A DNA stretch of 40,665 bases from an uncultured Bacteroidales bacterium (GTDB lineage Bacteria; Bacteroidota; Bacteroidia; Bacteroidales; FEN-979), in the NCBI GenBank assembly GCA_903929315.1, contig CAIYUC010000163.1:1-40665 (forward strand). The letters run 5' to 3'. Below, piece by piece: positions 1-40,665 of this stretch (its first letter is position 1; each line of letters begins with the position of its first letter). The position numbers and the translations under genes were made by a program. Below the pieces are notes generated by a model. The model had not been told where the DNA came from. It searched no databases and saw only the letters and a program-made list of their open reading frames with translations.

Positions 1-67
1 GTGAACAGGGGATTGAAAAAGATTACACTGTTCTGCACAAAACGAAACAGTTGGCTCTGTTTTCAGA

Positions 68-91
68 TACCCCGTAGCTTGCTGCGGGGTA
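68..91. repeat. Short inverted repeat (hairpin)
   Basis: Two 11-base arms, TACCCCGTAGC and GCTGCGGGGTA, flank a TT spacer and pair throughout with one G-T wobble. It lies upstream of the first complete gene. It may be a terminator for a gene ending left of the window or a REP-like repeat; no T-run follows, so the repeat reading is preferred. Confidence 0.6.
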
Positions 92-183
92 GTTCATTGT
101 AATTCCGGAAAAATATTATACAAAGCTTTTCGTCGCAAATGGTATGGAAGTTACCTGTTAATACCCATCACTCTATTTTAAAA

Positions 184-711
184 ATGAAAAAAATGAAAAA
201 AATTATCAGTCTTTTAGCATTGGCAAGTATGGTATCCTGTTCGGTCAACGATTGGGAACTTAAAATCATTGCTGATATGCCAACCACCGACAGGCATGCC
301 ATTCAATATGCTATTGTGGATTTTAATCCGAAAGAAAAGTTTGTCAAGGAATTTTATTCAGCATATCTGCAGGATGCACTGAAAGCAGCAAAAACTGATA
401 AGGAAAAAAATCTTCAGATTACCACCACCATCATGGTGAACTGGGACTTGCTGTTTAAAAAAGTGACTGCTGACAAACTTGGGTTGCTGAATAATAAGGA
501 TACAAATTACATTCGTACAACAGGCGGGATATTTTACGGTCATTCCGAAAATTTGTGGCTTGCTTCAAAATCATTTACAATTGATGGTAAACCATATTGC
601 TATATCGTACCTTTTGTTGTTTCGAAAGGATCAAGTCAATCCTGTAAACTGGACCAGAGCAACCTGATCTCGTTGACCGAAGTCTATAAAAAACAAATTA
701 TTCTTCATTAG
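184..711 (+). CDS. Small putative lipoprotein, unknown function
   Basis: This encodes about 175 residues. The start is set at the ATG at 184 (a second ATG is at 193) because the protein then opens with a Lys-rich n-region, a hydrophobic stretch and a lipobox-like MVSC at about residues 14-17. The upstream in-frame ATG at 139 would add an unlikely leader to the signal peptide. The mature part is a mixed alpha/beta protein of about 158 residues with no motif I recognise. It is predicted to be a periplasm-facing or surface lipoprotein. It is convergent with the next gene, with under 100 bases between them. Confidence 0.65.
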   Translation: MKKMKKIISLLALASMVSCSVNDWELKIIADMPTTDRHAIQYAIVDFNPKEKFVKEFYSAYLQDALKAAKTDKEKNLQITTTIMVNWDLLFKKVTADKLGLLNNKDTNYIRTTGGIFYGHSENLWLASKSFTIDGKPYCYIVPFVVSKGSSQSCKLDQSNLISLTEVYKKQIILH

Positions 712-807
712 TACTTCGTCCTTCGTATTTTGCCATGACGCTTAATGCGTGACTTGTGACCGGACAGATTATGACCTGGCAGGGTTTTACGGAGTAAGTT
801 TATTCTT

Positions 808-2289
808 TCACTTTTTTCCGGAATTAGTTGATGACACCATATCATTTATGGTATATTGTGCAAGCCGTGACATATCCTTACCCAGGTTACCTGTCCATTT
901 CAGATATGCACCTGGATTTTGCAGCAAATCTTCCGAAAGATGCAGTCCAAATCTGAGCGCATTTGAGGTAAAGGATTGCCAGGATCCCGGGCCGCCCAAA
1001 AGGGTAAGCATCCCCTGCATACCGAAGTGAATGCCTGCTTGTAACAGGGTTTTGGTAATAAATGCAGGATGGATAACCTTATTGGCCGGCATGACTCCTG
1101 CGAGAATACCTCCTGCAATTTCAGCGTAAGTCTGATCAGTGGATGCACGTTGTACGATCACCTTGAGCAACTGTATCCACAGTGGATTCAGTTTTCTGTT
1201 GCGGATAAATTGAATAATGGTACGTGAAAGCGCCAGGTCATAACCGATCGCATCATTCAAGCGATCGCGGAAATCCGAGAGCGATTGTTTGCCGAGGTCA
1301 TGGGCCTCCATGGCCATGTGAATGGTTTCAGACGCCCACCTGCCACTTAACAGTGCATACTGGATACCCTCTCCATTCAGCGCATTGATAAGTCCGCCCG
1401 CATCGCCGATAAGCATGACCCTGTCAGCTACGTATTCAAGGCTGGGATCAAAAGTTGATAACGGCCATGCTTCAATTTTCCTTATGATCTCAGCATCAGC
1501 CATGCGGGAATGTAAAGAGACATCCGAAACAATTAATTCCTTCAGCATTTCCTTCAGGTGTTTCTCACCCGGAGGCATTGTTTCCAGCACCATACCAACG
1601 CCCACATTGGCTGTGTGTGGTCCTGTCGGAAACAACCAATAATAACCCGGAAAACTATTTTCTGTAAAATAAAGATCAGCGCGGTTTGCCGGACCGGTCG
1701 TGTTGGTATAATAAGCGCGAACAGCCAGGATCCTGCTTTCATCAGGGTGCTTTTTCCCATGCAGGATGCCTGCAACAGTAGAATTGCTTCCATCTGCACC
1801 AATAATTATTTTTGCGCAAATGTGATGTGTGTTGTTATTCAATTTACATTCTGCATCTACATGGGTTGGATATACAGTATAATGCTGCAAGCGGCATTGC
1901 TCTATGGTTCGCGCACCAGCTTTCCGTGCTGCTATAAATATTTTTTCATCCAGTTCCATTCTTGGAATAACCTTTCCGAATGCAGGAAGATCCCGGACGG
2001 CAGGAAACCTCTGTTCTATCAATTGTTTCCCATCCAAAAAAACAGCAGAGCTGTCAATTCTGTTAGCGCTTTCAAACTGATCACCGATACCTAATCCTTC
2101 AAGTTCCTTCAATGCAACAGGGCCCACAAAGTCACCGCATACCTTGTCGCGGGGAAATTTTTCTGCATCGATAAGGGTTACCGTATACCCCAGCCTGCGT
2201 AAATGCACACCCATTGAAGCGCCGGCAGGACCGGCACCTACGATCAGCACGTCGGTATCATAATGAGGTTGTGAAATTATTCTGATCAT
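808..2289 (-). CDS. Geranylgeranyl reductase-family FAD-dependent oxidoreductase
   Basis: This is a flavoprotein of the geranylgeranyl reductase / p-hydroxybenzoate hydroxylase-like superfamily, which saturates double bonds of prenyl chains. Visible motifs are the N-terminal Rossmann GAGPAG (residues 18-23), an acidic strand end at D41, PRDKVCGD (46-53) with the family Cys51, GADGSNS (164-170), the substrate-site motif GYYWLFP (215-221) matching the YxWxFP signature of geranylgeranyl reductases, and the second FAD motif GDAGG (295-299). At 493 residues it is about 90 longer than archaeal members, with the extra at the C-terminus. It has no signal peptide. It is the last gene of a minus-strand run and follows the 1167-aa gene by 14 bases. 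With a prenyl diphosphate synthase three genes upstream, a reduced isoprenoid product is the natural inference. The exact substrate (prenyl lipid, quinone or carotenoid precursor) is unknown. Confidence 0.85.
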   Translation of the reverse strand: MIRIISQPHYDTDVLIVGAGPAGASMGVHLRRLGYTVTLIDAEKFPRDKVCGDFVGPVALKELEGLGIGDQFESANRIDSSAVFLDGKQLIEQRFPAVRDLPAFGKVIPRMELDEKIFIAARKAGARTIEQCRLQHYTVYPTHVDAECKLNNNTHHICAKIIIGADGSNSTVAGILHGKKHPDESRILAVRAYYTNTTGPANRADLYFTENSFPGYYWLFPTGPHTANVGVGMVLETMPPGEKHLKEMLKELIVSDVSLHSRMADAEIIRKIEAWPLSTFDPSLEYVADRVMLIGDAGGLINALNGEGIQYALLSGRWASETIHMAMEAHDLGKQSLSDFRDRLNDAIGYDLALSRTIIQFIRNRKLNPLWIQLLKVIVQRASTDQTYAEIAGGILAGVMPANKVIHPAFITKTLLQAGIHFGMQGMLTLLGGPGSWQSFTSNALRFGLHLSEDLLQNPGAYLKWTGNLGKDMSRLAQYTINDMVSSTNSGKK

Positions 2290-2303
2290 AAATGAAGGAT
2301 TGG

Positions 2304-5300
2304 CTACTTTGGAAAGACTCTTCCTAATGTTGCCCCCACTAACTGTTTTACAAAATTTGTAGCCATATTTATAGCGCCTTTGGCTAGAATTTCAACGGCC
2401 TTTTCATAGGTTTGTTTATCAAATTGGAACTTGGGTGCCGGATTTTCTGCGTCGACAAATCTCACCCCTTGAAAGGATGGTTGATAAGTACCAGTAAGAA
2501 TTGTCAATTTATTCAAATCAATAGTCATAAATTTTTCAATCTCATTGAGATCATGACACTGCGTTTCATCATCTTTTCCAGGTTCAATCTGTTTTTTAGT
2601 CTCAGGTTTCATAATTAGGGAAATCGGGTCACAAGGTTGAATCATGAATAAACATGTTTTATCAATATACATTTCACTTTGTCCATTTTCCTGCTGAACT
2701 CCTATATAACATGTTATTAAGCGACTCTTTGCGGTGACACGAACAGAAATATGAACCCATTCATTCACCGGCAATGAATTGACCCACAAAACTTTGTCGG
2801 ATGTTGCGAGAGTACCGCCAGTCGGATCAATACCAATCCCCGCTATCCCCTGAGCTGAAACAGGTAAATGATAAAATGCTGTAAACTCATAGTCCCAGCC
2901 GATATTAACACAAATTGTCTGACGTACACCTGCTATTCCGGTGCCATTCAGCTTTAGTCCCTGGGAACGCTGACCATCCCTGCATATGAATTGATCAGGC
3001 ATAAAATATACCGCCTTGAAATTCTGACCAGATTTTTGATTCACATCGAGGACAATAATAGGTTCTGCGAATGATTGCCATTCATTCCTGATGACCGCGT
3101 CAGACAATGCCCTGTTATCTTTATTAATCCTGAATCTGAAACCATTCTCAAAACTTGCATTCATAAGTTCATTAACTTTCACAAGTAGAAATGCCACCCC
3201 TTTTCCGCCATCATCATCAATAACCACAACCTTTGCAAGATAAGTTCCCGGACATTTATAAATATGAGAGACTGAAGCTACCCCAATCCCTTTGGGAGAT
3301 TCATGCTTTTCCTTGATTGTGGCCATTTTGATATTTCCATCACCGCAATCCCATGTGCCGACATGAGTATCACACCAGCCCGGATCGGTAAATACAGCTT
3401 CCAGTCTTACCGGCTGATCCTTGATAACACACATTGATTTATAGGTAAAGACCGTGGGTGCAACATTCAATACCGTGACAGTCATGACACTTTCTCCGAT
3501 GCCACCGGCACTGTCCTCTACTTTCACGTGAACCTGATATACCCCATTATCGCACCATGCATGCTTTATACTGAAATGACCTTGTGCCTGGGGTTCTTTG
3601 TTGGTTTCAACTATCGTTACTGCCTCTGTTTTGGTGTTGTCACCAAAATCAATCCATGCTTTATGGGTATCAAGCCAGTCATCGTCGGTAAATGTACCCT
3701 TCAATTCAACCTCTTCACCTTCCTTAACGGTCATACCGGGAAGATCAAATTGCACCTTTGGCGGTACATTATTGACCTTCACGCTGGCAAAATGTATGGT
3801 TGTAGCCCCTCCTTCCTCAGCCACTTTGATCTGCACCTTGGCAATGTAAAGACCGCTCTTCCCATATCTGTAAGAGGTATTACGCACACTGTATGTTTTT
3901 CCATCACCAGTCATCCATATTGGAGCGGAATTTGGTTTATCAGCTCCTCCATTCAGGTTGACGGCAATATTTCCGGAAGTGATGTAAGGCCCATGTGACC
4001 TTGCCATGTCAATGGAAGTAAGGGCATAAACGCTTGATATGATCATACTACCACTGAAAACCAAACCGTCCGTTTCAATAATTACAGGATTTTCAAATCG
4101 TGCCTTAATATTCCCTATATTATCCAGATGTTCTGGCCAGGCGCCGATCCCTGTAACTTTACCAGATTCATCCCGTGCGACAATCCCTCCTATATTTGAG
4201 GCTATTCCATCGACAACAACAATTATTATTGCGGCGATAATGCCTCCTATAATACCAAATGTTAATACCCCGATAATGACAACCAAAATTTCTGCCCATG
4301 TACTCATACTGACGTCAGGATCGCCATCCAAAAGATGTTTTAACATCTGGGTGCCATCCGGCTGATCCTCCCATGTCAATGTAACTTTCTGGCTAAAGTC
4401 AGCATCCACGTCAATACTATCGAGTACTGCATTTATCACAGTTACCCCTCCATTTACATTGAGGTAACCAGTTTCAAGGCCAAGGTTCAAGGAATTCAAT
4501 TTAACAGTTTTACCTTCTACCTGATCAGCCAGAGTAGTTGGAAGTGTTCCATACTGTTCATCTCGTTTCTTATTGAACTCGTCCTGTACTTTACCAGCGC
4601 TGGTTGCAATGGCAAAATCCCGGGAATCGGGCACAAAATAAGTCACGGCATTCTCATCTGCCCCCGGGCCCGGGTTGATGCAAATGGCCAATGCATTGGC
4701 AATGACTTTCGGCCTGACCTCAATGATCGTAGTAGTTCCGGATGGATCTACTACTTTCCAGACCTGGATCTTTTGCCGGAACAGAAGTTCAGCTTTTACT
4801 TTATCAGCAATAAAATTCTGGATCTGAAGTAATGTCGGAATTTCAACCACAATGGGATCATGACCCCTTAACTTATCAGATGCTGCGCTGTTGAAGCCAC
4901 TCTTAATGATGGCATCCAGATCCATTGAGGCGATACTTGCGGCAGCTTTATTGGAGGTATAATTGCTTCCTTCAACACCATCTGCCGGAATTATATTGGT
5001 TAGTTCAACAGTTGCTCCGGGGAGATTGGCAGTAATTTTATCCGTTGATGAACTATATTCCGCCACCATCACGGTTGTTGCTTTAATTCCCATCGGTGTT
5101 GCAAGAGAGTATCCAAACATGCTTCCGGTTATCTCATAAAACCGGATATAGGTCGGAATGCTTATTTTGACATGGGTTGCATCCTGTTTCGTAACCGAAA
5201 TTTTTTTAACCGGGTCAGAAAGGTCATCATAAAATTCAATTCTTGCCTTCATGCTGAAAGCACCAAAAGAAATCGGGTAATCGTCAATTACATGAAGAAT

Positions 5301-5807
5301 GGAACCATCCTGGTATTTTTTATGCACAAATTCTTCCACTGCAGCATTTGTTACCGGACCTATCGGATCCCCGCTGGTAATATTTACTGTGACCCCATCT
5401 GCAGGCATGGCAGTGAAATCTGCTCCCAATTCGAAGTCAGCTCCGATTATCCGTATCGGAGTTCTGACTGAAATATCCGCTGTCATATCGAAAAACTTTG
5501 CCGAATCGATGGGTGGATTGGCAATTTCGACCTGTATGATCGTCCCCAGCTTGATTTTGACACCATTCACACCGGTATCCATTTCCAGATCGAGTTGTTC
5601 CTGCGGTATCTGTACCTGTCCGCTCGCGACAGTATAAGGTCCAAAACTTACCGGAGCCGGAACTCTTGGTCCAGGGATCTTTATGTATTCAGGTATAACT
5701 CCCGCGTCACTGTTATCTCCACCCGATTTCCAGGCGGCTTTCAACAATTGTTTGAGGGTATTGACAGTCAATTCTGCAATTACCTCGAAGCCATGTGTAT
5801 TTGCCAT
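2304..5807 (-). CDS. Giant PKD-domain protein with possible TULIP-like N-terminal half
   Basis: This encodes 1167 residues. There is no signal peptide: the start MANTHGFEVI is hydrophilic. Residues 1-500 are beta-rich with amphipathic strands and repeated LNLGLETG / LDLEMDTG-type segments. I read this tentatively as a tubular lipid-binding (TULIP/P47-like) fold, a resemblance judged by eye only. Residues 505-541 form a long Gly/Ile/Val-rich hydrophobic stretch that could be a membrane-inserting hairpin. Two PKD Ig-like repeats follow (about 682-780 and 782-879, each with a (D/C)FGD or CGDG turn and a terminal TVxVLNVAP-type strand), then a jelly-roll, carbohydrate-binding-like C-terminal part (880-1050) and a helical tail. 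It sits 14 bases before the geranylgeranyl reductase gene and 109 bases after the 202-aa gene. It could be a lipid-binding scaffold, a surface protein or a toxin-like protein. The PKD call is firm; the N-terminal fold is not. Confidence 0.6.
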   Translation of the reverse strand: MANTHGFEVIAELTVNTLKQLLKAAWKSGGDNSDAGVIPEYIKIPGPRVPAPVSFGPYTVASGQVQIPQEQLDLEMDTGVNGVKIKLGTIIQVEIANPPIDSAKFFDMTADISVRTPIRIIGADFELGADFTAMPADGVTVNITSGDPIGPVTNAAVEEFVHKKYQDGSILHVIDDYPISFGAFSMKARIEFYDDLSDPVKKISVTKQDATHVKISIPTYIRFYEITGSMFGYSLATPMGIKATTVMVAEYSSSTDKITANLPGATVELTNIIPADGVEGSNYTSNKAAASIASMDLDAIIKSGFNSAASDKLRGHDPIVVEIPTLLQIQNFIADKVKAELLFRQKIQVWKVVDPSGTTTIIEVRPKVIANALAICINPGPGADENAVTYFVPDSRDFAIATSAGKVQDEFNKKRDEQYGTLPTTLADQVEGKTVKLNSLNLGLETGYLNVNGGVTVINAVLDSIDVDADFSQKVTLTWEDQPDGTQMLKHLLDGDPDVSMSTWAEILVVIIGVLTFGIIGGIIAAIIIVVVDGIASNIGGIVARDESGKVTGIGAWPEHLDNIGNIKARFENPVIIETDGLVFSGSMIISSVYALTSIDMARSHGPYITSGNIAVNLNGGADKPNSAPIWMTGDGKTYSVRNTSYRYGKSGLYIAKVQIKVAEEGGATTIHFASVKVNNVPPKVQFDLPGMTVKEGEEVELKGTFTDDDWLDTHKAWIDFGDNTKTEAVTIVETNKEPQAQGHFSIKHAWCDNGVYQVHVKVEDSAGGIGESVMTVTVLNVAPTVFTYKSMCVIKDQPVRLEAVFTDPGWCDTHVGTWDCGDGNIKMATIKEKHESPKGIGVASVSHIYKCPGTYLAKVVVIDDDGGKGVAFLLVKVNELMNASFENGFRFRINKDNRALSDAVIRNEWQSFAEPIIVLDVNQKSGQNFKAVYFMPDQFICRDGQRSQGLKLNGTGIAGVRQTICVNIGWDYEFTAFYHLPVSAQGIAGIGIDPTGGTLATSDKVLWVNSLPVNEWVHISVRVTAKSRLITCYIGVQQENGQSEMYIDKTCLFMIQPCDPISLIMKPETKKQIEPGKDDETQCHDLNEIEKFMTIDLNKLTILTGTYQPSFQGVRFVDAENPAPKFQFDKQTYEKAVEILAKGAINMATNFVKQLVGATLGRVFPK

Positions 5808-5916
5808 TTGAAACAGATTTTGTTGATATCATTAATAAAAAGCAGAAAACCTTGAACTTATTTATAAACAGAGACTATTTGTAGAAAATTTGCAGAGTGT
5901 GATCAGATAAGGAATA

Positions 5917-6525
5917 TCAAGATTTACTTTTCCTGCTTAGCCGGAATGTAATTTTTTTTAATGGTATGCTATCTCTCTTTGCTATAAGTTGATTAATGGT
6001 CATAGTATCAGCTAACCGAATATGAGATGCATCCATTTTTCTGTATTCGACAAGGGTTTCAATAATGGGATGATCTTTCCTATAGGATGCCAAAGGATCC
6101 AACACATCTTTATCTGCCTTTTTTGCTGGTTCCTCAACAATCTTCAGAATGGCATTCATCTTCGTTTGACTTATCCCTCCATCTGATAATTTTGATTTCT
6201 CCTTCGAAATCGGCTTTTTTGAGAGAATAATATTAATGTGTGTCTTCACTTCAACAGACGATCCGAGGTCAAACTTCTTACCGGCGGCTATAAAAATGGT
6301 CTCTTTCAGTTGTCTGACTTTTTCTGCGCCCTCTTTACCAAACCGTATTCTGTCCTCGATCTCTTCCCGTGCAGAGGGAGTGAACGAGTACCCTATTTTT
6401 TCAAGGGCTGCCAAAGGATTTGCCAGAGCAATGAAAGCGAGTTCCTGGTTATCAGCGTATTCCTCTAAGATACGGGGAACCTGCAGTTGGAGCTCTTTTA
6501 AGGTTGAAATTTTTCCAGGTTTCAT
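5917..6525 (-). CDS. Hypothetical protein with leader-like helical N-terminus
   Basis: This encodes 202 residues without a signal peptide or membrane segment. Residues 20-75 are strongly helical and include LANPLAALEKIGYSF, which resembles by eye the DPxAALxxxG pattern of nitrile-hydratase-like (NHLP) leader segments found at the start of some RiPP precursors. The rest is Lys-rich, and the C-terminal part (about 140-202) is basic with a hydrophilic tail. No core peptide or Cys/Ser-rich tail is visible, so a RiPP precursor is not supported. It may instead be a small structural or adaptor partner of the cluster. It lies between the 1167-aa gene and the prenyl synthase gene, 59 bases from the latter, on the same strand. 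Confidence 0.6.
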   Translation of the reverse strand: MKPGKISTLKELQLQVPRILEEYADNQELAFIALANPLAALEKIGYSFTPSAREEIEDRIRFGKEGAEKVRQLKETIFIAAGKKFDLGSSVEVKTHINIILSKKPISKEKSKLSDGGISQTKMNAILKIVEEPAKKADKDVLDPLASYRKDHPIIETLVEYRKMDASHIRLADTMTINQLIAKRDSIPLKKITFRLSRKSKS

Positions 6526-6584
6526 AGATTGCGTTTTTCTGTTAAATAATTGATCGCTAATAAAAATATATTTTCGAAAAATAT

Positions 6585-7631
6585 TCAGTAATCCCGGTTC
6601 ACCATATACAGAATCATATTTTCAATAAACTGCCTGTCAATAGTGTCTTGTCTGTCACCAAATACCGTATAAAACTCTTTTAATGCTGCTCCTGCAAGGT
6701 TCTTTGCGCTTTTCTTTCCATATTCAATACACTCATATTTGTCCATCATTTTCATTACCCATTTCATTTCAGGAGGAGTTCTATCTGCACGGTTTTTTGC
6801 CAGGTAACGTGTCAACCGTTCCTTTTCCTTTCCATTGCAAGTGTTTAAAAGATGAATGAGCATCAGGGTACGTTTACCTTCCAAAATGTCACCACAGATC
6901 TCTTTTCCGTACTTCTTATCTCCGATCAGGTTTAAAAGATCATCCTGAATCTGAAAAGAAGCGCCCATATAATACCCGAATCTATTGAACCTATCAGGAT
7001 CGACAGTTCCTCCCGAACCAATGATTGCACCAATACGTATAGGATGTATTACTGTGTACCAGCATGTTTTTTTTAAAATCATTTTCAGGTAATCCTCATC
7101 GGTCAGATTGCAGGTATTGTCCATACGCCACCCCAATTCCATGGCCTGTCCTTCCACTGCTTCCAGTGCCATGTGTTCGACTTCTGAAAAAACCAGCCAG
7201 GTAAGCTTTGGTCCCAGAATAGTGAGATTCTTCATAAGAGGCTTGATACCAAGAACATTCATCGCATCGCCGACATTTATGGCAACAGGCATTCCGTATT
7301 GTTCATGAATAGTTGGATATCCCCTTCTGTCACAACTCTCATCTTCCACATCATCATGCACTAAAAATGCATTATGAAAAAGCTCCAGGGCAACGGCAGA
7401 ATTATACGCTTCATATTCTTTACCGCCGAAGATTTTACACGTTGAGATGCATAAACTTGGTCTGAAACCTTTACCTGCCCGTTTGGGATAAATGCTTACA
7501 AGATCATAAAGGAACTTCTTAGGCTCTCTTTCAGGTATGAATTCAAGAAGTTTTTTTATACTTAATTCCCTATAATTAGTAAGCTGGTTGAGGAATTTTT
7601 CCTGAATATCATTTTGTGACATGGAGATCAA
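6585..7631 (-). CDS. Polyprenyl diphosphate synthase (isoprenyl chain elongation)
   Basis: This condenses isopentenyl diphosphate with allylic diphosphates to give an all-trans prenyl diphosphate. The first Asp-rich motif DDVED is at residues 93-97, followed by RRG at 102-104. The second is FQIQDDLLN (226-234), which ends in Asn where most family members have Asp. The substrate-binding GKGFRP is at 53-58. The residue five before the first motif is Ala and the one four before is Phe; in this family small residues there tend to allow chains longer than farnesyl, but length cannot be fixed from sequence alone. At 348 residues the length is normal. The ATG at 7631 overlaps the upstream stop as ATGA, so translation is probably coupled to the 232-aa gene. 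It likely supplies the substrate for the geranylgeranyl-reductase-type enzyme of the same cluster. Confidence 0.88.
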   Translation of the reverse strand: MISMSQNDIQEKFLNQLTNYRELSIKKLLEFIPEREPKKFLYDLVSIYPKRAGKGFRPSLCISTCKIFGGKEYEAYNSAVALELFHNAFLVHDDVEDESCDRRGYPTIHEQYGMPVAINVGDAMNVLGIKPLMKNLTILGPKLTWLVFSEVEHMALEAVEGQAMELGWRMDNTCNLTDEDYLKMILKKTCWYTVIHPIRIGAIIGSGGTVDPDRFNRFGYYMGASFQIQDDLLNLIGDKKYGKEICGDILEGKRTLMLIHLLNTCNGKEKERLTRYLAKNRADRTPPEMKWVMKMMDKYECIEYGKKSAKNLAGAALKEFYTVFGDRQDTIDRQFIENMILYMVNRDY

Positions 7632-8326
7632 CCATTTACTATCTTAAGAATCAGCATGGCTTTTAGATCATTTAAGTTTTTTGCCTGAAGGAGGCATGAA
7701 TAGGACCCTTCCCTGGCATCAGGAGGAATGGTAATTTTCAATATTACGCTTCCGCTAGTGCCGGGTTGCAGCACCAAAGGATTGGGATCAAATGAGATCG
7801 TATTGGCTGGCAAATGTTCTTCACCATTACCAGAAAAAGCCGAATTTTCAAATTGAATCGATTTCATCTCAGTTTTGCTTTCATTTTCCAACTTGACTGG
7901 CATTTCATAGTATTCGTCCTGTTTCAGTTCTTTTGGCACTGTGATCAAAGGTATATTTGAATTTTTCCCAGATTGAGTGACTTCGGGTGCTGATGATTCC
8001 GTCTTTATACTAATCCACTGTGAAGAAATAGAACTCACATTCTTGACTGCAATTGATGTAAAATCTACCAACAAATCAATAATGTCATGTGCATCTTTTC
8101 TAAATCTCATCAATAATGCCTCCTTATCTTCGGAGTGTAATTTTTTAACATCAGTCATTTTTTCTTCCATCTGTTTGGCGGCAATGATACCTTTTGCAAT
8201 CTCTTCTTCCAGAATATTGGCTGCCTTGATAACAATTTTTGACGTATTGTCAATTATGTTGGAGATTCCTTTCATATTAACACTTGCCTTGGTATCTTTT
8301 TCCTTTGTTGTAGATTTATTTTTCAT
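7628..8326 (-). CDS. Hypothetical protein: N-terminal helical bundle, C-terminal Ig-like domain
   Basis: This encodes 232 residues, predicted cytosolic with no signal peptide. Residues 20-105 are a long amphipathic helical region rich in Lys, Glu, Ile and Ala, superficially like phasins (proteins that coat storage granules). Residues 120-232 form a beta-sandwich with the pattern SFDPNPLVLQPGTSGSV followed by PPDAREGSYSC, typical of small Ig-like NEW3-type or COG1470-type domains. Its stop overlaps the start of the prenyl synthase gene by four bases, which ties it to that enzyme. A surface-binding or scaffold role around a prenyl-lipid body is possible but is only inference. The ATG at 8326 is preceded by no strong Shine-Dalgarno sequence, as in most genes here. 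Confidence 0.6.
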   Translation of the reverse strand: MKNKSTTKEKDTKASVNMKGISNIIDNTSKIVIKAANILEEEIAKGIIAAKQMEEKMTDVKKLHSEDKEALLMRFRKDAHDIIDLLVDFTSIAVKNVSSISSQWISIKTESSAPEVTQSGKNSNIPLITVPKELKQDEYYEMPVKLENESKTEMKSIQFENSAFSGNGEEHLPANTISFDPNPLVLQPGTSGSVILKITIPPDAREGSYSCLLQAKNLNDLKAMLILKIVNG

Positions 8327-8432
8327 GTTTTTATACTGTTGGATTTATTATTATTTATGACTCACCCCTCAGCCATCTAAGATGGCATTGAAGAAAGAAG
8401 AAAAATATGTAAAGAGATTTGAGTGTAATTAA

Positions 8433-8771
8433 CTATTTTACAATAGTTTCATCTTTATTTTGAGAAGTTTCATCAATCTTTTCTTCTCTACAATTAAATA
8501 ATGTAGTAATCCCATTCAGAATGATCTCAGCAAAGGGTTGTCCCATTAAATTGATACCGATTTTATAGCTGCTTCGGGCACAGATGGGCTCGCACACTTT
8601 TATACAGACAGGTATAGGTTTCCCCTCATTATGTAACATATTCATATGAACATCAAGGGGCATCTTAGGCCAATTATTGACATCCATGCCCAAATCATCC
8701 TTGAAAGAATGGTTCAGTTCCAAAGGCTTTTCCTTCGGCCAATCAACGATATGAACTTTATTTTCTTCCAT
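8433..8771 (-). CDS. Small Cys-containing hypothetical protein, first gene of the prenyl cluster
   Basis: This encodes 112 residues, neither secreted nor membrane-bound by its sequence. A compact central segment (about residues 53-88) contains IPVCIKVCEPICARSSY, three cysteines spaced CxxxCxxxC, followed by a GINLMGQPFAEIILNG strand pair; a fourth Cys lies at about 94. The spacing could bind a metal or form disulfides, but no known family is recognised. The N-terminus is Trp/Pro-rich and the C-terminus is acidic and polar. It is 106 bases upstream of the 232-aa gene on the same strand and is probably the first gene of the transcription unit. Confidence 0.55.
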   Translation of the reverse strand: MEENKVHIVDWPKEKPLELNHSFKDDLGMDVNNWPKMPLDVHMNMLHNEGKPIPVCIKVCEPICARSSYKIGINLMGQPFAEIILNGITTLFNCREEKIDETSQNKDETIVK

Positions 8772-8861
8772 AATTAATTGAATTAAAAATTATTGATCAA
8801 CTTTTTTACCAGATTTCTAATAAATGTCTGCAACGAAGATAAATCAATATTAAAGATATTC

Positions 8862-8869
8862 CAAATTTA
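8862..8869 (-). promoter_or_regulatory. Candidate Bacteroidota -7 box for the prenyl cluster
   Basis: On the minus strand this reads TAAATTTG, matching TAnnTTTG. It lies about 90 bases before the first gene of the cluster. No TTTG -33 box stands at the expected 19-21 bases, and the region is very AT-rich, so a chance match is possible. Confidence 0.3.
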
Positions 8870-8938
8870 TTGAATAAAAATTAAATAAATATTTATGAAA
8901 TTTTTGAATTGATCCCTCTCAAATTGGTAAAAAACTTG

Positions 8939-8946
8939 TAGGTTTG
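8939..8946 (+). promoter_or_regulatory. Bacteroidota -7 box for the sulfhydrylase gene
   Basis: TAGGTTTG matches TAnnTTTG exactly. It would start transcription near 8953, leaving about 50 bases of leader before the ATG at 9006 and arguing against the upstream in-frame ATG at 8961. The -33 box is not convincing. Confidence 0.45.
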
Positions 8947-8994
8947 TTGCTTAATCAGAGATGAAGGAAGTTAATAAACGATTTAAAAAAATTC

Positions 8995-9000
8995 AGGAGG
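8995..9000 (+). promoter_or_regulatory. Strong Shine-Dalgarno sequence deciding the start at 9006
   Basis: AGGAGG ends five bases before the ATG at 9006. Such a complete site is uncommon in this window and fixes the start 45 bases downstream of the longest possible frame. Confidence 0.75.
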
Positions 9001-9005
9001 TTCAA

Positions 9006-10202
9006 ATGTCAAAATACGGATTCAATACGAAGGCTATTCATGCCGGTCAGCCGGATTTTCAGCCTAATTCAATGTCAACACCCATATATCAATCCGTTGC
9101 TTATCCATTTTTTGATGCAAAGGAAGCGGCAGCCATTTCGTCCGGTCAAAAACCGGGCTTTACTTATGGCCGTTGGGATAACCCGACAGTAGATGCATTC
9201 GAAAGAAGGATGGCTGCTTTGGAAAACACTGAAGCTGCAATTGCTGCTGCATCAGGTATGTCAGCCATATTTTTGCTGACCCATCACCTGGTAAGCCCCG
9301 GTGATGATGTAGTCTCTTCGAACCGTGTCTATGGAGGCACATTTGGCTTATTCAATGTCGGTTTGAAGAAAATGGGGGCAAGTGTTAACTGGGTGACGAA
9401 TCCGGAATCCATTGAAGCCTGGAAATCCGCAATAACTCCCAGAACAAAATTCATTTTTGTGGAAACGCCAAGCAATCCGGGGTTATTTATCGCTGATATT
9501 CCGGCATTGGCTGCACTCGCAAAATCAAAGAATTTACCCTTGGTTGTCGATAATACGATAGCCACACCTGCTTTACAACAACCGGTCTTACTTGGTGCAG
9601 ATATTGTTGTCCATTCAACCACCAAATATATATGTGGTAATGCTTCCAGCCTCGGTGGTATTATTTGTGGTTCAAAGGAGCTTATCGATGGAATCCGTCA
9701 GAATGATATCCGCTATCTTGGCCCTGCCATGGCTCCGTTTAATGCATGGCTGACCCTGAATGGCCTTGAAACATTAGCGCTGCGAATGGAGCGGCATTGT
9801 CATAATGCCATGGTAGTAGCAACATTCCTTGAAAAACATCCGATGGTGATCGGCGTGAACTATCCGGGACTTGAATCCAATCCTTACCATAAGCTGATCA
9901 AGCCACAAATGAAAGGCGTCAGCTCATTAATGTCTTTCGAGTTGAAAGGTACCTATGATGATGCTACCAGATTTATTGATTCGGTAAAAGTTTTCACCCA
10001 TGCCACGCATCTGGGAACCTGTAAATCAATAGTGACCCATCCTGCTTCTACAACACATTCCGCTATGGGAGAGGCGGAAATGCGGAAAGCGGGAATTTCT
10101 CCTTCTATGATCCGGTTATCCGTTGGTATTGAAGATGAGGCCGATCTTATCGCTGACCTTGATCAGGCTTTTAGCAGCATAAGTTCAAAAGGAAAAGCTT
10201 AA
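9006..10202 (+). CDS. Cys/Met-metabolism PLP enzyme, O-acyl-homoserine sulfhydrylase type
   Basis: This is a trans-sulfuration-family pyridoxal-phosphate enzyme of 398 residues from the ATG preceded by AGGAGG. Visible landmarks are YGRWDNPT (54-61), SGMSA (83-87), RVYGGTFGLF (107-116), ETPSNPG (153-159), VDNTIATP (181-188) and the PLP lysine in HSTTKY (K207). Methionine gamma-lyases carry a Cys two residues after the active-site Tyr of the RVYG segment; here that position is Gly, so a lyase is less likely. The GNASSLGG segment after the Lys fits the sulfhydrylase branch (MetY/MetZ), which makes homocysteine from O-acetyl- or O-succinyl-homoserine and sulfide. Cystathionine gamma-synthase remains possible. 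It is a single gene with its own promoter, divergent from the prenyl cluster. Confidence 0.85.
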   Translation: MSKYGFNTKAIHAGQPDFQPNSMSTPIYQSVAYPFFDAKEAAAISSGQKPGFTYGRWDNPTVDAFERRMAALENTEAAIAAASGMSAIFLLTHHLVSPGDDVVSSNRVYGGTFGLFNVGLKKMGASVNWVTNPESIEAWKSAITPRTKFIFVETPSNPGLFIADIPALAALAKSKNLPLVVDNTIATPALQQPVLLGADIVVHSTTKYICGNASSLGGIICGSKELIDGIRQNDIRYLGPAMAPFNAWLTLNGLETLALRMERHCHNAMVVATFLEKHPMVIGVNYPGLESNPYHKLIKPQMKGVSSLMSFELKGTYDDATRFIDSVKVFTHATHLGTCKSIVTHPASTTHSAMGEAEMRKAGISPSMIRLSVGIEDEADLIADLDQAFSSISSKGKA

Positions 10203-10295
10203 ATTTTTCATCACCGTCCTTCAAGGTTCAACACCTCAAAAACAACCTGATTTGAAGATTTAGATAATAAATTAACGTAGTATCAAATAAATGTG

Positions 10296-10303
10296 TACCT
10301 TTG
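10296..10303 (+). promoter_or_regulatory. Bacteroidota -7 box for the cold-shock gene
   Basis: TACCTTTG matches TAnnTTTG. It lies 53 bases before the ATG, leaving a leader of about 45 bases, which is usual for cold-shock genes. The -33 region is weak. Confidence 0.5.
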
Positions 10304-10356
10304 CATATAATTATTAATAATCATTAACACAATCAAAATCACAATCACAATTTTTT

Positions 10357-10548
10357 ATGAAAGAAGGAAAAGTAAAATTTTTTAATGAATCCAAAGGATT
10401 CGGATTTATTAAAGACGCAGAGTCTGGAAAAGAATATTTTGTACATGCATCTGGTCTTATTGATGAAATAAGAGAAAATGATGATGTCACATTTGAACTT
10501 CAGGAAGGCAAAAAAGGATTAAATGCAGTAAATGTTAAATTAGTATAA
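10357..10548 (+). CDS. Cold-shock domain protein
   Basis: This encodes 63 residues forming a single cold-shock OB fold that binds single-stranded nucleic acid and melts RNA structure. RNP1 is seen as KGFGFI (residues 13-18) and RNP2 as YFVHAS (28-33). The opening GKVKFFNESKGFGF is the classic CspA pattern. The length is typical of Bacteroidota Csp proteins. It is a lone gene with its own -7 box and a strong downstream terminator, so it forms a monocistronic unit. Confidence 0.95.
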   Translation: MKEGKVKFFNESKGFGFIKDAESGKEYFVHASGLIDEIRENDDVTFELQEGKKGLNAVNVKLV

Positions 10549-10578
10549 TTTGCATTTCATAAAAGTATTTTAATCAGC

Positions 10579-10609
10579 AGCCCCCCGAGAACTCGGGGGG
10601 CTTTTTTTT
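10579..10609 (+). terminator. Intrinsic terminator after the cold-shock gene
   Basis: The arms AGCCCCCCGAG and CTCGGGGGGCT pair perfectly around a very small centre and are followed by a run of eight T (10602-10609). It is the clearest rho-independent terminator of the window. Confidence 0.92.
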
Positions 10610-10613
10610 GAAG

Positions 10614-10728
10614 AAACTCACCCCCTTAATCCCCCTCTCTTAAAAAAAGAGAGGGGGAAGGTTAATTCAGAAATTCACCTATTTAATCCCCCTCTCTTCC
10701 CAAGAGAGGGGAAAAAGGGGGTGAGTTT
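10614..10728. repeat. Palindromic element, family A (copy 1)
   Basis: This element of about 115 bases is bounded by perfect 12-base inverted ends, AAACTCACCCCC and GGGGGTGAGTTT. It holds two internal hairpins built from TCCCCCTCTCTT and its complement. A second copy lies at 16919-17040 inside a gene. It has no coding capacity. It is a MITE- or REP-like sequence. Confidence 0.85.
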
Positions 10729-10736
10729 TTACCAAA

Positions 10737-11551
10737 TTATTTAAATGGCGAGTCGGGTTCTTTTGCCATATGATTATACACCACTTTATCCATGAGTGAA
10801 GGAATGAATTTATTTATCAGCACGGTTAATCTTCCCTGTGTTGTAAGGATCAATGTTCTTTTTCTTTTCTCAATTGCATCCGCGATCTTTGTAGCCACCT
10901 GTTCGGCAGTCATCAGCTTACCCTCATCCAGAGGTGTTTCTCCCTGAGAGGTTCCGTCTTTGGAAAGAGCAACATTCCTTATATTGGACGCGGTAAATCC
11001 CGGGCAGGCGACCAGGACATGAAGTCCCTTTTTTAAATTTTCCATCCGGATGACGTCAAGTAAGCCTTGCATGGCAGCTTTGGAAGCTGTATAACCCGTT
11101 CGACCGGGTAACCCCTTATATCCTGCAATAGAAGAGATCCCCACCAGCGATCCTTTAGACTTTAAAAGGTGTGGTAGTGCATATTTCGAACAATAGACCG
11201 TTCCCCAGAAATTGGTATCCATCAACCGGTGTAATACTTTCAGATCGACTTCTTCAAACAGGGCACGCATGGAAATGCCGGCATTATTAATCAGAATATC
11301 AATCCTGCCATACTGTCTGATCGTTTTCTCAATCAGTGTCCTGCAATCGTATTCTTTTGAAACATCTGTCTTAACGAGAATAAAGTCGACATTATTTTTT
11401 TAAGCTCCTCCCCTGCTTCATTAAGCTTCTCCTCATTTCTTGCACATAATACAAGTTTTCCACCGCGTTTCCCGCATTCGAATGCAAGAGCTTTTCCTAT
11501 TCCTGAGGAAGCGCCTGTTATAATAATTACTTTGTCTTTCATTATCGTCAT
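10737..11551 (-). pseudogene. Short-chain dehydrogenase/reductase, frame broken at an A7 run
   Basis: Two pieces of one SDR lie in different frames. The first starts at 11551 (MTIMKDKVIIITGASSGIG, the TGxxxGIG cofactor motif) and runs into a wrong frame after EELKK. The rest, from about 11395 down to 10737, holds the expected ILINNAGIS, SSIAGYKG and catalytic YTASK motifs. The break falls in a run of seven A on the coding strand (11395-11401); one extra A joins the frames and gives a continuous EELKKNNVDF. The combined protein would be about 271 residues, normal for the family, with no other damage. It may be a recent pseudogene, a sequencing error, or a case rescued by slippage on the A-run. 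Substrate unknown. An intact relative lies at 35198-36037. Confidence 0.85.
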
Positions 11552-11593
11552 TTTTTGTCAAAAATAGGCAATTAATTGGGTTACATCTTATTT

Positions 11594-11697
11594 AACCACA
11601 ATGAACAATGTAAGCACCATGGTCACAATGAAAATATTCTTTGTGAACTTGGTGTAAACCCTGCCTGCCGGTATGCAGGCATCGTGTCATTGTGGTT
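11594..11697. repeat. MITE-like element, family B (copy 1)
   Basis: Perfect 11-base terminal inverted repeats, AACCACAATGA (11594-11604) and TCATTGTGGTT (11687-11697), bound about 104 bases. A further hairpin GCCTGC/GCAGGC lies at 11663-11680. The left half (to about 11639) is closely similar, in reverse orientation, to 24923-24970. No gene is inside. Confidence 0.75.
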
Positions 11698-11748
11698 TTT
11701 TTGCTTAAAATGATTTTGTAATTTAGCAAAGAATATCAACCTGAAATT

Positions 11749-12933
11749 ATGACTGAAAGAGAACTCTTCTTCCGGCACCTGGGATTGCCTTCATTTAACC
11801 CGTTTGGGCTGGAAATTGCAAAGGCTGAAGGGATTTATCTTTATGACACTTCAGGCAAGAAGTATATCGATCTTGTCTCTGGGGTCTCGGTCAGTAATCT
11901 TGGTCACGGGAATCCCCAGGTCATCGAAGCAATCCAAAGACAACTGGGAAACTATCTTTATGTGAATGTCTATGGCGAATTTATACTGTCGCCCCAGGTC
12001 AGGCTGGTTGAAAAGCTTATCACTGTTTTGCCTGCGGAATTATCCTCCATATACCTTGTAAATTCAGGAAGTGAAGCCGTCGAAGGAGCCATAAAACTTG
12101 CCAGGCGTTTCACAGGTCGCACAGAGATAATATCTTTCAATAATGCATACCATGGCAGTACCCTTGGAGCACTCAGCGTACTCGGGAATGAATCCCTTAA
12201 GAATGCATTCCGTCCCTTGATCCCCGATACCCGGATTATCCGGTTCAATAATACCAGTGATCTTGAGCAAATAACCAATAAAACAGCCTGTGTTATTTCC
12301 GAAACCATTCAGGCAGAAGCCGGGATGATTTTACCGGCACCCGGATTTTTAATACAATTGCGTGACCGTTGTTCGAAAACCGGTACTCTACTTATCGTTG
12401 ATGATGTCCAGATGGGATTTGGAAGGACCGGTAAAATGTTCAGCTTTGAGAATTTCGACATCATTCCTGACATTCTTGTGCTTGCAAAAGCCATGGGGGG
12501 AGGAATGCCTATCGGCGCTTTTATTTCGGCCAAAGAGATCATGGATACACTTGCCTTTCAACCGGAACTTGGACACATCACAACATTCGGGGGACATCCT
12601 GTGAGCTGTGCCGCATCATTGGCAAGCATTGAGATTCTTACTTCCCGAAATATCATTGAACAAGTAAATGAGAAAGGCCAAAGGATCTTCGATCAAATTG
12701 CATATCATCCATTCATCAAAGAAATAAGATGGAAAGGTTTGGCCATGGGTATTGAAATAAAAGATCCGGAGCTGCACAACCGGCTGACAGGATCGATGAT
12801 CTCCAATGGGATCATCATCGATTGGTTTCTATTTAAGCCGGATACGTTCCGTATTGCACCACCACTCACCATCACGAATGATGAGATTGATCTTTGTTGT
12901 GATCTGCTGCTAAAAAGTTTAAATGAGGTCTGA
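11749..12933 (+). CDS. Class III PLP aminotransferase (ornithine/acetylornithine type)
   Basis: This encodes 394 residues of fold-type I PLP aminotransferase. Landmarks are the NSGSEA phosphate-binding turn (105-110), YHGST (134-138), the PLP-pyridine Asp in IVDDVQMGFGRTG (D218; most relatives have DEVQTG), the PLP lysine in LAKAMGGG (K247), and a terminal RIAPPL motif. The general family transfers an omega-amino group to 2-oxoglutarate; acetylornithine, ornithine, gamma-aminobutyrate and similar donors are all possible, and no arginine-pathway gene is adjacent to decide. It is followed after five bases by aat, so the two are probably co-transcribed. Confidence 0.88.
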   Translation: MTERELFFRHLGLPSFNPFGLEIAKAEGIYLYDTSGKKYIDLVSGVSVSNLGHGNPQVIEAIQRQLGNYLYVNVYGEFILSPQVRLVEKLITVLPAELSSIYLVNSGSEAVEGAIKLARRFTGRTEIISFNNAYHGSTLGALSVLGNESLKNAFRPLIPDTRIIRFNNTSDLEQITNKTACVISETIQAEAGMILPAPGFLIQLRDRCSKTGTLLIVDDVQMGFGRTGKMFSFENFDIIPDILVLAKAMGGGMPIGAFISAKEIMDTLAFQPELGHITTFGGHPVSCAASLASIEILTSRNIIEQVNEKGQRIFDQIAYHPFIKEIRWKGLAMGIEIKDPELHNRLTGSMISNGIIIDWFLFKPDTFRIAPPLTITNDEIDLCCDLLLKSLNEV

Positions 12934-12938
12934 TATTC

Positions 12939-13649
12939 ATGCCGGTTTTTCAATTGACAAAAGAAATCCTGTTCCCGGATATTTCACAAGCGGAGGATGA
13001 CGGGTTGCTTGCAGTTGGCGGGGACCTGAGCATAGCGAGATTGCTTTCCGCTTACTCATCGGGTATTTTTCCATGGTATTCCGAGGGACAGCCTATCTTA
13101 TGGTGGTCTCCCGATCCAAGGCTCATCTTCCTTCCGGAGAAATTCAGGATATCTCATAGTTTACGACAGAAACTGGAAAAAAAGATTTTTAAAGTAAAGT
13201 TTGATACCGATTTTGACCGTGTTGTGGATATGTGTTCATCGGTGGAAAAACGGGCACTGGAGGGAACGTGGATTACCGTAGAGATGAAGTATTCCTACTC
13301 AGAACTATACCGTGCAGGTTATGCGCATTCCGTTGAATCTTATTATAATGGAACCCTTGTCGGAGGACTCTATGGCGTTTCTCTTGGAAGAGCATTTTTC
13401 GGAGAATCGATGTTTCACACCATGACGGATGCTTCAAAAGTTGCACTCTATCACCTGGTGAAAAGGCTGAAAGAATATCATTTTCTTTTGGTTGATGCAC
13501 AGATCGAGACGAATCACCTGGTCAGCCTGGGGGCAGAGATCATTTCCCGCACAAAGTATCAGTCCCTGCTGGAGAAAGCATTGAAGTATCCTACGCTAAA
13601 GGGAAAGTGGCGGGCAAGTGGTAAATTAATCAGAGATTCAGAGGCCTAA
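12939..13649 (+). CDS. aat: Leucyl/phenylalanyl-tRNA-protein transferase
   Basis: This adds Leu or Phe from charged tRNA to proteins with N-terminal Arg or Lys, marking them for ClpS/ClpAP in the bacterial N-end rule. The signature is clear: GLLAVGGDLS at 22-31, GIFPWYSEGQPILWWSPDPR at about 40-59, then the GNAT-like core with ESYYNGTLVGGLYGVSLG at about 128-145 and GESMFH. At 236 residues it is full length. It begins five bases after the aminotransferase stop, and its 3' end overlaps the convergent peptidase gene by 12 bases. Confidence 0.95.
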   Translation: MPVFQLTKEILFPDISQAEDDGLLAVGGDLSIARLLSAYSSGIFPWYSEGQPILWWSPDPRLIFLPEKFRISHSLRQKLEKKIFKVKFDTDFDRVVDMCSSVEKRALEGTWITVEMKYSYSELYRAGYAHSVESYYNGTLVGGLYGVSLGRAFFGESMFHTMTDASKVALYHLVKRLKEYHFLLVDAQIETNHLVSLGAEIISRTKYQSLLEKALKYPTLKGKWRASGKLIRDSEA

Positions 13650-14840
13650 TTTTTTCCTGATATCTTTTGGAACCGCATCCCTGTGAATCATTAAGTCGAT
13701 GGTCTTCAGTTTTACATACGCTTCGGAAGCATAGAAATAACCGTTGTACTTCGTGTTTTCCGTACCCCATGAATTCTTTACAATGTAATATTTGTTCCCT
13801 TTCTGGTCTTTTGCAATTCCGGTAATATGCATCCCATGGTCGTCGGTAGTACTGTAATTATCGAATTCTTCCTGACGCATTTCAGGCGTGATTACTTTTT
13901 CCGGTAATGGTTTATCAAACTTATAAAGTTCTTTATCCTTGTCACTGCTGGTCATTTTCGCCCATTTTTCTTTTTCAAGTTCTGCAAGTTCGGGAGCATT
14001 TTTATCAGGCACGATCGCGACTCCGTTTTTCCATGAAAATCCTTTTTCACTTACATCCCCGCCCCATGCCACGGTATATCCATTATTGATCGCATTATCG
14101 ATGATCCTGATCATGTCGTCAATTGTAACATTATACACTTGTTCCAATGCCCAATTGTCTGGAATTTCCAGGATAAATCGGGAATAGTAAGGATGATGTA
14201 TGAAGGATGTCAGTTCGACGTAATCATCCGGATTTAGACCCAGTGACTGGCCGTATGATTTTGGTGTATATTCCTTTCCTTTGTATGTGAATTTTTCCGG
14301 AATTTTCCCGAGATAAGAATCGAGCAAACCTTCAAAACCCTGGTGCCAGACGGGGGTCAGCTTACGATTATTGTTTTTCTGAACAGCATTTACATCGGCT
14401 TCCAGCACTGCATCCATTTCCCCATGAACAGGATTCTCCTCTCCAATAACACTGCCGGTATATATATCATAAGGGATCATTCCATAATTTTTCAGGACAT
14501 TCGTTACATCGTGAAACTCTCCTCCACTACCAAAATTATGCTTACCCTGGAACCGGATGTACATTGTGGCTTTATCAGAATATGCATTCCTTACACAGAA
14601 CATAGGGGAAAGGTTAACCGAATCCTTCCCTATCCTTAACAGTTCAGATTCAAGAAAAGAAGTTCCTGAAAAACTCCAGCAGGTTCCGGATCGGGATTGA
14701 TTTTTGACAGAGGTTGCAGGCAGTTGTTTCACAACAGTGAAGATATACCCGGAATCCGCTTTTTTTGGTGTATCCTGGGCGTAAGTGGAAAATGAGAACA
14801 GGAAGAAAATAATGAAAGGGAGCAGGTGCTTTGATTTCAT
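13638..14840 (-). CDS. Aminopeptidase C / bleomycin hydrolase-like C1B peptidase, exported
   Basis: This is a papain-fold cysteine peptidase of 400 residues. A signal peptide is present (hydrophobic core LLPFIIFFLFSFS, cleavage probably after TYA, residue 21), so unlike the cytosolic PepC it acts in the periplasm or outside, as is common for Bacteroidota members. The catalytic Cys is in SGTCWSFS (C54), His in DDHGMH (H335) and Asn in KNSWGT (N356). A Gln (Q48) in KNQSRSG would form the oxyanion hole. Family members are aminopeptidases that often assemble into hexamers. It is convergent with aat with a 12-base overlap. Confidence 0.9.
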   Translation of the reverse strand: MKSKHLLPFIIFFLFSFSTYAQDTPKKADSGYIFTVVKQLPATSVKNQSRSGTCWSFSGTSFLESELLRIGKDSVNLSPMFCVRNAYSDKATMYIRFQGKHNFGSGGEFHDVTNVLKNYGMIPYDIYTGSVIGEENPVHGEMDAVLEADVNAVQKNNNRKLTPVWHQGFEGLLDSYLGKIPEKFTYKGKEYTPKSYGQSLGLNPDDYVELTSFIHHPYYSRFILEIPDNWALEQVYNVTIDDMIRIIDNAINNGYTVAWGGDVSEKGFSWKNGVAIVPDKNAPELAELEKEKWAKMTSSDKDKELYKFDKPLPEKVITPEMRQEEFDNYSTTDDHGMHITGIAKDQKGNKYYIVKNSWGTENTKYNGYFYASEAYVKLKTIDLMIHRDAVPKDIRKKLGL

Positions 14841-14967
14841 AATGTTAAGTTGTTGATTTATTGATTAAAGAATTTTAAAATGATAGGATATAAACCTGTG
14901 TAAAAGTAGCGAAAAATTTGATTAACTTATAAATTTGAATCTGATTTCTGATAACTGCTTTCTGATC

Positions 14968-14999
14968 ATTATTCATTGTTCATTCTTCATTGTTCATTG
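14968..14999. repeat. ATTGTTC tandem repeat
   Basis: Short degenerate tandem copies of ATTGTTCATT / ATTCTTCATT abut the stop codon of the radical SAM gene. A similar TTATTCATAG/TTATTCATTG stretch is at 33045-33075. These are low-complexity intergenic repeats without an evident function. Confidence 0.5.
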
Positions 15000-15935
15000 T
15001 TAAAAAGGCTGCTCCCTTTCAAAATCAGGCCGGTAATGATCAGAGCTTTCCAATTCCTGTATCCAGCCATTCACCATCCCAAGTTTTATCATTTCGTCAG
15101 CTACTCTGTTATACTCATCAGGAAGTACTGTCCGGCCGAGTTCAGGATGGCACTGCACCTTTGGGGTCGGATAATATTGCGACATAAGAGAAACATGTAT
15201 CCCGGGTGAAATTTCCTCGGCAATATAACGGATGACTTTTACGCTGTTTTCCACCTGCCCTGGTAAAACAAGGTGACGGATGATAATTCCCGATTCGGCT
15301 GTTCTTTTATCGCCCAGATGTAATACCGGGCCTTTTTGCCGGACCATTTCCTTTATAGCGCCTGCGGCAACTTCCGGGTAGTCCGGCGCATCAGAATATG
15401 TTGATGCAAGAGCAGGATCACTGTACTTGAAATCCGGGAGATAAACATCGATCAATCCTTCCAATGAACGTAGGGTCTCAATTTTATCATATCCATTAGA
15501 ATTGTAAACCCAGACAGGTTTGTACCCAAGGGAATGAATAGCACTGATAATGGCCTTCACCTGCAGGATAACATGAGAAGGAGATACAAAGCCGACACGG
15601 GAAACACCTGAGTCCAGGATTGCGGTGATCTTTGCAATGATTTTCTCCAATGTCATTCCTGTATGATCCCTTTTTATACGATTGTCACTGATCTGGAAAT
15701 TCTGACAAAAGATACATTGAAGGTTACAGTTGGTAAAAAAAATATTGCATATCCCTTCACTACCGCTGATCGGCGGTTCTTCCCCATGATGAACAAAGAC
15801 GGAAGAGACAGGAAAGGAAAAATCCGTTTTGCACCAACCCAATTCATCCGAGAAACGGTTCGCATGGCAGTTTCTTGGACACAGAGTGCAATCATTAAGT
15901 TCTTCGAGATATGTATTAAGGTCGGGGAAATTCAA
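15000..15935 (-). CDS. Radical SAM protein, PflA-like (COG1313-type)
   Basis: This encodes 311 residues. The [4Fe-4S]-SAM site is CNLQCIFC (C70, C74, C77). An additional N-terminal Cys group, CTLCPRNC (C16, C19, C23) with C35, could bind a second cluster. The order and the SEGICNIFF context match the family annotated as putative pyruvate formate-lyase activating enzymes, which is broad and mostly uncharacterised. No glycyl-radical enzyme lies nearby, so the PFL-activase name should not be taken literally. The GYKPVWVYNSNGYD and HLVLPG motifs belong to the core barrel. It is a single gene. Confidence 0.88.
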   Translation of the reverse strand: MNFPDLNTYLEELNDCTLCPRNCHANRFSDELGWCKTDFSFPVSSVFVHHGEEPPISGSEGICNIFFTNCNLQCIFCQNFQISDNRIKRDHTGMTLEKIIAKITAILDSGVSRVGFVSPSHVILQVKAIISAIHSLGYKPVWVYNSNGYDKIETLRSLEGLIDVYLPDFKYSDPALASTYSDAPDYPEVAAGAIKEMVRQKGPVLHLGDKRTAESGIIIRHLVLPGQVENSVKVIRYIAEEISPGIHVSLMSQYYPTPKVQCHPELGRTVLPDEYNRVADEMIKLGMVNGWIQELESSDHYRPDFEREQPF

Positions 15936-16022
15936 GACGGGATGATCCTTTTTTCATTATTTTTGACTGGTTTTTGAAGCCTCACCGCATATGGCGTTAA
16001 CAAAAAAGTAGAATTTTAAAGG

Positions 16023-16097
16023 TTTCTCGCAAAGTTAAAATATTTGTTATCAACCCTCTGCGAAACTCAGCGATTCATCAGCGAGCCTCTGCGAGAA
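16023..16097. repeat. Palindromic element, family C (copy 1)
   Basis: This copy begins TTTCTCGCAAAGTTAAAA and ends CAGCGAGCCTCTGCGAGAAA, so its ends are complementary (TTTCTCGCA and TGCGAGAAA). Its reverse complement closely matches 31012-31079. It lies upstream of the HAD gene. The rest of the gap to 16204 shows no further recognisable feature. Confidence 0.75.
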
Positions 16098-16204
16098 ATA
16101 AAAAACACTTTTTGCACAACCTGAAGTGTGTGTGATGCGCATATAACCTCCTGGGATTTATCCTGGAGTTCAATTTAATTTGTTGCATCAAAGGTACAAT
16201 TTTC

Positions 16205-16855
16205 ATGAAACTGGATCTTACCCGGTATTCTCATATTCTCTGGGACTGGAATGGCACCCTTCTGGATGATGCCTGGCTTTGCGTTGATGTGATGAACAGT
16301 ATGCTGACTGAACGAAAACTGCAACCTCTTACACTTACGCGTTACAGGGATATATTCTCTTTCCCCGTTAAAGATTATTACCTGTTGCTGGGGTTTGACT
16401 TTGAAAAGGAACCATTTGAAAAAGTCGGGATGGATTTTATGAACTTATATAACCTCCGTCAGAGGGAATGTACGCTCCATCCCGGAGCACGGGAAATTCT
16501 TCTGCAATTATCCGGGAAAGGAATCCCACAATCGGTTTTATCAGCGAGGGAGGAAAATGAACTCAGGACAGAGATAAAGGAATCAGGCATTGCAACATTT
16601 TTCGACAAGATATATGGTCTGGACGACCATTATGCCCATGGGAAAACAGATATAGGAGTTAAACTTATTACCGACCTGCGTTTGCCAGTGGAAAAATTGC
16701 TTTTTATCGGTGATACTTTACATGATGCTGAAGTGGCAAAGGAGCTGAACATGGATTGTATCCTGATCCCGGAAGGGCATCATTCTGCGGAAAGACTTTC
16801 TGGGTCGGGTTTTCCGGTAATTGCATCACTACGGGAATTAACAGGCTTATTATGA
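16205..16855 (+). CDS. HAD-family hydrolase (phosphoglycolate-phosphatase-like)
   Basis: This encodes 216 residues, cytosolic. HAD motif I is DWNGTLLDD: the nucleophile D14 is present, but the second Asp (general acid) is Asn16, a substitution that recurs in one branch of this family. Motif II is at SVLSA (about 116-120), the conserved Lys at about 143 in GKTD, and motif IV in FIGDTLHDAE. A helical cap follows motif I. The substrate is probably a small phosphorylated sugar or metabolite. The stop overlaps the start of the next gene as ATGA, so it may be coupled to the glycosidase locus and might dephosphorylate a sugar derived from it. Confidence 0.85.
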   Translation: MKLDLTRYSHILWDWNGTLLDDAWLCVDVMNSMLTERKLQPLTLTRYRDIFSFPVKDYYLLLGFDFEKEPFEKVGMDFMNLYNLRQRECTLHPGAREILLQLSGKGIPQSVLSAREENELRTEIKESGIATFFDKIYGLDDHYAHGKTDIGVKLITDLRLPVEKLLFIGDTLHDAEVAKELNMDCILIPEGHHSAERLSGSGFPVIASLRELTGLL

Positions 16856-19800
16856 AACGTTTCTGTTCATTATTGATTTTCTGTATTTGTTCGTGTACGG
16901 TTTTAGCCGGTCTTCCAGAAACTCACCCCCTCAGTCCCCCTCTCTTAAAGGAAGAGAGGGGGAAGTTTAGCTTAGAAACTCAGTTCCTTAATCCCCCTCT
17001 CTTTCCAAGAGAGGGGGAAGCCGAAGGCAGGGGTGAGTTTATTAACGCCACCGATTCCAACTACCATATTGGATTTATCACTTCAACTAATTATGAAACA
17101 AGCGACAGGGAAGTAAAAGCAGCTTTTGACTTTCTCGGGGGTTGCAAAGGATATTCCTCTTCCATCATCACTTTCCAGGAAATTAAAAAGGATCCGAAAA
17201 TCCTTAACCGTTTCAATGCCCTTTGGTTCCACAGGCCTGATACGACAGCCTTTTCCGATATTGAGAACGGGAAAAAAGTATTGCATGCAATCCGTCAATA
17301 CCTGGAGAAAGGAGGCAACCTGTTATTATCTCTTGATGCATTTCGTTACCTGGTAAATCTTGGATTGGAAACGGTTCCACCGGAAATACGGTTTAAATCA
17401 TGTATTGATGAGGGTTATGGAAGGCGTCTTGGATTTCATGGTTTCCGTGAACATCCTGTTTTTGAAGGCATGAACGGGGGAGCTTATGTAAACCGTCCCG
17501 ATAAAGACATGACGGTAAGACAAGTTGGCTATTTTGACAATCATTTACCGGCAAATGGAAAAGTCGTAGCTGTCGATTGGGATTATATTTTCCTCAGGGA
17601 AGATTCAAAACTGATCCTTGAGTATGATCAGGGTAAAGGAAAAATTCTGGCGGTAGGATCCTATACCTATTTTTCTATGCCAAATTATAACCGGGAACAC
17701 CTGGAGTTATTTTTCAGAAATGCATTTCATTACCTGGTCACAAGAAAACCTGGTTCAGGGATCTTTTACTGGGACTATAAACCGAATAAAGTATTGGAAT
17801 TTCCGGGGCAAAACAAAGGAAAAGATTCAAGCTTTTCAGCTATTCCGGAAAGCAAGACATGGATAACCGGTAACGGGCCGCTTACCCTTACCGGGCGGTT
17901 TTCATCGGGCAATTACTGGGATGTTGCGGGAGAACGGATGCTGACGATGGGCAATGAAAACGGCAGTATTGAAGAGATCTGGGCGCATCCTTTTATGGCT
18001 TTCAGGGATTATGAAGTGGGGATTAAATTCGAATATAAGGATACAATATTCTGGCTCGGTGATGAAAGACCACAAATCGAGGTGAATCCCTCTTTCTTTT
18101 CACGGATCTATAAGTTTCCAAGAGCCTACCTGACAGAAATTATCGTTGATGACCCTGTCATGCCGGCGGGTGTGATCCATTATGAATATAAAGGAGTCTA
18201 TGGGGCTGAGTTGATCCTGAAAGTTAAAAGCAATTTACGATTGATGTGGCCTTATTCCGAAAAGGTCCCGGGAACAATTTTTCATTCGCTTGACACAAAT
18301 TATCATGCTTTGGTAGTGAAAGATAAATCGGGTGATTTTGTTGCAATGATCGGTGGCAATAAGAAACCCGGTGAAATGATAAGCGGACAGTTTTCAGGAT
18401 TCAGATATAACAGTATTGATAAAGGCTGGAAAGGTATCCCGACAGATCGGTTCCAGGTGATGGGACTTATGACGTATTCTTTAAAGATGAATGACAGGAT
18501 GGACATTGTTTACAGTGCAACAAACGAAGGATATGACCAGACAATAAAGGATTTCGATCAGACGATACGTGATCCTCAGTTGGTCTTTGACAATGAAACT
18601 GCACATACAAAGGATCTTCTTGAGAAAAGTCTTAAAATAACAACACCGGATGAGGAATTTAACCAGGGATACAAATGGGCATTGTTAGCCACAGACCGAT
18701 TCTTTGTCAATACCCCGGGAATGGGAAAATCTCTTGTTGCAGGTTATTCCACTACAAAAAGAGGATGGGATGGTGGTCAGAAAGTGAACGGAAGACCCGG
18801 TTATGGCTGGTATTTTGGAAGGGATGGGGAATGGAGTGGCTTTGCTTTGCTCGACTATGGCGATTTTACGAAAGTAAAGGCAGAGCTTGAATTTTACCAG
18901 AAATATCAGGATCTCTCCGGCAAGATATTCCATGAGGCAACAACTTCCGGGGTTGTTCATTATGATGCGGCAGATGCAACACCTTTGTATATTATACTTG
19001 CAGGCAAATATTTTCGTCATACGAACGATACCGCTTTTCTCCGGAAAAGCTGGCCAAACATTAAAAAGGCTGTGAATTTTTGTTTCTCTACTGATACGGA
19101 CAAAGATCATCTTATCGAAAATACCAATGTAGGCCATGGCTGGGTGGAAGGTGGCGAGCTGTATGGCTCACACGCCACTTTATATATGGCCGGATGCTGG
19201 GCCGAAGCCTTGGAGGAAACTTCAAACATGGCCCATTTCCTGAAAGATGCTGAAGAAGAAAGCTATCACCGTGAATCCGGTATTATAAGGGGTATAATAA
19301 ATACTGATTTCTGGAATAAAGACAATAATTTTTATTCCTACGGAAAAAATAAAAATGGTTCATTCCGGTCTGAACCTACCGTTTTACCTGCTGTTCCGTT
19401 ATATTTCAGGCTTTGTAATACAGAAATGGCAAAACTGGTTTTAGATCAATATGCTTCAAACGCGTTTACCACCAATTGGGGAACCCGGATCATCAGGGAT
19501 GACAGTCCCTGGTTTAACCCGGCAGGATATCATTACGGGAGTGTTTGGCCTCTTTTTACAGGCTGGACAGCGCTGGCTGAATTTAACTATGGGAATTACC
19601 CCCAGGGTTTTTCACACCTGATGAACAACCTGAAAGTGTACAAGAACTGGGGACAAGGGTTTGTAGAAGAGGTGCTGAATGGCGCTGAATATAAGCCCTC
19701 AGGTGTGTGCCCTCACCAGTGCTGGTCGGAAACAATGGTCCTCCAACCTGCTATCGAAGGCTTGCTCGGACTGGTTATAAGAGCACAGGAAAACAAAGTC

Positions 19801-20394
19801 ATACTTGCACCTCATCCGCCTGCTAATTGGGATTCACTTACGGTAGAGAACATAAGGATTGGACAGCAGGTAATCAGTTTCAGGATGAACAGGACATCAG
19901 AAACATACCTTTATTCTTTTACTTCGGTGAAACCGGAGCCTGTAACGATAGAATTTACCCCTACCTACCCTGCCGGCACAATTTTCAAAAAGATTCAGAT
20001 GAATGGCCAAGAGATCCCTTTTACCGTTTTTAATTTGAAGCAATATATTTCTCTTCTCATGAATATTCAGTTAAAAAAGGAAGGTATCCTGGAAATTCAA
20101 TATGAAAAAGGGATCAGTGTATTGCCTGCGGTTCCGGATCCGAACCCGGGAGATCCTGCAGAAGGGCTGCGGATCCTTTCGGTGAACTTCAAAGGAAACC
20201 AGTATAAGATCAATCTGGAAGGGAAAAGAGCCAGTTCGGAGTCAATCGAAGTTTATCTTCATGGACAAGCTATTGAGAGGATTGAGAATGGAAATATAGA
20301 GAATATCAAAGGCGATATTGTCCGGATTGGAGTGATATTCGATCCGGTGACTGACAAATATGTGAAGAAAACCGTTGTGATAACCCTGAAATAA
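16852..20394 (+). CDS. Exported six-hairpin glycosidase, glycogen-debranching-like, with amidotransferase-like N-domain
   Basis: This is about 1180 residues from the ATG at 16852, which overlaps the HAD stop and begins a signal peptide (MKRFCSLLIFCICSC, cleavage near residue 19). Residues 23-63 are encoded by a palindromic repeat (see that entry). Residues 65-330 form a flavodoxin-like, class I glutamine-amidotransferase/ThuA-like domain with no catalytic Cys seen. A beta-sandwich region follows. An (alpha/alpha)6 barrel occupies about residues 600-1000, with WYFGRDGEWSG, VGHGWVEGG, SVWPLFTGW and CPHQCWSET, the pattern of debranching enzymes and GH15/GH63-like glucosidases. The acid and base are probably Asp/Glu in GRDGEW and GWVEGG. 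A C-terminal beta domain closes the protein. It hydrolyses alpha-linked oligosaccharides by inference; linkage unknown. TAATG overlap with the next gene. Confidence 0.75.
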   Translation: MKRFCSLLIFCICSCTVLAGLPETHPLSPPLLKEERGKFSLETQFLNPPLFPREGEAEGRGEFINATDSNYHIGFITSTNYETSDREVKAAFDFLGGCKGYSSSIITFQEIKKDPKILNRFNALWFHRPDTTAFSDIENGKKVLHAIRQYLEKGGNLLLSLDAFRYLVNLGLETVPPEIRFKSCIDEGYGRRLGFHGFREHPVFEGMNGGAYVNRPDKDMTVRQVGYFDNHLPANGKVVAVDWDYIFLREDSKLILEYDQGKGKILAVGSYTYFSMPNYNREHLELFFRNAFHYLVTRKPGSGIFYWDYKPNKVLEFPGQNKGKDSSFSAIPESKTWITGNGPLTLTGRFSSGNYWDVAGERMLTMGNENGSIEEIWAHPFMAFRDYEVGIKFEYKDTIFWLGDERPQIEVNPSFFSRIYKFPRAYLTEIIVDDPVMPAGVIHYEYKGVYGAELILKVKSNLRLMWPYSEKVPGTIFHSLDTNYHALVVKDKSGDFVAMIGGNKKPGEMISGQFSGFRYNSIDKGWKGIPTDRFQVMGLMTYSLKMNDRMDIVYSATNEGYDQTIKDFDQTIRDPQLVFDNETAHTKDLLEKSLKITTPDEEFNQGYKWALLATDRFFVNTPGMGKSLVAGYSTTKRGWDGGQKVNGRPGYGWYFGRDGEWSGFALLDYGDFTKVKAELEFYQKYQDLSGKIFHEATTSGVVHYDAADATPLYIILAGKYFRHTNDTAFLRKSWPNIKKAVNFCFSTDTDKDHLIENTNVGHGWVEGGELYGSHATLYMAGCWAEALEETSNMAHFLKDAEEESYHRESGIIRGIINTDFWNKDNNFYSYGKNKNGSFRSEPTVLPAVPLYFRLCNTEMAKLVLDQYASNAFTTNWGTRIIRDDSPWFNPAGYHYGSVWPLFTGWTALAEFNYGNYPQGFSHLMNNLKVYKNWGQGFVEEVLNGAEYKPSGVCPHQCWSETMVLQPAIEGLLGLVIRAQENKVILAPHPPANWDSLTVENIRIGQQVISFRMNRTSETYLYSFTSVKPEPVTIEFTPTYPAGTIFKKIQMNGQEIPFTVFNLKQYISLLMNIQLKKEGILEIQYEKGISVLPAVPDPNPGDPAEGLRILSVNFKGNQYKINLEGKRASSESIEVYLHGQAIERIENGNIENIKGDIVRIGVIFDPVTDKYVKKTVVITLK
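16919..17040. repeat. Palindromic element, family A (copy 2), in frame inside a gene
   Basis: It has perfect 11-base inverted ends, AAACTCACCCC and GGGGTGAGTTT, with two internal TCCCCCTCTCTT hairpins. It encodes about 41 residues of the host protein (PLSPPLLKEERG, FLNPPLFPREGE and so on) directly after the signal peptide, without a stop. Compare copy 1 at 10614-10728. Confidence 0.92.
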
Positions 20395-22541
20395 TGAAAA
20401 TTCAAATCATTTTCATGATCGTTGCATTGATGGAATTTCCTATTCCCGGAAACCCGCAATATCTATCCAGCCTGAACGCAACACGGAATGATGCCCTTTT
20501 TACTACCTATGCCGCGCCCATAAATCGTTCCACATATAAAACCGACCAAGGGTATCAGTTCATGTGGTACGATGATGAGAGTGGAGTTGAATTCATCAAC
20601 AGTGACGGGCTGAATCTCGGACTTGAATGGAAAATGGGAAAGGAAGTTCGTTTTAAATTAAAAGAACTTTACCGGGAACCTGTTGTGACGACTTCTTACA
20701 GCGACCTGGTCAGATATTATTATTATCCCTTTAAGGATATTCGCGTGGAGGTATTTTTTGATGTTTATTCCTCAACCCAGGCGGTTGAGGATATTATGAT
20801 CACAAACGAATCAAAATTCCCACAGGAGATCGGCTTATTTCCATATTTCTATTATCCTTCCGACGATACCATGAATGACATCACCCATGAAACCCCCTAT
20901 GATTTCTATACATTCCCTTTCGTTAAAAAAAGAGATGGCTGGATGATTGAACATCAAATCCCCATGACTGAAAAGCTGAAAGGGTACCTTCTCGGGAATA
21001 TTCAACAGGATAGCCTGCAAACTTTTGTACTCAAACGATCTTCTTCCACTTTTAACAAGGCCGATCCCTTTAATGAGCTTAAAAGATCTATTCTATTGCG
21101 GAAACGAAAGGCTAAAGTTATTAAAGGAATTATCATTGCCAGGAATTTCAAATTACAACCGGGTGAACGGACACATTTCCGCCTCTTAACCGGATTGGAA
21201 GAGGCGGAAATCCGCGTACCGGATCTTTACAGGAAAGCTGATCCCTTATTAAAATTGGAGATGGACAAACTAATCAGGGAGGATGAGAGAATGTATTCAA
21301 CTATTCCTCCCATCCAACAGAGTTTTATTAATCAGCAGGAACCTTTGCCAGCGAGAGGTCTTGAAATGCTTTATTGGAGCTGTTTTTCATTGCTCCGTCA
21401 ATGTATGATGCCCGCGGAAGGAAAATGTTCATTCAATTATTATATTTTCTCACGGGAGCCGAAATGGGGATGGGGATATGGCGGACAGGTCTTTCATGAA
21501 AGTTTGTCGATGCTTGCTTATGCATATATGGACCCAAAGGGAGCCATGAATTCCCAGCGGATTTACTTCGAACGGCAGCATGACGACGGTTATATTAATT
21601 ACAGGACCGGGCCATATCTTGATGAGACTATTGAATATAATGGGAAATTCACCACCTCAGCTCCATGGTTCAATTATGAAAATCTTGAGATCTATAAAAT
21701 TACCGGGGACAAGCAATTTTTAAAGGATGCATATAATTCAGGTAAGAAATTTTATGAGTATTATACTATTCAGCGGGATTCCAATAAGAACGGCCTGTGT
21801 GAATGGGGAGCCGAAGCGGAACTGGAATCCGTAAGAGATGCCAGGGTGGCGGTTTGGGATAAAGTCGGGTGGCCTTCCAATTTTGAAGGAGTGGATGTGA
21901 ATTCGATGCTGGTGAAGGAAGCACAGTCACTTTCTGAAATGGCTGAAATATCAGGATTCACGGAAGATGCAAAGAAATGGAAATCAGAAACCATAAACAG
22001 GATGAAACTGATCAATAAATATATGTGGGATAAGGATTTGGGTTTTTATTTTAATATAAACAGGAATGATGAGTCGTTTACCTACCGCGTACCGGGCGAT
22101 CTGAAGATCAAAGAGATCATCGGGTTTCTTCCTTTGTGGGCGGGTGTGTGCGATTCGGTAAGGGCAAAAATGCTGGTTCATATCATGACCAATCCGGATG
22201 AATTCTGGCGATCCTTTGGAGTACCCACTCTTTCTGCAAAAGACGATTATTACAACCCGGTCGGTTACTGGAATGGCCCGGTCTGGGTTCAATGGGACTA
22301 TTTATTGTTCCGCGGGCTGCTTGACTATGGGTATAAGAAAGAGGCTGAAGAGCTGGCTTATAAGGTTCTTGACAACATGGTCTGGCATTTAAAGAAAGAT
22401 CATGTTTTCTGGGAATTCTACAGTGCAGATGACCGCCAGGCCGGGTGGAACAAGACATACATATGGGCGGGGCTGGCAGCAAGGTTTCTGATTGATTTGA
22501 ATTTTTCTTCACCACAAAGACACAAAGACACAGAAAAATAA
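20394..22541 (+). CDS. GH63/MGH1-like six-hairpin glycoside hydrolase
   Basis: This encodes 715 residues with an N-terminal hydrophobic segment (about residues 3-16) that looks like a weak signal peptide. Residues 25-300 are a beta-sandwich domain and 300-705 an (alpha/alpha)6 barrel with WGWGYGGQVFHESLSMLAYA, CEWGAEAE, YWNGPVWVQWDYL and FWEFYSADD, a set shared with GH63 and mannosylglycerate-hydrolase-like proteins. The two acids are probably in WGAEAE and FWEFYS. It is a paralogue of the next gene over its whole length. The start overlaps the upstream stop (TAATG). The last ten residues (about 706-715, SPQRHKDTEK) and the stop derive from an intergenic repeat. The substrate is probably an alpha-glucoside or alpha-mannoside; not determined by sequence. 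Confidence 0.78.
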   Translation: MKIQIIFMIVALMEFPIPGNPQYLSSLNATRNDALFTTYAAPINRSTYKTDQGYQFMWYDDESGVEFINSDGLNLGLEWKMGKEVRFKLKELYREPVVTTSYSDLVRYYYYPFKDIRVEVFFDVYSSTQAVEDIMITNESKFPQEIGLFPYFYYPSDDTMNDITHETPYDFYTFPFVKKRDGWMIEHQIPMTEKLKGYLLGNIQQDSLQTFVLKRSSSTFNKADPFNELKRSILLRKRKAKVIKGIIIARNFKLQPGERTHFRLLTGLEEAEIRVPDLYRKADPLLKLEMDKLIREDERMYSTIPPIQQSFINQQEPLPARGLEMLYWSCFSLLRQCMMPAEGKCSFNYYIFSREPKWGWGYGGQVFHESLSMLAYAYMDPKGAMNSQRIYFERQHDDGYINYRTGPYLDETIEYNGKFTTSAPWFNYENLEIYKITGDKQFLKDAYNSGKKFYEYYTIQRDSNKNGLCEWGAEAELESVRDARVAVWDKVGWPSNFEGVDVNSMLVKEAQSLSEMAEISGFTEDAKKWKSETINRMKLINKYMWDKDLGFYFNINRNDESFTYRVPGDLKIKEIIGFLPLWAGVCDSVRAKMLVHIMTNPDEFWRSFGVPTLSAKDDYYNPVGYWNGPVWVQWDYLLFRGLLDYGYKKEAEELAYKVLDNMVWHLKKDHVFWEFYSADDRQAGWNKTYIWAGLAARFLIDLNFSSPQRHKDTEK

Positions 22542-22584
22542 TATGTTGATTATAAACTATTTGTGTCTCCGTGTCTCCGTGGTG
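22510..22584. repeat. Palindromic element, family D, overlapping a gene end
   Basis: The left arm CACCACAAAGACACAAAGAC and the right arm, whose complement is CACCACGGAGACACGGAGAC, face each other around an AT-rich centre. The left arm encodes the last residues and stop of the preceding glycosidase. No second copy is in the window. Confidence 0.8.
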
Positions 22585-22617
22585 AGGAAAAACTACTCAT
22601 TTTCTATTGAATTGCCT

Positions 22618-22625
22618 TAACTTTG
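22618..22625 (+). promoter_or_regulatory. Bacteroidota -7 box before the third glycosidase
   Basis: TAACTTTG matches TAnnTTTG. It ends 18 bases before the ATG at 22644, and the alternative TTG start at 22623 lies within it, so the ATG is chosen. The -33 box is weak. Confidence 0.5.
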
Positions 22626-22643
22626 GGTAAAATTCGCAATCTT

Positions 22644-24824
22644 ATGAGGTACCCTCTCTTCTTTCTGGCATATATGATCCTACCCGTAATGATGACGGCT
22701 CAGTCCTCCATTGCAACAGCGGACTATCTCGAAATGAGCGCCAAAGCCAGTGATCCTCTTTATACTACTTATGCAGCTGCAATGCAGCGATCACGATTGT
22801 ATGGGGATAAGGCCTATAAGATGGATTATTATTCGGATTGCAGCCCGGTAAGCTACTCAAGCGATCATGCAGGGACACTATTTGCTATCTGGAAAATAGA
22901 CCAGGTCGTGATCAGCAAGACTGGTGAATATTTTGCAAAACCTGTTATCAAGTATTCTTTTCCGGATATGATGATCATGGAATATGAGCCATTCCGGGGG
23001 ATCCATGTGGAGGAAACCTTCCTGGTCTATAGCTCTGAAATTGCAATTGTCGATATGCAGGTAAAAAATACGGATAATGTCCCTCATCAAATATCTGTCT
23101 ATCCTGTTCTTGAAACCGGCAATGATTCACTTCAGATCATTGCTTATGATAAACCAAATGACGGTTATATCACACATCGCTACGAAAGTCCCTACCGCCT
23201 GATCAGCAGTCTGAAAACAGAATACGGATACCCCACCCGGACAAGGGACTTTTTTACTGCCGGGGAAAAGGTTTATTCATATGGAGGATATTCAGGGGAT
23301 ATGAACGATTTTTATAACGTGATCAAAACCGATTTCTATACTTCCAAAAGAAGCGACACTTTGAATCTTAAAGATGCTGGTTATGTTGATTTTATTGCAC
23401 TTCATCTAAAGTCTAAGTTAAATCCCGGTGAAGAGATAAGTTTCCGGTATCTGAGAGGAGTTCAGGCACAAAACGAGAACGCTGATTCGCTTAAAAATGA
23501 GATGACCCGGTTAAAAAGTTTGTCCTTGCAGGAATTTTTTGAAGATAATCTCAAACTGTTTTCGACCATTCCGAAACTGCAATTTGAAACGGACGCTGAA
23601 AAACAGGTTTATCTGGGTGCTTTCAACCTTGTGAGAGGATGCATGTATCCTCCGTCGGGAAAGACAAGCTTTAACTTTTATTCTTTTTCGAGAAATCCTC
23701 TTTGGGGTTGGGGACACGGGCACCAGGTGCTTCATGAATCTCTTAGCATGCTTGCCTATGCTTACCTGGATCCGGTTTCAGCTGAAGGATCGCAGAGGGT
23801 TTATATGGAACAGCAAGGTCCTGACGGATTGATTGCATACCGGCATGGACCTCGTGGAATGCAGGACTATCCCCATAACAATAAACCGACTACTTCCGCT
23901 CCTTTTTTCAGCTGGATCAACTGGGAGATCTATAAGGTAAGTCATGATAAACTTTTCCTGCAGGACTCTTATCAATCCGGAAGTAAATATGTTGAATGGC
24001 TGATCAGGAACAGGGATACCAACAAGGATGGCACATTTGAATGGGGACCCAATGGTATCATTGAAAATGTACGGGATTGGTACAATGCGGTTTTCCAGGT
24101 ATCTGCAGAACGTTATCTTGATGTTGACAAGGAAGATATCTCGGATGAACTCGAATGTCTTGATCTTACCTGTATGGTGATCAAAGAGGAACGCTCCCTT
24201 TCAAAGATGGCAAGAGAACTTGGCAAGTATCGTGAAGCGGACAAATGGTTAGCAAAAGCAGACTCTGTATCGAGGCTGGTGAATGAACGTATGTGGGACG
24301 AATCCACCGGATTCTATTATTCCGTGAATAAAAAGGATTACTCCTTCACATATATGACAAGAGATCTCAAAAGGCAGGAGATCATCGGATTTCTGACCTT
24401 GTGGGCAGAAGTTGCTCCCAAAGACCGTGCTGATCGCCTGGTCAAGACCCTGATCAACCCTGCCAAATTTTGGAGGAAATACGGTATCCCGACGCTGTCA
24501 GCCCAGGATCCCTGGTACAGTCCATATGTAGATTATTGCTGCAAATGGAACGGCCCTGTCTGGCTGCTTTGGGATTATATGGTTTATGAAGGGCTCCGCA
24601 ACTATGGCTATAATAATATTGCAAAAGGCCTGGCGGATAATTTAATGCTTTGCGTCACAACCCAACTGTCGAAAAACCATAATTTCTGGGAATCTTACAG
24701 CCCTGATAATGAAGTCCTGAATTGTCCTTCCAACTATATCTGGGATTCCATCATGGCAAAGTTGCTGATCGAGGAATCATTTAACAATATTCCTTCTATA
24801 GAGGATGAACCCGATAAGAATTAG
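22644..24824 (+). CDS. GH63/MGH1-like six-hairpin glycoside hydrolase, paralogue
   Basis: This encodes about 726 residues from the ATG at 22644. A signal peptide is clear (MRYPLFFLAYMILPVMMTAQ, cleavage near residue 19). The N-terminal beta-sandwich is followed by an (alpha/alpha)6 barrel with GWGHGHQVLHESLSMLAYA, FEWGPNG, KWNGPVWLLWDYM and NFWESYSPDN; these align with the previous gene motif by motif, so the pair arose by duplication. The probable acids lie in FEWGPNG and FWESYS. A Cys-Cys (DYCCKWNG) replaces the VGYWNG of its partner. It is separated from the partner by a palindromic repeat and a promoter-like box, so it may be transcribed on its own as well. Confidence 0.8.
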   Translation: MRYPLFFLAYMILPVMMTAQSSIATADYLEMSAKASDPLYTTYAAAMQRSRLYGDKAYKMDYYSDCSPVSYSSDHAGTLFAIWKIDQVVISKTGEYFAKPVIKYSFPDMMIMEYEPFRGIHVEETFLVYSSEIAIVDMQVKNTDNVPHQISVYPVLETGNDSLQIIAYDKPNDGYITHRYESPYRLISSLKTEYGYPTRTRDFFTAGEKVYSYGGYSGDMNDFYNVIKTDFYTSKRSDTLNLKDAGYVDFIALHLKSKLNPGEEISFRYLRGVQAQNENADSLKNEMTRLKSLSLQEFFEDNLKLFSTIPKLQFETDAEKQVYLGAFNLVRGCMYPPSGKTSFNFYSFSRNPLWGWGHGHQVLHESLSMLAYAYLDPVSAEGSQRVYMEQQGPDGLIAYRHGPRGMQDYPHNNKPTTSAPFFSWINWEIYKVSHDKLFLQDSYQSGSKYVEWLIRNRDTNKDGTFEWGPNGIIENVRDWYNAVFQVSAERYLDVDKEDISDELECLDLTCMVIKEERSLSKMARELGKYREADKWLAKADSVSRLVNERMWDESTGFYYSVNKKDYSFTYMTRDLKRQEIIGFLTLWAEVAPKDRADRLVKTLINPAKFWRKYGIPTLSAQDPWYSPYVDYCCKWNGPVWLLWDYMVYEGLRNYGYNNIAKGLADNLMLCVTTQLSKNHNFWESYSPDNEVLNCPSNYIWDSIMAKLLIEESFNNIPSIEDEPDKN

Positions 24825-24882
24825 TCCTGAGATTGCTGTCTATCTGATCACAACCATCTTCTTTGGATCCGTTATTTGCCAT

Positions 24883-24969
24883 TACCACAACGATCACAAT
24901 GCTTTACGCCATGACCACTATTAATATTTTCATTGTGACCTTTGTGCAAGCATAGTTCTCATGGTGGTT
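24883..24969. repeat. MITE-like element, family B (copy 2, diverged)
   Basis: The ends ACCACAACGATCA and TTCTCATGGTGGT are imperfect inverted repeats. The inner segment from 24923 resembles the reverse complement of 11594-11639, including AATATTTTCATTGTGACC. The remaining gap to the next gene holds nothing else I can identify. Confidence 0.65.
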
Positions 24970-25074
24970 AAACTCCTATTGCAAGATTCTAATATATATT
25001 CTGTCTTTAAATGAAATTCTTTGCGAACTTTGCAGTGTTTTTATGCTATTTTACCGGTAGTACAGATTTTTATA

Positions 25075-27072
25075 ATGAAAAGAATACTTAGAACAGAATA
25101 TTTCGCTTATCTGGTCATTTCGGTTTTCCTGGCATCCTGTGACGCTCCCAATAAAACGGATCTTGAAAAACTACTGTCACCCGGCGCATTACCTTATCTG
25201 AAATCAAGCAAGCTGGTCCAGGTATCAAGTTATGATACTTCGGGAAGAAATAATGACCGGATCAGCATACCTTCAGGGAAAACGGTTACTATTCTGAATG
25301 CACAGGGACCGGGTGTAATCACCAGGGTATGGTTTTCCCTCGATTCAAAAGACCCTGGCATGTTGCGGCAAATTCTGCTTAGAATATATTGGGACGATGA
25401 AGACGATCCTTCGATCAATGTCCCTTTCGGTGATTTTTTCGGATGTGGTTTCGGATACAAACCCTACACGACCCCTTACCTGAGTATGACCAGCGGTGGC
25501 TATACCTGTTTCTTCCCCATGCCATTTGAAGAATCGGCAAAAATCGAGATTGTCAATGAATCCGGACAAGAAGTTTACGGATTCTATTACCAGATCGATT
25601 ATCAGAAAATAGAAGGTTATCTCTCGAGGGATATAGGATACCTGCATGCATACTGGCATAGGGTTATCCGGACAGATTATGATTCCAACTATACGATATT
25701 AAAAACCGAAGGGACAGGACATATCGTAGGTCTCAATTTAAACATCCAATCTTATGACGGAAGCTTTGCATATCTTGAAGGCAATGAGAAGATCTATATC
25801 GACGGGGAAAAGAATCCATCGATCCAGGGTACAGGAACGGTAGATTATTTCTCAGGAGGATGGTACTTTAATAACGGTGAATTTGCAGGCCCTTATAACG
25901 GATTGATTTTAAAGGATGATTCTCTGGGAAGGATTGCTGCTTACCGTTTTCATATCACCGACCCGATCCCGTTCAAAAAATCCATCAACTTCAGCATCGA
26001 GCATGGACAGAAAAACACCGAAATTGCCGATTACAGCAGTACAGTTTACTGGTACCAGACCGAGCCTCATAAAAAAATGCAACCGATACTCAAAGCGGGG
26101 TTAAGAATACCTTTAAGAGTTGTTACTCCAAACAGGATCCTTGAAGCTGAAAAACTAAAATTCAACCTGGGTAAAATCAAATCCAAGATTATGGATATGA
26201 CGGATTATGGTCCCGAATGGAGCGGATCAAAGCAATTGCTGATCGAAGCGCAGGAAAAAGACTCTTTTTCACTGAACATTCAGAACCTTCAGGACATTTC
26301 ATACACGGTCAACCTGTATTATACCAAAGGTCCCAATTACGGAAATGTCGGAATTTGGGTAGGAGATAAAAAAGTCGGGGAAATCGACGGATACTACCCG
26401 ACGATCCACCCAGGAGGCAAAATATCTATCCCTGATCTGTCAAACCCATATAACCGTGTTATTCTTGATTTTATGATAGAAGGGAAGAACGAAAGTTCTG
26501 CCGGATATTATGCAGGCCTGGATGGTATTAGTCTCGAACCAAAAAGAATATGGATCCCCGACTGGTATGTTATCGGTCCTTTCCCGGATCCCCGGAGACG
26601 GGACAATTCACGGTCGGGCATTGACTCTGTATTTCCGCCAGAGCAAGCTGTTGATATTAAACATGTTTACCCCGGTGTCAACAGGCAACCATTGCATTGG
26701 CAATATATTAAAACACCAGACCTGGGGTATGTTTCACTTTCCAATCTTGTAAAGCCCAATGAACGGGCAGTTTGTTATGCCGTAAGCTATATTTATTCAC
26801 CTGAAGAAACAGTCATTCCATTTTTCATTGGCTCGGATGATGGGATTAAGGTTTTTTTCAATAATAAGCAGGTATACCGGTTTCAAAACATACGGAGTGC
26901 ACGGCCTGACCAGGCTGAATTATATATCCGCGTGAAAAAAGGGTGGAATCAATTACTTCTAAAGATAGAAAATAATTCAAGTGGATTTGCTTTTTTTGGA
27001 AGACTTATCGATAAGGATCGTATTCTTACAATCAATGCGGATCAAAAGTTGCCATTAACAAAAGCAAAATGA
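25075..27072 (+). CDS. DUF2961 / GH172-family lipoprotein
   Basis: This is about 665 residues from the ATG at 25075. The start is chosen because it gives a signal peptide with lipobox LASC (cleavage before the Cys near residue 22); the longer frame begins at a TTG. The DUF2961 core runs from GPGVITRVWFSL through NVPFGDFFGCGFG, YTCFFPMPFEES, YQIDYQ and YRFHITDPIPF. The family is now GH172, which includes alpha-fructofuranosidases and alpha-D-arabinofuranosidases. A beta-sandwich and a PA14-like C-terminal domain (VIGPFPDPR, then GSDDGIKVFFNNKQVY, GWNQLLLKIEN) probably bind sugar. It is a surface or periplasmic lipoprotein of the glycan locus. It overlaps the next gene by four bases. Confidence 0.85.
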   Translation: MKRILRTEYFAYLVISVFLASCDAPNKTDLEKLLSPGALPYLKSSKLVQVSSYDTSGRNNDRISIPSGKTVTILNAQGPGVITRVWFSLDSKDPGMLRQILLRIYWDDEDDPSINVPFGDFFGCGFGYKPYTTPYLSMTSGGYTCFFPMPFEESAKIEIVNESGQEVYGFYYQIDYQKIEGYLSRDIGYLHAYWHRVIRTDYDSNYTILKTEGTGHIVGLNLNIQSYDGSFAYLEGNEKIYIDGEKNPSIQGTGTVDYFSGGWYFNNGEFAGPYNGLILKDDSLGRIAAYRFHITDPIPFKKSINFSIEHGQKNTEIADYSSTVYWYQTEPHKKMQPILKAGLRIPLRVVTPNRILEAEKLKFNLGKIKSKIMDMTDYGPEWSGSKQLLIEAQEKDSFSLNIQNLQDISYTVNLYYTKGPNYGNVGIWVGDKKVGEIDGYYPTIHPGGKISIPDLSNPYNRVILDFMIEGKNESSAGYYAGLDGISLEPKRIWIPDWYVIGPFPDPRRRDNSRSGIDSVFPPEQAVDIKHVYPGVNRQPLHWQYIKTPDLGYVSLSNLVKPNERAVCYAVSYIYSPEETVIPFFIGSDDGIKVFFNNKQVYRFQNIRSARPDQAELYIRVKKGWNQLLLKIENNSSGFAFFGRLIDKDRILTINADQKLPLTKAK

Positions 27073-28061
27073 GGTTCCTTCCAAAGCTTTGTTTATTTAT
27101 TCTTATAAGTGCCGGTGGTCAATCATTGCTTTTCAGCCAGCCCACCAGGGAAGGGCCTGAAGTACCGGCCGGTTTCTGCATTTCAGCCTTTGAAATGAAA
27201 CTTTATAACATGATCAATGAATACCGTAACCGGTTCGACCTCCCTCCTATTCCTCTGTCGAAATCCTTGTGCTTTGTGGCTTCTGCTCATGTCAAAGATC
27301 TTTTTTTCCATCATCCTGATCAACTACCCTGTAATTTTCATTCCTGGTCCGATAAAGGACCGTGGAAACCATTTTGTTACCCCAGAGATGAAAACAAAAA
27401 AAATTCTGTCTGGGATAAACCAAAAGAGCTCACTAAATACAAAGGAAAAGGTTATGAGATCGTATATTGGGAAAATAACCCTGTAAACATCGACAGTATC
27501 ATTCCTTTTTGGAAATCCATTGACTATTTCAACAGTTTTTTAATGAATGCGGGAAAGTGGGAAGGGAGAAAATGGAACGCGATTGGTATTGCAATCTATG
27601 AAAACTATGCCTCGGCCTGGTTTGGTGAAATTCCTGATACCAATGGAGAACCTAATATTTGCGGGAGTGTCTCTCAGAAAAAACCTATGGTGGTTCCGGA
27701 GTCCCCAAAGGTTGAACAATCCCCTGTTACTCCGCCACCGGTTGAAAAAAAGGCCGGAAAGATTGGTAAACCTATAAAACACTTGCAATTGTCTTCTGAT
27801 TCAGTAAAAGCTGTCCCGGTTGAAATCATAAAAATCCGCACAGAAAAAATCTATATTATCGTTAAGAGTCTTTTGCCTTTAAGTGAATTGAAAAAAACGG
27901 CAGAATCCTTGAAATCACAAGGTTATACTGATGCAAAGATCCTTGAAAAAGAAAATAAATTCCGCGTTTCAATCATGGAATTTGATTTTAAGGCAAAAGC
28001 AGACAGCGCCTTACGGGAGGTAAAGAAAATTTTTAAAGACGCCTGGTTATTAAAATTTTGA
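27069..28061 (+). CDS. CAP (SCP/PR1-like) domain protein with C-terminal SPOR domain
   Basis: This encodes 330 residues. A signal peptide (FLPKLCLFILISAG, cleavage after LFS near residue 24) precedes a CAP-like domain, about residues 40-200, opening with MINEYRNRFDLPPIPLSKSL and containing ASAHVKDL and WNAIGIAIYENYASAWFG. The usual CAP His/Glu pairs are only partly visible (H74, E180). A Pro-rich linker leads to a SPOR-type domain (about 255-330, two YIIVKSLLP / KFRVSIMEF strands) that in known cases binds denuded peptidoglycan. The start overlaps the GH172 stop as ATGA, so the two are translationally coupled. It probably anchors at the cell wall; enzymatic activity is not implied. Confidence 0.7.
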   Translation: MRFLPKLCLFILISAGGQSLLFSQPTREGPEVPAGFCISAFEMKLYNMINEYRNRFDLPPIPLSKSLCFVASAHVKDLFFHHPDQLPCNFHSWSDKGPWKPFCYPRDENKKNSVWDKPKELTKYKGKGYEIVYWENNPVNIDSIIPFWKSIDYFNSFLMNAGKWEGRKWNAIGIAIYENYASAWFGEIPDTNGEPNICGSVSQKKPMVVPESPKVEQSPVTPPPVEKKAGKIGKPIKHLQLSSDSVKAVPVEIIKIRTEKIYIIVKSLLPLSELKKTAESLKSQGYTDAKILEKENKFRVSIMEFDFKAKADSALREVKKIFKDAWLLKF

Positions 28062-28073
28062 CCCCTCCCCCTG

Positions 28074-28095
28074 CCCCTCCCCAACAAGGGAGGGG
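28074..28095. terminator. GC-rich hairpin between convergent genes
   Basis: CCCCTCCC and GGGAGGGG pair around CAACAA in the 38-base gap between two converging genes. There is no T-run on the plus side; it may serve both directions or be a short relative of family A. Confidence 0.5.
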
Positions 28096-28099
28096 AGAA

Positions 28100-30904
28100 T
28101 TATTCTTCTGCGTCCTTTACTAATCTGAAACCAACAGTCCCGTTACGATCCAGACCGGGAGAAAGCAGCAGCAGCATTTCCGGGTGATCTGCCGGTAAAG
28201 GTCCGCCGGTCACGTACCAGATGCTGGAAGCAGGATGATAATAGCTCCCTCCCCTGATGATAGTATAATAATAACATCCGATATCGTAAACATCATTGGT
28301 CATCTGCCAGATATTACCAATCATATCTTCCACACCAAAAGGGCTTGCCCCGCCAGGGAATGCTCTGACTGAAGTCGGATGATTAAGATGATAATTGCAT
28401 TTGGTCGAATCCATCTGATTTCCCCAGGGATATTTACGCATATCTGTTCCCTGTGCAACATATTGCCATTCCATTTCGGTTGGCAAGCGCTTTCTGGCCC
28501 AACTGGCATATGCATTCATATCATCCCTGTTGACATAAACCACAGGATAATCCTGCTGACCTTCAGGAATACTCTTATTCTTCCAATGCCTGAGGTAGTT
28601 GTTTGTATCTTTAGGGTAATACTTCGCCATCTTCATAAATACAAAAAATTGCCGGTTGGTCACCGGGTATTTATCCATATAAAATTTATTTATATGAACA
28701 GGCACAGTATCCGAATGATCCGGAAATGGAATGAAAGGGTCAAGGCTTTTAGAATCCCGCTTTGTATAAAACTTAAAGGTTCCTTCAGGGATCAGCATCA
28801 TATCATCAGGTGCAGTGATCGCCGTTACCGTTTTTTTACTCGCAGTAATCAGCTTTGGGACTACATTATCCGGGAAGAGGACCCGTTCATCCAATAATTC
28901 ATTGTCCCCAAATAGTTGTATCACTATTTTTTCTGTCGAAATATCAAAATAATCCCAATATGGAATGCTATTACCAAATGCGGAAAATGTATATTTTTTT
29001 GAGGAATAAGAAGGATTTTCTCCGGTAATAATGATTTTTCCTCCTGCATTTGCCTTGAATTCCAATGTATCTCCTTTCAGTGAAGCCGATATCAATTGGG
29101 GGAACAAGGCAATGCATCCCACATTTCCCTCGCGTCGTGTATTGAGAAAAGACTTGTCGAACGGTTCAATATCCGCAGGGACAAATGTTTTTCTGTTTTT
29201 TACCAATGGATCGATCTCCTTATGATTCCAAATATCGACATAATGCTGATCTTTCGGTAACTCAGGCACCTCGAATAATGGACCTCTATGTCCTTCAGGT
29301 TTAAGACTGAGTATTGTGTAAAGGGTCTTATCTTTTGAAATCCAGCGATTGACATAGATGCTATCGGTCATAGACGGCAAAAGGGGCATCCAATCGTAGT
29401 TATGGAAAACCATGTTGTTTTCCCGCAGTATTTTTGTTGTCCTTCCCAAATAAGCAAATTCTTCTCTGATCCAGGATGGTCTTCCTGGTCGCATAGTGTT
29501 GATCTCCACGCCATAACTATTGAAGAATGAAATAGCGAGTTCACGGTGAAGCCTGTCATCTGCAAGCTGTAAGACGCGATAAATAGCAAAATCAGGTTTT
29601 ATAAATTTATTGAGGTTGAGAGGCGGAGGTAAAACCAGGGCATCATGAACGCGACCAGCAACGATCCCCGGCATATCCTTCGGAACCGCCATTCCTTCGC
29701 TGTACATGATAATTCCCGGCCGGACCTTGTCGGCAACAGCTTGAAGCTCTTTGTTTGACTCTCCTTTCGTATCGAGCACCACGCCATCTGCATCCGTGAC
29801 CAGGAGCAGGTTCTCCATTCCTTTCAGTTGATCTTCCTTCCTTGTTGCTTCATCCCATGGATTGTAAGAGATAAAATATTTTTTTCCATCCTGATGAACA
29901 AAATCTACCTGCTTCCTTAATTCGTCAAGCCCGCCCGGTAAATCCCGGTACATATCCCACTGATTTCGCTGATCCAAACCCAATCTTGGCCAGGTCGGCC
30001 AGAGAGTAAAAATGTCGACTCCCCCGGTCAATGAATCGTATTCAGTGAGCGAATGAAAAAAATTGTAATGATGAGTCAGTGCATCATAAAATTTTTTGTC
30101 CCATGCAAACTGGAGAACCATGATATACTTATTCTTCATCCACTGCAGGTCTTTTCTTTCAAACAAGGAATTATCGAAGGATGTCAGATCATATAACCAG
30201 CGATCCTGGAACATCATTTTCAGACCCTCATGCCAATCCTTTTTATGCAGATCAAAATAAACTTCATATTCGGCCCAGCCTCCCGGTTTAAGCGTGACCG
30301 TCCAGCGATCTATTTCGGTTCTCTCCTTATCCCGCTGGCCACGGCGGGCAAGGCCCGTGAGCGATAATTCCTCATTGACTTTCATATCCGCAAAACCAAG
30401 ATGCCATGCATTATCCGGAAGAAGCACTCCAACCGATCCGTAACCCGGACGGTACAGGAGTGACCTGCACAAATAATGCGGCCATTCTTTCGTTCCGCCT
30501 GCTGTGATGTAAACTTTATCATTTCCTTCTCCCAACGGAACGAAGTTTTCAATAGTATGCTTTTTCTTTGAATGGTTGGTAAAACGGAGGATATATTTTA
30601 TTCCCGGCTGGAATTTTTTATCCATCTTCAGAATACCCTGAATGCTGTCGGAGAGAATGAAATCGATCTCACCAGATTTAAATGAAACCTTTGAACGGGA
30701 AGTGGAATAAAAGTTACTGTCAATAAGGACAGAAAATAATGGGATCCCATGAGCCATATCGATCACTTTTTGATTTTCCAGAATGATTCCGTTCACCATA
30801 AAAGAGGCCGGCTCATCAAATTTCAGGGATTTGATCTGAGCGAAACAAGGATTAAAGCAGATATTTAAAATAATCAGGACCAGGAACAAAGTTTTTCTAT
30901 TCAT
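28100..30904 (-). CDS. TIM-barrel glycoside hydrolase-like protein fused to an FGE-sulfatase-like domain
   Basis: This encodes 934 residues. A signal peptide (hydrophobic LFLVLIILNICF, cleavage after CFA near residue 22) precedes a beta domain (30-240) and a TIM-barrel-like region (about 250-560) with FTLWPTWPRLG, FISYNPWDEA, TDADGVVLDTKGE (D378 at a strand end) and IIMYSEGM (E403). D378 and E403 are plausible catalytic acids; the family is not recognised with certainty (GH36-like layout). Residues 702-934 are a formylglycine-generating-enzyme (FGE) fold: MMLIPEGTFKF, YPVTNRQFF, KRLPTEMEW, DMIGNIWQ, IIRGGSYYHP and VGFRLVKD. The active-site cysteines that follow RGGS in true FGEs are absent, so this domain is probably non-catalytic and used for binding. 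It is convergent with the CAP-SPOR gene. Confidence 0.7.
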   Translation of the reverse strand: MNRKTLFLVLIILNICFNPCFAQIKSLKFDEPASFMVNGIILENQKVIDMAHGIPLFSVLIDSNFYSTSRSKVSFKSGEIDFILSDSIQGILKMDKKFQPGIKYILRFTNHSKKKHTIENFVPLGEGNDKVYITAGGTKEWPHYLCRSLLYRPGYGSVGVLLPDNAWHLGFADMKVNEELSLTGLARRGQRDKERTEIDRWTVTLKPGGWAEYEVYFDLHKKDWHEGLKMMFQDRWLYDLTSFDNSLFERKDLQWMKNKYIMVLQFAWDKKFYDALTHHYNFFHSLTEYDSLTGGVDIFTLWPTWPRLGLDQRNQWDMYRDLPGGLDELRKQVDFVHQDGKKYFISYNPWDEATRKEDQLKGMENLLLVTDADGVVLDTKGESNKELQAVADKVRPGIIMYSEGMAVPKDMPGIVAGRVHDALVLPPPLNLNKFIKPDFAIYRVLQLADDRLHRELAISFFNSYGVEINTMRPGRPSWIREEFAYLGRTTKILRENNMVFHNYDWMPLLPSMTDSIYVNRWISKDKTLYTILSLKPEGHRGPLFEVPELPKDQHYVDIWNHKEIDPLVKNRKTFVPADIEPFDKSFLNTRREGNVGCIALFPQLISASLKGDTLEFKANAGGKIIITGENPSYSSKKYTFSAFGNSIPYWDYFDISTEKIVIQLFGDNELLDERVLFPDNVVPKLITASKKTVTAITAPDDMMLIPEGTFKFYTKRDSKSLDPFIPFPDHSDTVPVHINKFYMDKYPVTNRQFFVFMKMAKYYPKDTNNYLRHWKNKSIPEGQQDYPVVYVNRDDMNAYASWARKRLPTEMEWQYVAQGTDMRKYPWGNQMDSTKCNYHLNHPTSVRAFPGGASPFGVEDMIGNIWQMTNDVYDIGCYYYTIIRGGSYYHPASSIWYVTGGPLPADHPEMLLLLSPGLDRNGTVGFRLVKDAEE

Positions 30905-30978
30905 TTTATAGGTTTATAAAATATTTTTCATTTGAATCAGACAAAAAATGAGTTTATTGATCTATTGTTAGTTGAATT

Positions 30979-31144
30979 AGGGGTTGTCTAATAAGTAATT
31001 TTTTCTTTCTCGCAGAGGCTCGCAGATGAAACGCTGAGTTTCGCAGAATATTGAAAACATGTGTTTTAACTTTGCGAGACTCGGCGGAAAACTCTGCGGA
31101 ACTCCGCGTGAAATTTTATTTTTCTTACTTTTTAGACAACCTCT
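30979..31144. repeat. Composite inverted-repeat element enclosing family C (copy 2)
   Basis: The outer ends (30979-30998, AGGGGTTGTCTAATAAGTAA, and 31125-31144) are 20-base inverted repeats with two mismatches, giving a MITE-like unit of 166 bases. Inside (31012-31079) is a copy of the TTTCTCGCAGAGGCTCGCAG family, inverted relative to 16023-16097. This fills most of the 299-base gap before ogt. Confidence 0.75.
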
Positions 31145-31203
31145 AATTCAAATTTGTTCTCATGCCCTGAAAATTTGTGCTTTTATAAGGGACAATTTTA
31201 AAT

Positions 31204-31677
31204 TTATTTTGAAAACAAATCTTTCTGAACAAAGGACCTTTCAAACTCCAAAAGCCATCTTTTTCTCCACAATCCTCCGCCATATCCGATCAATCTTCCA
31301 TTAGCCCCGATAACCCGGTGACATGGAACGATGATGGAGACCGGGTTTTTCCCATTTGCATTCCCCACAGCTCTGATGGCCTTAACATTCCCTATTCTCT
31401 CTGATAATTCAAGGTATGAGATCGTTTCACCAAAAGGGATCTTTAACAGTTCATTCCAGACTTTCTTCTGAAAATCAGTTCCTTCGAGATCAAGATCGAG
31501 TGAAAATATTTTCCTTTTTCCTTCGAAGTACTCCGTCAACTGGTTAAAACAATTCTTTAACACTCCGGACGGTTTATTTGAAGGAAATGTTTCTTCCCTG
31601 AAAAACAATGAACCAATCGCCTGTTCACTTGCAGCTATTTCAAAGAATCCTATGGGAGAATCAAAATATGCATTCAT
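31204..31677 (-). CDS. ogt: Methylated-DNA-protein-cysteine methyltransferase
   Basis: This suicide enzyme removes alkyl groups from O6-alkylguanine and O4-alkylthymine in DNA onto its own cysteine. The signature PCHRVIGANG gives the acceptor C119. Further conserved landmarks are FQKKVWNELLKIPFGETISY (about 69-88) and the RAVGNANGKNP helix-turn-helix region (102-112) with GGLWRKRWLLEFE after it. At 157 residues it has the Ogt length with a short N-terminal domain. It is a lone gene; a weak minus-strand -7 match (31766-31773) lies about 90 bases upstream. Confidence 0.95.
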   Translation of the reverse strand: MNAYFDSPIGFFEIAASEQAIGSLFFREETFPSNKPSGVLKNCFNQLTEYFEGKRKIFSLDLDLEGTDFQKKVWNELLKIPFGETISYLELSERIGNVKAIRAVGNANGKNPVSIIVPCHRVIGANGRLIGYGGGLWRKRWLLEFERSFVQKDLFSK

Positions 31678-31855
31678 AGAGATAACAGTAAAAATTAAAA
31701 CAACCTGCTTAATATGAACCCGGTATTCATATATGATACTTTGGTGAGTATATGGATCTAATGTGCAAATTTAAAATCCTTTTTAAAATAGACAGGGATT
31801 TTCTGTGATACGGTTCATGAATAAGTTTTAATTTCGGGCCATTAATTTTTACCTT

Positions 31856-33013
31856 ATGAAAACGGGGTCATTTTTCATTTTTTTTACTGTTGTGCTGGCC
31901 GTTTACGGAATTGTCAACTTTTATATTTTTTCAAGAGGATTGCAGTCAATACCTCCTGGCTCAACTTTCAGGGTTTGGTTTATTATCGGGTTCTGGTTCG
32001 TCGTCAGTACTTTTATCCTTGGCAGGTTCCTCGACAGGGCCGGAACCACGGGGTTGAGCACTCCCCTTACCTGGATCGGTTCTTTCTGGCTGGGCGCTAT
32101 GTTGTATTTCTTCCTGATTGTACTATTCATAGATTTTACACGGTTGCTGAATCACATTTTTCATTTTTTCCCGCAAGTATTTTATGCAGACTGGCAGAAA
32201 ACAAAGCTGATAGCCTTTTTTTCTTCGGTATTCCTGGTTTTTGTTTTGATCTTAGGCGGATATATCAATACTCTTTTTCCAAGGATCAGGACGCTGGATA
32301 TGGACATTTTAAAGACTGTAAAAGGTTCACGGGATTTGCATATTGTGATGGCTTCGGATATTCATTTGGGTGTTATAATCGGAAAAAACCGGGCTGCCTA
32401 TCTTGTGAATAAGATCAATGGTTTAAATCCCGATATAATTATCCTGGATGGGGATATCGTTGATGAAGACCTGGCGCCGGTGATACGGCAAAACCTGGGT
32501 GAGTCATTAAAAGCTTTAACAGCAAAGCTTGGTGTCTGGGCAATCACAGGAAATCATGAATATATCGGTGGAGTTATACCCGCAGTTAATTACCTCGTTG
32601 AGCACAATATTAAATTTATCAGGGATACATCGGTGCTGATCGACAACCGGTTCTACCTTGTCGGGCGTGAAGACAGGGATAAACAGCGATTTACCGGTCA
32701 ACCGAGAAAGTCACTGGAAGAGGTGATGAAAGATGTTGATCGCTCCTACCCTATTATTTTATTGGATCACCAGCCCTTCAATCTGGCCAGTGCTGCCGCA
32801 CAGGGAACCGACCTGCAGCTTTCCGGTCATACACATCACGGACAGTTGTTTCCCCTGAACCTGATCACCAATGCGATTTATGAATTAAGCTACGGATATA
32901 AGAAAATTGGACATACTCATTTCTACGTATCTTCCGGTTTTGGTTCCTGGGGTCCACCGGTCAGGATAGGTACTCGGCCGGAGATCGTAGATATTATGCT
33001 GCACTTCAGATGA
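31856..33013 (+). CDS. Membrane-anchored metallophosphoesterase
   Basis: This encodes 385 residues. Four hydrophobic segments fall in the first 145 residues (about 5-25, 37-55, 75-95, 118-140). The calcineurin-like domain follows: SDIHLG (D and H ligands), DGDIVDE, GNHE, LLDHQP and the double-His SGHTHHGQ. The arrangement matches the YkuE/YaeI-like group, some members of which act on lipid or nucleotide phosphoesters. Here the substrate is unknown, and the topology would place the catalytic domain near the membrane. It is followed by a 205-base gap with a GC-rich palindrome. Confidence 0.88.
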   Translation: MKTGSFFIFFTVVLAVYGIVNFYIFSRGLQSIPPGSTFRVWFIIGFWFVVSTFILGRFLDRAGTTGLSTPLTWIGSFWLGAMLYFFLIVLFIDFTRLLNHIFHFFPQVFYADWQKTKLIAFFSSVFLVFVLILGGYINTLFPRIRTLDMDILKTVKGSRDLHIVMASDIHLGVIIGKNRAAYLVNKINGLNPDIIILDGDIVDEDLAPVIRQNLGESLKALTAKLGVWAITGNHEYIGGVIPAVNYLVEHNIKFIRDTSVLIDNRFYLVGREDRDKQRFTGQPRKSLEEVMKDVDRSYPIILLDHQPFNLASAAAQGTDLQLSGHTHHGQLFPLNLITNAIYELSYGYKKIGHTHFYVSSGFGSWGPPVRIGTRPEIVDIMLHFR

Positions 33014-33092
33014 TAGCTGATAGATGGGAATGATTACAAATTATTGTTATTCATAGTTATTCATTGTTAATTATTAATTACTCAGGTTCGCG

Positions 33093-33108
33093 CGCGTTTC
33101 CGAACGCG
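33093..33108. repeat. GC-rich palindrome
   Basis: CGCGTT and AACGCG pair around TCCG within a CpG-rich patch (33089-33112) that stands out from the AT-rich gap. A short ATTGTT-type repeat lies just before it. No role can be assigned. Confidence 0.5.
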
Positions 33109-33218
33109 TGCGTGGTTCACGTGCATCTATATCGGGTATGTATATTAAGTAGCATAGACTAATTATTTGAAGAGGAAATAGAGAGTGATCAGGTTTAAAT
33201 AATTGATTAGTTAAATAA

Positions 33219-34454
33219 ATGAGAAGATACGTAAAACTTCTGCTCTTGTTTGTTGTGTTAATTGGTATCATTGGTATTGCCATTCCCTTTCTTTGGGTGT
33301 TAATTAAACCGGCAGAGGAAGTTCCTGTTATTATTAAACCATTGATAAAACACAAGTTTGCTTATAAGATCAATATCGACAGTCTCAATATCCAATATGG
33401 GAAGGTGAAGAATAACCAGAATCTCTCCACTATCCTCTTCCCACTGATCTCCGCTAACCTGATCGACAGGATTGGCAGGGAAACAGGCAAAATATTTGAT
33501 GTAAGGAAGGTTCACACAGGACAACAATTTGCCGCTATCACAGATAAGAAGAGCCCTCGAAAAACCTTGTACTTCATTTACGAGATCAACAATGTCGATT
33601 ATGTCGTTTATGATTTCAGGGATTCGCTTCGTGTTTACCAGGATAAGAAAAAGGTGAGTGTCGTCAGAAAAGCTGCCACAGGCATCATTCATACTTCACT
33701 TTGGAATACCTTTGAAGACAACGACCTTGATGTAAATCTCGCAATGAGACTGTCAGATGTTTATGCCTGGACCATTGATTTCTACGGATTACAAAAAGGC
33801 GATCATTTTAAGGTGATCTATGAAGAATTATACGTTGATAGTGCATATATCGGGACAGCCAGGATCCTTGCATCTGAATTCACCAGCAACGGAAAGGATT
33901 TTTATGCTTTCTATTTTGAGCAGGACAGCATCAGGGGGTATTTTGATGATGCTACACACAGTATGCATAAATCTTTTCTTAAAGCGCCTTTAAAATTTTC
34001 CAGGATCAGCTCCCGGTTTTCAGGTGCCAGGATGCATCCGGTCCTGCGAATTGTCAGGCCGCATTTCGGAGTGGATTATGCAGCGCCACGTGGTACCCCC
34101 GTCGTTGCACTGGGCGACGGCAGGATTACGGAAGCGAACTGGAAAGGTGGATATGGCCGGTTCATCAGCATCCGTCATAATTCAGTTTATACCACCTCCT
34201 ATGCTCATCTTTCAGGATATGCAAAAGGTATAAAGCCCGGTGTTCTTGTGAAACAGGGTGATCTTATCGGATATGTAGGAATGAGCGGGCTTGCAACAGG
34301 CCCGCATCTCGATTTCCGTGTTTATCGGAACGGGTTCCCGACAGATCCGCTAAAATTGGAATCGCCCGCTGCGAAACCGGTGGACTCTGTTTATCGTGAT
34401 AAATACATGAAACTGATTGCAACAATGAAACAGAAGCTGGACTCAGTGAAGTAA
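33219..34454 (+). CDS. M23 (LytM-like) peptidase, membrane-anchored, with HxD in place of HxH
   Basis: This encodes 411 residues. An N-terminal hydrophobic segment (about residues 6-28) anchors it or is a signal peptide. Residues 50-240 form the N-terminal domain that often blocks the active site in this family. The LytM domain (about 255-385) carries the first zinc motif HFGVDYAAP (H282, D286) and YAHLSGYAKG. The second metal motif reads GPHLDFRV, so H363 is followed by Asp365 where most members have His. The metal could still be held by Asp, or the site may be degenerate. The role would be peptidoglycan cross-link cleavage or, if inactive, regulation of an amidase as with EnvC. Confidence 0.85.
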   Translation: MRRYVKLLLLFVVLIGIIGIAIPFLWVLIKPAEEVPVIIKPLIKHKFAYKINIDSLNIQYGKVKNNQNLSTILFPLISANLIDRIGRETGKIFDVRKVHTGQQFAAITDKKSPRKTLYFIYEINNVDYVVYDFRDSLRVYQDKKKVSVVRKAATGIIHTSLWNTFEDNDLDVNLAMRLSDVYAWTIDFYGLQKGDHFKVIYEELYVDSAYIGTARILASEFTSNGKDFYAFYFEQDSIRGYFDDATHSMHKSFLKAPLKFSRISSRFSGARMHPVLRIVRPHFGVDYAAPRGTPVVALGDGRITEANWKGGYGRFISIRHNSVYTTSYAHLSGYAKGIKPGVLVKQGDLIGYVGMSGLATGPHLDFRVYRNGFPTDPLKLESPAAKPVDSVYRDKYMKLIATMKQKLDSVK

Positions 34455-34472
34455 TTACGGATTACGGATTAC
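34454..34472. repeat. ATTACGG heptamer tandem repeat
   Basis: ATTACGG is repeated twice with a partial third copy, starting at the last base of the M23 stop codon. It is a low-copy intergenic repeat with no function evident. Confidence 0.5.
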
Positions 34473-34530
34473 AGAAAACAGATACTGGATCCTCGTTGTA
34501 TAGGTTTGGGAATAAGATTGGTTATGAATT

Positions 34531-34551
34531 TCGAGTGTCGAGTATCGAGCA
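34531..34551. repeat. TCGAGTN heptamer tandem repeat
   Basis: Three heptamers, TCGAGTG, TCGAGTA and TCGAGCA, lie just after the stop of the convergent gene. The type resembles the preceding ATTACGG repeat in unit length. Confidence 0.5.
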
Positions 34552-34565
34552 TCAGGCAGCTATCT

Positions 34566-35075
34566 TCACTCTTCTCTCGTAAACGGATACGGATTTACCC
34601 ACATTTTCCATATCAGGAAGATAGGGAGTAGAAACCATGGTGCGTTGGCCAATAGCACCAGGGGTAAATTTAATGCAGGAGTTGTTCCCCAGATCTCTTC
34701 ACAGCAAATGATAAAAACAATCGTGAAAAGCATGGATGAATAAATAAATGTTGGGATCCGGATCCAATCTTTTCCTTTGATAAATGTATAGATCGCGGTA
34801 ATATAAAAGGGGCCGAACAGGATGGCATCCAGCCAGATCGTTGCCTTCCAGAAGGACGGACGGGCCATGAGCAATGGATCAAAGGTTTTTCCCCACCAGT
34901 GAACCATATCCACTAAGAACGGCAGAGGCCATATGGGATACCGGAAATTGACCGGATCACTGATGACCAACTGTTCCAAATCAACAATATAGGTTATAAA
35001 AAGGATATTAACAAAAAAGAAAGCAAGGTAAATATAATCGATTGGTCTCTCTTTAAGTGGTATAGATTTTCTCAT
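34566..35075 (-). CDS. EXPERA-domain membrane protein, TMEM97 (sigma-2 receptor)-like
   Basis: This is 169 residues from the ATG at 35075 (the longer frame from 35123 adds a hydrophilic leader unlike the family). Four hydrophobic segments lie at about 14-32, 78-98, 108-125 and 138-160. The whole protein resembles human TMEM97: ITYIVDLEQL against its ITLFMDLQAV, FDPLLMARPSFWK against KDPLLQEPPAWFK, and AIYTFIKGKDWIRIPTFIYS against ATYAFLKGSCKWIRTPAIIY. The two acidic residues that bind ligand in TMEM97 (Asp29 and Asp56) correspond to D32 and D66. EXPERA proteins are sterol or lipid isomerases and receptors; no isomerase motif is claimed here. It is a lone gene convergent with the M23 gene; start uncertain. 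Confidence 0.75.
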   Translation of the reverse strand: MRKSIPLKERPIDYIYLAFFFVNILFITYIVDLEQLVISDPVNFRYPIWPLPFLVDMVHWWGKTFDPLLMARPSFWKATIWLDAILFGPFYITAIYTFIKGKDWIRIPTFIYSSMLFTIVFIICCEEIWGTTPALNLPLVLLANAPWFLLPIFLIWKMWVNPYPFTREE

Positions 35076-35197
35076 ACAGAATTGTTTGGTTTTTGAATTA
35101 TTGAATTTATGATAACTGTGCATTATGAATTTTCACACTCACCCTACCTCCACACACAAACTCACACACTATTGCCTATTGCCTTACCTGCTAAGTA

Positions 35198-36037
35198 CTA
35201 AAAATCTTCAAATACCGAAATACCTAATTTCGACCTTGCAATCCTTGCCATTTCCTTCGCAATCGAGAGCCTGAATGAAGAAATATTCGAGATAAAGGCA
35301 CCCAGTTTTATTGTAAAAGATGAATATGCCAGGATTTTTGGGTGTTCAGCTAATTTCACCAATTGCTTTGCCACATCTTCTGCGGTTTTTGGTTTTGCAA
35401 AAGTCCTGGTCAGGAAATTTTGTTTCGATGACATCAGCAGATCCTGATCTATTTCACCCACTCTCGATTCCGGAACGGAATTGGTTTTAATATACCCTGG
35501 GAAATACTCACTTACAATGATCTCTGTCCCTGCCCATTCCGCCTGCATCGTCCGGGTAAATGCCGATAATGCAGCTTTCGAACATACGTAAGGAGCATAA
35601 AAGGGCACTCCCATCATATAACCGGGAGAGCCGATATTGATAATATGACCGCCTCTCTGCTTTCTCATATAAGGGAGGGCTTGTTGAATGGCGATCATGG
35701 GCGCGATAAGGTTTGTCCTGAAAGCCTTGATCATATCTCCGGTCGTCACTGTCTCTGCCGGAGAAACGATAATACTGGCGGCATTATTAATAAGAATATC
35801 GATCTTCCCGAATCTGGCAATGACTTCATCGATCATCCTTTTTACCTGGTTCTCTTCCGACAGATCAACAGGAAAAACAAACGGGTCATGAAGTTTAACG
35901 GCCAGCTGTTCCAGTTTTTCCTTTCTCCTGGACGCAATGCAGATCCTGGCGCCAAGCCGATCAAATGCTATAGCTGTGGTAGCGCCGATCCCTCCGGAAG
36001 CGCCGGTAATAAGGACAACTTTATTCGAAAGTGACAT
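35198..36037 (-). CDS. Short-chain dehydrogenase/reductase, intact
   Basis: This is 279 residues from the ATG at 36037. The longer frame to 36076 is rejected because its 5' end runs through the -7 box at 36056-36063. The classical motifs are present: TGASGGIG at about 10-17, LINNAAS at about 86-92, a Ser in INIGSPG, and YVCSK with the catalytic Tyr and Lys. The C-terminal segment after PGYIKTNSV is variable and sets the substrate, which is unknown. It is related to the frameshifted SDR at 10737-11551. It is transcribed away from the aldose epimerase gene. Confidence 0.88.
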   Translation of the reverse strand: MSLSNKVVLITGASGGIGATTAIAFDRLGARICIASRRKEKLEQLAVKLHDPFVFPVDLSEENQVKRMIDEVIARFGKIDILINNAASIIVSPAETVTTGDMIKAFRTNLIAPMIAIQQALPYMRKQRGGHIINIGSPGYMMGVPFYAPYVCSKAALSAFTRTMQAEWAGTEIIVSEYFPGYIKTNSVPESRVGEIDQDLLMSSKQNFLTRTFAKPKTAEDVAKQLVKLAEHPKILAYSSFTIKLGAFISNISSFRLSIAKEMARIARSKLGISVFEDF

Positions 36038-36055
36038 GTTAGATTTTAACCGGCC

Positions 36056-36063
36056 CAAAGGTA
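36056..36063 (-). promoter_or_regulatory. -7 box for the SDR gene
   Basis: On the minus strand this reads TACCTTTG, an exact TAnnTTTG match, 18 bases before the ATG at 36037. The -33 element is less clear. Confidence 0.6.
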
Positions 36064-36106
36064 AAAACATTCCCAAAATGTGAATCCAATATTTTTGTCT
36101 TGTTCT

Positions 36107-36137
36107 TTTGTTTATTCTCTAACTTTACATAGGTTTG
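36107..36137 (+). promoter_or_regulatory. Bacteroidota promoter for the aldose epimerase gene
   Basis: A -33 box TTTG (36107-36110) and a -7 box TAGGTTTG (36130-36137) are spaced by 19 bases, the best match to the Bacteroidota consensus in the window. It also fixes the start at 36161. Confidence 0.75.
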
Positions 36138-36160
36138 TAATAGTTTTCAAAACGGACAAC

Positions 36161-37306
36161 ATGAAAAAGCTTCACATAATCATGCTTGTTGCAGGATCGG
36201 TTGTGATTTTTCTGGCCGGCTGTGCCGGTATAGAAAACAAATCAGGCAAAACAGGCGCAGTTTCATTAAAACTATCTATTATGAAAGAAAAATTCGGGAT
36301 TTCAGATAATAAGCCGGTTTACCTCTTCACCCTGAAAAATGGCCATGGGATAACGGTGAAGATCACCAACTATGGTGGGATAATTACATCAATGCTGGTT
36401 CCTGACAAAAACGGAAAACCCGGAGATATTGTATTAGGATATGACAGTCTGAAGCAATATATTGAAAAGAGCCCGTATTTCGGGGCCATCGTTGGCAGGT
36501 ATGCAAACCGTATTGCAAAAGGCCGGTTCATCCTTGACAAAAAGAACTATACCCTGGCAATAAACAACGGGAACAACAGTCTGCACGGCGGGTTGAAAGG
36601 ATTTGATAAGGTTGTTTGGGATGTGAAAGAAAAACAGGATTCAAATCAGGCCAGTTTAATCCTCTCATATCTAAGTAAGGATGGTGAAGAAGGATATCCC
36701 GGCAATCTTCTTGTCGGGGTCACTTATACCTTAAATAGTGAAAATGAATTTCAGACAATTATTGAAGCATCCACTGACAATGCAACCCCGGTTAACCTTT
36801 GTAATCACACTTATTTTAACCTGAGTTGTGCTGCCACCGATATTCTCGGTCACCGCCTTACGATAAATGCAGACCGGTACACTGTAGTAAATGACGAATT
36901 GATCCCTACCGGAGAACTTCGCCCTGTGTCTGGCGGGCCTATGGATTTCACCATTCCCTGTTCCATCGGCGCCCGGATTGATCAGGTCAAAGGTGGTTAT
37001 GATCACAACTATGTATTGCTGAAAAAGGGAAACGACCTGAGCTTTGCTGCACGGATAGAAGATCCGGAATCCGGCAGGATCGTAGAGATCCTGACAACAC
37101 AGCCCGGTATCCAGTTTTATTCCGGTAATTTTCTCGATGGCACGATCCGTGGAAAAAATGATAAGATTTACCGGCAGCATTATGGATTATGCCTGGAAAC
37201 ACAACATTTCCCGGATTCGCCTAATCAACCCTCCTTTCCGAATACCATATTACGATCAGGGGAAAAGTACCGGGAAATTACAGTATATAAATTTGTAACC
37301 GAATAG
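36161..37306 (+). CDS. galM: Aldose 1-epimerase (mutarotase), lipoprotein
   Basis: This interconverts alpha and beta anomers of aldoses. It is about 381 residues from the ATG at 36161, which follows a matching promoter and gives a signal peptide with lipobox LAGC. Family motifs are ITNYGGIITSMLVPD, GRYANRI, NNGNNSLHGG, NLCNHTYFNLS (catalytic His), GGYDHNYVL and LCLETQHFPDSPNQP (catalytic Glu). The length fits GalM plus a lipoprotein leader. The export signal puts it outside the cytoplasm, where it would act on sugars released by secreted glycosidases such as those of the upstream locus. Confidence 0.93.
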   Translation: MKKLHIIMLVAGSVVIFLAGCAGIENKSGKTGAVSLKLSIMKEKFGISDNKPVYLFTLKNGHGITVKITNYGGIITSMLVPDKNGKPGDIVLGYDSLKQYIEKSPYFGAIVGRYANRIAKGRFILDKKNYTLAINNGNNSLHGGLKGFDKVVWDVKEKQDSNQASLILSYLSKDGEEGYPGNLLVGVTYTLNSENEFQTIIEASTDNATPVNLCNHTYFNLSCAATDILGHRLTINADRYTVVNDELIPTGELRPVSGGPMDFTIPCSIGARIDQVKGGYDHNYVLLKKGNDLSFAARIEDPESGRIVEILTTQPGIQFYSGNFLDGTIRGKNDKIYRQHYGLCLETQHFPDSPNQPSFPNTILRSGEKYREITVYKFVTE

Positions 37307-37450
37307 CCTCTTCCATCAAAAAAGTTGTCGTAAATTATATATCCTAGTGTGCACATATCAAAACAGAAAAATTGTCTAAACATATTATTATCAGATATTT
37401 AAAATATTTCTCTGATTATTTTACGTTATGAAATTTCCGGATTTTTATAC

Positions 37451-37481
37451 TTGACAAAACGAAAATTTATATGTATCTTTA
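37451..37481 (+). promoter_or_regulatory. Candidate promoter for the FG-GAP protein gene
   Basis: TTG (37451-37453) and TATCTTTA (37474-37481) are 20 bases apart; the second differs from TAnnTTTG only in the last base. The ATG at 37526 is then 44 bases downstream. The TTG could also be an alternative start codon, which is less likely because it is part of the promoter. Confidence 0.55.
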
Positions 37482-37525
37482 TAGCGTCTAAATCCAAAAT
37501 TCATTCGGTATTAACCATTGAAAAA

Positions 37526-38977
37526 ATGAAAACCTTTTACAGAGTATTTGCCCTCCTGTGCTTTCTTGGGATGACAGCATTCCTGAAAATGGATATCTTA
37601 AGTGATTATAGAGTCGCTCCACAAGCACAGTCCGTTTGTATTGGTGATCTGAATCAGGATGGATTCAATGACATTGTTGTGGGTAATGAATTTGATGAGG
37701 CAACTCATTGGGGAGGGGTTTGTATACTTCGTAATCTGGGATGGGGATATTTTACTTTCACAGATTCAATTTATGGCTATGCAATAGGTTATCCAATTGC
37801 AACATCCCAATTAGATTCGTGTCCACGTCCCGAAATATTGTTTATTCATGATGATCCTTATATTCCCACTGAATACATTAAAATATGTTTCAATTATGAT
37901 CTTAATGATACCCAATTATTAGATACACATACGTATGCAGGGATCGATTACCTTGCCACTGGGGATATTGATGGAAATGGATGTAATGATATTGTAATTG
38001 CATCCAGTCAAGGACTTTTTTGGGGAGTTTTTTATAATTACGGAAATAGGAATTTTTCTGCCTTGGAAATACATCACGTTTCATATAGTATTTCAGGATT
38101 GGCAGTAGGTGATTTGAAGAACGACGGAAGATATGATGTTGTTCTTGGTGGCAATATAGTTCATGCATATTTTAGTTATCCTTCAGGATTTCAGGAATTG
38201 CAACTTACAGCAGGGGGTCCTGCATTAGATATTGCAATTTCTGATTTTGATGGAGACGGCTATAAAGACGTATTATGTGCTGATGCTCTCGGATATTCAT
38301 CCACTATTTTCTTTGTATATAAAAATCTGGGTAATAATACCTTTCAGAAAATCTCTAATTTTATTTTTCAGCCTATGTGCGGGTCGTTTAATGTTGCAGA
38401 TTTTAATAATGACGGACTCCCAGATGTAATTTGGCCAAAGGAAGATTTAACCGGCTACATTATCTGGTACAACCAGGGAAATTTTCAGCTGGCTGATTCA
38501 CAATTTGTATCAGTTCCTCAAATTAGTGGTGAGGTAAGCCGCAGTTTTTGCTGTGCCGATCTGGATAACAATAATTTTCCTGATATAGTAACAATTCGTT
38601 TCAGTGTTTCTCGTATTCACAATGTTGATATTCGTTTCAACGATGGTAATGGAAACTTTGGGACTGATCCGATTGTTGGAACTCAAAACCATGATTCTGT
38701 TTTATCATCCAGCTTAAAAAACTATCCTAATCCTTTCCAGGATGAGACAACATTCAATTTTTCTTTAAAAGAAACTTCAATAGCAGAATTATCCGTCTTT
38801 GACCTCCATGGTAAGTTTATAACGTGTTTAAATAATCAAAAACTGGAAGGAGGATCTCATTTTATAAAATGGCGCGGGCTTGACAACGGCGGCAAACCCT
38901 GCAAGCCCGGCGCCTATATCGCTTACCTGAAGGTAAACGGCAAAATCTGCCAATCAATCAAGTTAATAAAAACCTAA
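37526..38977 (+). CDS. FG-GAP/VCBS beta-propeller protein with T9SS C-terminal sorting domain
   Basis: This is about 483 residues from the ATG at 37526. A signal peptide is present (FALLCFLGMTAFL core). Six FG-GAP-like repeats carry the calcium-loop pattern DLNQDGFNDI, DIDGNGCNDI, DLKNDGRYDV, DFDGDGYKDV, DFNNDGLPDV and DLDNNNFPDI, which probably form a beta-propeller. The last 85 or so residues form a type A sorting domain: KNYPNPFQDETTFNFSL, then LSVFDLHGKFI, LEGGSHFIKWRGLDNGGKP and GAYIAYLKVNGK. Such domains send proteins through the type IX secretion system to the cell surface. It is followed 19 bases later by a strong Shine-Dalgarno sequence and the C13 peptidase gene, so both are probably co-expressed. 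Confidence 0.9.
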   Translation: MKTFYRVFALLCFLGMTAFLKMDILSDYRVAPQAQSVCIGDLNQDGFNDIVVGNEFDEATHWGGVCILRNLGWGYFTFTDSIYGYAIGYPIATSQLDSCPRPEILFIHDDPYIPTEYIKICFNYDLNDTQLLDTHTYAGIDYLATGDIDGNGCNDIVIASSQGLFWGVFYNYGNRNFSALEIHHVSYSISGLAVGDLKNDGRYDVVLGGNIVHAYFSYPSGFQELQLTAGGPALDIAISDFDGDGYKDVLCADALGYSSTIFFVYKNLGNNTFQKISNFIFQPMCGSFNVADFNNDGLPDVIWPKEDLTGYIIWYNQGNFQLADSQFVSVPQISGEVSRSFCCADLDNNNFPDIVTIRFSVSRIHNVDIRFNDGNGNFGTDPIVGTQNHDSVLSSSLKNYPNPFQDETTFNFSLKETSIAELSVFDLHGKFITCLNNQKLEGGSHFIKWRGLDNGGKPCKPGAYIAYLKVNGKICQSIKLIKT

Positions 38978-38982
38978 TCAAT

Positions 38983-38988
38983 AGGAGG
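38983..38988 (+). promoter_or_regulatory. Strong Shine-Dalgarno for the peptidase gene
   Basis: AGGAGG lies eight bases before the ATG at 38997. With the site at 8995 it is one of only two full-strength sites noticed here. Confidence 0.7.
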
Positions 38989-38996
38989 ATTATAGC

Positions 38997-40421
38997 ATGG
39001 CAAAATTAAAACTTTTTTTCTTAATTACTGCAACTTTTCTTGCAGCAAGCGTCAGGGCACAGTATCCACGGGAATTAGCAATTGACCTTGTTCTTAACCA
39101 CATCTTGGTGGATGATATCGGGAATGTTAAAGTTTATGCATCGTTTAATGCTATTCCAATTGATGCTCCTTTATATTTGGCATTCAGTGCTCCAATAAGA
39201 TGCCCTTATGAATCAAATTGGGTATTTTTTGTTGATGATATGCCATTTGCAGAATGGGATCATCCATGTAGATATATTTTTGTTGATGCGATGGATGGCC
39301 AATATTCAATAATTTCTGACAGACCTGCTTATCCATGGGGAATACATCATGATTTTGAACTTATTGCTGTCGGACCGCCGCCAGCTCAAATATGTGACCG
39401 ACCACAACCTCCTTCAGGAAATTTAAGCGGCCCACCCTATAATCCTCATTTATATGCTGTTTTGATCACCGGTATCGATGATACTATTACAGATAGTACT
39501 TCTCCTGCAAGATCTTGGAACGACCTTTCTATGGTATATTCTACCTTGGAGAAAGTTTATCATTATGATCCATTAAAAATGTTTGTTCATTATGATACGG
39601 CGGTTGGTTCAAGAGGTAATGATTTGGATGGACTACCTTATTCAAATGACATCGATTATGCCGCTTATAAAAACACAATTCATCATACTTTCAGATGTCT
39701 GGCTGGGGATTCAGTCGACCCCTCAATACCTGAGCTACACCCTGATGATCAACTTTTTATTTTTGTTGGAGATCATGGAGGAGAGGTCGGTTCTAATCAT
39801 TCTTATATATGGCTTCCAAAATATCACACGAAGAATAAAGGTATAGATACATTGATGGATACGACGCTTGCTAACTGGACCAGTAGAATAAATTGTGGCC
39901 AAATGATTTTCGTGTTAGAAGAATGTCATTCAGGTGGGTTTATCCCCTATCTTAAGGATTCCTCTATTTATAACTTCAAATGCAAGAATCGTTCAATTTA
40001 TACTTCCGTAACTCAATCTCAGACGGAAGGCTTCGAATGTCATATTTCAGGTGGCACATATGGCGAATTTATCTTTTATTGGACTGCAGCTGCAAGAGGA
40101 TATTTCCCTGATATAACGCATTATAAACCATGGCAAACTGGATTTCCGGTTTATGATCCTGATAGTTATCCTGTATTTCCCTATGCTAACTGTTTCGATA
40201 CATGTTATGGTCATCCCTATTATAACCCTGATCAGAATAAAGATGGAGTCGTGACAATGGAAGAGGCTTTCTCCTTCGCAAAAGATTATGATACATGGGA
40301 TACAGTTGGGTTTTTTTGTCCCTTTGATCATCATTTTGCTAATATGCCATCTTCTCAACATTATAAAATATTTGTTTTAAAGAAGATTTGCAAAGTCTGG
40401 TTGGTCTTACCGGTACTGTGA
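38997..40421 (+). CDS. Secreted C13/caspase-like cysteine peptidase (frame broken near the end)
   Basis: This encodes 474 residues up to the present stop. A signal peptide is present (LKLFFLITATFLAASVRAQ). The peptidase core, about 150-400, has the clan CD dyad: the HG motif in FVGDHGGE (H260) and the cysteine in VLEECHSGGF (C310), with the order His then Cys as in legumain and caspases. The loop DQNKDGVVTMEE (D412-E423) is an ideal EF-hand calcium site. The final 15 or so residues after QHYKIF look out of frame, whereas the coding pattern continues in the -1 frame (see next entries), so the real protein is longer and extends past the window. Proteins of this kind in Bacteroidota often end in a T9SS sorting domain; that part is not in the window. 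Confidence 0.82.
   Translation: MAKLKLFFLITATFLAASVRAQYPRELAIDLVLNHILVDDIGNVKVYASFNAIPIDAPLYLAFSAPIRCPYESNWVFFVDDMPFAEWDHPCRYIFVDAMDGQYSIISDRPAYPWGIHHDFELIAVGPPPAQICDRPQPPSGNLSGPPYNPHLYAVLITGIDDTITDSTSPARSWNDLSMVYSTLEKVYHYDPLKMFVHYDTAVGSRGNDLDGLPYSNDIDYAAYKNTIHHTFRCLAGDSVDPSIPELHPDDQLFIFVGDHGGEVGSNHSYIWLPKYHTKNKGIDTLMDTTLANWTSRINCGQMIFVLEECHSGGFIPYLKDSSIYNFKCKNRSIYTSVTQSQTEGFECHISGGTYGEFIFYWTAAARGYFPDITHYKPWQTGFPVYDPDSYPVFPYANCFDTCYGHPYYNPDQNKDGVVTMEEAFSFAKDYDTWDTVGFFCPFDHHFANMPSSQHYKIFVLKKICKVWLVLPVL
40376..40382 (+). other. Slippery heptamer T TTA AAG at the frame change
   Basis: The heptamer has the X XXY YYZ form, with TTA AAG being codons of the zero frame. A -1 slip re-pairs TTT and AAA and continues exactly into the open downstream frame. 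The alternative is a deleted T in the run of four, or an error. Confidence 0.5.
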
Positions 40422-40665
40422 CAAATCAAGATACACTGGAAAAAAGAAGCTACATCATTGGCGGTCCTATAAAAGTCATTAATGACGCAACAATAACATT
40501 CCACGACAGTTCTCATGTTTACTTTATCGAGCCAGGTTATCTTGAAGTACAAATTGAAGCTTCAATAAAACCTGGTAAAAATATGTCATTTGAAGGAAAT
40601 AGTAATAATTCCATTATTATTATAGGAGTTCTTGGCAGTCTTATCGGGGATACAATCGGAAATAA
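40382..40665 (+). CDS. C-terminal continuation of the C13 peptidase in the -1 frame, partial
   Basis: This is open from GAA at 40382 to the window end, about 94 codons with no stop. It reads EDLQSLVGLTGTVTNQD, then SYIIGGPIKVINDATITFHD and PGYLEVQIEASIKPGKN. It is rich in beta strands, like the region before the sorting domain of Bacteroidota secreted proteins. It has no start codon or Shine-Dalgarno of its own, so it is not an independent gene. It continues off the window. Confidence 0.7.

Follow-up and report, generated by a model that had tools for sequence, protein, structure and literature searches.

A palindromic repeat read in frame in the post-signal linker of a predicted Bacteroidales glycosidase, and unrelated repeats at the same joint

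The window, which is the whole stretch of 40,665 nucleotides analysed here from an uncultured Bacteroidales bacterium, contains a gene for a predicted exported glycosidase-like protein whose frame of 1180 codons is opened by an ATG at 16852 (Table 1). In Pfam searches the 1180-aa protein matched DUF4960 and several glycosidase families of the (alpha/alpha)6 type, at weak to moderate strength, and the top Foldseek matches include chitobiose and cellobiose phosphorylases (GH94), amylo-alpha-1,6-glucosidase, and GH116 and GH63 enzymes. The AlphaFold model has a mean pLDDT of 84.0 and features a first strand that begins at residue 71. The block means of pLDDT are 21-25 for residues 1-60 and 92 for residues 71-80; because the alignment rows began near residue 66, with none covering about residues 1-65, the low values at residues 1-60 are weak evidence of disorder. 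The neighbourhood of the gene is conserved, and among 30 oriented loci, including the window, the HAD-like gene is present in 29, the radical SAM-like gene in 28, and the next glycosidase (>40% identity) in 22. The next glycosidase is absent at L038, L042 and L055-L060, some of which end early. Altogether three adjacent genes with six-hairpin-type glycosidase domains span 16852-24824 on the plus strand of the window, and they are followed by a DUF2961 gene (25021-27072) and a minus-strand gene for a protein with an FGE-sulfatase domain (28100-30904).

Table 1. Positions of the genes and repeat units discussed, numbered from the first base of the window.
Feature	Position	Strand	Description
Radical SAM-like gene	15000..15935	-	Syntenic with relatives
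HAD-like hydrolase gene	16205..16855	+	Its stop and the start of the glycosidase gene overlap (ATGA)
Predicted exported glycosidase-like protein, 1180 aa	16852..20394	+	Signal-peptide-like N-terminus, repeat-coded linker, DUF4960-like domain, (alpha/alpha)6-type glycosidase domain
Signal-peptide-like residues 1-19 (MKRFCSLLIFCICSCTVLA)	16852..16908	+	Cleavage after A19 judged by eye
Left unit of the element (half-element)	16919..16965	+	Outer arm AAACTCACCCCC and hairpin CCCCCTCTCTT/AAGAGAGGGGG; commonest form among the listed own-genome copies
Right unit of the element (65 bases)	16976..17040	+	Outer arm GGGGTGAGTTT; left arm degenerate
Second six-hairpin-type glycosidase gene	20394..22541	+	Syntenic in many relatives
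Second composite copy of the element	10614..10728	+	In the gap between a cold-shock-like small gene and a short-chain dehydrogenase gene

A composite palindromic element of 122 bases, designated family A, occupies 16919-17040 on the plus strand and has the ends AAACTCACC...GGTGAGTTT. The element features two hairpins (CCCCCTCTCTT / AAGAGAGGGGG) inside an outer inverted repeat (AAACTCACCCC / GGGGTGAGTTT). Its predicted RNA fold has a free energy of -71.2 kcal/mol and a z-score of -6.63, and none of 200 shuffles was as stable. The 122-base element and its gap copy had been described in an earlier note made from the DNA letters, and both are present as claimed, with 82% identity between them (BLAST, E 8e-28). 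The small gene beside the gap copy is one that we take to be cold-shock protein-like. The short-chain dehydrogenase gene on the other side (10737-11748, minus strand) has an apparent frameshift that places its N- and C-terminal parts in different frames, which is either a real disruption or a sequencing error. A search of the bacterium's own genome (G000) with the element as query gave 36 BLAST matches at E<=0.01, and together with two extra sites from a pattern search the distinct places number 26, two of which are 24-base fragments. The two window copies are the only ones in the full 122-base composite form. The remaining copies are mostly the half-element of about 41-49 bases, and those at G000:C12 and C233 resemble the 65-base right unit. 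An ORF heuristic placed 23 of the 26 in gaps, two inside genes and one at an ORF end with a 2-base overlap; the element is a short multi-copy palindrome that is mostly intergenic (23/26), as are the REP and GTAG/CGTC superfamilies. A search of Rfam with window positions 10500-17200 returned 14 matches at E<=1, none of which reached the gathering score. An Rfam identity was rejected on these sub-threshold matches, many of which are to plant-type microRNA families and are caused by the hairpins.

The element makes up all of codons 23-63 of the glycosidase gene except for the first base of codon 23. Codons 23 (16918-16920) to 63 (17038-17040) encode ETHPLSPPLLKEERGKFSLETQFLNPPLFPREGEAEGRGEF, a stop-free stretch of 41 aa, which bears out the claim that the repeat is read in frame as about 41 residues directly after the signal-peptide-like N-terminus, the latter as judged by eye. 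A coding role for the element is confirmed at the level of the DNA sequence. The in-frame ATG, GTG and TTG codons among the first 283 codons fall at residues 1, 8, 144, 172, 207, 220 and 276, so that the first in-frame start past the element is a TTG at residue 144, within the domain conserved in orthologues. A true start downstream of 17040 had been named beforehand as the finding that would overturn this reading, and there is no in-frame start between the element and the conserved domain. The glycosidase start overlaps the stop of the upstream HAD-like gene by 4 bases (ATGA). Using orthologue start codons that were picked by hand, the same 4-base overlap was found at 18 of 28 loci, window included, and is not universal; the start itself reads ATGA more often (24 of 29 loci). 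At 27 of the 28 loci the start and the HAD stop range from overlapping by 19 bases to being 5 bases apart; the exception is L058, where the start is 64 bases off.

The frame used in the gene, referred to as the THP frame (THP...PPLL..ERG), is open in all 21 script-matched units from the bacterium's own genome, and the other five frames of the same units are open in 8, 7, 0, 8 and 13. In this genome the element itself thus offers an open frame, and selection need not have made it. The result of 21/21 is not a clean test, since 67% of frames are open in shuffled units and the copies are related by descent. Other genomes supplied 16 units, of which 10 have the THP frame open; two of the remaining frames are open more often (13 and 14). 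The open THP frame is not a property of the wider element family.

Matches to the glycosidase were found in 40 of 61 genomes, own genome included, some of them being weak paralogues. An alignment query kept 80 named loci of 125, mostly from Bacteroidales or Bacteroidetes assemblies, and a contig scan with the single protein as query gave no matches. Length and identity filters reduced 103 sequences to an orthologue set of 81. A FastTree phylogeny of the 81 orthologues groups the window protein with L032 (support 99). In 26 of 29 aligned family rows the signal peptide is followed by a linker of roughly 30 aa with a Q(A/S)xKGQSxRMHxIxL-like motif (KGQSxRMHxI-like), which the sister L032 carries in diverged form. 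The motif is missing from the window protein; it is also missing from L034 and L060, both of which have no repeat. The number of residues before window position 73 is 72 in the window protein, 56 in L032, 55 in the family median, 35 in L034, and 27 in the median of the other orthologues. An insertion of 41 aa would be expected to give 97 residues from an L032-like linker or 76 from an L034-like linker, and the difference between 72 and 97 indicates a loss of about 25 ancestral residues, the KGQSxRMHxI-like motif among them. On this comparison, which is between species and offers no clean empty site, the old linker would have been lost before the insertion of the element or with it. The element is absent from the orthologue N-termini compared, a few loci ending short of the N-terminus, and no long orthologue match starts before query residue 53. 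Outside the own genome, a search with the element peptide found weak matches only, with E>=0.01 and in frames 25-96 aa long; they come from 3 of the 42 family genomes. The comparison with orthologues that the earlier note had proposed finds the motif linker in 26 of 29 rows where the window protein has the element. The repeat does act as a coding stretch at a tolerant site, but its description as an "extra linker" is not supported: it was not simply added, as about 25 residues of the older linker are gone.

The same joint is occupied by unrelated repeats in other lineages. In genus g4, L056, L057 and L059 feature KDEGR-type linkers whose DNA resembles GAAGGACGARGG heptamers. A pattern search that allowed up to 2 mismatches and counted overlapping positions found 325 matches to GAAGGACGARGG in G011, 320 in G004, 127 in G019, and 49 in G026, all g4 genomes, versus 35, 7, 1, and 4 for the backward control; in G000 and G002 the heptamer gave 0 matches and the control 2 each. 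By inspection, a perfect tandem of the GAAGGACGARGG heptamer is stop-free in all six frames. At L171 the joint holds a different palindrome, which codes CHSRENGNP...NFRGNDK. Counting itself, it is matched 8 times in the L171 genome, and the L170 genome gave at least 19 matches (40 of 60 candidates scored). The neighbour L170, with 89% DNA identity to L171 over 4 kb, does not have the palindrome at the joint, and the pair is no clean empty site because there is no alignment upstream of the conserved domain. Mapped on the FastTree tree of the 81 orthologues, the presence of a repeat in the linker after the signal peptide requires at least 3 changes; in this count L055, sister to L056, L057 and L059, was scored as repeat-positive, its insert not being counted as a proven repeat. 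Additionally, L199 from a Lentimicrobiaceae assembly features a CCCCCTCTCC palindrome in frame near position 117 (L199:3130-3201), in a different loop of the same protein, and this palindrome has 16 matches in the L199 genome, itself and second strands included. The suggestion that an insert would do least harm after the signal peptide agrees with these unrelated repeats and with a modelled fold that begins only at residue 71. The post-signal joint looks like a permissive site that collects stray repeats.

A survey of the genome for other in-gene copies had also been proposed, and it found one more among the 26 places classified by the ORF heuristic, in a UvrA-like gene (G000:C28) that reads the element in the same THP frame. 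The protein matches Pfam UvrA_DNA-bind and ABC_tran. At this site 8 of 11 aligned relatives have no insert; G011 and G004 carry other repeats, and the remaining relative, G008, an unrelated stretch of shorter length. A search for the G011 repeat gave 78 matches in G011 itself, 6 of them in the uvrA-like locus, and between 3 and 10 in each of three further g4 genomes, with no match in G000 or G002. The G004 repeat has 15 matches in G004, 5 of which are in the uvrA-like locus, and 0 in five other genomes searched, G000 among them. Further candidates for in-gene copies were set aside by eye: L003, L088, L095 and L104 have a likely start downstream of the element, and L014, L094, L097 and L112 were judged antisense, frameshifted or too short.

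Among 43 family genomes, 5 contain the half-element pattern, and in a search across the phylum it matched 8 of 392 sampled genomes, own genome included in both counts; not all of the 8 have the tight hairpin. Of the 22 loci L119-L140, only L122 and L128 feature the tight hairpin. It was found at none of the 15 of these loci that come from G368 and G371, which for this reason may be other elements and were left out of the in-gene copies. The own genome has six loci with Y1 transposase genes, and the element was found in the examined flanks of none of them. A resident Y1 transposase with the element at its flanks was set aside as the mobiliser, several of the six loci being near other palindromes; the element may instead have been moved in trans or by a transposase since lost. 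The palindromes near or between which Y1 transposase genes lie are of the CCCCGGACTTCAGGCCGGGG (L113), GGCGCGCGTC (L116) and GGGGCGGGTTC (L118) types. The outer arm GGGGTGAG of the element fits GGGGWSAS, a motif of some TIRs linked to TIRYT tyrosine transposases according to PMC3733652. As for a MITE of a DDE transposon, terminal inverted repeats are present, and by eye there is no target-site duplication at the flanks of the two composites. The fit to GGGGWSAS and the missing duplication suggest that a Y1-type or recombination route would suit the element better than a DDE transposon, but none of the six Y1 loci bears it.

In-gene palindromic repeats are already known as the RPEs of Rickettsia, REPs and ERIC-type repeats. 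The RPEs are palindromic repeats of ~150 bp that lie in frame within genes by means of an open frame, and nearly half of those in R. conorii are in genes, as stated in a review (PMC10969869). The element resembles the RPEs in its in-frame insertion into conserved genes, here the glycosidase gene and the UvrA-like gene. It differs in host phylum and in the share of copies in genes (2 of 26, versus the nearly half given for R. conorii in that review); additionally, the older linker is missing at the site and unrelated repeats occupy the same site in orthologues. The half-element, with a REP-like head and a hairpin, resembles a REP, and REPs are reported in uvrA of O. terrae and Thioalkalivibrio in a section of PMC3733652, as the copy here is in a uvrA-like gene. 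However, by eye the element ends AAACTCACC / GGTGAGTTT lack the GTAG or CGTC tetranucleotide of the GTAG/CGTC REPs, and none of the six Y1 tyrosine transposase loci of the own genome has the element within the examined flanks. In that section, roughly shared insertion sites are noted only for Xanthomonas recB, the sites being different in the other cases. Enterobacterial RU/ERIC sequences are small mobile repeats fused to coding sequence, and according to PMC2759123 RU-2 forms part of a predicted signal peptide in Y. pestis YPO1552, whereas the window element follows the signal-peptide-like N-terminus. In the parts of the openly licensed literature that were searched, no account of this repeat family was found, nor any case of unrelated repeats sharing an orthologous linker beyond the remark on Xanthomonas recB (PMC3733652).

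The reading that we prefer, with a probability of roughly 0.8, is that permissive linkers repeatedly capture short repeats endemic to a genome and that the window element is one such case. A REP-like element with many copies in its own genome and in few others of the family would have been inserted after the signal peptide and ahead of the first folded domain, and its stop-free THP...PPLL..ERG frame would have kept the glycosidase intact. The ancestral KGQSxRMHxI-like linker would have been lost in the same event or earlier. The insert would have survived owing to the tolerant stretch, not owing to any known job of the peptide, and the glycosidase joint and the UvrA-like loop would repeatedly have taken up short repeats abundant in the given genome. 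This reading draws on the open coding frame, the conserved start and synteny, the absence of the element from the orthologue N-termini, the in-frame uvrA-like copy, and the other repeats at both sites; that the repeat-coded linker is translated, exported and neutral is inferred, as is the route of its mobilisation.

The earlier note had called the repeat "exapted", and in the sense of a selected function this finds no support. A peptide with a selected job, such as an outer-membrane spacer or a binding or cleavage site, would be consistent with a frame intact across 41 codons at the place of the conserved-motif linker seen in 26 of 29 aligned family rows; however, L034 and L060 are also without the motif and have no repeat there, quite different repeats lie at the joint in other lineages as tolerance predicts, and no comparable family gene emerged from the peptide search, all of which makes true exaptation very unlikely. 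A role in the mRNA is unlikely. The hairpins in codons 23-63 would in that case slow ribosomes during emergence of the signal peptide or stabilise the HAD-glycosidase-glycosidase transcript, with the peptide as a by-product. The very stable predicted fold (z -6.63), the hairpin arms that are perfect despite coding, and the good fold of the unrelated L171 palindrome at the same joint (-34.4 kcal/mol) agree with such a role. However, perfect arms are expected anyway in recent copies, and the poor fold of the heptamer repeat found at this joint (-3.0 kcal/mol for the L174 stretch) argues that there is no shared RNA structure.

Two further explanations are less likely still. An assembly chimera joined at the repeat is hardly credible: the genome is in 244 contigs and draft assemblies break at repeats, yet the flanks are both syntenic with relatives and in one frame, and exact identity to those other own-genome copies that were compared runs for 37 bases at most, under the usual read length. 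It is equally improbable that translation begins downstream and that the element is 5' untranslated sequence. Such an arrangement has parallels in the open frames of L003, L088, L095 and L104, which by eye run from the element into a gene with a likely later start, but in the window gene the next in-frame start is the TTG inside the conserved domain, and the close spacing to the HAD stop is kept at 27 of 28 loci.

Beyond the two sites, capture by permissive linkers can be put more broadly: disordered joints in conserved bacterial proteins may be recurrent sinks for genome-endemic short repeats, an expanding family being written stop-free into the same orthologous linkers, i.e., the glycosidase joint and the UvrA loop and, in g4, also linkers or loops of HtpG, IspG, AlaRS, PolA, XseA, CinA and lipoyl E2. 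We hold this generalisation tentatively, at somewhat less than even odds. Of 10 heptamer-bearing proteins, 9 matched Pfam, and the heptamer inserts lie in or beside HSP90, alanyl-tRNA synthetase, DNA polymerase I, GcpE, exonuclease VII, CinA, 2-oxoacid dehydrogenase acyltransferase and PorP/SprF domains. In 60 fetched regions of G011 and G019 (L246-L305), 19 of 57 heptamer clusters fall in long open frames at varied positions, so that no general claim of repeat enrichment after signal peptides follows. At L248:1-1851 and L264:331-1572, both on the minus strand, the opposite-strand heptamer codes PSSLVLRPSSF-like peptides that by eye are apparently part of the signal peptide; the L248 protein has no Pfam match.

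That unrelated genome-endemic repeats recur at shared permissive sites is of more interest than a single insertion. In the literature available, descriptions of in-gene palindromic repeats come mainly from Rickettsia, with scattered insertions of the REP or ERIC type besides, and the present case is from Bacteroidales. Two orthologous sites, each with unrelated repeats in different lineages, separate the tolerance of the site from the properties of any one repeat, and the origin of linkers becomes directly testable through comparison of orthologues. Repeat-coded inserts in conserved proteins of repeat-rich Bacteroidales may be taken for errors by gene callers and in alignments. If the broader reading is true, linker sequence in these bacteria would change through the replacement of repeats in addition to point mutation.
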